64,000 nucleotides of DNA from Sphaerolaimus hirsutus (lineage: Eukaryota > Nematoda > Chromadorea > Monhysterida > Sphaerolaimidae). The notes under the pieces are model-generated. The model ran no database searches and was not told where the DNA came from. It saw only the letters and a list, made by a program, of their open reading frames with translations. This document shows, piece after piece, positions 1-64,000 of the stretch. The translations under genes were made by a program, and so were the position numbers. Numbering within the stretch: position 1 is the stretch's first letter; every line of letters begins with the position of its first letter. Location of the stretch: assembly GCA_964036195.1 (NCBI GenBank), contig OZ038450.1, forward strand, positions 30,010,794 to 30,074,793, read 5' to 3'.

Positions 1-600
1 CCAGAAATTTTTCTTATCGGGACCGGGACCGGCACTGGCTGTTCGTACCAAGACCAGGACCGGGAGTGGCATTTATTTTTTATCGGGACTGGGACTGGGG
101 TGTTGGGCCGGGACCGGTATTGCCTCAGTCCCGGAATTTTGCCGAACCATCTACTGGGACTGGGACTGGGGTAGCGGGACCAGAATAATAGGCCCTTGAA
201 ATGTAAAAATAGGCCTTCAAAATCATAATAGAGCCTCTGAAATGATGATTTTATGAAAAAACGTTGTTTATTCATTGTAAAACAACATTTTTTATCCCTT
301 AGCGGGACCACTATAAAATTCAAGGGACCGGGACCGGGACTGGCGGATTGTACCGGGACCGGGACTGGCGGATCGTACCGGGACTGGGGCCAGGACTGGC
401 GGATCATACCGGGACCAGGACCGGGACTGGCAGATCATACCGGGACCGGGACTGGCATTTGTTTTTATCGGGACCGGGACCGGGACTGGGGGGTCGGGAC
501 CAGGACGGACTGGGACTGGTACCATCTCAGTCCCGGAATTTTGCCAAACCATCTACCGGGACCGTGGTCCCGTTTGAACCCTGGTTGTGATCATGAAACT
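1..600. repeat. GGGACCGGGACTGG minisatellite
   Basis: Two blocks (about 20-175 and 300-580) of a degenerate short unit, GGGACCGGGACTGG with interspersed CGGATCATACC, are separated by unique AT-rich DNA. A remnant of the same motif (CCCGGTCCCGGATGAG) sits at 886-920. Open frames across it are repeat translations (Gly/Pro/Arg/Asp periodic peptides) with no codon bias, so I do not call genes here. It may be the interior of a transposon whose ends are outside or unrecognised. Confidence 0.8.
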
Positions 601-1474
601 TAGGCTAGTGTAAGCCAGTGTGTTGGCAATGTGCTGATAGTATTCAACACTTTCATCAACATCATTGATATTAAGGTAAAATTAATATGCACATCAGGGT
701 GCACATCATTAAGGTAAAATTAATATGCACACCATGGGAACTGTGATGGATGTTTTTGGTGATCATCTGAGATCTTGTTGTATTGCAGTGATTTTAATGT
801 TGTTTTGAAATGTGCAGTAAAAAAATATGTCAATTAAATTTCATTTGTGTTTCATTACTGATCTGTAGTGGACACATTAGTAATTTCCCGGTCCCGGATG
901 AGTCCCGGACTTTTCAGCCCGACCATGTAAATACAAACAATCAATGAAGTCAGACTGAACAAAACAGCTGTGTCTGGTTTGATTCAGTGCAAATTGAGCA
1001 CATCTGCTGTGTGAAGATGCAATGGAATGTGTAATATCAACAAAAACAGGACATACATGTGTATGTAGTATGATAGAAATGTGCTTGCGAATTTTAATGG
1101 AAAAATAATTCCCCCTTGAATAATTCCTCCCTCAAAATTGTCTGATGAAAAAAAAATTCCCCCAGGGAAGTACTCAAGTAAATACGGTAGAATGGTGAAA
1201 TTCTATTAGAAGAAATACAACAGTCAAAAATGGGTACTGTATTGCCTTGTTTTGAACTCTGGGCTGTATTTTTTTACAATGCTCTTACAGTGGGACTCAA
1301 TTTGAACATGATACACAATTCAAGCATGATATTGTACTATTTCTTAAGGTATCCCAAATTATAAGCTAAGCACTAGGTATTTTGCAAAATTTTTGTCCAC
1401 AAGCACACAATTTCACACACAAATTGACATTGGTGGTTGTTTTCATTGATTTTGTGGCATATTTAGTATCAAAG
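601..1474. other. Intergenic, no gene seen
   Basis: AT-rich sequence without a supportable exon. It holds a degenerate relic of the CCGTATTT TA-element family at about 1,085-1,192 (blocks of AATTCCCCC and a right end reading AAATACGGTA). Confidence 0.5.
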
Positions 1475-1890
1475 CAGGGGTTGAGTAGGGCGGTTGGGGG
1501 AGTTACCCCCCCCCCCAAATTCGCCAGCTATCTATCTATCCCAGAGGGAAAATTTTCAGCTATCTATCCCAAAATCGTCAAAATTTTGCCCCAATTTTTG
1601 CTCAAAATCGATAATTATCATACCATTTTATAGTTTTCACCTTCAAAATTCTAATTCATGTTCCTTATTGCTCATTTTCAGCTATTTTTTGTACTATATG
1701 TACTTATATACCTATTTTAGCTGTTGTTCACCTACTTTCAGCTTTTTTTCCCTTTTCTCCCTTCTATACCTTGGAAAAGCCTATATATTGCCCCCCCCCA
1801 AAAAAAAATTTTTCAGCTATCTATCCCTCCGGGGGAGCGATTTGCTCTCTATATGAACCCCCGCGTAGGTCCAAATCTGCACAACCCCTG
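1475..1890. mobile_element. hAT-type MITE, TSD TATCAAAG
   Basis: The element begins CAGGGGTTG and ends CAACCCCTG as an inverted repeat. It is flanked on both sides by the 8-bp direct repeat TATCAAAG (1,467-1,474 and 1,891-1,898). An 8-bp duplication and a CAGGG end fit the hAT superfamily. The interior carries repeated CAGCTATCTATCCC units and poly-C runs and no transposase. Short frames inside are not genes. Confidence 0.85.
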
Positions 1891-2087
1891 TATCAAAGCA
1901 TACATTTCTATGTGCTACCATGGGCAATGTGCTTCCACATTCAAGTAATGTGCTTCCATGTACCTTCACAATGTGTAAAAAAATTTAACATCACTCCCAA
2001 AGTAACAACGTCCTTTTATAAACTTGTTTGATCACTATTCGATGCCAAACTTCACTTGAAGTCAAGAACATTTGACTATAATGGGAT

Positions 2088-2278
2088 TAGTGATGGAAAA
2101 GCGCCAGGAAAAATGGTGCCATGGCGCCATCTGAAAAAATGGCGCCAGGTGCCAGAAAAAAATGGCGCCATTGGCGCCTGGCGCCATTTTCTCTGGCGCC
2201 TTTTGGCGCCCAGCGACAAATTTTTTGACGGGCGCCCTTGGCGCCTGGCGCCATTTTCCTGGCACTTTTCCATCACTA
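2088..2278. mobile_element. GCGCCA palindromic element, short copy
   Basis: A foldback sequence with ends TAGTGATGGAAAAGCGCCA and its inverse TGGCACTTTTCCATCACTA, filled by GGCGCC/ATGGCGCCAT palindromes. Larger members of the same family at 39,428, 39,992 and 50,097 have 8-bp duplications. This copy does not: AATGGGAT is on the left and GTTGACAC on the right. Open frames on both strands are repeat artefacts. Confidence 0.7.
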
Positions 2279-2286
2279 GTTGACAC

Positions 2287-3064
2287 CAGAGTTGTTAAAA
2301 TACTGGTATTTTTGGAAAGCGTAAGCGTAAGCGTAAATACACTTTCCAAATTTGGAGTATGGATACTGTAAGCGTAAGGTATTTTTAAAATACCTAGGAA
2401 AGCGTAAAAAACGCGTAAGCGTAAAAATTGTTAAGCATCAGAAAGAGTGCTCTTGCTGTTAAGCATCAGAACACCCTTGCTTTCACTTTTAGATGAGATT
2501 ATTTATAATTTCCATTCACTTTTTCATCCTTTCATTTGCATATGCATATGAATTTTATCATTGTGATCATTACAATTTGTCCAGTTTTGTTCAGTGAATT
2601 CTTCCCAAATCAAGCCCTCATTGACATTTTTCGGACGTCCACTTGGTAGTCTGCCCTTAGATGTTCATGACAATTCATCAGCAGCAACACCTAAATAATC
2701 ATGATCTTCTAACTCGGAGTTCATGCTGTTGACGGCGACAACATCGCCGTCAGAATCCATTTAAGACTCCAAAATGTCTCATCTAAAGCCACAATTTCGC
2801 GACACAATTTGTACATGCGCCGCTATTTCCAGTGCATCACTGCACACACGCAGTCTCTTCTCAGTACGCAGTCATGTTCACTTTCTTTTTTGTGGTGAAC
2901 TGGACCGCGTGAAAAGCTTTTTTACGCTTTTAGTACCCGGGTATTTTGGCCGGGAAAGCGTAATAAAGCGTACGGGTATTTTATGAAAGCGTAAGCGTAA
3001 GCGTAAGTATAAATACATTTATCCAGGTATTTCGGGTAAGCGTAAATACGCTTTCGCAACTCTG
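2287..3064. mobile_element. hAT-type element, TSD GTTGACAC
   Basis: Ends CAGAGTTG...CAACTCTG with 8-bp duplications GTTGACAC at 2,279-2,286 and 3,065-3,072. Subterminal regions carry many AAGCGTAAGCGTAA repeats in inverted orientation at the two ends. The interior has no recognisable transposase. Relatives lie at 22,179 and 36,832. Confidence 0.85.
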
Positions 3065-3819
3065 GTTGACACAAGGCCATATCTGGGAGCTTATAAAAAA
3101 CTGTTTAAAAACGTTTAAAAAAATAAAAAACGTTTTTATTATATAAAATACATGGCGTTAGCGTTCCGACAAATTAGCCTCGCTACCGAGGCGTTCCGAA
3201 AACTTTTTAAAAAATTTCCATTTTATTTACAGATGCATCCCAAAAGTGTTGTCACAAGCTGTGAACGTGCTTTGCTTGTGACAACATTCTACAGTTGCCA
3301 TTACCCAGTGGCATGAGAAGTCATTGCAAAGTGCATGTAATTAATAGCACATTTGAATAAATATTTTGTGCCAACTATACTATGGTTTCATCAGAGCAAA
3401 AAATGGCATTTTGAGTGCATAATATAAAATTTTATGTTTGTCGGCGCCATCGAGGCCGATTTGTCCCGTTTTTATCGAGGCTAATTTGTCGTCACACATG
3501 ACATTTTTTCAATTTTCATCCAAAAATGTCTGTGACGACAGACTTTTTCTGTCGTCACCAAAAATCCGTGTAAACAGGGCCTAAGCTTAACATATTGATA
3601 GAAATCAAACTACAGTAGAAAGATTTTTTGAAATTAGTGTTTTGGGAAATTTTTAGCAGTAATGTATATATATTTTTTCTAAAAAGCTCGAGAGATTTAC
3701 AAGTATTGAGTGTGTCCAGAATCTATCAATCTACCAACATTCCCTCAACATAAGCAAATTTTCTGTTCAGACAAAGAATTGATTTGATCTTGATTAATCT
3801 GAAAAATTAAAATTTTCAG
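3065..3819. other. Probable intron of gene Z, no feature
   Basis: AT-rich DNA upstream of the gene Z exon. I see no exon matching the other family members here. Some GAGGC/GTTCCG repeats at 3,150-3,200 and 3,430-3,560 look like an old degenerate transposon. It is presumably intronic, since the next downstream feature is an internal or last exon. Confidence 0.4.
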
Positions 3820-3936
3820 AACTATGGCGGGTTATGCAATGGACCACCCGAGGAATGTGGAGAGGAACCGGCAGATGCCTATGTACATAATCCCGAGCCC
3901 GATGATTCTGTTGTGGCACACGTTTTTAATGTTTAG
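3820..3936 (+). CDS. Gene Z last exon (YGGLCNGPPEECG motif)
   Basis: After an acceptor AAAATTTTCAG the frame reads NYGGLCNGPPEECGEEPAD and continues with an acidic tail to TAG at 3,934. The core YGGLCNGPPE-x-CG is the same as in the last exons of genes A, A' and C (starts 22,941, 37,454, 52,949). Those end three residues after the second Cys of this motif, whereas this one has about 23 more residues rich in Glu, Asp and Pro. I infer an upstream tandem paralogue whose other exons lie before the window or are lost. Function unknown; by analogy secreted. Confidence 0.6.
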   Translation, partial: NYGGLCNGPPEECGEEPADAYVHNPEPDDSVVAHVFNV

Positions 3937-4386
3937 GTCTAATTATAACATTTTTTCTGACCTTGCATGCAAGATTCTGTTGTTGTTGCATGCAAGATGT
4001 TGTGGCATGGATATTTTGAAGATGAATGTTATAAATATAAACATCGAAAATTATTATATTCAGTCATTTTTTGGATATTTTTTTCATGGGAATGGTAGAA
4101 TTAATTTTTATTGATTTAATCATGTTTGTATTGAGATACTCAATGTCTCAATAATATCTTACAGGGTTGCAACTGAGAAGTAATTGACAGGAGTAAAATC
4201 AAGTGTAAAGTCATGTGACAGGACAAGGATATGTAAAAAACTCGATACATAACAAATAGGTAAATAACTAAAAAAATAATCCCCTCGAAATGCTCCCTTG
4301 AAATACCCCGAGATCTGAGAAAGCATATGAAAAATAAACCCCCATCATAGAGAATGTAATTGCTAAAAACAACAGTTTGCGATCTG
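3937..4386. other. Intergenic, relic TA element only
   Basis: AT-rich DNA 3' of gene Z. A degenerate CCGTATTT-family piece lies at about 4,252-4,350 (AATCCCCTCGAAATGC, AATACCCCGAG). Nothing else supportable. Confidence 0.4.
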
Positions 4387-4657
4387 TTTTTACTGTATAC
4401 TCGGCGGACATGATACTCTGCCCTCGCACTCATTTATGTCTCACGTTGGAAGCGTGCCAATGATGATAAAGTATGCTATTTTTGTAAAAAAGATGAAAAA
4501 ATCATTGTTGTGAATAAGTTAACGTATAGCGTTATAACAGAGATGACTTTTTCAACTTTTTATGAAAATCGCATGTGTAAAAAAATCGTTGGCTCGCTTC
4601 CAGCGGGAACCACGCGTGCAGTGTGTAAAGTAACTGGAGTATACTTCTGCATATTTT
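4387..4657. mobile_element. Inverted-repeat element, first of two copies
   Basis: Arms CACGTTGGAAGCGTGCCAA and TTGGCTCGCTTCCAGCG are inverted and the ends approach GTATACTC...GAGTATAC. A related copy is at about 54,665-54,900 and a partial one at 56,463. No target duplication was established and no coding capacity is seen. Confidence 0.45.
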
Positions 4658-4786
4658 ATCGATGACATATTGATTTTGGGGCATCACCATGAAATTGATT
4701 TGTCGGTGGACCATTTTTAATTGAACGTTTTTCATTCAAATTTTAATTTCACATCTCGCACATAATAAATCTTTGCATAAAATTGA

Positions 4787-7039
4787 GGATATTTTCATAG
4801 GCCCAAGCCGGGGACTGGTACCCAGCAAAAAATATAATTTTTCAAAAGTCAATGATTGGTGTGTATGGGTTGTTTGTATGTTAATTAGGTTAATTAACAC
4901 CAATTTAGCATGCACAAAATTTCTGCAAGACCGTTACACATGCTGACATATTTCCTTTGGGATGGTGTATAAATTTAGTTCAATTTGTCTCAAATTTGGC
5001 ATGCGTGTACTCTTTGTTTAGTGAGTCGCATGCCAAATTTTAGCTCAGAGCGGTTAGTGAATCTTATTTTATTTATACTTTTATTTTGGTTGATCAGTAT
5101 TTTTTTCAGTAAACAAATAATTTTGGTCCCTGACCGGGGACGTACATCCCCGACAGTGGACGAAAAATTTGTACATCCCTGCTCAGGGACCAAAATTCTT
5201 TCTTTACTGAAAAAAAATTTCTCACCGGGGACGTTTGGCCCCAGTCGGGGCCATTTCTATTGCCGCCGGGGACCGGTCCCCTAAACTAACTAAGGATTCA
5301 CTAAATGCTCTGAGCTGAAATTTGGCATGCATACTCACTAAACAAAGGAGTGCACGCAGGCCAAATTTAAGACAAAATGAACTAAATTTATACACCGTCC
5401 CAAAGAAAATATGTTGGCGTGTGTAACAGTCTTTCAGAAATTTTGCGCATGCTAATTTGGTGTTAATTAACCTAATTAACATAAACACCTTCCCGGACAA
5501 GTTCACCACCCAATTTTTTATTTCACTTCGGATGTAATATATCCTTCCATGGGGGTGTTATAAAGCTGAAACTTTGAATATATAAAGTTGTAACACTGCC
5601 CTACTCTGCTTCAATGGGGGGAGGTGGGGCGACTCACTGCAGGGTGGGTTGCCCTATACACAACAATTTTTTTTGGCTTTTTTGCTGTCCCAAACAAGTT
5701 CACCACCCACTTGATTAGCTACACTTCGAGGGTCGTATCTCCAGTTGTGAGGCTGGTATGATGCTGAAATTTGGGAGATGTCTTGCCAACAACCCCCCTT
5801 ACAATACACGAGTGGGGCTGCCTGCCAGCGACTCATTACGGTATGCATTGCTGCATGTACAGTTGTTAATTTTTTTCAAAACATCCCAAGCATCCCAAAC
5901 AAGTTTGCCATCAAACTGCATTAATAAAAATGTTGTGAGAACATACCTGGTAAAAAATTGAGTCAGATTTGAACCATAATTCTGCTCATTAAGATATTTT
6001 CAGTATGGCACCCACCCCGTCCCATAAACAGCTGGGCAAAAATTTCACTTTAAACCAATTTTTTGTTTCACACTTGAAAAGTTGGTTTACAAAGTTCATT
6101 AGGGAAGGGTCCAATGTTCAAAGTTACGTAAACAACATGACTTCTAAAATGCCTCCATAAGCAAAATTTATTTGGGATGAAAACTATGGTGTCATAATGA
6201 CATCATCACAGGAACAAAATTTGACAAAATTTCCATTTTTTCATTCACCCCAAGTAAATTTCCTTATGCAGGCATTTTAGAGGTAATGTTGTTTACATCA
6301 CTTTGAACCTTAAAACCTTCCCTAGTGAACTTTGTACACCAACTTTTTAAGTGTGAAACAAAAATTTGGTTTAAAGTGAAATTTTCAGTCTGCTGTTTAT
6401 GGGACGGGGTGGGTGCCCTACTGAAAAAAATTTTATGAGCAGAACTAGGGTTCAAATTTTATTCAATTTTATATCAGGTACATTCTCACAACATTTTTTT
6501 ATAATGCAGACGGATGGCGAACTTGTTTGGGAGATTTAGGTTGACTTAGACTTAGATATTAACTTTATATGCGGCGACCCATGCTGTACTGGGTCGTCGG
6601 CGGCCACCCACTGATGAATTGTGAGAGGGGGTTGTTTGCAAGACATCCCCCAAATTTCAGCTTTCTATCGCCCACACAGCTGGAGATATAGCCCTTGTAG
6701 TGTAGCCAATCAAGTGAGTGGTGAACTTGTTTGGGACACCAAAAAAGCCAAAAAAAAATGTTTGCATGTAGGGCGACCCACTCTGTAGTGAGTCTCCGCA
6801 CCTCCCCCCATTAATACGGAGTAGCGGAGTGTTAGGACTATATACCAACCAAATATTAGTTTTATATACCGTAGTTCCCATAGCCAGAGATATTGCATCT
6901 GAAGTGAAATAAAAAAATGGGTGGTGCACTTGTCCGGGAAGGTGTTTACAAACAACCCATACACACCAATCATTGACTTTTGAAAAATTTTATTTTTTGC
7001 CGGGTACCGGTCCCCGGCCGGGGCCTATGTAAATAGCCT
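4787..7039. mobile_element. GGGACCGGTCCC element, long copy
   Basis: The left end (TTTTCATAGGCCCAAGCCGG) and right end (GGGGCCTATGTAAATAGCC) are inverted. Both arms then carry GGACCGGTCCC, CAAAAAATA, and AAAAGTCAATGATTGGTGTG. Inside are GGGGACGTACATCCCC palindromes and a second inverted pair (CCCAAACAAGTTCACCACCC). Family members recur at 18,840, 27,090, 32,625, 33,030 and 42,800. No transposase is seen and the superfamily is unknown. Confidence 0.6.
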
Positions 7040-7468
7040 AAAATTGATTATTAAACATGAATTTTTAATAAAAAATATTGAAAACATGAAACAAGTAATT
7101 TTTGTGGTGACATTTTATTTGTCATATCACCTTCTATTTGTACCGTATTTCCTCGAAATACCCCCCCCCCTCGTTCTACCCCCCCCCCCCCCTCTCGGGA
7201 CCACTATGAAACAATCACCCCCCCTCGAAATACCCCCCCCCCCTAAATTGAGTGTAAAGGGAACGTACATGACAATACCTGTAGTTTGTGTTCTGTGTAA
7301 TGCAGACTGAAACAATGTCGGTGTCACGTGAGAACAGTGTACATACCATCTACATACTGATATTAGACCACAGAATCTTATAAATGGCGGTTTTAGTTGC
7401 ATTTTTCGACGTCTGCGTACGTTTCAGACGACAATTTCGTACTGGGATCTCAAAAAATTTCTCGTGAA

Positions 7469-8789
7469 CAGGGTTGGTTTTATAAAAATCATTTGTATAC
7501 AAATTGTATAAAAATTGTATAAAAATGTATTTTATTTTTATTTTATTCTTGTTTCATTTTATTTTATTTTATTTTATTCCAAAATAATAATAAAATAATA
7601 AAATGGACCATTTTACAAAAATTTTACAAAAATTTTACAGAAATTTTACAAAAAATCAGAATCTTGCATGCAAGGTCAGAAAAATGTGATAATTAGACCT
7701 AAACATGAAAAACGTGTGACAAATTTTTCCATTACGTTGCAAAAGTAGCATGCAGTAGGTATTGTTAGCTAGTTGCAAGTGTTAAGTTACAATTATCAAT
7801 AAGAATTGTTTGCATTTTCAGTAGAACGATTACTGGAGTGTGCATCATGCAAAGTGTCAATTGTCATGACCAGGGTTGGTTTTAGTAAAATTCTTTTTAC
7901 TAAAATTGTAGTAAAATTGTATAAAAATTGTATTTTATTTTTATTTTATTCTTCAATTTTCCATTTTATTTTTATTTTATTCTTCAATTTTCTATTTTAT
8001 TTTTATTTTATTTGTATTTTTTATTTTAGATCGCAACCAGAAGTGCTTTTTGTAAAATTATTTTTACTAAAATTGTAGTAAAATTGTATAAAAATTGTAT
8101 TTTATTTTAATTTTATTCTTCAATATTGCATTTTATTTTTATTTTATTCGTCAATTTTCCATTTTATTTTTATTTTATTTTTATTTTTTTCTGAGATTTT
8201 GCCAACCCTGGTCATGACAAATGCCATGCAGAGTGTAAATTGTGTATCTGAATCTCATGTTTTGGTATCCAAACCTTATATTTTGGTATCCAAATCTTAT
8301 TTTTTTTGTATCCAAACGTTCACATAAGATTTGGTTACAAAAACAACAAGCTTTGGATATAAAATATAAGATTTGGACACAAAAGATAAGATTTGGGTAC
8401 AATTTGCTTTACAGTTTTCACTTTAATTTATATTTGTCATGACAATTCACACTTTACTAAACATTTTCATGAAAATTGACACTTTCCATTCCATTTCATA
8501 TTACATTTTGACACTTTACATGGCTTGGGACTGCCCCAGCTCTGCGAATGAACAGGTTGAACTATAAACAACAGAATAAATTTTTACAAAAAATACGGAT
8601 TTTTATACAATTTTTACAAAAATATGAATTTGTATACAATTTTACAAAAATTTTACAAAAATTCGAATTTTTATACAATTTTTATTTTTATTTTGAAATT
8701 TTCCATTTTATTTTATTTTATTTTATTCTTGAATTTTCCATTTTATTTTTATTTTATTTTTATTCTTTTTTGAGATTTTGCCAACCCTG
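7469..8789. mobile_element. hAT-type element, TSD CTCGTGAA
   Basis: Starts CAGGGTTGG and ends CCAACCCTG with 8-bp duplications CTCGTGAA at 7,461-7,468 and 8,790-8,797. The interior is AT-rich with TTTTATTTTTATTTTATT arrays and inverted GTATCCAAATCTTA repeats near 8,240-8,400. No transposase. A shorter member of the same family is inserted in it. Confidence 0.9.
7871..8210. mobile_element. hAT-type MITE nested in same family
   Basis: Same ends CAGGGTTGG...CCAACCCTG, with its own 8-bp duplication GTCATGAC (7,863-7,870 and 8,211-8,218). It lies inside the 7,469-8,789 element, so the family transposed at least twice here. Confidence 0.9.
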
Positions 8790-9401
8790 CTCGTGAAATA
8801 ATACCCCCCCTCGAAATACCTCCCCCCCTCGTTCTAACCCCCTCCCCCTCTCGAGACCACTATGAAACAATCACGCCCCGGGGGGTTTTTCGAGGAAATA
8901 CAGTAGTTGTGTTGTAACGGCAGCCTTACACAAGGATTACAGTATTGTGATTCTTCCATTAAGTTCAGTTTCTGTAGTAGAAAAACAAAGACAATTTGCA
9001 AAAAGCACAAAATTGAAAAGCACAATTGCAAAGACAACGGATTGACCAAAGAAATGCGTGATGGATCAAGTTTTCATTTTCTTATGAAAGAATCTGTAAA
9101 TTTTACTGGAAGATTTGAACATTTGCATTTGCAAATAAAAATTGATGATTTACATATTTGTGTTGTGTTCAGTCACAGATGTCTAAGATTGTCTAAAATA
9201 ATGCATATAAATGTGGGGATAATGGGACAACCAAAAGAATGTGTGCTTATTCAGAATAATACCATAATTCAGAATAATTATGCAAGTTACTGCTGCATTT
9301 TATGTGCCATTTAGTTTACATAAACAAAAACGTAACAGGTAAAAGGAAAAGGTGCTACTAGTCCATTTTCACACTTGAAGACATTTTGAAAAATATCGAT
9401 T

Positions 9402-9477
9402 ATGAGGTCAACACTTGTTCTATTGTTGATATCTGTGTTTTGTGCACTACAAACACATGCATGTTCATATTTTAAAT
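9402..9477 (+). CDS. Gene A exon 1: signal peptide
   Basis: The ATG opens MRSTLVLLLISVFCALQTHA, a clear signal peptide with a hydrophobic core and a small-residue cleavage site. CSYFK follows, then the exon ends in phase 1 at AAAT|GTGAGT, a good donor. The related first exons at 26,626 and 42,503 share the length (76 nt), the donor, and the residues FCAL...T.AC..FK. This is the N-terminus of the best-resolved member of the secreted family. With all exons joined and the exon 5 MITE ignored, gene A would encode 457 residues. It is presumably secreted or extracellular. Confidence 0.75.
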
Positions 9478-9800
9478 GTGAGTCTGCACTCCAGGGTAAA
9501 TCATAAACCTTCTCACATCATAAAAACAATTTTACATTGCAATAAAATCTTTGTGTGATGCTAAGATTAGCTTCAACTATAAGATCCAAAAATTAAATTA
9601 AACATCTTAGCAAAACAATTAAGCTGAGCGATTCGGTCGAAAGGAACCATCATATCAAACAAAAAATGCACCAGAGCAGTGCAAGGCTGAAGTTCGAAAA
9701 TGTGGTCAGTTTTCCTATCTATTCAACTAGGTATGTATTTAGAGACATCTAAATAGATATGTTTGTGAATGAATTGCGTGCAAAGTATGCCTAATGTAAT
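9478..9800. other. Gene A intron 1, first part
   Basis: Intronic DNA with no separate feature. The segment 9,600-9,730 resembles the sequence downstream of the exon 1 copies at 26,740 and 42,620 (AAAAAATGCACCAGA). This shows that exon 1 and flanking intron were duplicated together. Confidence 0.5.
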
Positions 9801-10224
9801 AGACTAGCAGGATTCTCTCTGACCTTCGGTCGGGTTTTGTGGTTCTCTACAATTAATACCATTGGAGGAAATATGATAGTTTAGTTAAGTTTGCCCACAT
9901 GCTAGGCATGTGTTTTGAAATGCGGTATGTAATGTACCAACAATAACAAGACCAATACCAAAGATGCAATGTTTTGGAATGGATTTTTTGTAAACTTCTG
10001 TAAAATGGTTGGGCAGTGTGCATTTTGTGTGGTATAGGTTTTGTGATATGATAGTGTGGTTTTTGCAAGGTGTCAAACTTTGTTGTTATCTTAAATTGGT
10101 TACATTTGTGCTTTGCTGTTCTTTTTGTGTTTGTAAATCCTTGTGGTATTAATTGTAGAGAACCACAAAACCCAACTGAAGGTTGGAGAGAATCCTGCTA
10201 TAGGTACCCACTACTCAGAGGCTT

Positions 10225-10925
10225 GCAAAAACTGACACCCCAGTGGGGACCCCCCTCCAAATGGCATCACCCAGGGAACCCCCCAAAAGTGGCACCCCCT
10301 GGGAACCGCCCAAAAATGGGACCCCCTGGGAACCGCCCAAAAATGGGACCCCCTAGGGCCCCACAAATATGGCACCCCCTGAGGACCACCAAAAAATGGC
10401 ACCCCTTAGGGACCCCCCAAAAATAGCACCCCCTAGGGACCCCCCAAAAATGGCACCCCCTGGGGACCCCCCAAACATGGCACCCCCTAGGAACCGCCAC
10501 AAAATGGTACCCCCTGGGGACCCACCCAAAGTTGGCTCCCCCTGGGGACTCTCCAAAAATGGCACCCCCTGGGACCCCCCCCCCAAAATGGCACCCCCTA
10601 TGGACCCCCCCCCCACAAAAAAATATAGCACCCCCTAAGGACCAACAAAAAACGGCACCGCTGGGGACCACCCAAAAAATGGCATCCCATGGGGACCCCC
10701 TTGAAATGGCACCCCCATATGTGCCTCCAAAAAATGGCACCCCCTGGAGACCCCCCAAAAATGGCACCCCATGGGGACCCCCTCTAAATCCTGTAAACAC
10801 AGCCCCTAGTTTGGAAACTCCTGTAAACTCAGCCCCTAATTTGGAAACTCCCATAGACTCAGCCCCTAATTTGGAAACTCCCATAAACACAGTCCCTAAT
10901 TTGGAAACTCCTGTAAACTCATTTT
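10225..10925. repeat. Minisatellite: ATGGCACCCCCTGGGGACCCCC
   Basis: About twenty degenerate units of roughly 28-30 bp (ATGGCACCCCCTGGGGACC plus a CCCAAAA spacer) run to about 10,790. Units of AACTCCTGTAAACTCAGCCCC and a TAATTTGGA spacer follow. Long open frames on both strands (for example 239 codons on the minus strand) are by-products of a unit length near a multiple of three. They have no other coding signs. Confidence 0.85.
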
Positions 10926-10989
10926 CAGGTTTATGGTAATGTAGTGTCAAAATAGAATGAATATTTGAAATAATCGCTAGCATCAATCC

Positions 10990-12360
10990 ACAAATGCATC
11001 AATTCACAATCTTCAATTTTTTAGCCCCAGGGGTTAGACTTAAAGGTTATGGTTATGTAGAGTAGAAATGGAGTGCACATCTCAAATCACTGCAATAAAA
11101 AACCCACAAATGCATTATTTCACAAATTGAAAGTTTTTGGGCCCAGGGGTTCATTATCAGGGTTTTAGTAATGTGGTGTAAAAATTGAGTGTATATTTGA
11201 AATCGTTACACTCAGAAACCCACAAATCCATCATTTTATGATTTGAAAGTTTTTGGCCCAGGGGGTTCATTTTTAGGGTTATGGTAATGTAGTGTCAAAA
11301 TGAAGTGCATATTTTAAATTAGTGCTATCAGAAACCCGAAAATGCATTATTTCTCAAATTGAAAGTATTTGGCCCCATGGGTTCATTTTTAGGGTTATGG
11401 TAATGTAGTGTCAAAATGGAGTGCATATATCAAATCAGTGCAATCAGAAACCCAAGAATGAATGATTTCACAAATTGAAAGTTTTTGGTTCCAGAGGTTC
11501 ATTTTCAGGGTTATGGTCATGTAGTTTTCAGGGTTATGTAGTGTCAAAATAGAGTGCATTATATATCAAATCAGTGCAATTAGAAACACACAATGCATCA
11601 TTTCACAATTTGAAAGTTGGCCCCAGGGATTCAATTTCAGGGTTATGGTAATGTACTGTCAGAATGGAGTGCATATTTCAAATCATTGTAATCAGTAACC
11701 CACAAATGCATCATATCACAATTTATATTTTTTAGCCCCGGGGGCCTCACTGAAGGATTATGGTAATGTTATTGTTAACTCCCATATACTCAGCCCCTAA
11801 TTTGGCAAACACCCATCAACTCATCAGTGCAATCAGAAACCCAAGAATGAATGATTTCACAAATTGAAAGTTTTTGGTTCCAGAGGTTCATTTTCAGGGT
11901 TATGGTTATGTAGTTTTCAGGGTTATGTAGTGTCAAAATGGAGTGCATTATATATCAAATCAGTGCAATTAGAAACCCACAATGCATCATTTCACAATTT
12001 GAAAGTTTTGGCCCCAGGGATTCAATTTCAGGGTTATGGTAATGTACTGTCAGAATGGAGTGCATATTTCAAATCATTGTAATCAGTAACCCACAAATGC
12101 ATCATATCACAATTTATATTTTTTAGCCCCGGGGGCCTCACTGAAGGATTATGGTAATGTTATTGTTCACTCCCATAAACTCAGCCCCAAATTTGGCAAA
12201 CACCCATCAACTCAACTCCCATAAACTCAGCCTCTAATTTGTAAACTTGTGTCAACAGCCCCTTATTTTTAAACTTCTGTCAACTCAACCCTAATTTATA
12301 AACACCCATCAACTCAACCCTGAATTGAAAACTCAGCCCCTAAAAACTCAAGTTCACCCC
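10990..12360. repeat. Satellite-like repeat, about 120-bp unit
   Basis: At least eight diverged units share GGTTATGGTAATGTAGTGTC, ATGGAGTGCATATTTCAAAT, CAGAAACCCACAAATGCATC and a GAAAGTTTTTGGCCCCAGGG segment. A block near 11,820-12,160 repeats 11,435-11,760 almost exactly, so it includes a higher-order duplication. It is followed by more AACTCAGCCCCTAATTT units. Confidence 0.8.
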
Positions 12361-12459
12361 CTATACATGTGCAATTGCATTCTTGGGAAGCAACTTTGCC
12401 ATCTACTAACCCTGTTTGTCAAGATTGTAACGTGTCTGTAAAGGGCATTTTGTACTAAT

Positions 12460-12664
12460 AAATAGTGACTGCATTGTGTGCAAAAACACACACGAATCGG
12501 GCAAAAAATGAGGCTGTGATTGTGCCCCTATCTTTTGCATTGAAGCATCCTTTGCACGCAGTTCTCTCAAAATTGTATAGGTGGAGATAGGAGGCACAAT
12601 CACACGCCTCATTTTGCTCGATTCGTGTGTGTTTTTACACACAATGCAGTCACTATTTATTAGC
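12460..12664. repeat. 205-bp palindrome
   Basis: Arms of about 80 bp, opening with AAATAGTGACTGCATTGTGT on the left and closing with its inverse on the right, surround a short loop near 12,545. CACACACGAATCGGGCAAAA and TTTTGCTCGATTCGTGTGTG pair within the arms. It could form a strong hairpin in RNA or DNA. Confidence 0.8.
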
Positions 12665-12849
12665 ACAAATGTCCTTTACAGACACGAACTTCATTGTGTG
12701 TGTGTCTCGTCTCGTTTGTGTGTTTTTTACACAGTATGAAGTCACTTTTTTTGGAGATACAAAAAACCCAACCGTAGGTCGGCGAGAATCCTGCTAGTTA
12801 CATATATTTACAAAACAGAAACCAAGTGCTGTGTTGCATTGTGTACCAA

Positions 12850-13383
12850 TAATTAATCATACCGGCATCTGCAGTAATTGCTTAGTTTGAAAACTTTAAT
12901 TTGAAATTTGCTATATTTATTAAAACTATTTTCCAGATTTCCGAATGAATATTTCCCCAAGCAAAATACTATTATCATGCCAGCAACTTGTATACTGGAG
13001 GGGTATAATTTCATAAATACTATGAATGATGCCATATTCCGATGAATAAGGTCATGTGAAATATTGTACACCAAATTCACGCATAGTTGAGCAATGTGAT
13101 GTAATGAAAATAAGTTGAAAGTTTGTTAATAGTTTGATAGGCTATGGTAGTTTTCATTGTGAGGTGTGATGTCAGCAGACTGTACATATAAAAAATAGAA
13201 AATGAGATTCTAAGGCAGGGACAGTAAACTTGAAATCAAAAATGCACAATGCACAAAATTACAAAAATTCAAACAAACACAAATTTGAACACTTTTTGTG
13301 GTTTAAGTCTAGTCATTATTATGCACTACAGAAGGTTTAACGTGGATAGATGTGATCTATACAACATGGTTCTCAGTTTTAAG
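12850..13383. other. Gene A intron 1, nothing seen
   Basis: AT-rich intronic DNA without a recognisable exon or element. Confidence 0.4.
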
Positions 13384-13766
13384 CATAGGCGGCGCAAGGT
13401 CACATTTTGCGCTTGTGACATTCACATTAGCCAAAATTTCACCTTGTTGTGAGTTGTGAACCCTTTTTATCGAAGCCCTTTTGTGAAGTTCGCAACCAGC
13501 CAAAGGTTTCGAAATCGCTATAAATATAAGTAAAATTGGCTAAAAATAGGTATATAATCATGTATATTGATTAAAATTTGTGCCATTTTGCCAATTTTCA
13601 CCTTTTTAATCACTATTTTCGCGATTTTGAGCTAATTTTGAGCTTCCACTCTCGTCTATACAATACACGCTTGTGAATGTCACAATGTGACAGTTAAATT
13701 TCTGCTTGTGACACAAAAATTCCGCTTGTGGCATTCACAAGCGCACAAGCACTTACGCCGCCTGTG
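13384..13766. mobile_element. hAT-type MITE, TSD GTTTTAAG
   Basis: Ends CATAGGCGGCG...CGCCGCCTGTG with 8-bp duplications GTTTTAAG at 13,376-13,383 and 13,767-13,774. Subterminal GCTTGTGACATTCACA units are inverted between the ends. Non-coding. Confidence 0.85.
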
Positions 13767-14090
13767 GTTTTAAGTAAACATGGTGTAAGGCAAGATGCAG
13801 CTAATTTACAATGTATAAGAAACAAGCTGGGCTGTGTCCAATCCCACGCTGTATAAAATGTGAAATTCATGGCATTTTTCACCTAGCATAAAAAATTGTT
13901 TCAGACATTTACAATTTACATAGACATGTAAATTTCCATATACCTGCATGCAAAATTCAGAATGAGGAAGTGCTTGACATTTTGTAAATTTTGATTAAAT
14001 CAGCAGATTTTCTGATGCAAAATTGCCACAGTTTTTTGGTGAAATGCTTCAAATAATTGTATGTGATTTTTTTTAAATGTAAGTACATTA

Positions 14091-14515
14091 CCGTATTACC
14101 TCGAATTATCCCCCCCCTTGAATTAACCCCCCCCTCGAAATACCCCCCCTAAATTTCGGCTGAGGAAATAATAAACCCCCCCCTCGAAATACCCCCCCTA
14201 AAATTGAGTGTAACGTGAACGTACATGATAAATACCGCAGCTTGTGATCTGTACAATGCAGAACACACGTTAAAACTGATGATTAAGTGACGTTAGGGAA
14301 GGGTTTTTGTGTATATACGGTAATATATGCCTATAAACACAGATATATCTATGTGATTGTTCGATTTTTCTACGTCTGCGTATGGGGAATTTCCGAAAAT
14401 TTCTGGCGAAATAATAGACCCCCCCCTCGAATAAACCCCCCCCTCGAATTATCCCCCCCCTAAAATTTTGCTGGCGAAATAATAAACCCCCTGGGGGTAT
14501 TTCGAGGTAATACGG
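14091..14515. mobile_element. CCGTATTT TA-element
   Basis: Ends CCGTATTACCTCGAATTATC...CGAGGTAATACGG, flanked by TA on both sides, with poly-C blocks near each end. Lies in gene A intron 1, just before exon 2. Non-coding MITE. Confidence 0.8.
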
Positions 14516-14528
14516 TATTTTTTTTCAG

Positions 14529-14604
14529 CTGGTACTGACAGACAACTATCAATGGTTGATAAAAAAACTGGTGGTATTTGTGACCCAAAATACTTTATAG
14601 GCAC
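14529..14604 (+). CDS. Gene A exon 2
   Basis: Acceptor TTTTTTCAG, donor GGCAC|GTGAGT. Joined to the T left by exon 1 the frame reads SGTDRQLSMVDKKTGGICD and PKYFIG, and it ends in phase 2. The gene C counterpart (45,293) reads SGSGRKLSMIDYTGGICD, so the frame and both splice sites are supported by comparison. It contributes one Cys to the N-terminal Cys-rich region. No known domain recognised. Confidence 0.75.
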
Positions 14605-15027
14605 GTGAGTCATATTTAGCATAAATAATCTACTCCATGCTTATTTTGTGTTGGTGTACCTATATTTTGAGATAACTTGAGGAAGAACCCTTTTCTCCTT
14701 TGGAAAGTTGTTTTTATTCAAATTTTTGGGGTTTTATCAATGGTAAGTATTCATTCTTTTGGATTTTGACTATAAAAATACCATTATCTTGGTATGGGTA
14801 AGCTACATAACACATAAAGCCAGATTACATTTGCAAGTAATGCATCCATCAAGCATTAAATATTGGTGTAATTTAATCAATATTTTTCACTTTTTTCCAA
14901 TATTGTATTTCTTTTAATAGTATGGCATACCTACATTAAATCAGGAGAAAATGACCATTCAAAGGGAACAATTTGCAGTTAAAAGTAGTCTGCAGTGTAT
15001 TGCAAAAACTTGTACAAAAATGCTCAG

Positions 15028-15189
15028 GTATTACTGCGCTAAGAGGTGCACTCAGACATGTCCAGTACTGCACCAAACAAAGAAAATGTCATCCATAATA
15101 TGTTTGGAATTTGTGAAGCTGGATGGTAAGGGGGACACTCCTGACCAGGTCCAGTTCCAGTGCCAGTGCCAATATGAAATGCACCCTCA
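15028..15189 (+). CDS. Gene A exon 3: Cys-rich
   Basis: Acceptor GCTCAG, donor CCTCA|GTATGT. The frame, continued from exon 2, opens YYCAKRCTQTCPVLHQTKK and includes ICLEFVKLDG and a C-x-C-Q-Y pair near the end. It carries six Cys in 54 codons. The gene C exon (45,530-45,881) has the same 162 coding nt with about 75% residue identity, but is split by a MITE at TGTCCAG. Here TGTCCAGTACTG is uninterrupted, which gives the ancestral state. No family assignment. Confidence 0.8.
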
Positions 15190-16107
15190 GTATGTTTTAC
15201 TCAAAGAAAGTTATGTATTCACATTGATTTCAACAATATTTAGAAGCTATTATGTAAAATTGTGATCATTATAAAGCCAACAGTTTTTACTGAACATTGT
15301 TGAATACAGAAAAATTGTATGAAAAAGTTCTGGATGAGTATCCTGCCAGTTTTAGATAGTATTCTACCCATCATTCTCAATATGTATTACCATATTACCT
15401 GAAAGTGTAGACATACCCTCCAATAAGAGGTACCTCTAATCAGATGTGTAATTTTTTGCCTTTTCGAATGTGATGAAATAAATAATAGGCATCCTTAAAA
15501 TGACAACTGGAAGGATGTCAGAAATGCAAGAAATTAAAAAAGTGGTGACCAAACATGACAGCCAATTATGAAAATGATGCCAAAAAAGGCACCCAGATCA
15601 CTAAGCATAAATTTTTGTTAGGTCTGACTGATCCACCATTTTGTTATATTTCATATGAATTATAAATTGAATTGAGTTGTTATTTGAGATTGGTTGAATG
15701 TTTGTGGAATCTACCAAAAGAATAGCGTGTATCCCTCAGATAAATGGTACCTAGTACTTGTATTTATGTTCAGAAAAAGTGACAAAACCAATTGTAGGTA
15801 TATCTACAATAGGAGTAAATATGGTAACTTCATTATCCGATACATAAAACCTTCTTCTAATTCATAAAAACACAGTAATAGTCTCCTTTCCATTCTCATT
15901 TATCTGATCATACTGCAAACTTTGAAGCCTTTTATTAATGTCTCATAGTAAATAATTTACCAAAACATCCACATAGAAAAATCAAAGTGTATGTGCACTC
16001 CAGACTCCACCCTATTTTCTACCAAGCATATCTTTGCAATAATTCCAGATGATACAAACAGCTACAAACACTGTGACCAACATTTGCACTCAGTTGTAAC
16101 CACATTT
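15190..16107. other. Gene A intron 3, first part
   Basis: Intronic DNA without another feature. From 15,217 it is closely matched by 31,320 onward, directly after the assembly gap. Confidence 0.6.
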
Positions 16108-17515
16108 GAGGCGTCGAATTCTAAAAGTCGACAAGTCCAAATTTGGAAAATTTGAGTTAACCCCGTGAAAATGATCTGGGGATGGTCCCTCTCATTTTTC
16201 AAAATTTTCCATAAATTTTCCTACCTCACATTCCCCTATACGACCATGCCAAATTTGACCATTTTGGGGGAAAATGGAGAAAATTTGGGCAAGAAGTCGA
16301 CAAGTACGCCTAGTTTTTGGGCAAAAAGTCGACAAGTCCACCTTGTGCAGCCTTTTTTGTTGGGACAAAAAAAGCAAGAAATGTGTTAAGTCCGCTATGG
16401 GCAGTGATTTCTAAAAGTCGACAAGTACAAAAATAGCCCATAAGGCAAATTTTTTCAAGCTGGGAACAAAAATGTTTGCAAGTGCAAGAAGTCGACAAGT
16501 CCACTCCCCTGCCCATAAAATTTTTTTGGGCAAGAAGTCGACAAGTCCATGCCTGATTAGAGCTAAAAGTCGACAAGTCCATTTCATTAACGCAAGAAGT
16601 CGACAAGTCCACTTTTGTTTACTGAACATTGTTTGTAAAAGTAGTGCCATTTCCATGGCGTTGGCGCCATTTTATGGAGTGGCACTATTGACTCCAAAGT
16701 AGCGCCATTTCCATGGCGTTGGTGCCATTTTTATGGAGTGGCACTATTGACTCCAAAGTAGCGCCATTTCCATGGCGTTGGCGCCATTTTTATGGAGTGG
16801 CACTATTGACTCCAAAGTAGCGCCATTTTTATGGCATTGGCGCCATTTTTATGGAGTGGCACTATCAACTCCAAAATAGCGCCACTCCACAAAAATGGCG
16901 CCAACACCATGGAAATGGCACTATTTTGGAGTTGATAGCACCACTCCATAAAAATGGCGCCAACGCCATGGAAATGACGCTACTTTGGAGTCGATAGTGC
17001 CATTCCATAAAAATGGCGCCAACGCCATGGAAATGGCGCTATTTTGGAGTTGATAGTGCCACTCAATAAAAATGGCGCCAACGCCATGGAAATGGCGCTA
17101 TTTTGGAGTCGATAGCGTGACTCCATAAAAATGGCGCAACTTCCAGGTGCTTTTAAATCAAATGTTTGCAAGTGCAAAAAGTCGACAAGTCCACATGGTT
17201 TAAAGCAAGAAGTCGACAAGTCCGAAGGGGTTTGCAGCAAGAAGTCGACAAGTCCACCTTTGTTTACTGGATTTTGCTGCTGATTTCTTGCAAATATCCA
17301 AATGGCATTTTATGGACACCCCATTTTTCACATAAACGTTGAGAGCAGGGGTTGAAAATTTGACACTTTATTGTCAACATATGGAACTTAATGTAAAGCA
17401 TGAGAGAGCCAGATTGGACACGCTGCACAGACCACAAATTGGATCTGAAACTTAAAATGCGATTTACTCGAAATCGCATTTTGTGGACTTGTCGACTTTT
17501 AGAATTAGACGCCTC
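16108..17515. mobile_element. GAGGCGTC element, 4-bp TSD ATTT
   Basis: Inverted ends GAGGCGTCGAATTCTAAAAG and CTTTTAGAATTAGACGCCTC are flanked by ATTT on both sides. The matching intron of A' reads CCACATTTGTAATC with no insertion (about 32,155-32,168), a clean empty site. Inside are many AAGTCGACAAGTCCA direct repeats in both orientations and a nested palindromic tandem array (16,640-17,140). Non-coding; superfamily not determined. Confidence 0.85.
16640..17140. repeat. Palindromic array of a GGCGCCATTTTTATGG unit
   Basis: About four direct units of roughly 58 bp (AGCGCCATTTCCATGGCGTT plus GGCGCCATTTTTATGGAGTG plus GCACTATTGACTCCAAA) are followed by about four units in reverse orientation. 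The block is an inverted tandem array. It sits inside the GAGGCGTC element and is absent from the other three copies of that element. Confidence 0.85.
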
Positions 17516-17586
17516 ATTTGTAATCAGGATTCAGGTTTATCAATGAATGTTTGTTTGATGGCACTTAAAAAAAATTTATTATGCAG

Positions 17587-17654
17587 ACCTTGTGTGCCCC
17601 CTCCAACAACTTGGAATTTAGTTGAGCTGGATTATGAGTCAGCATGTGTTAAAG
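17587..17654 (+). CDS. Gene A exon 4
   Basis: Acceptor TTATGCAG, donor TTAAAG|GTATGT. It reads, after the phase-2 junction, PCVPPPTTWNLVELDYESAC then VK, ending in phase 1. Copies at 32,230 (identical coding sequence) and 46,700 (ACEPPATTWNLVEQEYEYSC) confirm borders and frame. Two Cys flank a Pro/Thr stretch. The next exon is the variable low-complexity domain. Confidence 0.8.
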
Positions 17655-17677
17655 GTATGTGCAATTTACCAGATATA

Positions 17678-18676
17678 CCGTATTTCCTCGAATTACCCCC
17701 CTCGAAATACCCCTCTCCCAATTGAGTGTAAAGAGAACGTCAATGACAAAAGCTATGGTATATGAACCGTGCAATGCATAACAGACGTTAAAAACAATGA
17801 TTCTGATACGTTAGAACATGGGATATACAATCTACATACTTATAAGGCTGTAGACTCTTATACATAGTGGTTTTTGTTGCATTTTTCTATGTCTGCGTAC
17901 GTTATTAGTAAAGTCGGCGGACATTTCACCCTACAAAATCGGAGAGTTAGAATTCGCTCGTGAATAGAGCGAACAACGAAACTTGTGTCGCACGCGGACG
18001 CTAGAAATTGAAAAAGAAAAAGAAGACGGAAGAAGATTTTAAAAAAATGGACGTTTCGCTGCGTCCGCGCGTGCCACGCCCTAGTTATCTACATTTTCAA
18101 CGTTGCTCGTAAAGAATTTGACCGTTCAAACTACCGTTTTACCGTTCAAACTACCGTTTCTGTTTTTATTTTTTTTTTCATTCGTTGGCTCCGTTCCAAC
18201 AGAAGAGAACTTGGCAGCCGGCCAAAATTTCGAAATCCGCTATTAATATGAATAAAATAGGCTCACAATAGCTATATAACCATGTATATAAACAAAAATC
18301 GCGATTATGAAGGTGGAAATTAGCAAAGCGGAGCAAATTTTAACGATTTTTAGCTAATTTTCAGTTTCCACTCCCATTTGTATAATACGCAACTGGTAAC
18401 TGGGATAAGGGCCAAGTTTTCATACGTGACCCGATCTATTCCAATGGTTAAAATATTGCGTCACAACTCACAATACCTAATGCCGTCATGCACTCTCCAC
18501 TGGAGAGATTGACGCAAATGTTTGTAGGGCGATACGTCTGCCGACTTTACTGGGCATTCAAAAAATTCCTGGCGAAAAAATACCCCCCCCCCTGGAATTA
18601 CCCCCCCTCGAAATACAATCCTCAAAGTTCTCACTTTGAAATAATAAACCACTGGGGGTATTTCGAGGAAATATGG
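17678..18676. mobile_element. CCGTATTT TA-element with nested insertion
   Basis: TA-flanked ends CCGTATTTCCTCGAATTACC and TATTTCGAGGAAATATGG. A second element (17,907-18,551) with inverted ends AGTAAAGTCGGCGGACATTT and GCCGACTTTACT is inserted in it. At the same position in A' only a 30-bp remnant is left (32,321-32,350). Confidence 0.8.
17907..18551. mobile_element. AGTAAAGTCGGC inverted-repeat element
   Basis: Ends AGTAAAGTCGGCGGACATTT and its imperfect inverse at 18,530-18,551 (ACGTCTGCCGACTTTACT). The interior has AGAGAACTTGGCAGCC...GGCCAAGTTTTCAT, also an inverted pair and shared with 56,954-57,165. Non-coding. Confidence 0.55.
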
Positions 18677-18839
18677 TACATACAGTATGTACATAGTTTC
18701 CCCTTTGTTGAATTTAAATAAAAGTTGTAAAAAAACATTATTAAACTCAGGGCATTAAGGGCCATTTTTACCCTCCACTGTCCCACCACCACTATCACCC
18801 CCTGCAAAATTCCCCAGTGAGAAAAATGGTTTTTCAGTA

Positions 18840-19145
18840 AACAAAGAATTTTGGTCCCTGACCAGTGCCAGATTCACTAATCACCCTGAGCTGAAATTTG
18901 GCATGCAAACTCACTAAGCGAAGAAGTACACACATGTTAAATTTGAGCCAAAACAAAATAAATTTACACACACCCCAAACAAATATTCATAGGTGTGTGT
19001 AACCGTGTTGCAGAAATTTTGTGCATGCAAATATGGTGTTAATTAACCTCATTTACATGCAATTAACCCATACACACCAATTACTGACTTTTGACAATTT
19101 TATTTTTTTGCCAGGGACCGGTCCCCGGCTGGGCCCTGTGTAAAT
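18840..19145. mobile_element. GGGACCGGTCCC element, short copy
   Basis: Contains CATACACACCAATTACTGAC, TTTTTTGCCAGGGACCGGTC, and the right end GGCCCTGTGTAAATAGCCC, all shared with the 4,787-7,039 element. In gene A intron 4; the corresponding A' intron has longer copies. Confidence 0.55.
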
Positions 19146-19392
19146 AGCCCATTTTTTCCAGTTGCCATAATTAATAAGATGTGTGTAAAAATGTGGCACA
19201 GGAGTAGCTAAGTGTTGCTCATGAAACTGAGGAAGCCAATCCTGATGATCATGTGATGCATAAAAAACCTTGGGACAGTGGAGGATATGTTTTGTCAAAC
19301 CTATGTTTTGTTAAAAAATTTTTTCGTTTGATCAACAATGCCATCTTTGTGTGGGGCTTCGGGGGGCTCTGAGGGTGTGGGTCCAAAAATAG

Positions 19393-20181
19393 TGTTCTTA
19401 AATTCTTCTCAGTCATCCAAAAAATACCCAAAAGTACCAAAAATTATAGGAGTACAACCCCCCAGAGGAGGGGGAGCTCCACTAACATATCCACAAGGAT
19501 TTACACGCCCACAACAACAACATCCTACTACAACAGCACCCCATCCACCGCAAAATAACGAATTTACTGAGGCATATAGAGCTCCGTCAACCACAGCACC
19601 TCAAACACTACCTGCAATCACCCAAATACCACAACCTCAGAAACCATACCCAGAACTTAAACCGATATTTAAACGAGGGCCGCAACAACCCCCTCAACCT
19701 CAACCTCAACCTCAACCTCAACCTCAAACACAACAACCTCAACCCCAACCCCAAACACAACAACCTCAACCCCAACCCCAACCTCAAACACAACAACCTC
19801 AACCTCAACCTCAACCTCAAACACAACAACCACACCCAAAACCAACATATTTTGCTACACTACCAATAACAGCATTCACAGTGCCATATACAACGCCATC
19901 CATAATCACACCTTCCTGTGAAGTGATTGAAGAGTTGCACAAAGTTCTTGATGGCTTCCATTCAGTTCTTGAGGGGTTGCAGTGCATGGAGTCATCAGGG
20001 AGCACTCCCAGACCCTGTAAAAAGTTATGTTAAATGTCAAATGTCATGTCAAGTGTCAAAAGTAATGGAAAATGCCTGGAAAACGGTCAATGTGCGTTAA
20101 CCATTTTCCAAGGCATTTAGCATGACATTTGACATTTTACAGGGAGTTTTATAGGGTCTGGGAGTGCCCCCTGGACTATTG
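19393..20181 (+). CDS. Gene A exon 5a: Pro/Gln-rich domain, split by a MITE
   Basis: The open frame gives KVPKIIGVQPPRGGGAPLTY, a Thr/Pro/His/Gln stretch, KRGPQQPPQPQPQPQPQ with QPQPQTQQ repeats (about 19,680-19,835), then CEVIEELHKVLDGFHSVLEG. The start is the weakest point: the phase demanded by exon 4 fits only a poor acceptor (CCAAAAATAG at 19,392). A MITE (19,999-20,170) interrupts the frame after MESS and introduces a stop. Without it the exon would end SSGLL at TTG|GTAATT in phase 0, as exon 5b requires. The domain occupies the place of the mucin-like exon of gene C. It is probably an extended, possibly glycosylated linker. Confidence 0.6.
19999..20170. mobile_element. CWG MITE inside gene A exon 5a
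   Basis: Inverted ends GGAGCACTCCCAGACCCTGT and ACAGGGTCTGGGAGTGCCCC lie between CAG (19,996-19,998) and CTG (20,171-20,173). Arms repeat TGTAAAATGTCAAATGTCAT-type units. Read through, it adds STPRPCKKLC then TAA. The same insertion is in A' (34,867-35,039), so it predates the split of the two copies. Confidence 0.8.
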
Positions 20182-20247
20182 GTAATTTTTATGTTCAAAT
20201 GAATAACCATCTTTGAATCCATTATAAATGTATTTCATTACACCCAG

Positions 20248-20331
20248 GATCAGAATGGTTCAAATTGTAATGAAACGACTATAACTACAACCACAGCTCC
20301 TTGGGAGGTTCTCGAAGACTATGGAATAGCT
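20248..20331 (+). CDS. Gene A exon 5b: APWEVLED end
   Basis: Acceptor TACACCCAG, donor ATAGCT|GTAATT, phase 0 at both sides. It reads DQNGSNCNETTITTTTAPWE then VLEDYGIA. The motif TAPWEVLED-(Y/F)-G-(I/V)-A also ends the mucin exon of gene C (48,880-48,919). Gene C thus has as one exon what gene A has as two. NCNET and NGS offer N-glycosylation sequons. Confidence 0.75.
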
Positions 20332-20825
20332 GTAATTTTTATGTTTATCTGTTAATGGTACATTAGCAGAGGAAAATGAGTAACAATAAACATGAGCAAC
20401 ATTTTAATACCAGGGCAACAATTCAAACATAACCAAATGTGAAAATTATCATTGAATCATAATCCTGAACACCTTGAATGTTCTCACCATACAATTTTCA
20501 AATATTTTTGTGTTTTGGCACTACTCCAATGTAATTTTTACCTGTTGTTCCATTGGAGGTTCTGTTCTATTCTACTTAGGCTGCCATTCTATTTTTGTAG
20601 GTAAAATGTGCCAAAACCAGTTTTTCTATTCTATGTACAGTTCTATTGGAAGTGTAGTTCTATTGGAGGTATGCAATTCTATGAGAATAAATATGGTAAC
20701 CTTTTGGTACTCATTAACTTGCTACCACATATAAGTAAGGCATTATCAGCTTGTTGTTGAGAGTTGTTAGAGACCTGCGTGTTCCCTGTGTACACAAATA
20801 TCTTGAAACACACGTTCAGCTACTA

Positions 20826-21279
20826 CCGTATTTCCTCGAAATACCCCCCCCCCCTCGTTTGACCCCCCCCCCCCCTCTCGAGACCACTATGAAACAATCA
20901 CCCTCCCCCCTCTCGAAATACCCTCCCCCCAGATTGAGTGTAAAGAGAACGTACATGCCAAATACTGCAGTTTGTGTTCTGCGTAGTGCAGAACACACAT
21001 TAAAACAATGTCGGAATCACGTTAGAACAGTGTTTATACTATCTACGATTCTACGTACTAATATTAGTCTACAGGAGTCTTTACATAACAGTTATTGATG
21101 CATTTTTCTACCCCAGCGCACATCACAAACAACGATTTTGTACTAGGATTTCAACAAATTTCTTGCGAAATAATACCCCCCCCTCGAAATACCCCCCCCC
21201 CTTGTTCAACCACCCCCCCCCCCCTCTCGGGAGCACTATGAAACAATCACCCCCGGGGGGGTATTTCGAGGAAATACGG
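20826..21279. mobile_element. CCGTATTT TA-element
   Basis: TA-flanked ends CCGTATTTCCTCGAAATACC and GGTATTTCGAGGAAATACGG, long C runs, and family motifs GAGACCACTATGAAACAATC and GAACGTACATGCC. It ends 14 bp before exon 6. The A' copy is 35,696-36,121. Non-coding. Confidence 0.85.
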
Positions 21280-21293
21280 TATATTCTACTCAG

Positions 21294-21416
21294 GATGTGA
21301 ATGCAACAAGTGGTACTGTCCTTAAAAATCTAGAAACATTTGCCGAGTGCCAGAAGGCATGTACAGCTGAACCTACATGCAAAGCATATTCACATGGAAA
21401 AGGTGGAAAAAGTACA
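21294..21416 (+). CDS. Gene A exon 6: PAN/apple-like, first half
   Basis: Acceptor TTCTACTCAG, donor AGTACA|GTTAGT, 41 codons in phase 0. The core LETFAECQKACTAEPTCKAY then SHGKGGKST, followed in exon 7 by VCVLMEQTRF, gives the C-x3-C-x6-C-x-A-(Y/F)...C-x-L pattern typical of PAN/apple modules, which bind proteins or carbohydrates extracellularly. The A' exon differs at two residues. The gene C exon (49,351) has four extra codons near its end. I am fairly sure of the exon and moderately sure of the PAN assignment. Confidence 0.8.
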
Positions 21417-21585
21417 GTTAGTTTGATTCCAGATTTTCACTCATTGATTTTGTGCATGAAGACTTTGTAGGTTTGAGAAAGTACTTATCAAAACCGTTTT
21501 AGTGTGAATAATTTAAAACAACAGCATACATTTATGGCAGGTATAGTGTGAGCACTGCCCACTTGGCATGCAGGTTTGATATCTG

Positions 21586-21777
21586 GTGGCAGTACCAAGC
21601 CCTGTAGAGTGTAAAGTGAAGTGTCAAATGTAATGTCAAATGCAAAGTAAACTGTCAACTGTCATGCAAAGTTCAGTAATAAAATCTTTTCTTTTTTGTT
21701 TTGATTGACACTTTACTTTGCATTTGACTTTACATTTGACAATTTACTTTACACTTTACAGGGCTTAGGATAGCCCC
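21586..21777. mobile_element. CWG MITE in gene A intron 6
   Basis: Ends GTGGCAGTACCAAGCCCTGT...ACAGGGCTTAGGATAGCCCC between CTG (21,583) and CAG (21,778). A' has the empty site GATATCAGTTGAG (36,413-36,425). Internally it repeats TAAAGTGTCAA and GTCAAATG units, and its ends differ from the ACTCCCAGACC subfamily. Confidence 0.75.
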
Positions 21778-21913
21778 CAGTTTAGTGTAAGAAGAAGCTC
21801 TGATGATAATTGTACTGTACATCTTCCTGGTGATGATATAATATTTCTGCTGATTTTTTATAAAGAATTGTATCACCACTATTTTATGGTATGTACTTGC
21901 ATGCTGATTCCAG

Positions 21914-22018
21914 GTGTGTGTCCTGATGGAACAGACAAGATTTGATGAACCAGAAAGCATGATAGATATTGGTAAACCAGCAATCAAAATGATGTTTAAA
22001 AATCTTGCAGGATTATTG
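21914..22018 (+). CDS. Gene A exon 7: PAN-like, second half
   Basis: Acceptor GATTCCAG, donor TTATTG|GTAATT, 35 codons in phase 0. It reads VCVLMEQTRFDEPESMIDIG then KPAIKMMFKNLAGLL. Its first Cys completes the PAN-like pattern of exon 6. The gene C counterpart runs 9 codons further to a TGG|GTAATT donor. In A' a stop follows soon after this donor, supporting the splice here. Confidence 0.75.
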
Positions 22019-22178
22019 GTAATTGACTTTCACTTTTATTTAAAAAAGTAACTTCATGAGCTTCAAAGTTTTTGGGGTTTCTGTTTGTTATCAAAAATGT
22101 ATTCTCTGTTTATAATAATTATGATGAATGTATTTTCAGTATTAAGTGTTAAGTTAAGAAAATATGTGTGCTAGGAAT

Positions 22179-22330
22179 CAGAGTTGCAAAAACGTGTTTA
22201 CATTTACCCGAAATACCCAGTTATTTGGGTATTTATACTTACGTTTACGTTTACGTTTTCCAAAAATACCATTACGCTTTGTTACGTTTTCCTGACACAA
22301 TTACCCGGGTACCAGAGAAAACGTAAAAAT
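22179..22330. mobile_element. hAT-type element, left end only
   Basis: CTAGGAAT|CAGAGTTG at 22,171-22,186, followed by inverted ACGTTTACGTTTACG arrays, matches the left side of the intact element at 36,832 and the family of 2,287. No right end is seen, so the element is truncated or diverged and its end coordinate is approximate. Confidence 0.5.
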
Positions 22331-22940
22331 CGTATGAAACACGCACAAAAACCATGCATTTTTTAACTTTTTCTGATATCACAAGTTACATGATGGAAGC
22401 GTGAATCAGCGTTCACAGTGCCATTAAGTTTTTGAATGAAATTTCAAATTGCAACCATGAAAACTATCTTGTGTGGCCACAACATGGTAGATTTAGTTGC
22501 AATATTTACTCAGTTTGTTTGTATCCATATTTAAAGCAACTTTTTCACAAAAACAGTGGTAAATAAGACGTTTGACCGATGGTAAGTGTGGTGCACAATT
22601 TATTCGTTTGTTTGTGGTGACTTCATCCATCAAAATACAGTAACATTTATTTCTTTTGTAACAAATTTTGCGGTACACCGTTTTTGTATCAGTTTACAAA
22701 CAATAGCTGACCAATTTGTAAGGTAAATTTGTGCACCAGATTATACCAGATTTATTCTAGTTCAAGGTTACCTCCTATTTATATTGGACACACAGATTCT
22801 ATTGGAAACATATTAATCTACTATTAATTAGAACCCCACCCCAGTACCCCACCCACCAATTAGTTTTTTTGTATTTAGGCACAAATTGTTTAGTTACAAA
22901 ATGTTCACAGATAGTTTTCTGAACTTTAACAAAAACCCAG

Positions 22941-23006
22941 ACACTACCACATCTGAAATATGGTGGGCTGTGCAATGGGCCACCGGAGAAATGTGGAGTC
23001 AAGTGA
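22941..23006 (+). CDS. Gene A last exon: CNGPPEKCGVK
   Basis: Acceptor AAAACCCAG; TLPHLKYGGLCNGPPEKCGV, then K and TGA. A second open frame crosses the same DNA, but differences between copies (AAA/AAG, CCG/CCA) are silent only in this frame. Phase 0 matches exon 7. Two Cys surround NGPPEK. No polyadenylation signal stands out immediately downstream. Confidence 0.7.
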   Translation, partial: TLPHLKYGGLCNGPPEKCGVK

Positions 23007-23347
23007 ATATTGTGACTATGATGAAAATGTGATTGATATTGGTTCAAAAATCTCTATAATGATGAATTGACTATTTTAGCAATGTTTTGTATATTGACGA
23101 AAATGAAATGAAATGAATGGATTACAATGGAAATAATAAATGGAAAAGTAACAAAAAATTTCAGCTCACAGGATAGTATGAGAATAGGGGTAAAAAGGTT
23201 GACCCCATAAGCGCACAATAGAGCCAAAAATACCTGAGAATAGGTGCTAAGGAACAATCACTAGTTTTTGAAGGTGAAAATGGGAAAAGCATGAAAATTG
23301 GTTATTTTGATCATAAATTGGCATAAAATAAGATATATCGACAACTG

Positions 23348-23539
23348 GGGGCACTCCCAGACCCTGCAAAAAGCCCTGTAAAATGTCAAATGTCATGCGA
23401 AGTGTCAAAGGTCATGGAGAATGCCCTGCAAAATGGAAAACGTACGTTTGCCATATTACTGGGCATTTTACATGACTTTTGACACCTTGCATGACATTTG
23501 ATATTTTACAGGGCTTTTTACAGGGTCTGGGAGTGGTAC
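23348..23539. mobile_element. CWG MITE 3' of gene A
   Basis: Ends GGGGCACTCCCAGACCCTGC-like and ACAGGGTCTGGGAGTGGTAC between CTG (23,345) and CAG (23,540). Arms TGTCAAATGTCATGC. It has a copy at 37,859-38,024. Confidence 0.75.
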
Positions 23540-23572
23540 CAGGTTTCATGTCGAGATTGGCCCAATGCAAAT

Positions 23573-24213
23573 AAGGCGTCCAATTCTAAAAGTCGACAAG
23601 ACCAAAATATGAAAATTTTAAGTTAGGCCCGGAAACGTCATCTGGGGCCACTCCCACACATTTTTCATAATTTTCCATAAATTGTTTGACCTCACATGCC
23701 CATATGGCAAAATGCCAAATTTGACATTTTTAGGGAAAAATGTGAAAAATTTGGGCAATAAGTTGACAAGTCCACTTAGTTTTGGGCTAAAAGTCGACAA
23801 GTCCACTTTCCGCAGCCCTTTTTTATGGGAAAAAACGCAAGAAATGTGATAAGTCCATCATGGACACCGATTTCTTAAAGTTGACAAGTCCATAAATTTC
23901 CCATAAGGGAAGCGCAACGCCGGCGGGAACAAAAATGTTCGCGAGTGCAAGAAGTCGATAAGTGAATTTTCCTCCCCAAAACAGTTTTGTTCTGTCCGGG
24001 TAGAATTTTATAGACACCCAATTTTTCCATTATACGTTGAGAGCAGGGGCTGAAAATTTGACACTTTCTTGTTGACATTTGGAATTCAATGTTGAGCATG
24101 AGAGAGCCCCATTGGACACGCACCACGGACCTGGAATTGGAAATGAAACTTAAAATGCGATTTACTCAAAATCACATTTTGTGGACTTCTCGACTTTTAG
24201 AATTAGACGCCTC
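23573..24213. mobile_element. GAGGCGTC element, TSD AAAT
   Basis: AAAT on both sides (23,569-23,572; 24,214-24,217). Ends AAGGCGTCCAATTCTAAAAG and CTTTTAGAATTAGACGCCTC, with internal AAGTCGACAAGTCCA repeats. The A' side carries the same insertion truncated at its right end (38,058). Confidence 0.8.
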
Positions 24214-24217
24214 AAAT

Positions 24218-25340
24218 ATGGAAACAATTGTGGTGGTCAACGGTGGAATAGCAGTGTACACCAAAATCGCCTTGAAATGTATGGTCATAGGGGGGGGGGG
24301 GGACTACTGGGATATCTGTGAAAATGTACTTTGGATTAGGATTGCGCTTAGCAACATCGCAAATCCTATAGCCATTTGTATAGTATGTATTTACACGATG
24401 CAGGTAAAATCTGCAGAAATAGGACCTTCCTGGCAGAGAATGAAGAAATCCTAAACCATTATTCATATGCAATCTCAGACAATCGTAAACATAATATGTT
24501 TTCGGTTTTAGTGGGAGACTTTAACGGGCATATTGGTAATAGTTCAACAGGATTTGAGCGAAATCGTCCCGAACAAAATGAAACAGGGAGATTGTTCCTG
24601 TCCTTTACGGAAGTCATCTGATAGTATTCTATCCGATCATTGTGCAAAGTAACAATTCTTAGTCAGCAAATGGAGGGTGCTGTCACAAACAGTGGTCCTC
24701 TATTTGAGCATGGCTGGTTTGTTAAAGGTGAATCTAAAATAGAACCCTTTAAAGTAGCACTAGAAAAGGTTGTGGGTGACCAAAAGAGAACTATTGCACC
24801 TATGAAGCAATTCTGGGCATATTTCAAAAAGTTGCCAAAATGAATTTTCCCATTAGATCTCCGAAAGCCCCCATTAATGATACTGAAAACAGTATTAGGC
24901 GGTATAAATCAGAAATACAAAGGTATAGAAGACACCTTAAACTAGGTCTGATTCTATGTACCAAGTATAAATGTAGGGTCAATGGTCTTCGCGATAAAAT
25001 ACGAAGCTGCGAAAAAGAATATGATCTTACGCAAAAGCAAAAATGACTGGAGCGCAAACTATACATGAACAGTATTAACACTGATCTGTAACAAATGACC
25101 AAACACTTTAGAGAAAGCGGAGTAGCATTTCCCATGCTGAGAACAACATCCTGGAGACCTAGCAGACACACCAGATAAAATATCTGAAGTGTTGCGTAGC
25201 TTTTGGAGAAAAGTTCAGACAGCAAATCCTATGCTTGATAGCACCGACTGTAATACATCGCTTTCTGGTGTAATCAACACTGATGTAAGAATCAGGCTAA
25301 ACAATCAAATATCCATAGGGGAGGTTGACATGAATCACAT
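24218..25340 (+). pseudogene. LINE fragment: endonuclease to pre-RT, decayed
   Basis: Broken frames give GGIAVYTKIAL, DICENVLWIRI and VLVGDFNGHIG, motifs of the APE-type endonuclease of non-LTR retrotransposons. Next come KVALEKVVGDQKRTIAPMKQ and a basic coiled stretch (RRYKSEIQRYRRH). Stops and frameshifts separate the pieces, and there is no reverse-transcriptase core. It lies directly against the GAGGCGTC element and has no counterpart on the A' side. Confidence 0.7.
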
Positions 25341-25495
25341 GCAATGGCATTTGTTTCTTTATTTTTCTTGTATTCCGTTGTGAGCTATCATCTACAACTG
25401 ATCCTTAAGTCTCTACTAGTGCGGTGCAAACTAGAACAACTAACCAAAAACTACACTAAACAAACTTAACTGAAAAAAAACAGAATTTCCATTTG

Positions 25496-26173
25496 AAGGG
25501 TGTGCTTCTAAAAGTACCGATCTACAAAAAATTGATTTTGAGATAATCGCGATTGAAAGTTTGGAGCATGCAATACCCATACATGGGTATTGGGTATGGG
25601 AATTTTGGGTAAGGGTATTTCGGCCATATTGTTGGGTATCCACATGCATGGGTATAATCATTGATTATACACATAACACTAGCTATATAACATTTAGGGA
25701 ATTGTATTTTTGTAGTACAGTACATTTTAAAGGAACAAATTGGTAATAGCGTGTAGATCGGTATTTTTTAAAGCACAAAATCAGAAAGCTGTAGATCGGT
25801 ACTTTTACCCATAATAAAAAAGCACAAAATGAGTTTTTGCGCAACCGGACGCCAATCTGACATCGGTACTTTTAGAAGCACAAAAAATAATGTGCAGATC
25901 GGTACATTTAAAAGAACAATTTTGAAAAAAGTGTGTAGATCGGTACTTTTAAAGACACAAAAGCTGAAAAAGCTTGTAGATCGGTACTTTTAAAATTTCA
26001 AAAACTGTATTTTGCAATTATTTTGCTTTTTTCGACCCCATATCTCTAAATTGAATTTCGCACCCCCCACATATTATATATATTTTTGAAGCGCATTTTT
26101 ATGGGGACCCCAAAAATGGTCCTAACTCAAATTTGAAAAATTTGTAGATCGGTACTTTTAGAAGCACACCCTT
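25496..26173. mobile_element. AAGGGTGTGC hairpin-array element, TSD CATTTG
   Basis: Ends AAGGGTGTGCTTCTAAAAGT and ACTTTTAGAAGCACACCCTT between CATTTG copies (25,490-25,495; 26,174-26,179). The second copy of the region has the empty site TTCCATTTGGAAA at 41,798. The interior is a series of inverted AGTACCGATCTACA/TGTAGATCGGTACT motifs. Non-coding; 6-bp duplication, superfamily unknown. Confidence 0.85.
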
Positions 26174-26625
26174 CATTTGGAAAAAAAATTATTAGCTGAT
26201 AAAACTTTGTATGTGCATGTAAAAATCCATTGTATTCACATGTAAACTTATGTGATAAAAAATAAATGACCAAAGGAATGTGCACTAAATAATGTGATTA
26301 TATTCTTGTCTATAAAAACCGGATTTGAACAGTGGAACATTTAAATTTGCATATGAAAATTGTTGATTTGCATATTGGTGTTGTGTGCACTGTGCAGTAC
26401 AGACATAAAAAATAATGCATATTGCAGTGGTACAGATGATGTGATAATGAAAATAATGTGTGTAATTCTCAATAATTCTGAATAATTATGTAAGTTTCTG
26501 CAGCATCGTATTTGCGATTAAATTCACATGGACATAGCACAACAGGATCAGATGAAATGAGCACACAAAAAAGTTACTGTTATTTGTTTTTCCAACATTT
26601 GGAGACAGATTAAAAAATATTAAGT

Positions 26626-26701
26626 ATGAGGATAACACTTCGACTACTTTTCATATCTGCATTTTGTGCACTACGAACACAGGCATGTAAACATTTTAAA
26701 T
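26626..26701 (+). CDS. C' exon 1: signal peptide
   Basis: Reads MRITLRLLFISAFCALRTQA then CKHFK, donor AAAT|GTGAGT. It is identical to gene C exon 1 (42,503) except for one residue (R/G at position 6), and clearly different from gene A exon 1. Flanks match 41,640-42,790 closely. The exons expected to follow are not visible before the assembly gap. I read it as the other haplotype or a duplicate of gene C exon 1, not the start of A'. Confidence 0.7.
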
Positions 26702-27084
26702 GTGAGTCATTAGCAAGTACTCTTTTATATTGAACAACCTTAGTCAACCAATTTAGCTGAACAATTTGGTCAAAAGGAACCATTGTATCAAACAAAAAAT
26801 GCACCAGATCATTGCAAGGCAGAAGTTCAGAAATATGGTTGGTTTCACTGTATAACTATAATAAAATCCAGAAAAGACCAGATGTATACTGTGATACTTT
26901 TTGTGAAAAATATGAGTTGAATTTGCATATAAATGGTGTGCTTCTAAAAGTACCGATCTACAAAAAATCGATTTCGAGATAATGGAATTGAAAGTTTGGA
27001 GTATGCAATACCCATACATGGGTATCGGGTATTGGAATTTTGGGTATGGGCATTTGGGGTATAGTATTGGGTATCCACATGCAT

Positions 27085-27575
27085 GGGTATAATTTTTAGT
27101 TCCCTGCTGGGGACAAACGTCCCTGGTCGGGGACCAAAATTCTTTGTTTACTGAAAAAATTTTTTCTCACTGGGGACGTTTGACCCCAGTCGGGGCCATT
27201 TCAACTTTGCTGGGGACCAGTCCCCAGCCGGATTTTGATCACTATACAAAAACAAAGTGATCGATGAAAATTGAAGTGTAAATAAAATAGGATTCACTAA
27301 TCGCCCTGAGCTGAAATTTCACATGTGAACTCACTAAGCGAAGGAGTACACACATGCCAAAATTCAGACAAATCCAAAAAAAAATTATACACTCCCCCAA
27401 AGAAAATGCATCAGCGTGTGTAACTGTCTTGTAAAAATTTTGTGCATGCTAATTTGGTGATAATTCACCTAATTAACATGCAAACAACCCATAAACGCCA
27501 ATTATATACTTTTGAAAAATTTTATTTTTTGCCAGGGACCAGTCCCTGGCTGGGACCTGTGTAAATAGCCTAAAA
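27085..27575. mobile_element. GGGACCGGTCCC element copy
   Basis: GGGGACGTTTGACCCCAGTC, CAGCCGGATTTTGATCAC and the right part TTTTTTGCCAGGGACCAGTC with TGTGTAAATAGCC match the family. A related, shorter piece is at 42,800-43,135. Confidence 0.5.
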
Positions 27576-27979
27576 ATTGTGCAAATAAAAGTACTGATCT
27601 ACATGTACATCAGTACATTCAGAAAAACTGGTTTCGTTCAATTTTGATGAATAGCATACGTTTTTCTAATGTGTGCTTCTAAAAGTACTGATCTATGGCA
27701 CACAAAAATAAAATTTCAAAATTTGTGCAAATAGAAGTACCAATCTACCAGCAGATCGGTACTTTCAGATTTACCATTTTGGTGTTAATTTGATGAAGAA
27801 TGAACATTTTATAATGTGTGCTTCTAAAAGTACCGATCTACAGCACAAAAAAAAATTCAAAATTTGTGAAAATAAAAGTACCGATCTACTAGCAGATCGG
27901 TACTTTCAGATTTACCATTTTGGCAATATTTTGATGAAAAACAAACTTTTTTATAATGTGTGCTTCTAGAAGTACTGAT

Positions 27980-29949
27980 TAGGGTGTCAAAAATTTTTTT
28001 TTTACGGAAAACGGAAAACGGAAAGGTAAAATTTTTTCACTTTACGGAAAACGGAAAACGGAAAGGTAAAAAAAAAAATTTCTGCTGGAAAACGGAAAAC
28101 GGAAAGGTAAAAAAATTCACTCGGCGGAAAACGGAAAACGGAAAGGTAAAAAAAAATTGTCGGCCGGAAAACGGAAAACGGAAAAATGAAATGCCGGAAA
28201 ACGGAAAACGGAAAGCAAAATTTGCACGGAAACGGAAAAAAAATAAAGTGAAATCAGCACGGTAATAGACAAATTTGCAGAAGGAAAACCTGCATGCAGG
28301 TTTGCCTGTTTGGCTTTGATTGTGGTAGCTGTACATTCTGCAACTATGGATGATGCCTGTAACTTCACTTGTAGTTCAAGCTTAACTGAACCAACAAAAA
28401 ATCATCAAAAAGTAGCCATAGTGGCCATAGGAAAGGAAACACGATGACAATTTCACAGTCTAGAAGCAGTGGGAATCACTGATGACCCCTATGCAATTGA
28501 TGACAACATTGCAGAGGAGATGATAATAAATAGCATAAAATTCAACAACAACAAACAATACTATATTGACTGGCCATATAAAGAGAATATCAGTGACCTG
28601 CCCATGGGAAAAGCAGAAGCCTTGGTGCGGTTTAAATCACTGATAAGAAGATTCAACAAAGATCCAAACTTATTTGAACAATACTGGAAAGTTTTGGATG
28701 ACCAACTAGAAAAGGGAATAATTGAGATCTGTGATGACAAAACAGACAACAAGGGGATTCATTACCTGCCACACCAGCCAGTAATCACGCTGGGCAAATC
28801 AACATCATGCAGAATCGTGTACGATGGGTCGGCAGGTAAGCCCAGTTTCAACGAGTGCCTTTTTAGAGGAGCAATTACAACACCATTAGCACTGGGCCTA
28901 CTCCTGAGGTTCAGGGCAGGCAATCTAGCATTAATTGCCAATATTGAAAAGGCATTTTTGCAAATAGGATTGCATGACCAAGCTAGAGACTACACACGAT
29001 TTTTCTGGCTGAAAGATGCCTCAAAACCAGTAACTGAAAATAACTTAATAGTACTTTGTTTTAAACGCGTACTGTTTGGACTTGTCTGCAGCCCAGCAAT
29101 TTTGGGAGCAGTCATAAAATACCATTTAAATGTGACAATAAACAACATGAATGAATATGAAGAAAATGAAGGGGAACAAAACCAGTTGGCGATGATAATA
29201 AACAACATTTACGTTGATAACTTCATCATGAGTGTCAGGAATGAAGTTGAAGCTTTAGAACTATATTACAAAGTCAAAGCTTTTTTTAACCAATGTTCTA
29301 TGAACATGAGGGAATGGCTGTCAAACTCCAGATCAGTCATGAATGAAATAGCAGAAAATGACAGGAGTCCAAAGGTGAATAAAATTGTCGCAATAATGGG
29401 CATGAAATAAAATCACCGAACGGACATGCTGGCAATATCAACACCAAAATTGCAAATTGACAGCATCACAACACCAACCAGATGAAACTTGAATAAATTA
29501 TTGGTGTCAGCATATGACCCAATTGGGTTCACAGCACCTGTTTCACTGACCCTGAAATCCCAGTTGTCAATGCTGCTCCAAGAGACAAAAACAACACATG
29601 GAATGAGCCAATTGAAGATAAATCAGATTGGAAAAACAATGGAAAAATGCCAGAAAACTGAAAATTGAGCCAGAAAATGGAAAAATGGCCTGGTAAAACA
29701 GAAACGGAAAGGTAAAAATTTTTCAGCCGGAAAACGGAAAAATGGGCCGGAAAAACGGAAACGGAAAGGTAAAAAATTTTCAGCTGCCGGAAAATGGAAA
29801 ACGGAAAGGTAAAAATTTTTTGGCTGCCGGAAAACGGAAAACGGAAAGGTAAAAATTTTTCGTCTGCCGGAAAACGGAAAACGGAAAGGTAAAAAATTTT
29901 CCTGCGGAAAGGCGGAAACGGAAAACGGAAACGGAAATTTGACACCCTA
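27980..29949. mobile_element. hAT-type element carrying a BEL/Pao pol fragment
   Basis: Ends TAGGGTGTCAAA...TTTGACACCCTA with 8-bp duplications GTACTGAT (27,972-27,979) and GTACCGAT (29,950-29,957). The matching sequence at 43,535-43,560 reads AGAAGTACCGATCTACAAC without it, an empty site. Both flanks of the interior are GGAAAACGGAAAGGTAAAAA arrays, and the middle (about 28,260-29,625) is retroelement pol sequence. Relatives: 38,658-39,289, 41,947-42,197 and the left end at 60,609. Confidence 0.9.
28448..29600 (+). pseudogene. BEL/Pao reverse transcriptase fragment
   Basis: The 313-codon open frame (28,469-29,410) contains LEKGIIEICDD, HYLPHQPVITLGKS, RIVYDGSAGKPSFNECLF, ALIANIEKAFLQIGLHDQAR and RVLFGLVCSPAILGAVIKYH, the order and spacing of the Pao-type reverse transcriptase. 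The catalytic motif is YVDN where YVDD is expected. Homology extends upstream through a TGA at 28,445 (FHSLEAVGITDDP) and downstream past TAA at 29,408 (YDPIGFTAPVSL). Protease, RNase H and integrase are not present, and no LTRs flank it. It is a dead fragment within a hAT element; the hAT could have captured it or been its landing site. Confidence 0.85.
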
Positions 29950-30549
29950 GTACCGATCTACAACAAGAATCAGATGAAATTTTAATTTGTGCACTACATG
30001 TAGATCGGTACTTTCAGAATTACCAATTTTCACGTCATTTTCAAATTTCAAGTATTTTTTTCCAATGTGTGCTTCTAAAAGTACCGATATACAGCACAAA
30101 AAATTAACATTTTCAATATTGTGCAAATAAAAGTATCGATCTACATCCAGATCAGTACTTTACGAATTACCAAAAAAAATTGTGCATTTGAATGTACCAA
30201 TCTAACTTCCATACTTTCAGAAGCACAAATTTTTTATTGTAGATCAGTACTTGATCAGTACACAAAAAGCACAAAATGAGTTTGTGCTCTGAAAAGTGCT
30301 GATCGGATAGCGGTACTTTCAGAAGCACAAAAAATAATGTGCAGGTCGGTACTTTTAAAAGAACAATTTTGGAAAAAGTCGGTAGATCAGTTCTTTGTAA
30401 GATACAAAAGCTGAAAAAGCTTGTAGATTGGTACTTTTAAAATTTCGGTAATTGTATTGCCATTTTTTGGCATTTTTCGACCCCCCATATCTCAAAATCT
30501 ATTTTCACCCCCCCCCCCACACTTTTTTAAATTCTTTTTGAAGCGCTTA

Positions 30550-31050
30550 AGCCGGAATTAGAGCTCAGCGTCGATTCGACGTGAAATGACGACGTGAAAT
30601 TAATTACACGAGTGTGGATCATGCTACGGGTCTACAATTTTCTAAGGATAATATATGAATCAATACTTTAATCGTGTCCAATACTGAGTGTTATCAGCCA
30701 CAACTAGAGCGAATTGAAAAATTCAATTTTGATAATTCCACGTTATCATTTTACGTCAGGGAACAACTTGACATTTCACGTCAGACTATTGCTTGCAACC
30801 GTCGACGTGAAATGTAAAGTTAGTTCCCTGACGTAAAATGATGACGTGAAATGAGAAAAATTTAATTTTTCAATTCGCTCTAGTTGTGGCTGATAACACT
30901 CAGTATTGGACACGATTAAGGTATTGATTCATATATTATCCTTAGAAAATTGTAGACCCGTAGCATGATCCACACTCGTGTAATTAATTTCACGATGTCA
31001 TTTCACGTCATCATTTCACGTCGAATCGACGCTGAGCTCTAATTTCGGCT
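30550..31050. mobile_element. Full-length foldback MITE, TSD TTA
   Basis: A 501-bp, nearly perfect inverted repeat with arms of about 245 bp. It begins AGCCGGAATTAGAGCTCAGC, ends with its inverse, and has a short loop near 30,800. TTA flanks both ends (30,547-30,549; 31,051-31,053). The other copy of this region has GAAGCGCTTACCTATGG uninterrupted (44,118-44,134). A 3-bp TTA target suits PIF/Harbinger-type elements. CACGTCA/TGACGT motifs recur. Non-coding. Confidence 0.9.
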
Positions 31051-31119
31051 TTACCTATGGGGACCCCAAAAATGGTCCTAACTCAAAATTGAAAAATTTG
31101 TAGCGCTGTGTGCTTCTAA

Positions 31120-31319
31120 NNNNNNNNNNNNNNNNNNNNNNNNNNNNNNNNNNNNNNNNNNNNNNNNNNNNNNNNNNNNNNNNNNNNNNNNNNNNNNNNN
31201 NNNNNNNNNNNNNNNNNNNNNNNNNNNNNNNNNNNNNNNNNNNNNNNNNNNNNNNNNNNNNNNNNNNNNNNNNNNNNNNNNNNNNNNNNNNNNNNNNNNN
31301 NNNNNNNNNNNNNNNNNNN
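31120..31319. other. Assembly gap, 200 N
   Basis: Exactly 200 undetermined bases, probably a placeholder length. Sequence after it resumes at the equivalent of 15,217, just past gene A exon 3. The left side ends within the AAGGGTGTGC element equivalent to about 44,180. Any A' exons 1-3 and C' exons after the first would have to lie in the missing DNA. Confidence 0.98.
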
Positions 31320-32229
31320 TGTATTCACATTGATTTTGACAATATTTAGAAGCAATTATGTAAAATTGTGATCATTACAAAGTCAACAGTTTTTACCGTA
31401 CATTGTTGAATACAGAAAAATTGTACCAAAAAGTTCTGGATGAGTATCCTGCCAGTTTTATATAGTATTCTAGCCATCATTCTCAATATGCATAACCATA
31501 TTACCTCAAAGTGTAGACATACCCTTCAATAAAAGGTACCTCTAATCAGATGTGTAATTTTTTGCCTTTTTGAATGTGATGAAATAAATAATAGGCATCC
31601 TTAAAAATGACAAAGATGCCAAAATGCATGAAATTAAGAAAATAGTGACCAAACATGGCAGACAATTATGAAAATGATGCCGAAAGGGCACCCAGATAGA
31701 TCACTAAGCATAAATTTTTGTTAGGTCTGACTGATCCACCATTTTGTTACATTTCATATGAATTATAAATTGAATTGAGTGGTTATTTGTGATTGGTTGA
31801 ATGTTTGTGGAATCTACCAAAATAATAGCGTGTAGAATCTACCGAAATAATAGCCTACAATAGGAGTAAATATGCTATCTTCATTATCCAATACATAAAA
31901 CCTTCTTCTAATTCATAAAAACACAGTAATAATCTCCTTTCCATTCTCATTCATCCCCTCATACAGCAAAATTTGAAGCCTTTTATTAATGTCTCATAGT
32001 ATTTAAAAAATTTTACCTCAACATCCACATAGAAAAATCAAAGTGTATGTGCACTCCAGACTCCACCCTATTTTCTACCAAGCATATCTTTGCAATAATT
32101 CCAGATGATACAAACAGCTACAAACACAGTGACCAACATTTGCACTCAGTTGTAACCACATTTGTAATCAGGATTCAGGTTTATCAATGAATGTTTGTTT
32201 GATGGCACTTAAAAAAATTTATTATGCAG

Positions 32230-32297
32230 ACCTTGTGTGCCCCCTCCAACAACTTGGAATTTAGTTGAGCTGGATTATGAGTCAGCATGTGTTAAAG
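32230..32297 (+). CDS. A' exon 4
   Basis: Identical in coding sequence and borders to gene A exon 4 (PCVPPPTTWNLVELDYESAC). Preceded by the same intron 3 sequence without the GAGGCGTC element. Confidence 0.75.
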
Positions 32298-34190
32298 GTA
32301 TGTGCAATTTACCAGATATATCGTATTTCCTCGAATTTCCTTGAATATGGTACATACAGTATGTACATAGTTTTCCCTTTGTCGCATTTCAATAAAAATT
32401 GTAAAAAACATTATGAAACTCAGGACATTAAGGGCCATTTTTACCCTCCACTTGTCCCACCACCACTACCACCCCCTGCAAAATTCCCCAAAATTACTGA
32501 TATTGGCCAATTAACCCATGTTCAAACAGATTGTGAACTGATTGTGAATTTTGATTGAAATTGCTAAAATCATGATTTTCCAATTTCTGGACATGATCTT
32601 GTTGTTTGTCCAGCCCATTTGCACGGCTATTTACATAGGCCCCGGCCAGGGACTGGTACCCGGAAAAAAGAAGTATTTTTCAAAAGTCAATAATTGGTGT
32701 GTATTATTGCATGGTTGTTTGCATGCTAATTTGGTTAAGATTAACCCAATAAACCCAATTAACATGCAAACAACCCATACACACCAATGATTCACTTTTG
32801 AAAAAAATTATTTTTTTTTGCCTGGGCATGGACCGTTCCCTGGCTAGGGCCTCTGTAAATAGCCCATTTGCACAAGTTACACAGTTCATCAACCAATGAA
32901 CCATGTAGGTTTAAAAAAATGAATAGTGCCCACATACAATGGGCACTGACATTTTATCATTTGCGTAATGGCAATGCAGGCATCAGACAAGCTTTTAGGA
33001 AATGTTGTTTTTCCACAGCATCATTTTTTCAGCTATTTACACAAGTCCCGGCCGGGGACCGGTCCCGGGCAAAAAATTAAAAATTTCCAAAAGTCTATAA
33101 TTGGTGTGTATGGGTTGTTTGCATGTTAATTAGGTGAATTATCACCAAGTTAGCATTCACAAAATTTTTGCAAGACAGTTACATGCGCTGATGCATTTTC
33201 TTTGGGGGAATGTATAATTTTTTTTGGATTTGTCTGAATTTTGGCATGCGTGTACTACTTTGCTTAGTGAGTTCGAATGCCAAATTTCAGCTGAGGGCGA
33301 TCAGTGAATCCTATTTTATTAACTTTAATTTTCATCAATCACTATTTTTGTAAAGTGATCGAAATCCTGCCGGGGACCAGTTCCCGGCAATGTCGAAATG
33401 GCTCCAACCGGGGTCAAATGTCCCTGGTGAAAAAAATTTTTTTTCAGTAAACAAAGAATTTTGGTCCCCAACCAGGGACGTTCATCCCCTGCAGGGAACT
33501 AAAAACTTGTCCCCTGCTGGGGGACGAACGTCCCCAGTCGGGGACAGAAAATTCTTTGTTTACTGAAAAATTTTTTTCTCACAGGGTACGTTTGACCCTG
33601 GTTCGGGCTATTTCGACATTGCTGGGGACCGGTCCCTGGCAGGATTTCGATCACCATACAAAAATGCAGTGATCGATGAAAATTAAAGTGTAAATAAAAT
33701 AGGATTCACTAATCGCCCTGAGCTGAAACTTGGCATGCGAACTCACTAAGCGAAGAAGTACACACATGCCAAATTTGAGCCCAATATAAATAAATTTACA
33801 CACACCCCAAAAAAATATTCATGGGTGTGTGGAACCGTGTTGCAGAAATTTTGTGCATGCAAATATGGTGTTAATTAACCTTTTGACAATTTTAATTTTT
33901 TGCCAGGGACTGGTCCCTGGCCGGGCCCTGTGTAAATAGCCCATTTTTTCCAGTTGCCATAATTAATAAAATGTGTGTAAAAACGTGGAACAGGAGTAGC
34001 TACGTGTTGCTCATGAAACTGAGGAAGCCAATCCCGATGATCATGTGATGCATAAAAACCTTGGGACAGTGGAGGATATGTTTTGTCAAACCTATGTTTT
34101 GATAAAAAAATTTTTTGTTTGATCAACAATGCCATCTTTGTGTGGGGCATCTGGGGGCTCTGAGGGGGTGGAAGAGTTGCAGGATGTTGC
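32298..34190. other. A' intron 4 with transposon pieces
   Basis: Contains the 30-bp TA-element remnant (32,321-32,350). A Pro-rich stretch at 32,430-32,490 (YPPLVPPPLPPPAKFP in one frame) is out of frame by one base in the gene A copy, so I do not call it an exon. Also present: GGGACCGG-family pieces at about 32,625-32,865 and 33,030-33,945, the latter with GGGGACGAACGTCCCC palindromes. Confidence 0.5.
32321..32350. mobile_element. 30-bp remnant of a CCGTATTT TA-element
   Basis: TA|TCGTATTTCCTCGAATTTCC then TTGAATATGG|TA stands where gene A has the 999-bp element 17,678-18,676. Both terminal segments survive and the whole interior is missing. Confidence 0.7.
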
Positions 34191-34212
34191 CATCTTCAGT
34201 GTCCAAAAATAG

Positions 34213-35050
34213 TGTTCTTAAATTCTTCTCAGTCATCCAAAAAATACTCAAATGTACCAAAAATTACAGGAGTACAACCCCCCAGAGGAGGGGGAGCTCC
34301 ACTAACATATCCACAAGGATTTACACGCCCACAACAACAACATCCTACTACAACAGCACCCCATCCACCGCAAAATAACCAATTTACTGAGGCATATAGA
34401 GCTCCGTCAACCACGGCACCTCAAACACTACCTGCAATCACCCAAATACCACAACCTCAGAAACCATACCCAGAACTTAAACCGATATTTAAACGAGGGC
34501 CGCAACAACCCCATCAACCTCAACCTCAACCTCAAACACAACCCCCTCAACCTCAACCTCAACCCCAACCTCAAACACAACAACCTCAACCTCAAACACA
34601 ACCCCCTCAACCTCAACCTCAACCCCAACCTCAAACACAACAACCTCAACCTCAAACACAACCCCCTCAACCTCAACCTCAACCTCAAACACAACAACCA
34701 CACCCAAAAACAACATATTTTGCTACACTACCAATAACAGCATTCACAGTGCCATATACAACGCCATCCATAATCACACCTTCCTGTGAAGTTATTGAAG
34801 AGTTGCACAAAGTTCTTGATGGCTTCCATTCAGTTCTTGAAGGGTTGCAGTGCATGGAGTCATCAGGGAGCACTCCCAGACCCTGTAAAAAGCTCTGTAA
34901 AATGTCAAATGTCATGTAAAGTGACAAAAGTAATGGAAAATGCCCTGGAAAATGGTCAATGTGCGTTAACCATTTTCCAAGGCATTTTGCATGACATTTG
35001 ACATTTTACAGGGAGTTTTACAGGGTCTGGGAGTGCCCCCTGGACTATTG
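34213..35050 (+). CDS. A' exon 5a: Pro/Gln-rich, split by a MITE
   Basis: Same structure as gene A exon 5a, including the weak AAAATAG acceptor and the MITE at 34,867-35,039. The Gln/Pro array is rearranged: here TQPPQPQPQPQPQTQQ blocks repeat, whereas gene A has longer PQPQ runs. Reading through, the frame stops at 34,917 inside the MITE. Confidence 0.6.
34867..35039. mobile_element. CWG MITE inside A' exon 5a
   Basis: Orthologous to 19,999-20,170, between CAG (34,864) and CTG (35,040). Confidence 0.8.
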
Positions 35051-35117
35051 GTAATTTTTATGTTCAAATTGAATAAACATCTTTGAATCCATCATAAACG
35101 TATTTGATTACACCCAG

Positions 35118-35201
35118 GATCAGAATGGTTCAAATTGTAATGAAACGACTGTAACTACAACCACAGCTCCTTGGGAGGTTCTCGAAGACTATGGAATAGC
35201 T
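35118..35201 (+). CDS. A' exon 5b: APWEVLED end
   Basis: Same borders and 28 codons as gene A exon 5b with one residue change (TTVT for TTIT). Confidence 0.75.
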
Positions 35202-35695
35202 GTAATTTTTATGTTTATATGTTAATGGTACATTAGCAGAGGAAAATGAGCAACAATAAACATGAGCAATATTTTAATACCAGGGCAACAATTCAAACGT
35301 AACCAAATGTGAAAACTATCACTGAATCATAATTCTGAACACCTTGAATGTTCTCACCACACAATTTTCAAATATTTTTGTGTTTTGGCACTACTCCAAT
35401 GTAATTTTTACCTGTTGTTCCATTGGAGGTTCTGTTCTATTCTACTTAGGCTGTCATTCTATTTTTGTAGGTAAAATGTGCCAAAACCAGTTTTTCTATT
35501 CGATGTACAGTTCTATTGGAAGTGTAGTTCTATTGGAGGTATGCAATTCTATGAGAATAAATATGGTAACCTTTTGGTACTCATTAACTGGCTACAAAAT
35601 ATAAGTGAGGCATTATCAGCTTGTTGTTGAGAGTTGTTAGAGACCTGCGTGTTCCCTGTGTACACAAATATCTTGACACACGCGTTCAGCTACTA

Positions 35696-36121
35696 CCGTA
35701 TTTCCTCGAAATACCCCCCCACCTCGAAATACCCCCCTCGTTTGACCCCCCCCCCTCTCGAGACCACTATGAAACAATCACCCCCACTCGAAATACCCCC
35801 CCCAGATTGAGTGTAAAGAGAACGTACATGCCAAATACTGCAGTTTGTGTTCTGCATAGTGCAGAAGTGTTCTACGTTTAGAACAGTGTTTATACCATCT
35901 ACGTACTAATATTAGTCTACAGGAGTCTATACATGTCAGTTATTGATGCATTTTTCTACCCCAGCGCACATCACAAACAACGATTTTGTACTAGGATTTC
36001 AAAAAAATTCTTGCGCAATAATAACCCCCCTCGAAATACCCCCCCCTCGTTCAACCCCCCCCCCCTTCTCGGGAGCACTATAAAACAATCACTCCCCGGG
36101 GGGTATTTCGAGGAAATACGG
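35696..36121. mobile_element. CCGTATTT TA-element (A' copy)
   Basis: Counterpart of 20,826-21,279, TA-flanked, shorter because C runs and one internal segment differ. Confidence 0.85.
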
Positions 36122-36135
36122 TATATTCTACTCAG

Positions 36136-36258
36136 GATGTGAATGCAACAAGCGGTACTGTGCTTAAAAATATAGAAACATTTTCTGAGTGCCAGAAGGC
36201 ATGTACAGCTGAACCTACATGCAAAGCATATTCACATGGAAAAGGTGGAAAAAGTACA
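36136..36258 (+). CDS. A' exon 6: PAN/apple-like, first half
   Basis: 41 codons, phase 0, donor AGTACA|GTACGT. Differs from gene A by L/I and A/S around NIETFSECQKACTAEPTCKA. Confidence 0.8.
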
Positions 36259-36559
36259 GTACGTTTGATTTCAGATTTTGACTCATTAATTTTGTGCATG
36301 GAGACTTTGTAGGTTTGATAAAAGTACTTATCAAAACCGTTTTAGTGTGAATAAAAAAACACACATTTATGGCAGGTATAGTGTGGGCACTGCCCACTTG
36401 GCATGCAGGTTTGATATCAGTTGAGTGTATGAAAAAGCTGTGATGATAATTGTACTGTAAATACATCTTCCTGGTGATGATATAATATTTCTGCTGATTT
36501 TTTATAAAGAATTGTATCACCACTATTTTATGGTATGTATTTGCATGCTGCACTTCCAG

Positions 36560-36664
36560 GTGTGTGTCCTGATGGAACAGACAAGATTTGATGAACCAGA
36601 AAGCATGATAGATATTGGTAAACCAGCAATCAAAATGATGTTCAAAAATCTTGCAGGATTATTG
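36560..36664 (+). CDS. A' exon 7: PAN-like, second half
   Basis: Same 35 codons as gene A exon 7, donor TTATTG|GTAATT. Without splicing here the frame meets TAA seven codons later. The intron before it lacks the MITE present in gene A. Confidence 0.75.
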
Positions 36665-36831
36665 GTAATTGACTTTCACTTTTATTAAAAAAAGTAACTT
36701 CATGAGCTTCAAAGTTTTTGGGGTTTCTGTTTGTTATCAAAAATGTATTTTCTGTTTATAATAATTATGATGAATGATGAATGTATTTTCAGTATTAAGT
36801 GTTAAGTTAAGAAAATATGTGTGCTAGGAAT

Positions 36832-37089
36832 CAGAGTTTGAGAAGTGACATAGGTAAGCAATAATGTGATAGTATTTGCAGAGAAATGCTTACAAAAGCA
36901 AAAACAATAGTGTTTTGCAATGCATCTAATCATGGGTGCACTTCAAATTTTAATTACATTTACGTTTTTTTACGTTTACCCAGGTATTTTAGAAGTATTT
37001 ACATTTTCAGTATTTATACTCAAAATTTAGGCGAGGTATTTACGTTTACGTCTACGTTTTCCAAAAATACCAGTATTTGAACAACTCTG
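36832..37089. mobile_element. hAT-type MITE, TSD CTAGGAAT/CTAGAAAT
   Basis: Ends CAGAGTTTGAG...CAACTCTG with 8-bp flanks CTAGGAAT (36,824) and CTAGAAAT (37,090), one mismatch. GTTTACGTTTACG-like subterminal repeats place it with 2,287 and 22,179. Confidence 0.75.
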
Positions 37090-37453
37090 CTAGAAATTTG
37101 CTGGCTGCTTTTACTCATCTCCTTGAGACTAAACTAACCTAAGTGAACTGTGGGCATATTATGAACCAGCAGGATTTGCCTCTGTTCTGTACCTTCACTC
37201 AGGTTTTGAAATGTTCTTTAGTTTCACACATCTTAACAGACATAGTCACCAGATTATACCAGATTTATTCTAATTCAAGGTTACCTCCTATTTCTATTGG
37301 ATACACACATTCTATTGGAGACATATTATTCTACTAATTATTAGAACCCCACCCCAGTACCCCACCCACCAATTAGTTTTTGTATTTAGGCACATAAATT
37401 GTTTAGTTACAAAATGTTTACAGATAGTTTACTGAACTTGAACAATAACCCAG

Positions 37454-37519
37454 ACACTACCACATCTGAAATATGGTGGGCTGTGCAATGGGCCACCAGA
37501 GAAATGTGGAGTCAAGTGA
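37454..37519 (+). CDS. A' last exon: CNGPPEKCGVK
   Basis: Same 22 codons and borders as gene A's last exon, ending TGA. Closes the A' copy. Confidence 0.7.
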   Translation, partial: TLPHLKYGGLCNGPPEKCGVK

Positions 37520-37858
37520 ATATTGTGACTATGATGAAAATGTGATTGATATTGGTTCAAAAATCTCTATAATGATGAATTTACTATTTTAGCAATGTTT
37601 TGTATATTGATGAAAATGAAATGAAATGAATGGATTACAATGGAAATAAAAAATGGAAAAGTAAAAAAATTTCAGCTCACAGAATAGTATGAGAATAGGG
37701 TAAAAAGGTTGACCCCATAAGCGCACAATAGAGCCAAAAATACCTGAGAATAGTTGCCAAGGAACAATCACTAGTTTTTTGAAGGTGAAAATGGGAAAAA
37801 GCATGAAAATTGGTTATTTTGATCATAAATTGGCATAAAAAAGATATGTCGACAACTG

Positions 37859-38024
37859 GGGGCACTCCCAGACCCTGCAAAAAGCCCTGTAAAATGTCAA
37901 ATGCCATGCGAAGTGTCAAAGGTCATGGAAAATGCCCTGCAAAATGGAAAACGTACGTCAATTTTGACACCTTGCATGACATTTGACATTTTACAGGGCT
38001 TTTTACAGGGTCTGGAAGTGGCAC
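37859..38024. mobile_element. CWG MITE 3' of A'
   Basis: Counterpart of 23,348-23,539, between CTG (37,856) and CAG (38,025), with part of one arm deleted. Confidence 0.7.
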
Positions 38025-38057
38025 CAGGTTTCATGTCGAGATTGGCCCAATGCAAAT

Positions 38058-38656
38058 GAGGCGTCCAATTCTAAAAGTAGACAAGTCCAAAATATGAAAA
38101 TTTTGAGTTAGGCCTGGAAACGTCATCTGGGGCTACTCTCGCACATTTTTCATAATTTTCCATAAATTTGTGACCTCGCATGCCCATATGGCAAAGTGCC
38201 AAATTTGACATTTTTAGGGAAAAATGCAACAAATTTGGGCAAGAAGTCGACAAGTCCACTTAGTTTTGGGCTAAAAGTCGACAAGTCCACCTTCCACAGC
38301 CTTTTTTATGGGAAAAAACGCAAGAAATGTGATAAGTCCATCACGGACACCGATTTCTAAAAGTCGACAAGTCCATCAATTTCCCATAAGGCAAGCGCAA
38401 CGCCGGCGGGAACAAAAATGTTCGCGAGTGCAAGAAGTCGATAAGTGCATTTTTCCCCAAAACAGTTTTGTTCTGTCAGAGTAGAATTTTATAGACACCC
38501 AATTTTTCCATTATACGTTGAGAGTAGGGGCTGAAAGTTTGACACTTTATTGTTAACATCTGGAACTTAATGTTGAGCATGAGAGAGCCTCATTGGACAC
38601 GCACGCACCACGGATTTGGAATTGGAAATGAAACTTAAAATGCGATTTACTCAAAA
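38058..38656. mobile_element. GAGGCGTC element, right end lost
   Basis: Left end GAGGCGTCCAATTCTAAAAG after AAAT (38,054). It matches 23,573-24,213 until TTTACTCAAAAT, then joins directly to a hAT relic. A deletion probably fused the two. Confidence 0.75.
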
Positions 38657-38657
38657 T

Positions 38658-39289
38658 TTGCATGGAAATGGAAAAATTTGCAGAAAAAAAACCTGCATGC
38701 AGGTTTGCCTGTTTGGCTTTGATTGTGGTAGCTGTACATTTTGCAACTATGGATCATGCCAGTAACTTCACTTGTAGTTCAAGCTTAACTGAACCAACAA
38801 AAAATCATCAAAAGGTAGCAAAAGTACACTACAACAACAATAAGAATTTAGCAAGTAAACTTTGATTCAACTGAACAGTAAAAAGTATAGTCAACGGACT
38901 GCAAAGTATGTGTCCAAAATTACTTATGTGTTTGGCATGCAGTTTCACATAAAGAGAAAAATATTTAAAATAGAAAAAGATAAATACAGATTGGAAAAAT
39001 AATGAAAAAAATGCCAAAAACTGAAAATCAAGCCAGAGAACGGTAAAAAGGGCCTGGAAAAACAGAAACGGGAAGGTAAAAAAATTTTCAGCCAGAAAAC
39101 GGAAAAATGGGCCGGAAAAATGGAAAGGTAAAAAATTTTCAGCTGCCGGAAAATGGAAAACGGAAAGGTAAAAAATTTTTGGCTGTCAGAAAATGGAAAA
39201 CGGAAAGGTAAAAAAGTTTCAGCTGCCGGAAAACAGAAAACGGAAAGGTAAAAAGAAACGGAAAATGGAAACGGAAATTTGACACCCTA
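38658..39289. mobile_element. hAT-type relic with Pao-flanking sequence
   Basis: Right end TTTGACACCCTA preceded by GGAAAACGGAAAGGTAAAAA arrays. The left part contains CCTGCATGCAGGTTTGCCTG and the stretch coding NFTCSSSLTEPTKNHQK, also found just upstream of the pol fragment at 28,290-28,410. The reverse transcriptase region itself and the left terminus are missing. Thus at least two members of this hAT family carried the same retroelement piece. Confidence 0.65.
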
Positions 39290-39991
39290 CACAACAGTAC
39301 ACATACGTACACCTACCTAGTGTACATACACAATGGCCACAGCCATCAAGTTTACAGAGAGAATGGCTGCCAGCCCATTGTATCTGCGGGCATGCTGGCT
39401 GTGCACTTTGAGAATAGATGCCATGACTAGTGATGTAAAAGCGCCATGGCGCTTGCGCTTGGCGCTTGCGCTTGGCGCTTGCGCTTGGCGCTAGCGCCAA
39501 AGCAAAAAGCGCCATGGCGCTTTTGGCGCTTGGCGCCTTTTTGCTGTGGCGCCATCGGCGCTTGGCGCTGTGCTACGGAAAAGCGCCATGGCGCTTTTGG
39601 CGCTTGGCGCTATGATGTCGTGGCGCCATTGGCGCTTGGCGCTAGCGTTTTATAAAGCGCCAAAAAAGCGCCAAGTAGTACAAAAAAATAATAACTTTTT
39701 TATGTAAACAGACCTTGCCTGCATGAGTTACATAAGTAATTGTGTTACTGTAAGTAAGTGTATTTCAGGAAGAACAAACCCTCTACTTGCTTATTTTGTA
39801 AACCATGTCCATGCAATTGCAAGGATATTCAAAACTTTCACCAAAAAATGGGCATACACGCACTAGTTTTCAACGACATTTTATGTCAACTGGTTTTCAT
39901 CCTAATTCAAGGCTTGATGACGAGCCAACGTGTCAAATGCACAGTGTTGCATTATATTGCAAATGAAGTTTTATTGTTGCTGTGGTATGAA

Positions 39992-40913
39992 TAGTGATGG
40001 AATGGCGCCATGGCGCTGGCGCCATTTGAGGGCGCCAAAGGGCGCCGCGCCATGGCGCCATTGGCGCTTGGCGCCCTTTTTCTGTGGCGCCCTTGGCGCC
40101 TGGCGCCCACATTCTGAAAGGCGCCATGGCGCCCTTGGCGCTTGGCGCCCTTTTTCCGTGGCGCCCTTGGCGCCTGGCGCCCTGCTTTTAAAGGGCGCCA
40201 AAAAGGCGCCAGCAGGGTTTCAAGGTGAGTGCTGTATAAATGGGAAAAAAGATGAAAAACGCATTCATGGATGATCTGAACTCGCCAGAAAAATGGACGA
40301 AGTGGTGAGAGTAGGTATAAATCTTTTGTGCAACGGTTCATCAGATGTGTCTGACAGATCAGAAGACGAGAATGATGGAACGTTGAACTTGCAATCATAA
40401 ATCAACTGATTTAAATCGTTGCAATTCCGTTTTTTGTCTATTTCGAGGAAACATTGATTGGAAAAGTCAATTTGAAGTGAATGGATTGTTGTCAAATGGC
40501 AATATTCATTGTGTTTGAATTGCCATGTGAATTTTACTCGAATTTTTTTGTTGCTAGTGTTGTCTTTGTTCATTACACCCTGGAGAACGCAAATTAAGTA
40601 GTGAATGCGTGTACTAGGGTGCTGTAGAAACACTTTTAGCACACGCAGGGTGTTGTTTTGACTTATTTATCCTGGCGCCCTTGGCGCCTGGCGCCCTATT
40701 TTTCAAATGGCGCCATGGCGCCCTTGGCGCTTGGCGCCCTCTTTCCGTGGCGCCCTTGGCGCCTGGCGCCCGCTTTCCGAATGGCGCCATGGCGCCCTTG
40801 GCGCCTGGCGCCCTTTTTCTGTGGCGCCCTTGGCGCTTGGCGCCCACTTTGTGAATGGCGCCATGGCGCCATTGGCGCCTGGCGCCTTTTTTTCTGGCGC
40901 TTTTCCATCACTA
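39992..40913. mobile_element. GCGCCA hAT-type element, nested, TSD GGTATGAA
   Basis: Ends TAGTGATGG...CCATCACTA with duplications GGTATGAA (39,984-39,991; 40,914-40,921). Left and right arrays of GGCGCCCTTGGCGCCTGGCG surround about 450 bp of AT-rich unique DNA. Confidence 0.9.
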
Positions 40914-40967
40914 GGTATGAAGTACCGGCATGAAGTACTGGCATGAAGTACCGGCATGAAGTACCTA

Positions 40968-41303
40968 CCGTATTTCTTCGAAATACACCCAGGGGGTTTA
41001 TTTTTTCAGGGTGCAAATTTTGAAGGGAGTTTCGAGGGGGGCTTATTCCGGGGGAATTTTTATGAATGGTCGTAGTTAAGTATAGTTTTTTTGTACCCAA
41101 AACGTAATTTATTGACCAAATAGGATATATTTTGGTCATATTATCATAGATCGTTCCATAAACAAGGCCATGTATAGCTGCGATGTAAATTCACAGCTAT
41201 AAATGTATCATGTTCATTGAATACATGATATACCTTATTCCAGACGGGGTGTATTTCGAGGGGGGGGGGGGTAATTGAAGGGGGGTATTTCAAAGAAATA
41301 TGG
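40968..41303. mobile_element. CCGTATTT TA-element
   Basis: CCGTATTTCTTCGAAATACA...TATTTCAAAGAAATATGG between TA dinucleotides, G/C-run blocks near both ends. Confidence 0.75.
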
Positions 41304-41946
41304 TATTTATATGTGTATACAACACTGGATAGTGTTACTAGTCAGCAAGCTTTAAATTGGGATGGGAACCTGTTGACAAAGAAATAGATAGCACTGCATT
41401 TGCATCGCTGCACTCTATGCAGCAAATTTTGTTGGCGCTGGCGCTATTGGCGCTTGGCGCCATCATCCCGTGGCGCCATTGGCGCTTGGCGCCATGGTCT
41501 AGAAAAGCGCCATGGCGCTTGGCGCTTGGCGCTATTTTGCTGTGGCGCCATTGGCGCTTGGCGCTCGCATGCAAAAAGCGCCATGGCGCTTTTGGCGCTT
41601 GGCGCCAAAAGTCTGGCGCTTTTTACATCACTAGCCATGACGTGACATAGATCACATGCAATGGCTTTTGTTTCTTTATTTATCTTGTATTCCGTTGTGA
41701 GTTATCACTTACAACTGATCCTTAAGTCTCTTCAAGTGCGGTGCAAACTAGAACAACTAACCAAAAACAAACTTAACTGAAAAAAAACAACAGAATTTCC
41801 ATTTGGAAAAAAATTATTAGCTGATAAAATTTTTAATGTCCATGTAAAAATCCATTGTATTCACATGTAAACTTATTTGATAAAAAAAATTAATGACCAA
41901 AGAAATGTGTACTAAATAATCTGATTTTTTTCTTGTCTATAAAAAC

Positions 41947-42197
41947 TAGGGTGTCAAATTTCCGTTTCCATGAAAATGTTTTCCGTTTTCCGGCATTTCA
42001 TTTTTCCTATTTCCGTTTTCCAGCTGATAAATTTTTTTTACCTTTCCGTTTTCCGTTTTCCGCTGAGTGACATTTTTTTACCTTTCCGTTTTCCGGCAGA
42101 AATTTTTTTTTACCTTTTGTTTTCCGTTTTCCGTAAAGTGAAATTTTTTAACCTTTCCGTTTTCCGTTTTCCGTAAAAAAAATTTTTTGACACCCTA
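41947..42197. mobile_element. hAT-type MITE, TSD ATAAAAAC
   Basis: Ends TAGGGTGTCAAA...TTTGACACCCTA with duplications ATAAAAAC (41,939-41,946; 42,198-42,205). The other copy of the region reads TCTATAAAAACCGGATTTG at about 26,308-26,326, uninterrupted. Filled with TTTCCGTTTTCCG arrays. A short relative of 27,980-29,949 without retroelement sequence. Confidence 0.9.
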
Positions 42198-42502
42198 ATA
42201 AAAACCAGATTTGAACAGTGGAACATTTAAATTTGCATATGAAAATTGTTGATTTGCATATTGGTGTTGTGTGCAGTACAGACATAAAAAATAATGCATA
42301 TTGCAGTGGTACAGATGATGTGATACTGAAAATAATGTGTGTAATTCTCAATAATTCTGAATAATTATGTAAGTTTCTGCAGCATCGTATTTGCGATTAA
42401 TTTCACATGAACACGGCACAACAGGATCAGATGAAATGAGTACATAAAAGTTACTATTATTTGTTTTTCCAACATTTGGAGACAGATTAAAAAATATTAA
42501 GT

Positions 42503-42578
42503 ATGAGGATAACACTTGGACTACTTTTCATATCTGCATTTTGTGCACTACGAACACAGGCATGTAAACATTTTAAAT
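42503..42578 (+). CDS. Gene C exon 1: signal peptide
   Basis: MRITLGLLFISAFCALRTQA then CKHFK, donor AAAT|GTGAGT, phase 1. Opens a gene whose eight exons join to 744 codons plus stop if the exon 3 insertion is spliced out. The protein would be secreted: Cys-rich N-terminal part, long basic and mucin-like centre, PAN-like part, short Cys tail. Confidence 0.75.
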
Positions 42579-42799
42579 GTGAGTCATTAGCAAGTACTCT
42601 TTTATATTGAACAACCTTAGTCAACCAATTTAGCTGAACAATTTGGTCAAAAGGAACCATTGTATCAAACAAAAAATGCACCAGATCATTGCAAGGCAGA
42701 AGTTCAGAAATATGGTTGGTTTCACTATATAACTAAAATAAAATCCAGAAAAGACCAGATGTATACTGTGATACTTTTTGTGAAAAACTATACTTTTCG

Positions 42800-44202
42800 A
42801 GGTTTTGATCACTATACAAAAATACGGTGATCGATGAAAATTAAAGTGTAAGTAAAATTGGATTCACTAATCGCCCTGAGCTGAAATTTTGCATGTGACC
42901 TCACTAAGCGAAGGAGTACACAAAATTCAGACAAATCCAAAAAAAATTATACACTCCCCCAAAGAAAATGCATCAGCACATCTAACCGTCATGCAAAAAT
43001 TTTGTGCATGCTAATTTGCTGATAATTCACCTAATTAACATGCAAACAACCCATAAACGCCAATTTTATACTTTGGAAAATTTTATTTTTTGCCGGGGAC
43101 CGGTCCCTGGCTGGGACCTGTGTATATAGCTTAAAAATTGTGCACATAAAAGTACTGATATACATGTACATCAGTACATTCAGAAAAACTGGTTCCGTTC
43201 AATTTTGATGAAAAACATACATTTTTCTAATGTGTGCTTCTAAAAGTACTGATCTATGGCACACAAAAATAAAATTTCAAAATTTGTGCAAATAAAAGTA
43301 CCGATCTACCAGCAGATCGGTACTTTCAGATTTACCATTTTCGTGTTATTTTGATGAATAATGAACGTTTTATAATGTGTGCTTCTAAAAGTACCGATCT
43401 ACAGAACACAAAAAAAATGTCAAAATTTGTGAAAATAAAAGTACTGATCTACTAGCAGATCGGTACTTTCAGATTTACCATTTTGGCAATATTTTGATGA
43501 AAAACGAAACTTTTTTATAATGTGTGCTTCTAGAAGTACCGATCTACAACAATAATCAGATAAAATTTTAATTTGTGCACTACATGTAGATCGGTACTTT
43601 CAGAATTACCAATTTTCACTTCATTTTCAAATTTCAAGTATTTGTTTCCAATGTGTGCTTCTAAAACTACCGATATACAGCACTAAAAATTAACATTTTC
43701 AATATTATGCAAATAAAAGTATTGATCTACATCCAGATCAGTACTTTACGAATTACTAAAAAATTGTGCATTTGAATGTACCAATCAATACTTTCAGAAG
43801 CACAAATTTTTAATTGTAGATCAGTACTATGATCAGTACAAAAAAAGCACAAAATGAGTTTGTGCTCTGAAAAGTGCCGATTGGATATTGGTACTTTCAG
43901 AAGCACAAAAAATAATGTGAAGGTCGGTACTTTTAAAAGAACAATTTTGGAAAAAGTCGGTAGATCAGTACTTTGTAAGATACAAAAGCTGAAAAAGCTT
44001 GTAGATCGTTACTTTTAAAATTTTGGTAATTTCTATTTTGCCATTTTTTTGGCATTTTTCAACCCCCCATATCTCAAAATCTATTTTCACTCCCCCCCAC
44101 TTTTTTAATTCTTTTTGAAGCGCTTACCTATGGGGACCCCAAAAATGGTCCTAACTTAAAATTGAAAAATTTGTAGATCGGTACTTTTAGAAGCACACCC
44201 TT
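42800..44202. mobile_element. GGGACCGG piece joined to AAGGGTGTGC element
   Basis: 42,800-43,135 matches the GGGACCGG family, ending TGTGTATATAGC. From 43,140 hairpins of AAAGTACCGATCTACCAGCA/TGTAGATCGGTACTTTC continue to the right end GAAGCACACCCTT at 44,202, followed by CATATG. It is the counterpart of 26,932-31,119 without the hAT and foldback insertions. Confidence 0.65.
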
Positions 44203-44419
44203 CATATGCACCAGCAAATTGGAAGTAGTCTACAATATTCACAGGTTTGCAAATATGTTACCAATCCACAAATCAGAAAATTTCAGAAAATATTGTTCCC
44301 CAATCAAATAACATTAGGAAAACAGAAGTTAAACAATTTTGGACACATTTCCACAATGGTTTGTCATCATCAAAAAAATTCAGAAGGTTAAAACAGGATA
44401 CCTAGATGCAATCTACATA

Positions 44420-44955
44420 ACAGTGTCCCCAGCGGGCCAGGCCTATTTTGCACATAAGCCTGTTTTGCACATACGCCTGTTTTGCACATGGATGAAACCA
44501 TTTTCGCACAAAGGCCCGTTTCGCACATAACTGATGCTATGTGCACAATCAAATGCCCAACATTTTACAGGGTGGTCCACATATTTTTAAATTAATTTTT
44601 TCTGTGAGAAATTTAGTTTTTCCAGTGTTCAAATTATCAATTTCATTATTGTTAACTCATATAAGTTCATTGACTAAATGGACTAACTAAACTGTCAGTT
44701 TACTTAATTGACTGTTAGTAGTAAATGAAGGCTGTAGAATCACTTTGGTCATATTCTGTTTGCCGCATTCAGTGCTGTGTACACCCCCCCCCTTATCCCC
44801 TGCCCGTTCCACACATAGGCCTGTTTCGCACATACGCCTATTTCGCACATGGGCCCGTTTCGCACATAGCATCAGTTATGTGCAAAACGGGCCTTTGTGC
44901 GAAACGGGTTTCATCCATGTGCGAAACAGGCTTATGTGCCCTCGTCCCCAGCTCG
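44420..44955. mobile_element. GTTTCGCACATA inverted array
   Basis: Clusters of GCACATAAGCCTGTTTTGCA-type units at 44,440-44,545 recur in both orientations at 44,805-44,940. ACGGGCCTTTGTGCGAAACG is the inverse of units on the left. Likely a foldback transposon in gene C intron 1; ends not resolved. Confidence 0.5.
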
Positions 44956-45292
44956 TCCTGTTGCACACACTATAAAAATAAAATACATTTCCACTACAAT
45001 TTCCACCACTAAAATACAATACAAATACAATAAAATAAATACATAATTATTTCCTTGTTTTTATAGGGTGTGTGGCATGTGACATAATTTATCAGACATT
45101 TTAGTGAGCTTGACCCTTTACAAGGACTACTTTTGTCTGATAGAACACCTGGATGCAACATTTTGAATGGGGACAGCCCCTAAATTTTTATCAAATCAGC
45201 ATTGTGATTTGATGGCAAATTACCAAATTTGCTTTATCTCTGTAAAATGTGAAATTATGAATTCTGAAACAATGGCAGTTGTTTAATTTCAG
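44956..45292. other. Gene C intron 1, end
   Basis: AT-rich intronic DNA up to the exon 2 acceptor; nothing else seen. Confidence 0.4.
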
Positions 45293-45365
45293 CTGGCAGT
45301 GGGAGAAAGCTATCAATGATTGATTACACTGGTGGTATTTGTGATCAAAAATACTTCATAAGCGT
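45293..45365 (+). CDS. Gene C exon 2
   Basis: Acceptor TTAATTTCAG, donor AGCGT|GTGAGT. SGSGRKLSMIDYTGGICDQK then YFIS, phase 1 to phase 2, one codon shorter than gene A exon 2. Confidence 0.75.
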
Positions 45366-45529
45366 GTGAGTGCCTATTAAAAAAAACAAATCAATTTTGG
45401 TCAAGGAAAGTGCTCTAAATATCATCATGTCATGCTGTATAACTGATTTGTATCACCCTCATAATCTGTCATTCAATTTTTCAACATTGGGAATAGCATT
45501 GCAAAACATTATGCACAAATTATATGCAG

Positions 45530-45881
45530 GTATTACTGTTCTAAGAAGTGCACTGAAGCATGTCCAGGTGTCACTCCCAGACCCTGTAAAAAGCCCTGCA
45601 AAATGTCTAATGTCATGCAAAGTGTCAAAAGTCATGGAAAATGCCCTGCAAAATGGTAACGGAGTCGCCATTTTGCAGGGCATTTTTCATCACTTTTGAC
45701 ACTGCATCACATTTGACATTTTACAGGGCTTTTCACAAGGTCTGAGAGTGCCCCCAGTACTGCACAAGACAAAGAAAATGTCAGCTATAATATGTTTGGA
45801 ATTTGTGAAGCTGGATGGTATGGGAGACACCCCTGACCAAGTAAAATTCAAATGCAAATGCCAATATGAAATGTATCCTCA
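45530..45881 (+). CDS. Gene C exon 3, interrupted by an intron-like MITE
   Basis: Coding parts are 45,530-45,567 (YYCSKKCTEACP) and 45,758-45,881 (VLHKTKKMSAIICLEFVKLD and on to CKCQYEMYP), donor CCTCA|GTATGT. Together they are 162 nt, exactly as in gene A exon 3. The 190 nt between would shift the frame and stop it at a TAA in the MITE if retained. Removing GT(45,568)...AG(45,757) restores TGTCCAG|TACTG, the gene A sequence. Confidence 0.75.
45568..45754. mobile_element. CWG MITE acting as a candidate new intron
   Basis: Ends GTGTCACTCCCAGACCCTGT...GGTCTGAGAGTGCCCC between CAG (45,565-45,567) and CAG (45,755-45,757). Gene A has a single CAG at this site (15,063-15,065). The element begins with GT, and the duplicated CAG on its right supplies AG behind a CCCCC tract. 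Almost all of it folds back on itself, around GCCCTGCAAAATGG and its inverse. The donor GTGTCA is weak apart from the CCAG before it. Confidence 0.8.
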
Positions 45882-46125
45882 GTATGTTTGAAATGAACTG
45901 CTTTTTTATCCACAATTGATGTCCGTAAAATATGTCCAATAGTATACATGAAAGTGTAGAAACTGTGCAAAGGTGGACTGACTGAATGTCCAGAGATTTC
46001 TCTGCTAGTTTGAGACATTATGCACGTCAACAATGATTTTTGATCATGGATTAAGCTAAGTTTCAAACAGGGTGTGAAGTCAACCCGAATTCAATATGAT
46101 GCACGATATCATAAAAACTGCATAG

Positions 46126-46369
46126 CATATTTCCTCGAAATACCCCCCCCCCTCAAAATGGGCACTATTACTTTGTGGTCCGGGAAATGCATACCAGACG
46201 TTCAAAACACTTACTGGGTTATGTTAGAACATTGTTTATACCATCTACATCCTTATATAAGGCTGTAAAAACTTATAAATTGTGGTTATTGTTGCATGTT
46301 TCATGTTTTTCTCTCAAAATTTTCACTCTGAAAAAATAAACCCCCGGGGGGTAATTCAGGGAAATACGG
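46126..46369. mobile_element. CCGTATTT TA-element, short
   Basis: Left end decayed (GCATATTTCCTCGAAATACC), right end GTAATTCAGGGAAATACGG followed by TA. In gene C intron 3. Confidence 0.65.
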
Positions 46370-46699
46370 TAATTTCTATCGAAAACTGATTCCTCTTTTT
46401 ATGCAAAATTTGAAGCCAGTGAGTGTCATACTGCAAAATCTAGCCCAACATCGACATAAAATGATTGAAAATCTGTTTACACCAGTCTCCAGACTAAACC
46501 TACATTGGCTGTAAACCATTTTGAGTTTTTTATTGTGTTTAACAAAACATACATTTGGGATAAATGGCAATGGTACAAACACCTGTGTTCACCCTGACCA
46601 ATTTAAATGGTTAGATTGCATGATAAAGGAGTTTGGATGGATGCAGGTTTATCAAAGAATGTTTGTTTTGACGGTACTTCACTAAACCGTATTATACAG

Positions 46700-46767
46700 G
46701 GCTTGTGAACCACCTGCAACAACTTGGAATCTTGTTGAGCAGGAATATGAATATTCATGTGTTAAAG
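46700..46767 (+). CDS. Gene C exon 4
   Basis: Acceptor ATTATACAG, donor TTAAAG|GTAGGT. ACEPPATTWNLVEQEYEYSC then VK. Same length (68 nt) and phases as gene A exon 4. Confidence 0.8.
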
Positions 46768-47030
46768 GTAGGTGCCATCAACTGGACGAACAGTAAATAT
46801 GTCAATAGTGTATTTTACCATAGTTGAATTTGAATAAAAACTTCAAATGTTACTATGATGTTTTCTAGTTTCAATTTTATAATAGGGTTGATTACATCAT
46901 TGGGTCATGCCGAGTGATGTCAAATGCAACAAAACATAAACCAAACCACGTTGACACTTGTGTCATTCCATAGAAGGGCATCTGGGACTTTGGGCTCTTG
47001 CAAAGGATGACACCAGCACCAAAAGCCCAG

Positions 47031-47253
47031 GGGGTAGTCCCAAGCCCTGTAAAGTGTAAAGTAAAATGTCAAATGTAAAGTCAAATGTAGAGTAAAGTGT
47101 CAATCAAAACAAAAAATAAAATATTTTATTACTGAAATTTGCATGACAATTGACAGTTTACTTTGCATTTGACTTTACATTTGACACTTTACTTTGCATT
47201 TGACTTTACATTTGATACTTTACTTTACACTTTACAGGGCTTGAGATTGCCAC
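47031..47253. mobile_element. CWG MITE in gene C intron 4
   Basis: Ends GGGGTAGTCCCAAGCCCTGT...ACAGGGCTTGAGATTGCCAC between CAG (47,028) and CTG (47,254). TAAAGTGTAAAGT-type repeats as in the 21,586 copy. Confidence 0.75.
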
Positions 47254-47396
47254 CTGGCAAACAGTCCAACTGGCACTGCCTGATGTTATTAATGTTCCAA
47301 AAAAAGTTGAAAATTATATTTCACTGTCTCTGTGTAGATAGACCTTACCACTTTGTTTATTCTAGTAAGGAATTCATGATAATATTTTGTGTATAG

Positions 47397-48919
47397 GTAG
47401 ACATGGCCGCAGTAGAAGGGCACCACATTATCGTCGACATCATTGGCAACATCGTGGACGTCATCGGCAACGAGGGTACCAAAAACGACACCCACTACAT
47501 CATCTTACTCAAAAGCGCATACATCATCATAGACGTCTTCGTGGGCATCATGGGAGAATTATTGGTATAAATCATGGTAGAAATAATGGTATAAATCATG
47601 GTAGAATTATTGGTATAAATCATGGTAGAATTATTGGTATAAATCATGGTAGAAATAATGGTAGATATCATGGTAGAATTATTGGTATAAATCATGGTAG
47701 AATTATTGGTATAAATCATGGTAGAATTATTGGTATAAATCATGGTAGAATTATTGGTATAAATCATGGTAGAATTATTGGTATAAATCATGGTAATAAT
47801 AATGGTAGAAATCATGGTAAAAATCAACAAAAGCATCATCATACAACAACATCACCTACCACTGTACCTACAACATCATCCACAACAAAGCCCACAATGT
47901 CACCCACACCACTATCCACGACAACACCCACAACATCATCCACAACATCATCAACAACAACACCCACAACATCATCCACAACATCATCAACAACTACTCC
48001 TACAACATCATCAATAACAACACCCACAATATCATCCACAACATCATTGACAACTACTCCTATAACATCATCCACTACATTTTCAACAACTACTCCTACA
48101 ACATCATCAATAACAACACCAACAATATCATCCACAAAATCATCAACAACTACTCCTACAACATCATCCACTACATCATCAACAACTACTCCTACAACAT
48201 CATCAATAACAACACCAAAAATATCATCGACAACATCATCAACAACTACTCCTACAACATCATCCACTACATCATCAACAACAACACCCACAACATCATC
48301 CACTACATCATCAACAACAACACCCACAACATCATCCACAACATCATCAACAACAACACCCACAACATCATCAACAACATCATCAACAACAACACCCACA
48401 ACATCATCCAGGATATCATCCACAACAAAACCCACAACATTGCCCACAACATCATCAACAACAACACCCACAACATCATCAATAACAACACCAAAAATAT
48501 CATCGACAACATCATCAACAACTACTCCTACAACATCATCCACTACATCATCAACAACAACACCCACAACATCATCCACTACATCATCAACAACAACACC
48601 CACAACATCATCCAGGATATCATCCACAACAAAACCCAAAACATTGCCCACACCATCATCAACAACAACACCCACAACATTGCCCACAACATCATCAACA
48701 ACAACACCACCAACATCATCCACAACATCATCCACAACATCATCAACAACAACACCCACAACATCATCCACAACATCATCAACAACAACACCATCGACAT
48801 CATCCACAACATCATCCACTACATCATCAACGCCATCATCTACTACAACATATATTACATCTTTACCACTCTCCACTACCACTGCTCCCTGGGAGGTTCT
48901 TGAAGACTTTGGAGTTGCG
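47397..48919 (+). CDS. Gene C exon 5: basic repeat plus mucin-like domain
   Basis: Acceptor GTGTATAG, donor GTTGCG|GTAAGT, 1,523 nt, phase 1 to 0. It opens with a His/Arg/Gly-rich segment (GRHGRSRRAPHYRRHHWQHR). Next are about ten octapeptides RIIGINHG (47,555-47,800) encoded by a 24-bp repeat. About 300 residues of TTTPTTSSTTSS-like repeats follow, then TTTAPWEVLEDFGVA. The Thr/Ser/Pro part is typical of heavily O-glycosylated mucin domains. The basic part is unlike gene A, so the centre of the protein has been replaced while both ends are conserved. A 347-codon minus-strand frame is a shadow of the repeat. Confidence 0.8.
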
Positions 48920-49350
48920 GTAAGTTTTTTGTTAAAGCCGAGTTAGCACAGGAAAAAGCAGTTCTGCAACGGTTGTCTGTTAGCTGTCATGGCAAAAAAG
49001 CAAAAATAGTGATTCCTCACCCCTGTGGAGCAGGGGTGAGGCGTCAATAGTAGGACCTCACCAGGGCTCAAATTGGACCATTTCTGAGCCAAAAATAGAT
49101 TTATCAAGACTTAGTCTGGTCTCTCAACTGGGGCATTCAAGAAACATTGAGTGTGAAATGTGTTTGCCATTTCTGGAGAGCATTATGTTTGCATGGTGCA
49201 CATACTTTCCAGCTCAGTGGACAACTCTAACTTGCTGCTGATGGTGAACAAGACAATAACAGCTTGTTGTTGAGACTTGTCGGAGAACTGTATTTTCCTA
49301 TGTAGCAAAATATCCTGACACTTGTGTTCATTCTGTTCTTTTATACTCAG
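48920..49350. other. Gene C intron 5
   Basis: Contains GTTGTTGAGACTTGT and CCTGACACTTGTGTTCA segments that resemble the corresponding intron of gene A (20,750-20,815). The TA-element of gene A is absent. No other feature. Confidence 0.5.
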
Positions 49351-49485
49351 AATGTGAATGCAACAATTGGTACTGTCCTTAAAAATATAAAAACATTTGC
49401 TGAGTGCCACAAGGCATGTACAGCTGAACCTACATGCAAAGCATATTCACATGGACAAAAAACATCTCAAGATGGAGAGAGCACA
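49351..49485 (+). CDS. Gene C exon 6: PAN/apple-like, first half
   Basis: Acceptor TTATACTCAG, donor AGCACA|GTAAGT, 45 codons. NIKTFAECHKACTAEPTCKA then YSHGQKTSQDGEST. Keeps all Cys of the gene A exon and has four extra residues after the fourth conserved segment. Confidence 0.8.
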
Positions 49486-50088
49486 GTAAGTTAAATTGTA
49501 TATTTTTACCTCATAAGTGGTACACTCAGTTGATAACATGGTTAACATTCACAGTTTTTTATGATTCACATTAGAAATGTGCCAACAGATGTTTATGTAG
49601 ATTTACAAAAATAAATTTACACACCTCATTTTTTTCCTGGTGCATAAAAGTCCGGAAAATGCACCTGAAGCTATTCTTAGCTTAAGAATGCCCTCAAAAA
49701 TGCTCAGGTTAGATAGAGGGAGTGATCATCAACACAAAATGCCAGAAAACATCATCCTATTTTACTCTCAGGCCATGTTTTTTATGAAAACTCTTCACAA
49801 TTCATTTCCATCACCTGGTAGCCTTTGCTAGAGGAATGGGGCACTATAATGGCCCACAAACAGCTTTATCATCAACATTTGTTTCTTGGAATGAGAAATA
49901 CTTGTACATAAATGATGTTAGAGATCTATACATAGTGATAATATAGGGATTTGAATGATAAATAAACACCCACACAAAACAGTACTCACAAGGTACTGGC
50001 ACTACAACATGAAAACTGCCATACAAATCATGTAAAATCACACACAGCTGAAGTTAGATTGGTGCATAACCTGAAGTATTCTTAAGGG
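49486..50088. other. Gene C intron 6, first part
   Basis: Intronic. The segment 49,620-49,830 (AATGCACCTGAAGC, AATGCCCTCAAAAATGCTCA) is partly inverted at 51,660-51,790, suggesting a larger inverted-repeat element around the hAT insertion. No exon seen. Confidence 0.45.
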
Positions 50089-50096
50089 CACATGAC

Positions 50097-51303
50097 TAGT
50101 GATGGAAAAAGCGCCAGGACTTTGGCGCCAAGCGCCAATAGCGCCATGGCGCTTTTCCGAACCCCGGCGCCGAGCGCCAATGGCGCCAGAGCAAAATGGC
50201 GCCAGAGGATGTTGGCGCCAAGCGCCAATAGCGCCAGCGCCAAAATAAATTTTGCTTCTCATATATGCAGCCATGCTAATGCACTGCTATTAATTTGTTT
50301 TTGGTGCAATATATAAGTCAACTCCAGTCACTTTTGTTATTTTTGTCTTGATATTTTAGCTGGGTGTTTGGGCTAACTATAGCAAACCATCTGTAAAAAG
50401 TGCTAAGATTTTCACGTGTTTTTTAAAATTACATTTGGAATTAAGTAGTTTTCCCCTAAAATAATTTTCAAATGAAGTTTACAATTTTTTGGAATACTTT
50501 CGATTTTTCTACTAGGATATTGCAGTTTCAAGTTTTGCTAGTCACTTTTGAACACAGGATTTTGAGGTTTAAAATTTTGGATTGCCATTGTTGGAATGGC
50601 TTCAGAAAGTGATTCCACACCCTGTAAAATCAAGTGTCAGATGTCAAGAAGTAAATGTGATGTAAAATGTCAATAAAAAAACAACAACTTATTTTGATTG
50701 AACTTTGACATTTCTCACATAACACTTAACAAAGTTGTATTTATGAAATTTTGGATGATGTTTATTACTTAACTTTACACTTTACAGGGTCCTTTGACCC
50801 TGCTTGAACAAAACTGCAAGGAACGAGCTCAGTATAGTGATTGAGCTAAAACCTATGTGAAAAGTGTTACCAGTCCGATGAATAGTCACATAAAGCCTTA
50901 CATAATTCAGATTAGATGGGACAAGTGTTGAATACCCATGCAATCACAGGGACATTGTTAACAAAGTAATCAAGAACAGGGTATGTTGATCTTGGAATAC
51001 ACTGACAGTAGCACATATACATTATGTAAATTAAATTTTACAGGTCTTTCTGCATAAAATAATAATGAATTTTTAGTACTTCTTGGCGCTTTTTTGGCGC
51101 TTTTTAAAACACTAGCGCCAAGCGCCAATGGCGCCACGACGTCATAGCGCCAAGCGCCAAAAGCGCCATGGCGCTTTTCCAAACCCCAGCGCCAAGCGCC
51201 AATGGCGCCACAGCAAAAAGGCGCCAAGCGCCAAAAGCGCCATGGCGCTTTTTGCTTTGGCGCTAGCGCCAGGCGCCAGCGCCATGGCGCTTTTCCATCA
51301 CTA
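50097..51303. mobile_element. GCGCCA hAT-type element, TSD CACATGAC
   Basis: Ends TAGTGATGGAAAAAGCGCCA and TGGCGCTTTTCCATCACTA with duplications CACATGAC (50,089-50,096; 51,304-51,311). Palindromic GCGCCA arrays occupy the first 150 and last 220 bp. A degenerate CWG MITE (CACACCCTGTAAAATCAAG...TTTACAGGGTC, about 50,618-50,795) sits between them. No transposase. Confidence 0.85.
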
Positions 51304-51311
51304 CACATGAC

Positions 51312-52015
51312 CATATCACTTGCAAAGTACATATGGGTCTGGTTTAATCATGTACTCAGGCCAAATGAAAATGTAAAGATTTTCTACATTTTCAGGAACA
51401 AAATGTAGTGAATCTGATCATGAACATTTTTGGCCTAAGAACAATCTTTTCCAGATCATCAAGGTTCACTGTAGATAGTGCAGCTAGGTACTCTCAAGTG
51501 TGTTCTGTATGATAGAGAGTTCAAAACAGCAATGTGCAGTTTGAAGATGTACTCCAGCTTTCGTATTGTTGCTTCATACTATGGGAAACACAGACTGAGC
51601 AGTGTCACATTCATATTGATAATATCATTTAATATGGAATATATATGACAATGTTTTCTGACAATTTTGTGTTGTTGATCACTCCCTCTATCTAACCATG
51701 AGCATTTTGAGCGCATTCTTAAGCTTAGAAAAGCTTTATGCACCAGGAACAAAATGGGGTGTGTAAATTCATTTTGCTCTAGAAGGGCTTATGAGTAAGA
51801 TAGAAAAATAATTTTTTGCATGCACTTTATGAACACTTGCATGCATCAAACGAATGACTGTTTACTTAGCATCCATGCTTCTCTGCATTGGAGCATCACC
51901 AGAAAAATGCATGAGACCCAATTCCGGACTTTTTTGAATGGTAGTGCATTTGAACACTTTTTAGCTGATACAACTAAAATAAAAATGTTAGATCACATGC
52001 TGCACTTCAATTCAG
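51312..52015. other. Gene C intron 6, end
   Basis: Intronic. It carries the inverted partner of 49,620-49,830 near 51,660-51,790. No exon seen. Confidence 0.4.
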
Positions 52016-52147
52016 GTGTGTGTTCTGATGGCCCAAACAAGATTTGATAAACCAGAACTCATGACGGATTTTGGTAAACCAGCGATCAAGATGATGTTCA
52101 AACTTCTGTCAGGAATAATGGTTATAGATTTTCATTTTCACAAATGG
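52016..52147 (+). CDS. Gene C exon 7: PAN-like, second half
   Basis: Acceptor AATTCAG, donor AAATGG|GTAATT, 44 codons in phase 0. VCVLMAQTRFDKPELMTDFG, KPAIKMMFKLLSGIM, then VIDFHFHKW beyond the point where gene A splices. The longer end follows from loss of the GTAATT donor at the gene A position (here GTTATA). Confidence 0.7.
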
Positions 52148-52620
52148 GTAATTGCATGAGCTAGATAGGTCTTGGGGGTTGCTCTGGGTTAAACAAAAAT
52201 GGGTTGTACATTTTTTATAAATTGTGATGAATTTAATCTGTTTGAAGTTATCCCATAAGATGTCAAGCGGCAATGCCAAGTTTGCTTGGCTGGCTGCTTT
52301 TACCCATCTTCAATGGTATTCATTATTCAAAGCTCCACCTAACTCAAATGAATTTACAAAATGCAGGTGTATTTCAAATAAGCATTGGTAATTTGCCTCT
52401 GAATTTTCAATATTCATGAATTTCACAAATACCAATGGGCACTTTCATTGATATCAAGTATAAATGAAAAAAACATTATGTGTTGGGGATCATACCTGTA
52501 AAAGCCTAGTTATTTCTTCATGCCGGTTTTTATTCAATTACATGAGGGGTGTTATTGCTATATCTGCTACCATAACTGCATAGTTTCATCTTTTGTTTTC
52601 ATTCAAAGACACATCAATTA
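52148..52620. other. Gene C intron 7
   Basis: Intronic; similar in places to 22,030-22,170. No exon seen. Confidence 0.4.
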
Positions 52621-52935
52621 CCGTATTTGCTTGAATAGTTCCCATCTTGAATAATCCCCCCCCTGTAAGACAAGTGAGGAAATAATAATTCCCCCCTGGA
52701 ATATTCCCCCCTTTAAGCTATTTGATCAGTTAGTTGTGCCAGATTTTAACAAAAATGGCATGTTTTTGTGTTAAAAATGCATAATTCATCAAATGACTTG
52801 ATAGAAAGATACTCAAAAATTTTGATGAAAGAATAATCCCCCCCCCCTCGAATAATTCCCCCCCTGAATAGTTCCCCCCTCAAAAACGTCTGGCGAAATA
52901 ATAATCCCCCAGGGGGATTATTCAGGCAAAAACGG
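52621..52935. mobile_element. TA-element, TTGCTTGAATA subfamily
   Basis: Ends CCGTATTTGCTTGAATAGTT...ATTATTCAGGCAAAAACGG between TA dinucleotides, with AATAATCCCCCC blocks instead of GAAATACCCCC. It ends 13 bp before the last exon of gene C. Confidence 0.75.
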
Positions 52936-52948
52936 TATTTGGTTCCAG

Positions 52949-53014
52949 GCGCCTCCGCATCTGAAGTATGGTGGGCTGTGCAATGGGCCACCAGAGAAAT
53001 GTGGAGTCAAGTGA
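52949..53014 (+). CDS. Gene C last exon: CNGPPEKCGVK
   Basis: Acceptor TTGGTTCCAG; APPHLKYGGLCNGPPEKCGV then K and TGA, 66 nt like genes A and A'. Phase 0 agrees with exon 7. Confidence 0.7.
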   Translation, partial: APPHLKYGGLCNGPPEKCGVK

Positions 53015-53085
53015 ATATTGTGACTATGATAAAAATGTAATGTTGTTTTATTGGTTCAAAACTTTTTAGAATGAAAAACCATATT

Positions 53086-54460
53086 TCCATGAATTACACC
53101 CCTCGTTTATTTTTTTCAGAGTGGGAATTTTGAGGGGGGGGGGTTAAACGAGAGGGGGTGTATTTCGAGGGGAGTTAATTATTTTGCCAAATTATTGGTT
53201 CCTAAATCCCAGTACGAAATTGTCGCTTGTAATGTACACAGACGTCGAAGAATGCTAGGTTTTTATACGCTATAAACTCTGTTCTAACAGAACACAGTGA
53301 TTGTTGTTAACGTGTGTTCTGCGTTTCCCGGATCACAAATCGCATTACGTTCTTTTTACAGAAAATTGGGGGGGGGGTATTCGGTGGGGGGGGGGGGTTA
53401 TAAATTGTCCAGTTTGAGGGGGGGTGGGGGTATTTCGAGGAAATACAGTAAGTGCACTCATTTATGTTATTGCGGATTGTTTCAATGCTTCCATCAGTTG
53501 TGTCGTGTGTGTGCTACATAATGATTCGACTCGGACCGTTAACAGGAAGGACCTCATGGAAGCGGCAAAAGTTGCAATGCAAATGAAAAATTCAAATGTT
53601 TGAAATTGTGGTTCGAGATAGATAAAAAAATCACTAGATAGATAGATTTTTTTGTAAATCACTCATCTGCAGAGACAGGTAGCTGAAAAATTTTCTGGGA
53701 ATCCAATACTACCGTATTTGCTTGAATAATCCCCCGGGGGATTATTATTTCGCCAGACTTTTTTGAGGGGGGAACTATTTGAGGGGGGGGAATTATTCTT
53801 TTGTCAAAATGTTCAAGCATCTTTCTATCAAGTCATTTCACGAAATGTGCATTTTTAACAGAAAAACGTTCCATTTTTGTTAAAATTTGGCACAACTGAT
53901 TGACGAAATATGTTTAAGGGGGGATTATTCGAGGGGGAATTATTATTTCCTCACTCGTCTTACAGGGGGGGATTATTCGAGGGGGGAATTATTCAAGGGG
54001 GGAACTATTCAAGCAAATACGGTATTTATCTATATTTTGTGGTCCAAATAAGAGAAAGTGTATTATACCTGCTAGCTAATGAAAACGCCTTTCTATTGGA
54101 GACACATCCTTCTATTAGAAGATAGGTAAAGGAGTATACGGCTTTTTCATCTACAATCTGAACAAATAATAAACAAATACACATCTAACAAAAGTACCGT
54201 ATTTCCTCGAAATACCCCCCCCCCCCCCCTAGAAATACCCCCCTCAAAATGGGCACTATGTATTTGCGGTCCGGGAAATGCGTAACAGACGTTCAAAACA
54301 CTTAGTGTGTTACGTTAGAACATCGTTTATAACATCTACATCCTTATATAAGGCTGTAAAAACTTATAAATGGTGGTTATTGTTGCATTTTTCACGTTTT
54401 TCTCTCAAAATTTCCACTCTGAAAAAATAAACCCCCTGGGGGTATTTCGAGGAAATACGG
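53086..54460. mobile_element. Cluster of three TA-elements
   Basis: Copies at 53,086-53,448 (CCATATTTCC...GGAAATACAG), 53,712-54,022 (CCGTATTTGCTTGAATAATC...CAAGCAAATACGG) and 54,197-54,460 (CCGTATTTCC...GGAAATACGG), each next to TA. The middle one belongs to the TTGCTTGAATA subfamily. No coding sequence. Confidence 0.75.
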
Positions 54461-54664
54461 TAAAATGATAACAAATAGTTGTGTGGCAAATGTACCCCAC
54501 CAGAAATCTTGACTTTCTCATGAAGTTTCCATATTTTATGGAAAAATAACTATGGTTAACTATGTCAGAAAAAAAAGAGAAACAACGTAGTCAGCAAAGA
54601 AACAAAACAAAAGAATAATGTGAAAAAGATAAGGCATTTAAATAAGATGCAAAAAAAGCTGATA

Positions 54665-54900
54665 TACCCTAGTGGACTGACACTCTGCACGCACAGTTAT
54701 TTATGTCGTATGTTGGAAGCATGCCAATGACAATTTAAGCATCCGATTTTATGTGAATATGTTATTGTTGTGAATATATTTACATAACATTATAATGGCT
54801 TTGATTTTTTGCACTTTGAAAAAAAAACATGCATTGAATTGCGTTGGCATACTTCCAGCGTGAATTACGTGTGCAGGGTGTAAAGTCACTGGAGTATACA
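54665..54900. mobile_element. Inverted-repeat element, second copy
   Basis: TATGTTGGAAGCATGCCAA and GTTGGCATACTTCCAGCG arms; counterpart of 4,387-4,657. Confidence 0.45.
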
Positions 54901-55117
54901 GTTTGATATAAGCTCTAGCACCCTGCAACTGCTGCACATAAGCATACCATTTTCAAAAGTAAAAATATTGTTGTGTTCAGGAGAATTTTGTGCCCAATTT
55001 CCAAACAAAAAGCAATGCAAATTTCTGTAGAATACTTGTCCAACCTTAGTAGGTACTTTCGAAAACAGAATGGGCACAAAATACCCGTAGACCAAAATAC
55101 CTAGTACCTACTGAGAA

Positions 55118-55187
55118 ATGCAAAAGATGGACCGTGTGCTGTTAGCAGTTTGCAGCGTGCTCGCGATCAGTCTGCATCACGCTTGCG
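55118..55187 (+). CDS. Gene D exon 1: candidate signal peptide
   Basis: ATG opens MQKMDRVLLAVCSVLAISLH then HAC, followed by G|GTGAGT. The hydrophobic core, Cys after the cleavage region, phase-1 end and GTGAGT donor match exon 1 of genes A and C, although the residues differ. It lies about 2.1 kb after gene C. No following family exon is found before 64,000, so it is only a candidate. Confidence 0.4.
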
Positions 55188-55229
55188 GTGAGTTTTGAGT
55201 AAATTGAGCGGACTGCAAATTGCAATCTA

Positions 55230-55345
55230 CCGTATTTCCTCAAAATGCACCCCTTGAATAAACCTCCCTTGAAATACCCACAGGTGTTTTCGACCTGAGA
55301 ACCCCCCCCCCCCTCGAAATACCCCCGTCTGAAATGCTGTACATC
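55230..55345. mobile_element. TA-element relic
   Basis: CCGTATTTCCTCAAAATGCA after TA, then C-run blocks; right end not preserved. Confidence 0.55.
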
Positions 55346-55377
55346 ATGTATGCAACGTACGTGATGTATTAATAGCT

Positions 55378-55996
55378 GAGGCGTCCAATTCTAAAAGTCG
55401 ACAAATCCAAAATATGAAAATTTTGATTTGGCTCGGAAACGTCATCTGCGGCTACTCCCGCACATTTTTCATAATTTTCCATAAAATTTTTGACCTCACA
55501 TGCCCATATGGCAAAGTGCCAAATTTGACATTTTTGGGAAAAATGCAAAACTTTTGAGCAAGAAGTCGACAAGTCCAATAAGTTTTGTGCTAAAAGTCGA
55601 CAAGTCCAGCTTCCACAGCCTTCTTATGGGGAAAAAAACGTAAGAAATGTGATAAGTCCATCTTGGACACCGATTTCTAAAAGTCGACAAGTCCATTTAT
55701 TTCCCATAAGGCGGCCGCTTTCTCCCCGGGAACAAAAATGTTCTCGAGTACAAGAAGGCAGTCCATTTCCATCCCCAAAACAGTTTTGTTCTGTCAGAGT
55801 AGAATCTTTTAGACACACAATTTTTTCACACATACGTTGAAAGCAGGGGCTGAAAATTTGACACTTTACTGTTAACATTTGGAACTTTATTTTGAGCATT
55901 AGAGAGCCCCATTGGACACGGACCTGGAACTGGAAATGAAACTTAAATGCGATTTACTCAAAATCGCATTTTGTGGACTTTTAGAATTAATTATCT
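55378..55996. mobile_element. GAGGCGTC element, decayed right end
   Basis: Left end GAGGCGTCCAATTCTAAAAG, internal AAGTCGACAAGTCCA repeats, right side TTGTGGACTTTTAGAATTAA where the final GACGCCTC has changed. No target duplication recognised. Confidence 0.65.
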
Positions 55997-56029
55997 CGAC
56001 TGTCAGTTTGCATCGCAGCTACACATATA

Positions 56030-56462
56030 CCGTATTACTTCGAAATACCCCCAGGGGGTTTATTATTTCGCCAGCAAAATTTTGAGGGGGGGTAATTCGA
56101 GGGGGGGTTTATTCGAGCGTGGGGGGGTCTATTATTTCGCCAGAAATTTCCGGAAATTCCCCATACTCGTAAAAGTAAAAAAGTCAAACAATTACATAGA
56201 TGTATATATGTTTGTAGGCATACATAACTGTATATATACACATAAACCCTGCCCTAACGTCACTCAATCATCAGTTTTACCGTGTGTTCTGCATTGTTCA
56301 GATGTCAAATTGCGGTATTTGTCATGTACGTTCTCTTTACACTCCATTTCAGGGGGGTATTTCGAGGGGGGGGTTTATAATTTCCTCAGCCGATTTTTAG
56401 GGGGGGGGGGGGTATTTCGAGGGGGGTTTATTGAAGGGGGGGATTAATTTGAGGTAATACGG
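56030..56462. mobile_element. CCGTATTT TA-element
   Basis: TA-flanked ends CCGTATTACTTCGAAATACC...TTTGAGGTAATACGG with G-run blocks; minus-strand orientation relative to 14,091. Confidence 0.8.
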
Positions 56463-56600
56463 TATACTCAGCGGACATGAAACACTACAATGTTGTTTGA
56501 CTAAATTCCTAAAAGTTATGTCTCGCATTGAAGTCTGAATGGATGGATTCCGTTCAGCTCACCATTGATTTTTATTCTATCCGACCTTTTACTTAAGATA

Positions 56601-56807
56601 ATGGTTGATGTAGACCTTTTTGGCCCAGTGATAGCGTTTCATGATCAATACTTCACCGACACAGTCGCTGATGAATACCGTCACCAGTACGACTGTGTAT
56701 TCAACAATTTCAAAAAAAGAAAATCGCTGCACAACGCTAATCTGGGTCATTTCGAAACGCACAAAATTTCAGTCAATATAATTAAAAAGACATTTCAGTT
56801 GCAATAA
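56601..56807 (+). CDS. Orphan 68-codon open frame
   Basis: MVDVDLFGPVIAFHDQYFTD continues with ADEYRHQYDCVFNNFKKRKS to TAA. The DNA is less AT-biased than its surroundings and lacks repeats. A possible acceptor TTTTACTTAAG stands just before, but its phase does not fit gene D exon 1. I do not recognise a family. It could be a small gene, a stray exon or chance. Confidence 0.3.
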   Translation: MVDVDLFGPVIAFHDQYFTDTVADEYRHQYDCVFNNFKKRKSLHNANLGHFETHKISVNIIKKTFQLQ

Positions 56808-56953
56808 ACATAAAAAACCCACTGATAATTATCAAAAATAATGCCTAGAGTTCTAATGTCATGTGTCAAATTTATCTTGTTTAACACTTGAATCTCGTGA
56901 TTGCTCTCTCTACACGAAATCTTACGCAAATTAGGTCCCCATAGGAGTCCCAA

Positions 56954-57169
56954 TATGAGAACTTGGCAGCCAGCCAAAATTTCGAAATCTGCTATAAATA
57001 TGAATAAAATAGGCTAACACTTGCTCAATGACCATGTATTTGTGTGAAAATAGCGATTATGAAGGTGGAAGTCTGAAAAGTAGAACAAATTTTAGCGATT
57101 TTGAGCTAACTTTGAGCTTTAACTATTATTTGTATAATACTGTTAACTGGGCTGTGTGCCAAGTTCTCA
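56954..57169. mobile_element. GAGAACTTGGC inverted-repeat element
   Basis: ATGAGAACTTGGCAGCCAGC at the left and GTGCCAAGTTCTCAT at the right are inverted. The interior GATTATGAAGGTGGAA resembles 18,208-18,420. The hAT at 57,171 is inserted at its right edge. Confidence 0.55.
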
Positions 57170-57701
57170 TTAGGGTTCAAACAATATATCGTATTGAATA
57201 TTGAATATCGGATATCGACCATTTTTAAATATCGAATATTGTATCGAAAATTTCAAAAAATATCGAATATCGATATAGAAAATTTTGAAAAAATATCGAG
57301 TATCGATATGGAATATCGACCATTTTTTATTTATCAAACCTGTATTGTGTCACAAAATTTTTTTATCATTTAAGATGTTTATGATTGATCTGATGTGCTT
57401 CTAGTATTGTATTTGATGAGTAAAAGTACAGTATTTATATCATTTTTGTTGGAGTGCTAAATTTGAAGCCAGAAAATGCTGATATGCTGTTTTTTGCAAC
57501 GTGCTCTTGAGCAATTAGGTTATAAGTATGAACTGTAATATCTACCAATTGTTAGTTGTCTGATACACTTTGATTCATCATGTTTTTCCTCCATTTTCTA
57601 CTTTTGAGTGATGTAAACCTTGTTAAAATCACTTGAACCATTCACATTTATGTAAAGAGATGATTAACCATGTGTGCAAACATGAAAATACAATATGCCA
57701 C

Positions 57702-58985
57702 CAACGATGGGTAAGTTCTCCAAAAAAAACACTTTCTGTGTTTTGAGTTTTTCAAAAATGAATACCTGTGTTTTGAGTTTTTTTATCGAAAAACACTTGA
57801 GTAACTCTGTTTTTATTTCTGTGTTTTTTGTTAAAACTCAAGTTTTTGAGTTTTTTTCCTAAAAAACTTGAGTTTTTGTCCAAAAAACTCGAGTTTTCTC
57901 ACCAAAAATTCTGATTTACAGCATTTTGATGTGGAAACAGCGGTTTTCTTATAAAATATTGGTTTTGCACATGTTTTAACCACACATAACATACCGTATT
58001 TCCTCGAAATACCCCCCCCTCGAAATACCCCCCCCCCTCGTTTGACCCCCCCCTCTCGGGACCACTATGAAACAATCACCCCCCCCCTCGAAATACCCCC
58101 CCCCCCAAATTGAGTGTAAAGGGAACGTACATGACAATAACTGTAGTTTGTGTTCTGTGTACTGCAGAACACACGTTAAAACAATGTCGGTGTCACGTTA
58201 GAACAGTGTACATACCATCTACATACTAATATTAGTCTACAGAACCTTATAAATGGCGGTTTTTGTAGCATTTTTCGACGTCTGCGTACGTTTCAGACGA
58301 CAATTTCGTACTTGGTTTCAAAAATTTCCTTGTGAAATAATAACCCCCCCCCCCTCGAAATACCCCCCCTCGTTTAACCCCCCCCCTCTCGGGACCACTA
58401 TGAAACAATCACCCCCCGGGGGGTATTTCGAGGAAATACGGTATGTGTATTCATTCAAGTGTCGAAAAAGTCCATAAAAATGTCCTCAATGAGGACATCC
58501 ACCCACATCACAACACCAGCATCAACAAAATGCTCACAAACGACAATTTACGCAGTACCCCAAAATTCTTCAATGGAAGTGCACTGTATGGAAGACTACA
58601 GAATTGATTTGAACTACAACTATATTTAAACATGTCCACCGGGAGATATGCATGCTATCTTTAATTTATTTTTTGTTCCATCATAAAATATGAAAACATT
58701 ATGTATATATTTACATGCTATACATGCATATCTTATCTTGTTTAGTTTAACTGAATTCATGTGCATTCTGAAAATGTGTTCAACCACTTCGCTGAAAAAA
58801 ACTCAAAAACTCAAAAAAAACTTTTCTGTGTTTCCGTGTTTCTGTGTTTCTGTGTTCTCCAAAAAAAAAACTCATTTGAGTTTTGAGTTTTTCAAAATTT
58901 GTGAGTTTCCGTGTTTCTGTGTAAAACAAAAACACAGAAACTCATTGAGTTTCTGTGTTCAATTTCTGTGTTTTTTCCATCGTTG
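57702..58985. mobile_element. hAT-type element, TSD TATGCCAC
   Basis: Ends CAACGATGG...CCATCGTTG with duplications TATGCCAC (57,694-57,701; 58,986-58,993). Subterminal GTGTTTTGAGTTTTTCAAAA arrays are inverted between the ends. Confidence 0.9.
57994..58441. mobile_element. CCGTATTT TA-element, innermost
   Basis: Well-preserved copy: CCGTATTTCCTCGAAATACC...GAGGAAATACGG between TA dinucleotides, with GACCACTATGAAACAATCAC twice and the GACGTCTGCGTACG motif. Confidence 0.9.
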
Positions 58986-59504
58986 TATGCCACTTCAAAT
59001 ATGCCTTGCTATACCAAAAGCAAATCAAATATCGACCATTTTTCAATATCGAATATCGATATCGAGGTTCCATATCGTATTGATATCGAATATCGAGTTT
59101 CAGAAAAAAAGATTGAATATCGAATATCGATATCAAAAAGTCATATTGTTCGAACCCTAGTTCTCATACATGACCCAATCCCACAAATCAAAATACGTTG
59201 CGGTGACACTCGTATGGGACCATTGTATGGCATAATGTCTGCCGAGTTTTTTTTACCTACTTAGTTTGTGTACCGATGTACGTTGATATGGCCAAATATA
59301 TTATATTCTATTTTATTTAATTTCAAGTATATTCTATTCTTTAAAATACAGTAATTTGCTGCAAAAAAATCAAAAAAATAGATTCAAAAACTATTTTCAG
59401 AAAAAATTCAAAATTTGTAAAGTCATTTGAGAAAAAAACACTAAAAATTTAAAAACTTTTTCCCGTCAGTTTATCATCATCAATAAATACATGCACACAA
59501 GCCA

Positions 59505-59652
59505 CCACAGGCTCGGGCAGCTCCAGCGACGCGCTGCTGAATGCGCTCAGCGGCGACCAGCCGCTCCAGTCGAGCGACATGCAGTCGACCAGCTCGGGCG
59601 ACCCCGTCGCCTCCGCCGACCACCTGGTGCCAGTTCCGCAAGTGGAGAAGTG
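59505..59652 (+). other. GC-rich open segment ending VPVPQVEK
   Basis: In a very AT-rich setting, 59,510-59,650 is GC-rich and open. It reads SGSSSDALLNALSGDQPLQS and SSGDPVASADHLVPVPQVEK, then TGA or a GTGGAGAA|GTGAGA donor. An inverted relative at 60,262-60,360 on the minus strand also ends GPVPQVEK, followed by GTAAAT. Codon-like composition suggests a captured host exon or retroposed piece. Function unknown. Confidence 0.4.
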
Positions 59653-60045
59653 AGAAGTGAAATGGGAAGTGAGAAGTGAAATGGGAAGTGAGAAGTGAAA
59701 TGGAAAGTGAGAAGTGAAATGGGAAGTGAGAAGTGAAATGGCAAGTGAGAAGTGAAATGGGAAGTGAGAAGTGAAATGGCAAGTGAGAAGTGAAATGGCA
59801 AGTGAGAAGTGAAATGGCAAGTGAGAAGTGAAATGGCAAGTGAGAAGTGAAATGGCAAGTGAGAAGTGAAATGGCAAGTGAGAAGTGAAATGGCAAGTGA
59901 GAAGTGAAATGGCAAGTGAGAAGTGAAATGGCAAGTGAGAAGTGAAATGGCAAGTGAGAAGTGAAATGGCAAGTGAGAAGTGAAATGGCAAGTGAAAGGT
60001 GAAATGAGAAGTGAAAAGTGAAGTGAAATGAGAAGTGACAATTTG
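59648..60045. repeat. 19-bp minisatellite GTGAGAAGTGAAATGGCAA
   Basis: About twenty tandem copies, the first few with GGGAA instead of GGCAA. Its inverse (TTCACTTCTCATTTCACTT) appears at 60,205-60,262. The first unit grows directly out of the GTGGAGAAGTGAGA splice-donor-like junction. Minus-strand frames up to 208 codons (HFSLAISLLTC repeats) are artefacts of the unit. Confidence 0.9.
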
Positions 60046-60608
60046 GCGTGAAGTTTTTTGAATAATTTTGAACTTTCATTTCCAAAGTTCTGACGGAAAC
60101 GAAAAATCGGCACGTTTCTCACTAAATCATCGAAAGCGTTATCAGTAACAACACAGTCTAAAACAGAATTCACCCTTTTACGTTTTTTTTTTTTCTTCTT
60201 GCTTTTTCATTTCACTTCTCATTTCACTTTTCATTTCACTTCACTTTTCACTTCTCATTTACCTTCTCCACTTGCGGAACTGGCCCCTGGCCTGCACCGT
60301 GGGGGTGAACCGCTGCGGCGCGTGGAAGAACGCCGATAGAGACACTAACGACTTCTATCAGATCGATAATGAACCGGATCCGGATCGGTGGCAGAATATG
60401 ACCGGGACCGATCAATTGCCAGGTGGGTTTTAGTTCCGGTGCCGGTCTTGGACACTTAAGTGACCCTGTAAAGTGCAAAAGACCCTGTAAAATGGCATTT
60501 GTAACGTAAAAGGTTCTGTAACATGTCAAATGTCATGCAAAAGAGCTAGTGAAGTGTATCCAAATATTATTCTATGTATACAAATCTTGTCCAAATCTGT
60601 GTCCAAAC
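60046..60608. other. Mixed segment with inverted GC-rich piece
   Basis: Holds the inverted copy of the VPQVEK-ending segment (60,262-60,360, minus strand), a CCGGATCCGGATCGG stretch, and a CWG-MITE-like remnant at 60,462-60,545 (GACCCTGTAAAGTGC, TGTCAAATGTCATGC). No gene called. Confidence 0.4.
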
Positions 60609-60972
60609 TAGGGTGTCAAAAAATTTTTTTACGGAAAACGCAAACGGAAACGGAAAAAAAATTCAGCGGCCGGAAAACGGAAAAACCGGCCGGAAAAACG
60701 GAAACAGAGAAATGAAATTTGCACAGAAATGGGAAAATTTGCTAAAATTTTGCTGGAAAATGGATAAAATTTTGCTGGAAGTGGAAAAAATTTGCAGAAA
60801 TTTTACTGTAAACTGAAAAAATACATAATTGACAATCTGGCTGGAACAGAAAACAGAAAGTTGAGCCAGAAAAAAGTAATATGAGGCAGAAAATTGGAAA
60901 ATTTATGCGGAAATCGGAAAAAAGGCAGAAAAACTGGAAATTTAGGAAGAAAACGGAAAAAGGCAGAAAATG
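60609..60972. mobile_element. hAT-type element, left part
   Basis: TAGGGTGTCAAAAAATTTTT after GTCCAAAC, then ACGGAAAACGG arrays as in 27,980 and 41,947. It is interrupted by the BEL/Pao LTR; its right end would lie beyond the window. Confidence 0.7.
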
Positions 60973-62202
60973 TGTTGACCGTGGCAAAATGGATGGATAA
61001 AGAAATACAGAGATTTGATAGTTAGGTTTATTTTACCCATTTGTCTATTTGCACAATTATATGTTTCGTGCACTATATATTTCAACCACACAATTATTTC
61101 TAATTCATGCACTATATTAATTTACCACACAAATATATTTCCTGTGCTATATTACTTATCCATGGAGAATATTTGATTAGGAAAGTGTTTTATAAGTTAT
61201 TGATATGTTTATGTGGAATATTTAAGTTAAAAGGACAAATAAGTCATTATTAGGTTTATGAACATAAAATTAGGCCCATTCAATTCACCATAATTTTCTG
61301 ATTTTTATATGTACATTTATATATGGTGCTTGAAATTTGGGAAATTCAAATATTGTAATTATTTATGTTCTACGTACTTACTTAGGCCAGCATCCTAATA
61401 AAGAAATGGTGTCCTGTGTGTGACTAGCATTTACAGTACGTATTTACCAAGCCCTTCGCGTAGGCATATGTATTATAGCTTTGCAATTATAATCATAATT
61501 ATATTACTTTGACATTTATGATAAATACCCTGTTTGAATTATACCAAATATATAGTATAGACCCTGCTCAATTAATATACCCATTTACCTCGAATAAGTC
61601 CCAGCTTGCCAATTATTAAATGTATGTTTTCAGGAAGTGACTTTTAGCATGTTAAATGTACCCTGTTCTACTTACATCATTAGGAATATTTACATTACTA
61701 TTTACAATTCCAAACACTATTTTATTAGTTTCCAAAGTGTGTCAATGTTTTCTGACAAATTGAAACAGATTAGTAAATCGGCCAAGATTGCCGACGTCGC
61801 TCCTCACAAGATTAATAGTTTTTCTATTAGCCCAATTTGTACCTGGTATTTCTTTTCCATAATTGTTTGAATGTATGCACGTGCAGTATAAGCCAACTGT
61901 TTCGGCTAAGTGTGCCTTATTATTGCATTTATGCCTTATTTGTGCATTTGCATTTTGGGAATTATTGTAGCCATGTTTTTATACACAATTTCTGTGTCTC
62001 GGCTACTTTGGAAGTTTTTACTTCAGTCTTATGACCCAGTCCTGACCCAGGAAATAAGCTAGCAATAGAAACTTTGTCTAGGAAGCTCGCTAACTTTGCG
62101 CTTTTGTATTCAAGCTGCATCTGATCAAATAAAGTACCTGAAACAATCTTGAAACCCCTTTCAACACGCAACCACGAAATAAACTCAACTTGGCTGTCAA
62201 CA
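60973..62202 (+). mobile_element. 5' LTR of a BEL/Pao-type retrotransposon
   Basis: Begins TGTTGACC and ends TGTCAACA, an inverted terminal TGTTGAC/GTCAACA pair usual for LTRs. Length about 1,230 bp, AT-rich, with AATAAA at 62,128. It is followed after two bases by a TGG-starting stretch and then a gag-like frame. The 3' LTR is outside the window, so the borders rest on these signals alone. Small frames inside are not genes. Confidence 0.75.
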
Positions 62203-62204
62203 AG

Positions 62205-62225
62205 TGGACGTTCGGCTACAACGGG
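62205..62225 (+). other. Candidate primer-binding site
   Basis: TGGACGTTCGGCTACAACGG lies 2 bp after the LTR end. It starts with TGG, the complement of a tRNA CCA tail. Which tRNA is not determined. Confidence 0.5.
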
Positions 62226-63518
62226 AAATCAAACCACTCTAAAGGCCGTTTCTCACTACGGTCTTGGAGTTGCCGGATTCGGTGGTAGGAGATGCTGACT
62301 TCGGTGGCTTCATCACATGGCGCAGTGAGCAGGGTGATTGCATGACATTGTGCTATCACCAAGCTGGAACAATCATTGTGCAGCAGTTGGCAGAACTTCT
62401 GCTGCTGAAGTCCTGCTGAACATCAATTGGCCTTGGCTGAGCGTTGGCTGTTGATTTGCAGACAGCATTGTGCCAGCAGCATGACAGCATGCCAAGGGAG
62501 GGTGACCTGACAGAGACAGGATCGCCACAGAGCCACGCTAGTCAAAGGGCTGTTTTTTGGTCATTCGCGGAGGTCCCTCGCTCCACTGGGTTAGGGTGGA
62601 CTCATACCTCGCAAGTGCAAAAGTAGGGGTATCAGTGTACAAAGGGCTGTAGCTGACAGAGGGCTGTAGCTGACAGAGAGTGGATTTGAAAACCAAGTAT
62701 TAGGATACTTGGTAGCGTGTAGGGGCTTTGCAGAGCTCCCATCAAATATACACGCTGTGCCTGCTCGGTACCATCAGATCAGACAGCACAAAAGTGCCAG
62801 AATTCTGCATTGCACAGGCGCAATTGCAGGGCAGTGAACAGAAACACTGCCAGAATCAGAAAGTGCACCAGAGTGCACAGAAACATGTCACAGGCGACAC
62901 AGCAAGCGCAGCGCACTGTGCACAGCGGCACAGGAGCCGCTCAGGAAAGCAAGTGGCCGGCGTGGTCATGGGGCACACAGGAGTGCCAGAAAGAGCGCCA
63001 GAGAGCTCAGAAAGAGTGTGTACGGACCTTCTGGCGCACACTGCTGGGCAGAGAATTGTCCAGGTGGATTTGGCCGGTGTGTTGAAGTCAATGCGTGTAA
63101 ATAATCACGTCAGGGGCTTGAGGAACACACCTGGTGCCAGTGCAGTAAAGGTCAACGCGTGAGAAAACACGTCAGGGGCCTGTGGGACTGCATTGGTATT
63201 GTGCGTGGCACAACAAATCCGTGGTGCACAGAGAAGTGCACAAGAAGGCGCAGGGAAGTGTCACAAGTGTCACAGGCGACACACTATAAAGAGAAACAGT
63301 GAAAGAAATTGTCATCAGAAAAAATGGTGGTCTCACCAACAGGTCACATCAGGAAGACCCTGGGGCCAGCAAAGCACAGGGTGGACAGCAGATTGCAAAG
63401 AGAATTTGCAAAGTATGATCAGGAAGTATATGCGGAGGCATCAAAGGATGAGAAGAGAACAGAAATGAGATGAGTGATTGCATCTATCAAACAGGAAGGT
63501 GCAAAATTGGAGGGTGCA
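62226..63518 (+). other. Untranslated leader of the BEL/Pao element
   Basis: About 1.3 kb between primer site and gag without a convincing frame. It is rich in CACAG/GTGCCAGA motifs and contains a direct repeat (GTGTAAATAATCACGTCAGG at 63,095 and GTGAGAAAACACGTCAGGGG at 63,159). A 144-codon frame at 62,728-63,162 has no retroelement motifs and is probably chance. Confidence 0.5.
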
Positions 63519-64000
63519 ATGAGTACAGTGAGAACTCAATTTGATGCATGGAGAGATATCGTCAAGGACATTGACGATCCCGATCAATTGGAACAAGAAC
63601 AAAAGATGTACCAAGATTCATATGATGAATATGCAAATATGTCAGACTTGGTGACACAGAGAATTGCAGCCATGAATGTGTACATTGAAGAGTTGCAAGA
63701 CATGATCCAGCAACTGAGCGGAAGTACCATGTATGAAGTCAATACAGCATTCATACAGCAGATGGCTTCTCAGATGGCTCTAACAGCTCAGGGAGCTGCT
63801 CTGGGAGCCAGTTCAACAAATGCAACCACTGCAAAGAGCGTCAAATTACAGAAACTGGAAGTGGAACAGTTTTCTGGGGAAACTGTCAAATTTTGATCAT
63901 GGTGGCAAATGTTCGAATCCCATATTCACAATCGGGCAGATTCAGAGGACATTTCCAAGTTCTCGTACTTGAGAAGTTTGCTGAAGGGCTCAGCATTCGG
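63519..64000 (+). pseudogene. BEL/Pao gag start, DUF1759-like, one stop
   Basis: First in-frame ATG at 63,519; homology-like sequence starts slightly earlier (SIKQEGAKLEGA). A helical segment (FDAWRDIVKDIDDPDQLEQE, YIEELQDMIQQLSG) leads to LQKLEVEQFSGETVKF, the conserved entry of the DUF1759 gag domain of Pao-type elements. TGA (63,894) then breaks the frame, after which SWWQMFESHIHNRADSEDIS and KFSYLRSLLKGSAF continue the domain to the window end. The element is otherwise young-looking, so this could be one inactivating change. The rest of gag-pol lies beyond the window. Confidence 0.8.

What the first reader, a model, noticed from the sequence alone, without database searches (positions are those of the whole stretch)
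45530..45881. A MITE that appears to have become an intron in gene C
Seen: exon 3 of gene C is split by a 187-bp foldback element between two CAG copies. Gene A has the same exon uninterrupted with one CAG. The element begins GT; the right-hand CAG follows CCCCC. Splicing GT...CAG gives back TGTCCAG|TACTG and the full 162-nt exon. Retention would shift the frame and stop it. Known: DNA transposons with AG-containing target duplications can create introns at once (introners), described in some algae and other, often aquatic, eukaryotes. Inference: this is a recent intron gain in an animal gene. The donor GTGTCA is weak, so splicing might instead use GTAAAA/TTTTACAG inside the element, or fail.
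Basis: partly seen in the sequence, partly recalled or inferred. Interest (0 to 1): 0.92.

Follow-up and report, generated by a model that had tools for sequence, protein, structure and literature searches.

The report
Jumping DNA that makes animal introns
A short jumping DNA element sits inside a protein-coding exon with ready-made splice signals, and relatives of it interrupt other genes of the same animal genome in the same way, so this looks like a transposon that seeds new introns.

Summary
Confirmed and extended. Gene C exon 3 is split by a 187-bp foldback element between two CAG copies. Of 36 genomic exon-3 matches at E <= 2.5e-5, 35 (gene A included) are uninterrupted; gene C is the exception. 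Removing GT...CAG (45568-45757) restores the 162-nt open exon; retention gives a frameshift and a stop.

The element family is large: 1,038 exact ends after CAG and 912 after CTG. Copies have CWG target duplications, as in the Harbinger-related NuwaI group. One end starts GTGCCA, the other reads GCCCC into the right triplet, so one orientation plus CAG makes a ready GT-AG intron.

Other copies interrupt conserved domains, most clearly sulfate transporter, guanylate cyclase, uridine kinase and carnitine acyltransferase. In-frame Pfam matches after excision: 11 of 62 donor-first segments, 0 of 64 in the other direction. Verdict: an introner family in an animal.

Open: no RNA, so splicing is inferred; some copies lack AG; 5 of the 11 Pfam matches are below Pfam's own cut-off; the gene C copy is 7.5% diverged; no transposase could be searched for; species unidentified.

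The parts
45530..45567 (+). gene C exon 3, left part (38 nt), ending in the left CAG
   Evidence: aligns with gene A exon 15028-15065
45565..45567 (+). left copy of the target duplication CAG
   Evidence: CWG duplications in the family
45568..45754 (+). 187-bp foldback element (introner); donor-bearing A-end GTGTCACTCCCAGACC first, B-end GGTCTGAGAGTGCCCC last
   Evidence: 14 of 187 sites differ from the majority sequence of 25 copies (189 bp)
45755..45757 (+). right copy of the target duplication CAG = proposed 3' splice site
45568..45757 (+). proposed intron, 190 nt, GT...AG, codon phase 1
   Evidence: inferred, no RNA
45758..45881 (+). gene C exon 3, right part
   Evidence: aligns with gene A exon
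45293..45365 (+). gene C exon 2 (model)
   Evidence: tblastn match to gene A 14531-14599, AG before it and GTGAGT after it
46700..46767 (+). gene C exon 4 (model)
   Evidence: matches at 17591-17656 and 32234-32299
47397..48919 (+). gene C exon 5 (model): Thr-rich mucin-like tail, open frame
   Evidence: its end at GCG|GTAAGT is a guess
15028..15189 (+). gene A exon 3, uninterrupted homologue (empty site)
23348..23539 (+). copy of the same element (CTG...CAG at its ends)
37859..38024 (+). same insertion in the duplicated segment, shortened
19999..20170 (+). copy of the same element at the end of a gene A open frame (CAG...CTG)
34867..35039 (+). same insertion in the duplicated gene B

Best explanation
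The insert is a member of an introner family: a non-autonomous DNA transposon that turns into a spliceosomal intron on insertion. Its transposase, not seen here, cuts CCWGG-like targets and duplicates CWG. The element has two different ends. When it lands in an exon with the GTGCCA end upstream and the target triplet is CAG, the left CAG plus the element's own GT form a donor (CAG|GTGCCA) and the right CAG forms the acceptor. Splicing then removes the element and one CAG, so the mRNA is unchanged. In gene C this happened after the split from gene A. Shown: the sequence anatomy, the target duplications, the empty sites, the frame restoration and the strand bias at other genes. Inferred: the transposase and the splicing.
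For: (1) Exact empty site in gene A; 35 of the 36 exon-3 matches at E <= 2.5e-5 run through uninterrupted, gene C is the exception. (2) Family scale: 1,038 exact CAG-GTGCCA ends and 912 exact CTG-GTGCCA ends, 0 for the reversed control patterns. (3) TSD: of 33 unique copies 15 CAG/CAG and 9 CTG/CTG; base before the left triplet C in 19 of 33, base after the right triplet G in 18 of 33. (4) Excision restores conserved coding sequence: Pfam matches (E <= 0.01) for 8 of 33 joined flanks of the best-match sample and 3 of 29 of a positional sample. The 11 have E from 6e-17 to 5e-4; 6 of 11 pass Pfam's curated cut-off (sulfate transporter 6e-17, carnitine acyltransferase 2e-16, guanylate cyclase 4e-16, uridine kinase 4e-13, cadherin 5e-10, LRR 6e-9). 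7 of 11 matches span the junction (the first four just named, plus Amnionless 4.5e-5, WD40-type 1e-4, Kelch 2e-4). (5) Strand: antisense joined flanks 0 of 34 and 0 of 30; 11/62 against 0/64, Fisher p 2.5e-4. (6) 10 of the 11 have AG in the right triplet, against 20 of 33 right triplets CAG in the whole first sample. (7) Uridine kinase: the junction lies in a near-invariant block, without a gap against 10 chosen animal homologues. (8) Retention gives a stop inside the element in 9 of 9 copies tested, gene C included. (9) Exon 3 of A and C: Ka 0.091, Ks 0.572.
Against: No RNA data. The gene C acceptor is modest (1.98 bits; 23% of window AGs score as high), and stronger AGs lie inside the element (45678, 45726). 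An acceptor at 45739 with the same donor also keeps the frame, scores higher and adds six residues. Five of the 11 Pfam matches are below the curated cut-off (PAX, IBR, Amnionless, WD40, Kelch), and the positional sample alone gives no significant strand bias (3/29 against 0/30, p 0.11). Some copies in coding-looking sense exons have CTG/CTG and no AG at the junction (L007, L015, L026, L040; judged by eye), and the Kelch-gene copy L042 has CCG/CCG. Constraint on gene C's exon after insertion is only suggestive: 3 to 5 replacement changes on the C branch against 6 to 8 on the A branch. Because the exon is 162 nt and phase-symmetric, skipping it would also keep the frame.
Confidence: 0.87

Rival explanations
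1. Plain insertion: the element broke gene C, which is a dead or dying paralogue in a family of more than 30.
For: The gene family is large (35 other exon-3 matches at E <= 2.5e-5), so losing one copy is tolerable; no RNA; element 7.5% diverged from the majority sequence.
Against: The modelled exons 2 to 5 of gene C are open; exon 3 outside the element has no indel or stop against gene A; the C branch does not evolve faster than the uninterrupted A branch (3-5 against 6-8 replacements); the same arrangement occurs in uridine kinase, carnitine acyltransferase and other conserved genes, in the donor-first direction only.
Confidence: 0.1
2. The exon is skipped or cryptic sites in the element are used, so gene C makes a shorter or longer protein.
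For: Exon 3 is 162 nt, a multiple of 3; donor 45568 with acceptor 45739 or 45748 keeps the frame; some internal AGs score higher.
Against: The exon is conserved between A and C with Ka/Ks about 0.16; added residues would fall in an invariant block at the uridine kinase locus.
Confidence: 0.12
3. Intron loss: the exon was always split and gene A and the other paralogues lost the intron.
For: None found beyond logical possibility.
Against: It needs loss in 35 uninterrupted exon-3 copies, while the 'intron' is a whole mobile element with its own target duplication, found at many other sites.
Confidence: 0.01
4. The match of TSD, frame and splice signals in gene C is a coincidence of one insertion in a genome full of such elements.
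For: Nearly 2,000 exact ends exist and about half follow CAG, so some will land in exons by chance.
Against: Chance gives no strand bias; 11 of 62 against 0 of 64 was seen, and 10 of these 11 have AG at the right triplet.
Confidence: 0.04

Closest known systems
Introners (DNA-transposon type), Gozashti et al. 2022, PMC9860276 (abstract, section 7 and passages read)
   Same: Short non-autonomous repeats, some with TIRs and TSDs, enriched in genes; for most families splicing leaves mRNA length unchanged. Their Chrysochromulina case also carries the 5' splice site and co-opts the 3' site.
   Different: 3-bp CWG TSD and CCWGG-like target here (their Chrysochromulina case: 4-bp TSD, no TIR); host is an animal, where they report introners in only two groups (copepods are named in the passages I read).
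NuwaI group of PHIS (PIF/Harbinger-related) transposons, Han et al. 2015, PMC4482050 (abstract, section 7 and passages read)
   Same: CWG target duplications, animal hosts; one end here starts GGGG (NuwaI TIRs usually start GGG).
   Different: 189-bp element too short to code for a transposase; the other end starts GTGC; 7 of 33 copies have unequal W; no transposase could be searched for.
Introner elements of Micromonas and Aureococcus, Huff et al. 2016 (recalled; seen only in reference lists)
   Same: MITE-like element sharing splice-site duty with its TSD (recalled).
   Different: Algal hosts and other TSD lengths (recalled).
Introns of the tunicate Fritillaria (recalled; of PMC13326754 I saw the listing and four passages)
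   Same: A tunicate, hence animal, setting in which introner transposons with weak splice sites are invoked.
   Different: [quoted passage not shown] the introns proposed here are GT-AG.

Membership tests
Introner | many similar elements forming introns in unrelated genes, similar up to the splice sites | tested here: met
   sulfate transporter, guanylate cyclase, uridine kinase, carnitine acyltransferase and others; from DNA only
Introner | inserted into previously uninterrupted coding sequence, reading frame restored on excision | tested here: met
   7 of 11 Pfam matches span the junction
Introner | TE hallmarks (TSD, TIR) | tested here: met
   identical CWG on both sides in 24 of 33 copies; foldback z -15.5
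Introner | spliced out of transcripts | not testable with these tools
   no RNA data held
NuwaI (PHIS/Harbinger) transposon | CWG target duplication with paralogous empty site | tested here: met
   for TSDs (24 of 33); one empty site, gene A
NuwaI (PHIS/Harbinger) transposon | TIR usually starting GGG | tested here: inconclusive
   B-end GGGG meets it, A-end GTGC does not
NuwaI (PHIS/Harbinger) transposon | DDE transposase (and Myb/SANT partner) in an autonomous relative | not tested
   the genome search for PF13359 did not complete
NuwaI (PHIS/Harbinger) transposon | animal host | tested here: met
   the named uridine kinase matches among the 120 listed of 1,379 are animals, 57-67% identity; a reverse transcriptase in the window has relatives with domains I recall as BEL/Pao

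The most novel reading that the evidence does not exclude
A Harbinger/NuwaI-type transposon has seeded dozens to hundreds of introns in one animal genome, and its target choice (CCWGG, duplicated as CAG) coincides with the classic proto-splice site C/AAG|G, so that transposase preference rather than splicing could set where new introns appear. A minority of sense copies with CTG or CCG instead of CAG would then point to use of other 3' splice sites or to failed introns.
Probability: 0.65. Interest if true: 0.9.

Novelty: new variant of a known kind. Interest (0 to 1): 0.82.

Why it matters
How new introns arise is a long-standing question, and introners are the leading answer, but they are rare in animals in the survey read here (PMC9860276). 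This genome offers many insertions whose empty sites can be inferred, an element with one orientation able to form an intron at its borders and one not, and a target motif that equals the proto-splice site. That makes intron birth, its strand bias and its failures directly measurable in an animal.

Tried and rejected
TIR/TSD misreading: from the window alone the CWG seemed part of the inverted repeat, since four other loci in the window (two loci of this family, two of relatives) read CAG...CTG or CTG...CAG. The genome sample showed direct CWG repeats in 24 of 33 copies, so that view was dropped; the W mismatches (7 of 33) stay unexplained. hAT or Transib filing was considered and dropped for lack of 8-bp or 5-bp duplications (by eye).

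Homologues of the gene A/C protein: none in the protein collection for a 101-residue exon 2-4 query (only proteins of similar length are candidates there, so longer relatives could be missed); no Pfam family for the exon-3 peptides; none in viral contigs. An exact 20-mer of the element end is absent from the viral and prokaryote collections. Rfam: no match in the window. Species: not identified; among the 120 listed uridine kinase matches none exceeds 67% identity.

The first polarisation of A/C differences used three outgroup loci on the wrong strand; it was redone and only the redo is used.

Samples: one search used the 42 loci L002-L043 (best matches to the gene C query, some of them the same place on both strands); 33 were unique with both ends, 8 were duplicates and 1 had no ends found. 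One search used the first 40 of the 100 listed places out of 1,038; 30 were unique with both ends, 4 were duplicates and 6 had no right end found; its right-end finder was loose (element lengths 125-258), so its right triplets (CAG in 19 of 30) are less sure. The Pfam scans took the longest junction-spanning frame per direction, cut to about 45 residues each side; the L038 and L085 sense segments (15 and 14 residues) were left out. Retention stops were checked for gene C and the 8 matched copies of the first sample, not for the 3 of the second.

Full report
What is there. Exon 3 of gene C is split at 45567/45758 by a 187-bp element flanked by CAG on both sides. The element folds on itself almost end to end: arms 45562-45619/45703-45760 (83% complementary) and 45621-45656/45668-45703 (94%); DNA fold -71.1 kcal/mol, z -15.5, 0 of 200 shuffles as stable. 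Gene A carries the same exon uninterrupted at 15028-15189. Taking out 45568-45757 leaves 162 nt open in the frame of gene A (79% amino-acid identity). Keeping it shifts the frame and stops after 30 codons. Between A and C the exon has Ka 0.091 and Ks 0.572.

Gain, not loss. A genome search with the exon-3 peptide listed 48 matches at E <= 10, 36 of them at E <= 2.5e-5. In 35 of these 36 (gene A included) the alignment runs from residue 1 to 49 or beyond without a stop; gene C alone is a partial match. The 12 weaker matches include partial ones and some with stops, and I draw nothing from them. Of the 36, 21 lie on the window's contig.

The family of the element. The first genome search reported 3,166 candidate places and scored 40. 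From the 42 loci L002-L043, 33 copies were unique with both ends. Read with the GTGCCA end first, their flanking triplets were CAG/CAG 15, CTG/CTG 9, CTG/CAG 5, CAG/CTG 2, CTG/TGG 1 and CCG/CCG 1. The base before the left triplet was C in 19 of 33 and the base after the right triplet G in 18 of 33, so the target is CCWGG-like. The majority sequence of 25 copies is 189 bp; the gene C copy differs at 14 of 187 aligned sites, more than any of those 25. Exact 22-base end patterns occur 1,038 times after CAG and 912 times after CTG, with 0 for the reversed controls; the CAG excess is small (p 0.005). CWG duplications define the NuwaI group of the PHIS/Harbinger superfamily, which its authors found in animals only (PMC4482050, section 7).

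Why it makes introns. The two ends differ: one starts GTGCCA, the other reads GTGCCCC into the right triplet. With CAG as target this gives CAG|GTGCCA ... GTGCCCCCAG|, a GT-AG intron whose removal leaves the message unchanged. In the opposite orientation the element starts GGGG and offers no donor at the boundary. All three frames of the majority sequence hold at least one stop, so an exonic copy that is not spliced ends the protein.

Test on other genes. I joined the flanks of each copy (element and one triplet removed) and scanned the longest junction-spanning frame in each direction against Pfam at E <= 0.01. In the donor-first direction 8 of 33 segments of the best-match sample matched: L029 sulfate transporter, L003 guanylate cyclase, L009 uridine kinase, L034 IBR, L025 WD40, L012 Amnionless, L042 Kelch and L002 PAX. 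So did 3 of 29 segments of a positional sample along one contig: L089 carnitine acyltransferase, L080 cadherin and L055 LRR. All 11 have E of 5e-4 or less, where 62 segments would give about 0.6 chance matches at 0.01; six pass Pfam's curated cut-off (L029, L003, L009, L089, L080, L055), five do not. In the other direction 0 of 34 and 0 of 30 matched. Together 11/62 against 0/64, p 2.5e-4; the best-match sample alone p 0.002, the positional sample alone p 0.11. Seven of the 11 matches run across the junction (L003, L009, L012, L025, L029, L042, L089); the other four lie beside it. Ten of the 11 have CAG at the right, against 20 of 33 in the whole first sample; L042 has CCG and no AG there. Retention puts a stop inside the element in all 9 copies tested.

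The clearest case is uridine kinase. Its exons were found with a recalled human sequence as a guide and read by eye. The element interrupts codon 214 (AG|G, arginine), in the block KYADVIVPRGEENVVAIN. The spliced protein aligns without a gap there with ten animal homologues that I picked from the 120 listed. This copy starts GTGTCA, as in gene C. Whether the genome holds a second, element-free uridine kinase gene was asked but not answered. Extrapolation: 3 of 40 positional places gave a Pfam-supported exon, which would be about 80 of the 1,038 CAG-flanked ends; the interval is wide and Pfam misses most short fragments.

Gene C itself. The donor at 45568 scores 4.82 bits, within the top 7% of GT sites in the window, and better than exon 3's own 3' donor (1.99). 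The acceptor at 45757 scores 1.98, close to exon 3's own acceptor (2.14), and 23% of AG sites score as high (matrices recalled from human data). Of 191 GT-AG pairs 50 keep an open frame; 45568/45757 is the pair that returns the gene A exon exactly. The pair 45568/45739 scores higher and would add six residues. After polarising with six paralogues, the C branch has 3 replacement and 2 silent changes, the A branch 6 and 6, and 2 replacement and 4 silent changes are ambiguous. With 7.5% divergence of the element one would expect about 8 to 10 replacements if the exon had been free since insertion (my estimate from 129 sites), so constraint is likely but not proven.

What is known. Introners from DNA transposons are established; the 2022 survey found them in 175 of 3,325 genomes and in only two groups among animals and land plants, both animals (PMC9860276: abstract, section 7 and passages). 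The split of labour seen here (5' site carried, 3' site co-opted) is described there for Chrysochromulina. In the listings of searches I saw no Harbinger- or CWG-type introner in an animal; some of these listings were capped (20 of 36, 25 of 26,590, 12 of 444, 12 of 160), subscription papers are not held, and a 2025 follow-up survey that I recall was not found. Whether this species is already on a list is unknown because I could not name it. The overlap of CCAGG with the proto-splice site is my inference; that term is recalled, and papers that use it were seen only in a listing.

Open points. Splicing is not shown. Copies in coding-looking sense exons with CTG/CTG (L007, L015, L026, L040, judged by eye) lack AG at the junction; GGGAG|TGCCCC, six bases inside the element, would keep the frame and add three residues. 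The 7 of 33 copies with unequal W seem more than mutation alone should give; arm-to-arm conversion of the hairpin is one possibility, untested. The transposase search did not complete.

Noticed in passing
19999-20170 and 34867-35039: In genes A and B the same element sits at the end of an open frame that enters the element and stops inside it, so the C-terminus may be transposon-derived, unless splicing avoids it.
   Followed up: partly
47031-47253, 21585-21778 (complement), 8454-8540 (complement): A related, more diverged foldback family (TGTAAAGTG... interior). The first two also have CWG at both ends; the end at 8540 is only loosely CWG-like. The first lies in the intron before gene C exon 5.
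   Followed up: no
23345-23542, 19996-20173, 47028-47256, 21585-21778: At these four loci the flanking CWG triplets are inverted (CAG...CTG or CTG...CAG) instead of direct repeats; 7 of 33 genome copies also differ at W.
   Followed up: partly
L079 and L080 (genome C1:7358425-7360488): Two copies of the element 1.3 kb apart in the same direction, both in cadherin-looking coding sequence; Pfam supports only L080.
   Followed up: partly
L042 (genome C6:14915300-14915900): A copy in a Kelch-type coding exon (match below Pfam's cut-off) with CCG/CCG duplications and no AG at the junction; if the gene works it needs another 3' splice site.
   Followed up: no
28448-29407: Open frame with a reverse transcriptase match just below Pfam's cut-off; protein relatives carry domains that I recall as BEL/Pao-type, which fits an animal host.
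   Followed up: partly
15214-24188 and 31320-38657: Large segmental duplication. No exon 2 or 3 match was found for gene B, but the homology begins right beside a run of N at 31120-31319, so those exons may lie in the assembly gap.
   Followed up: partly
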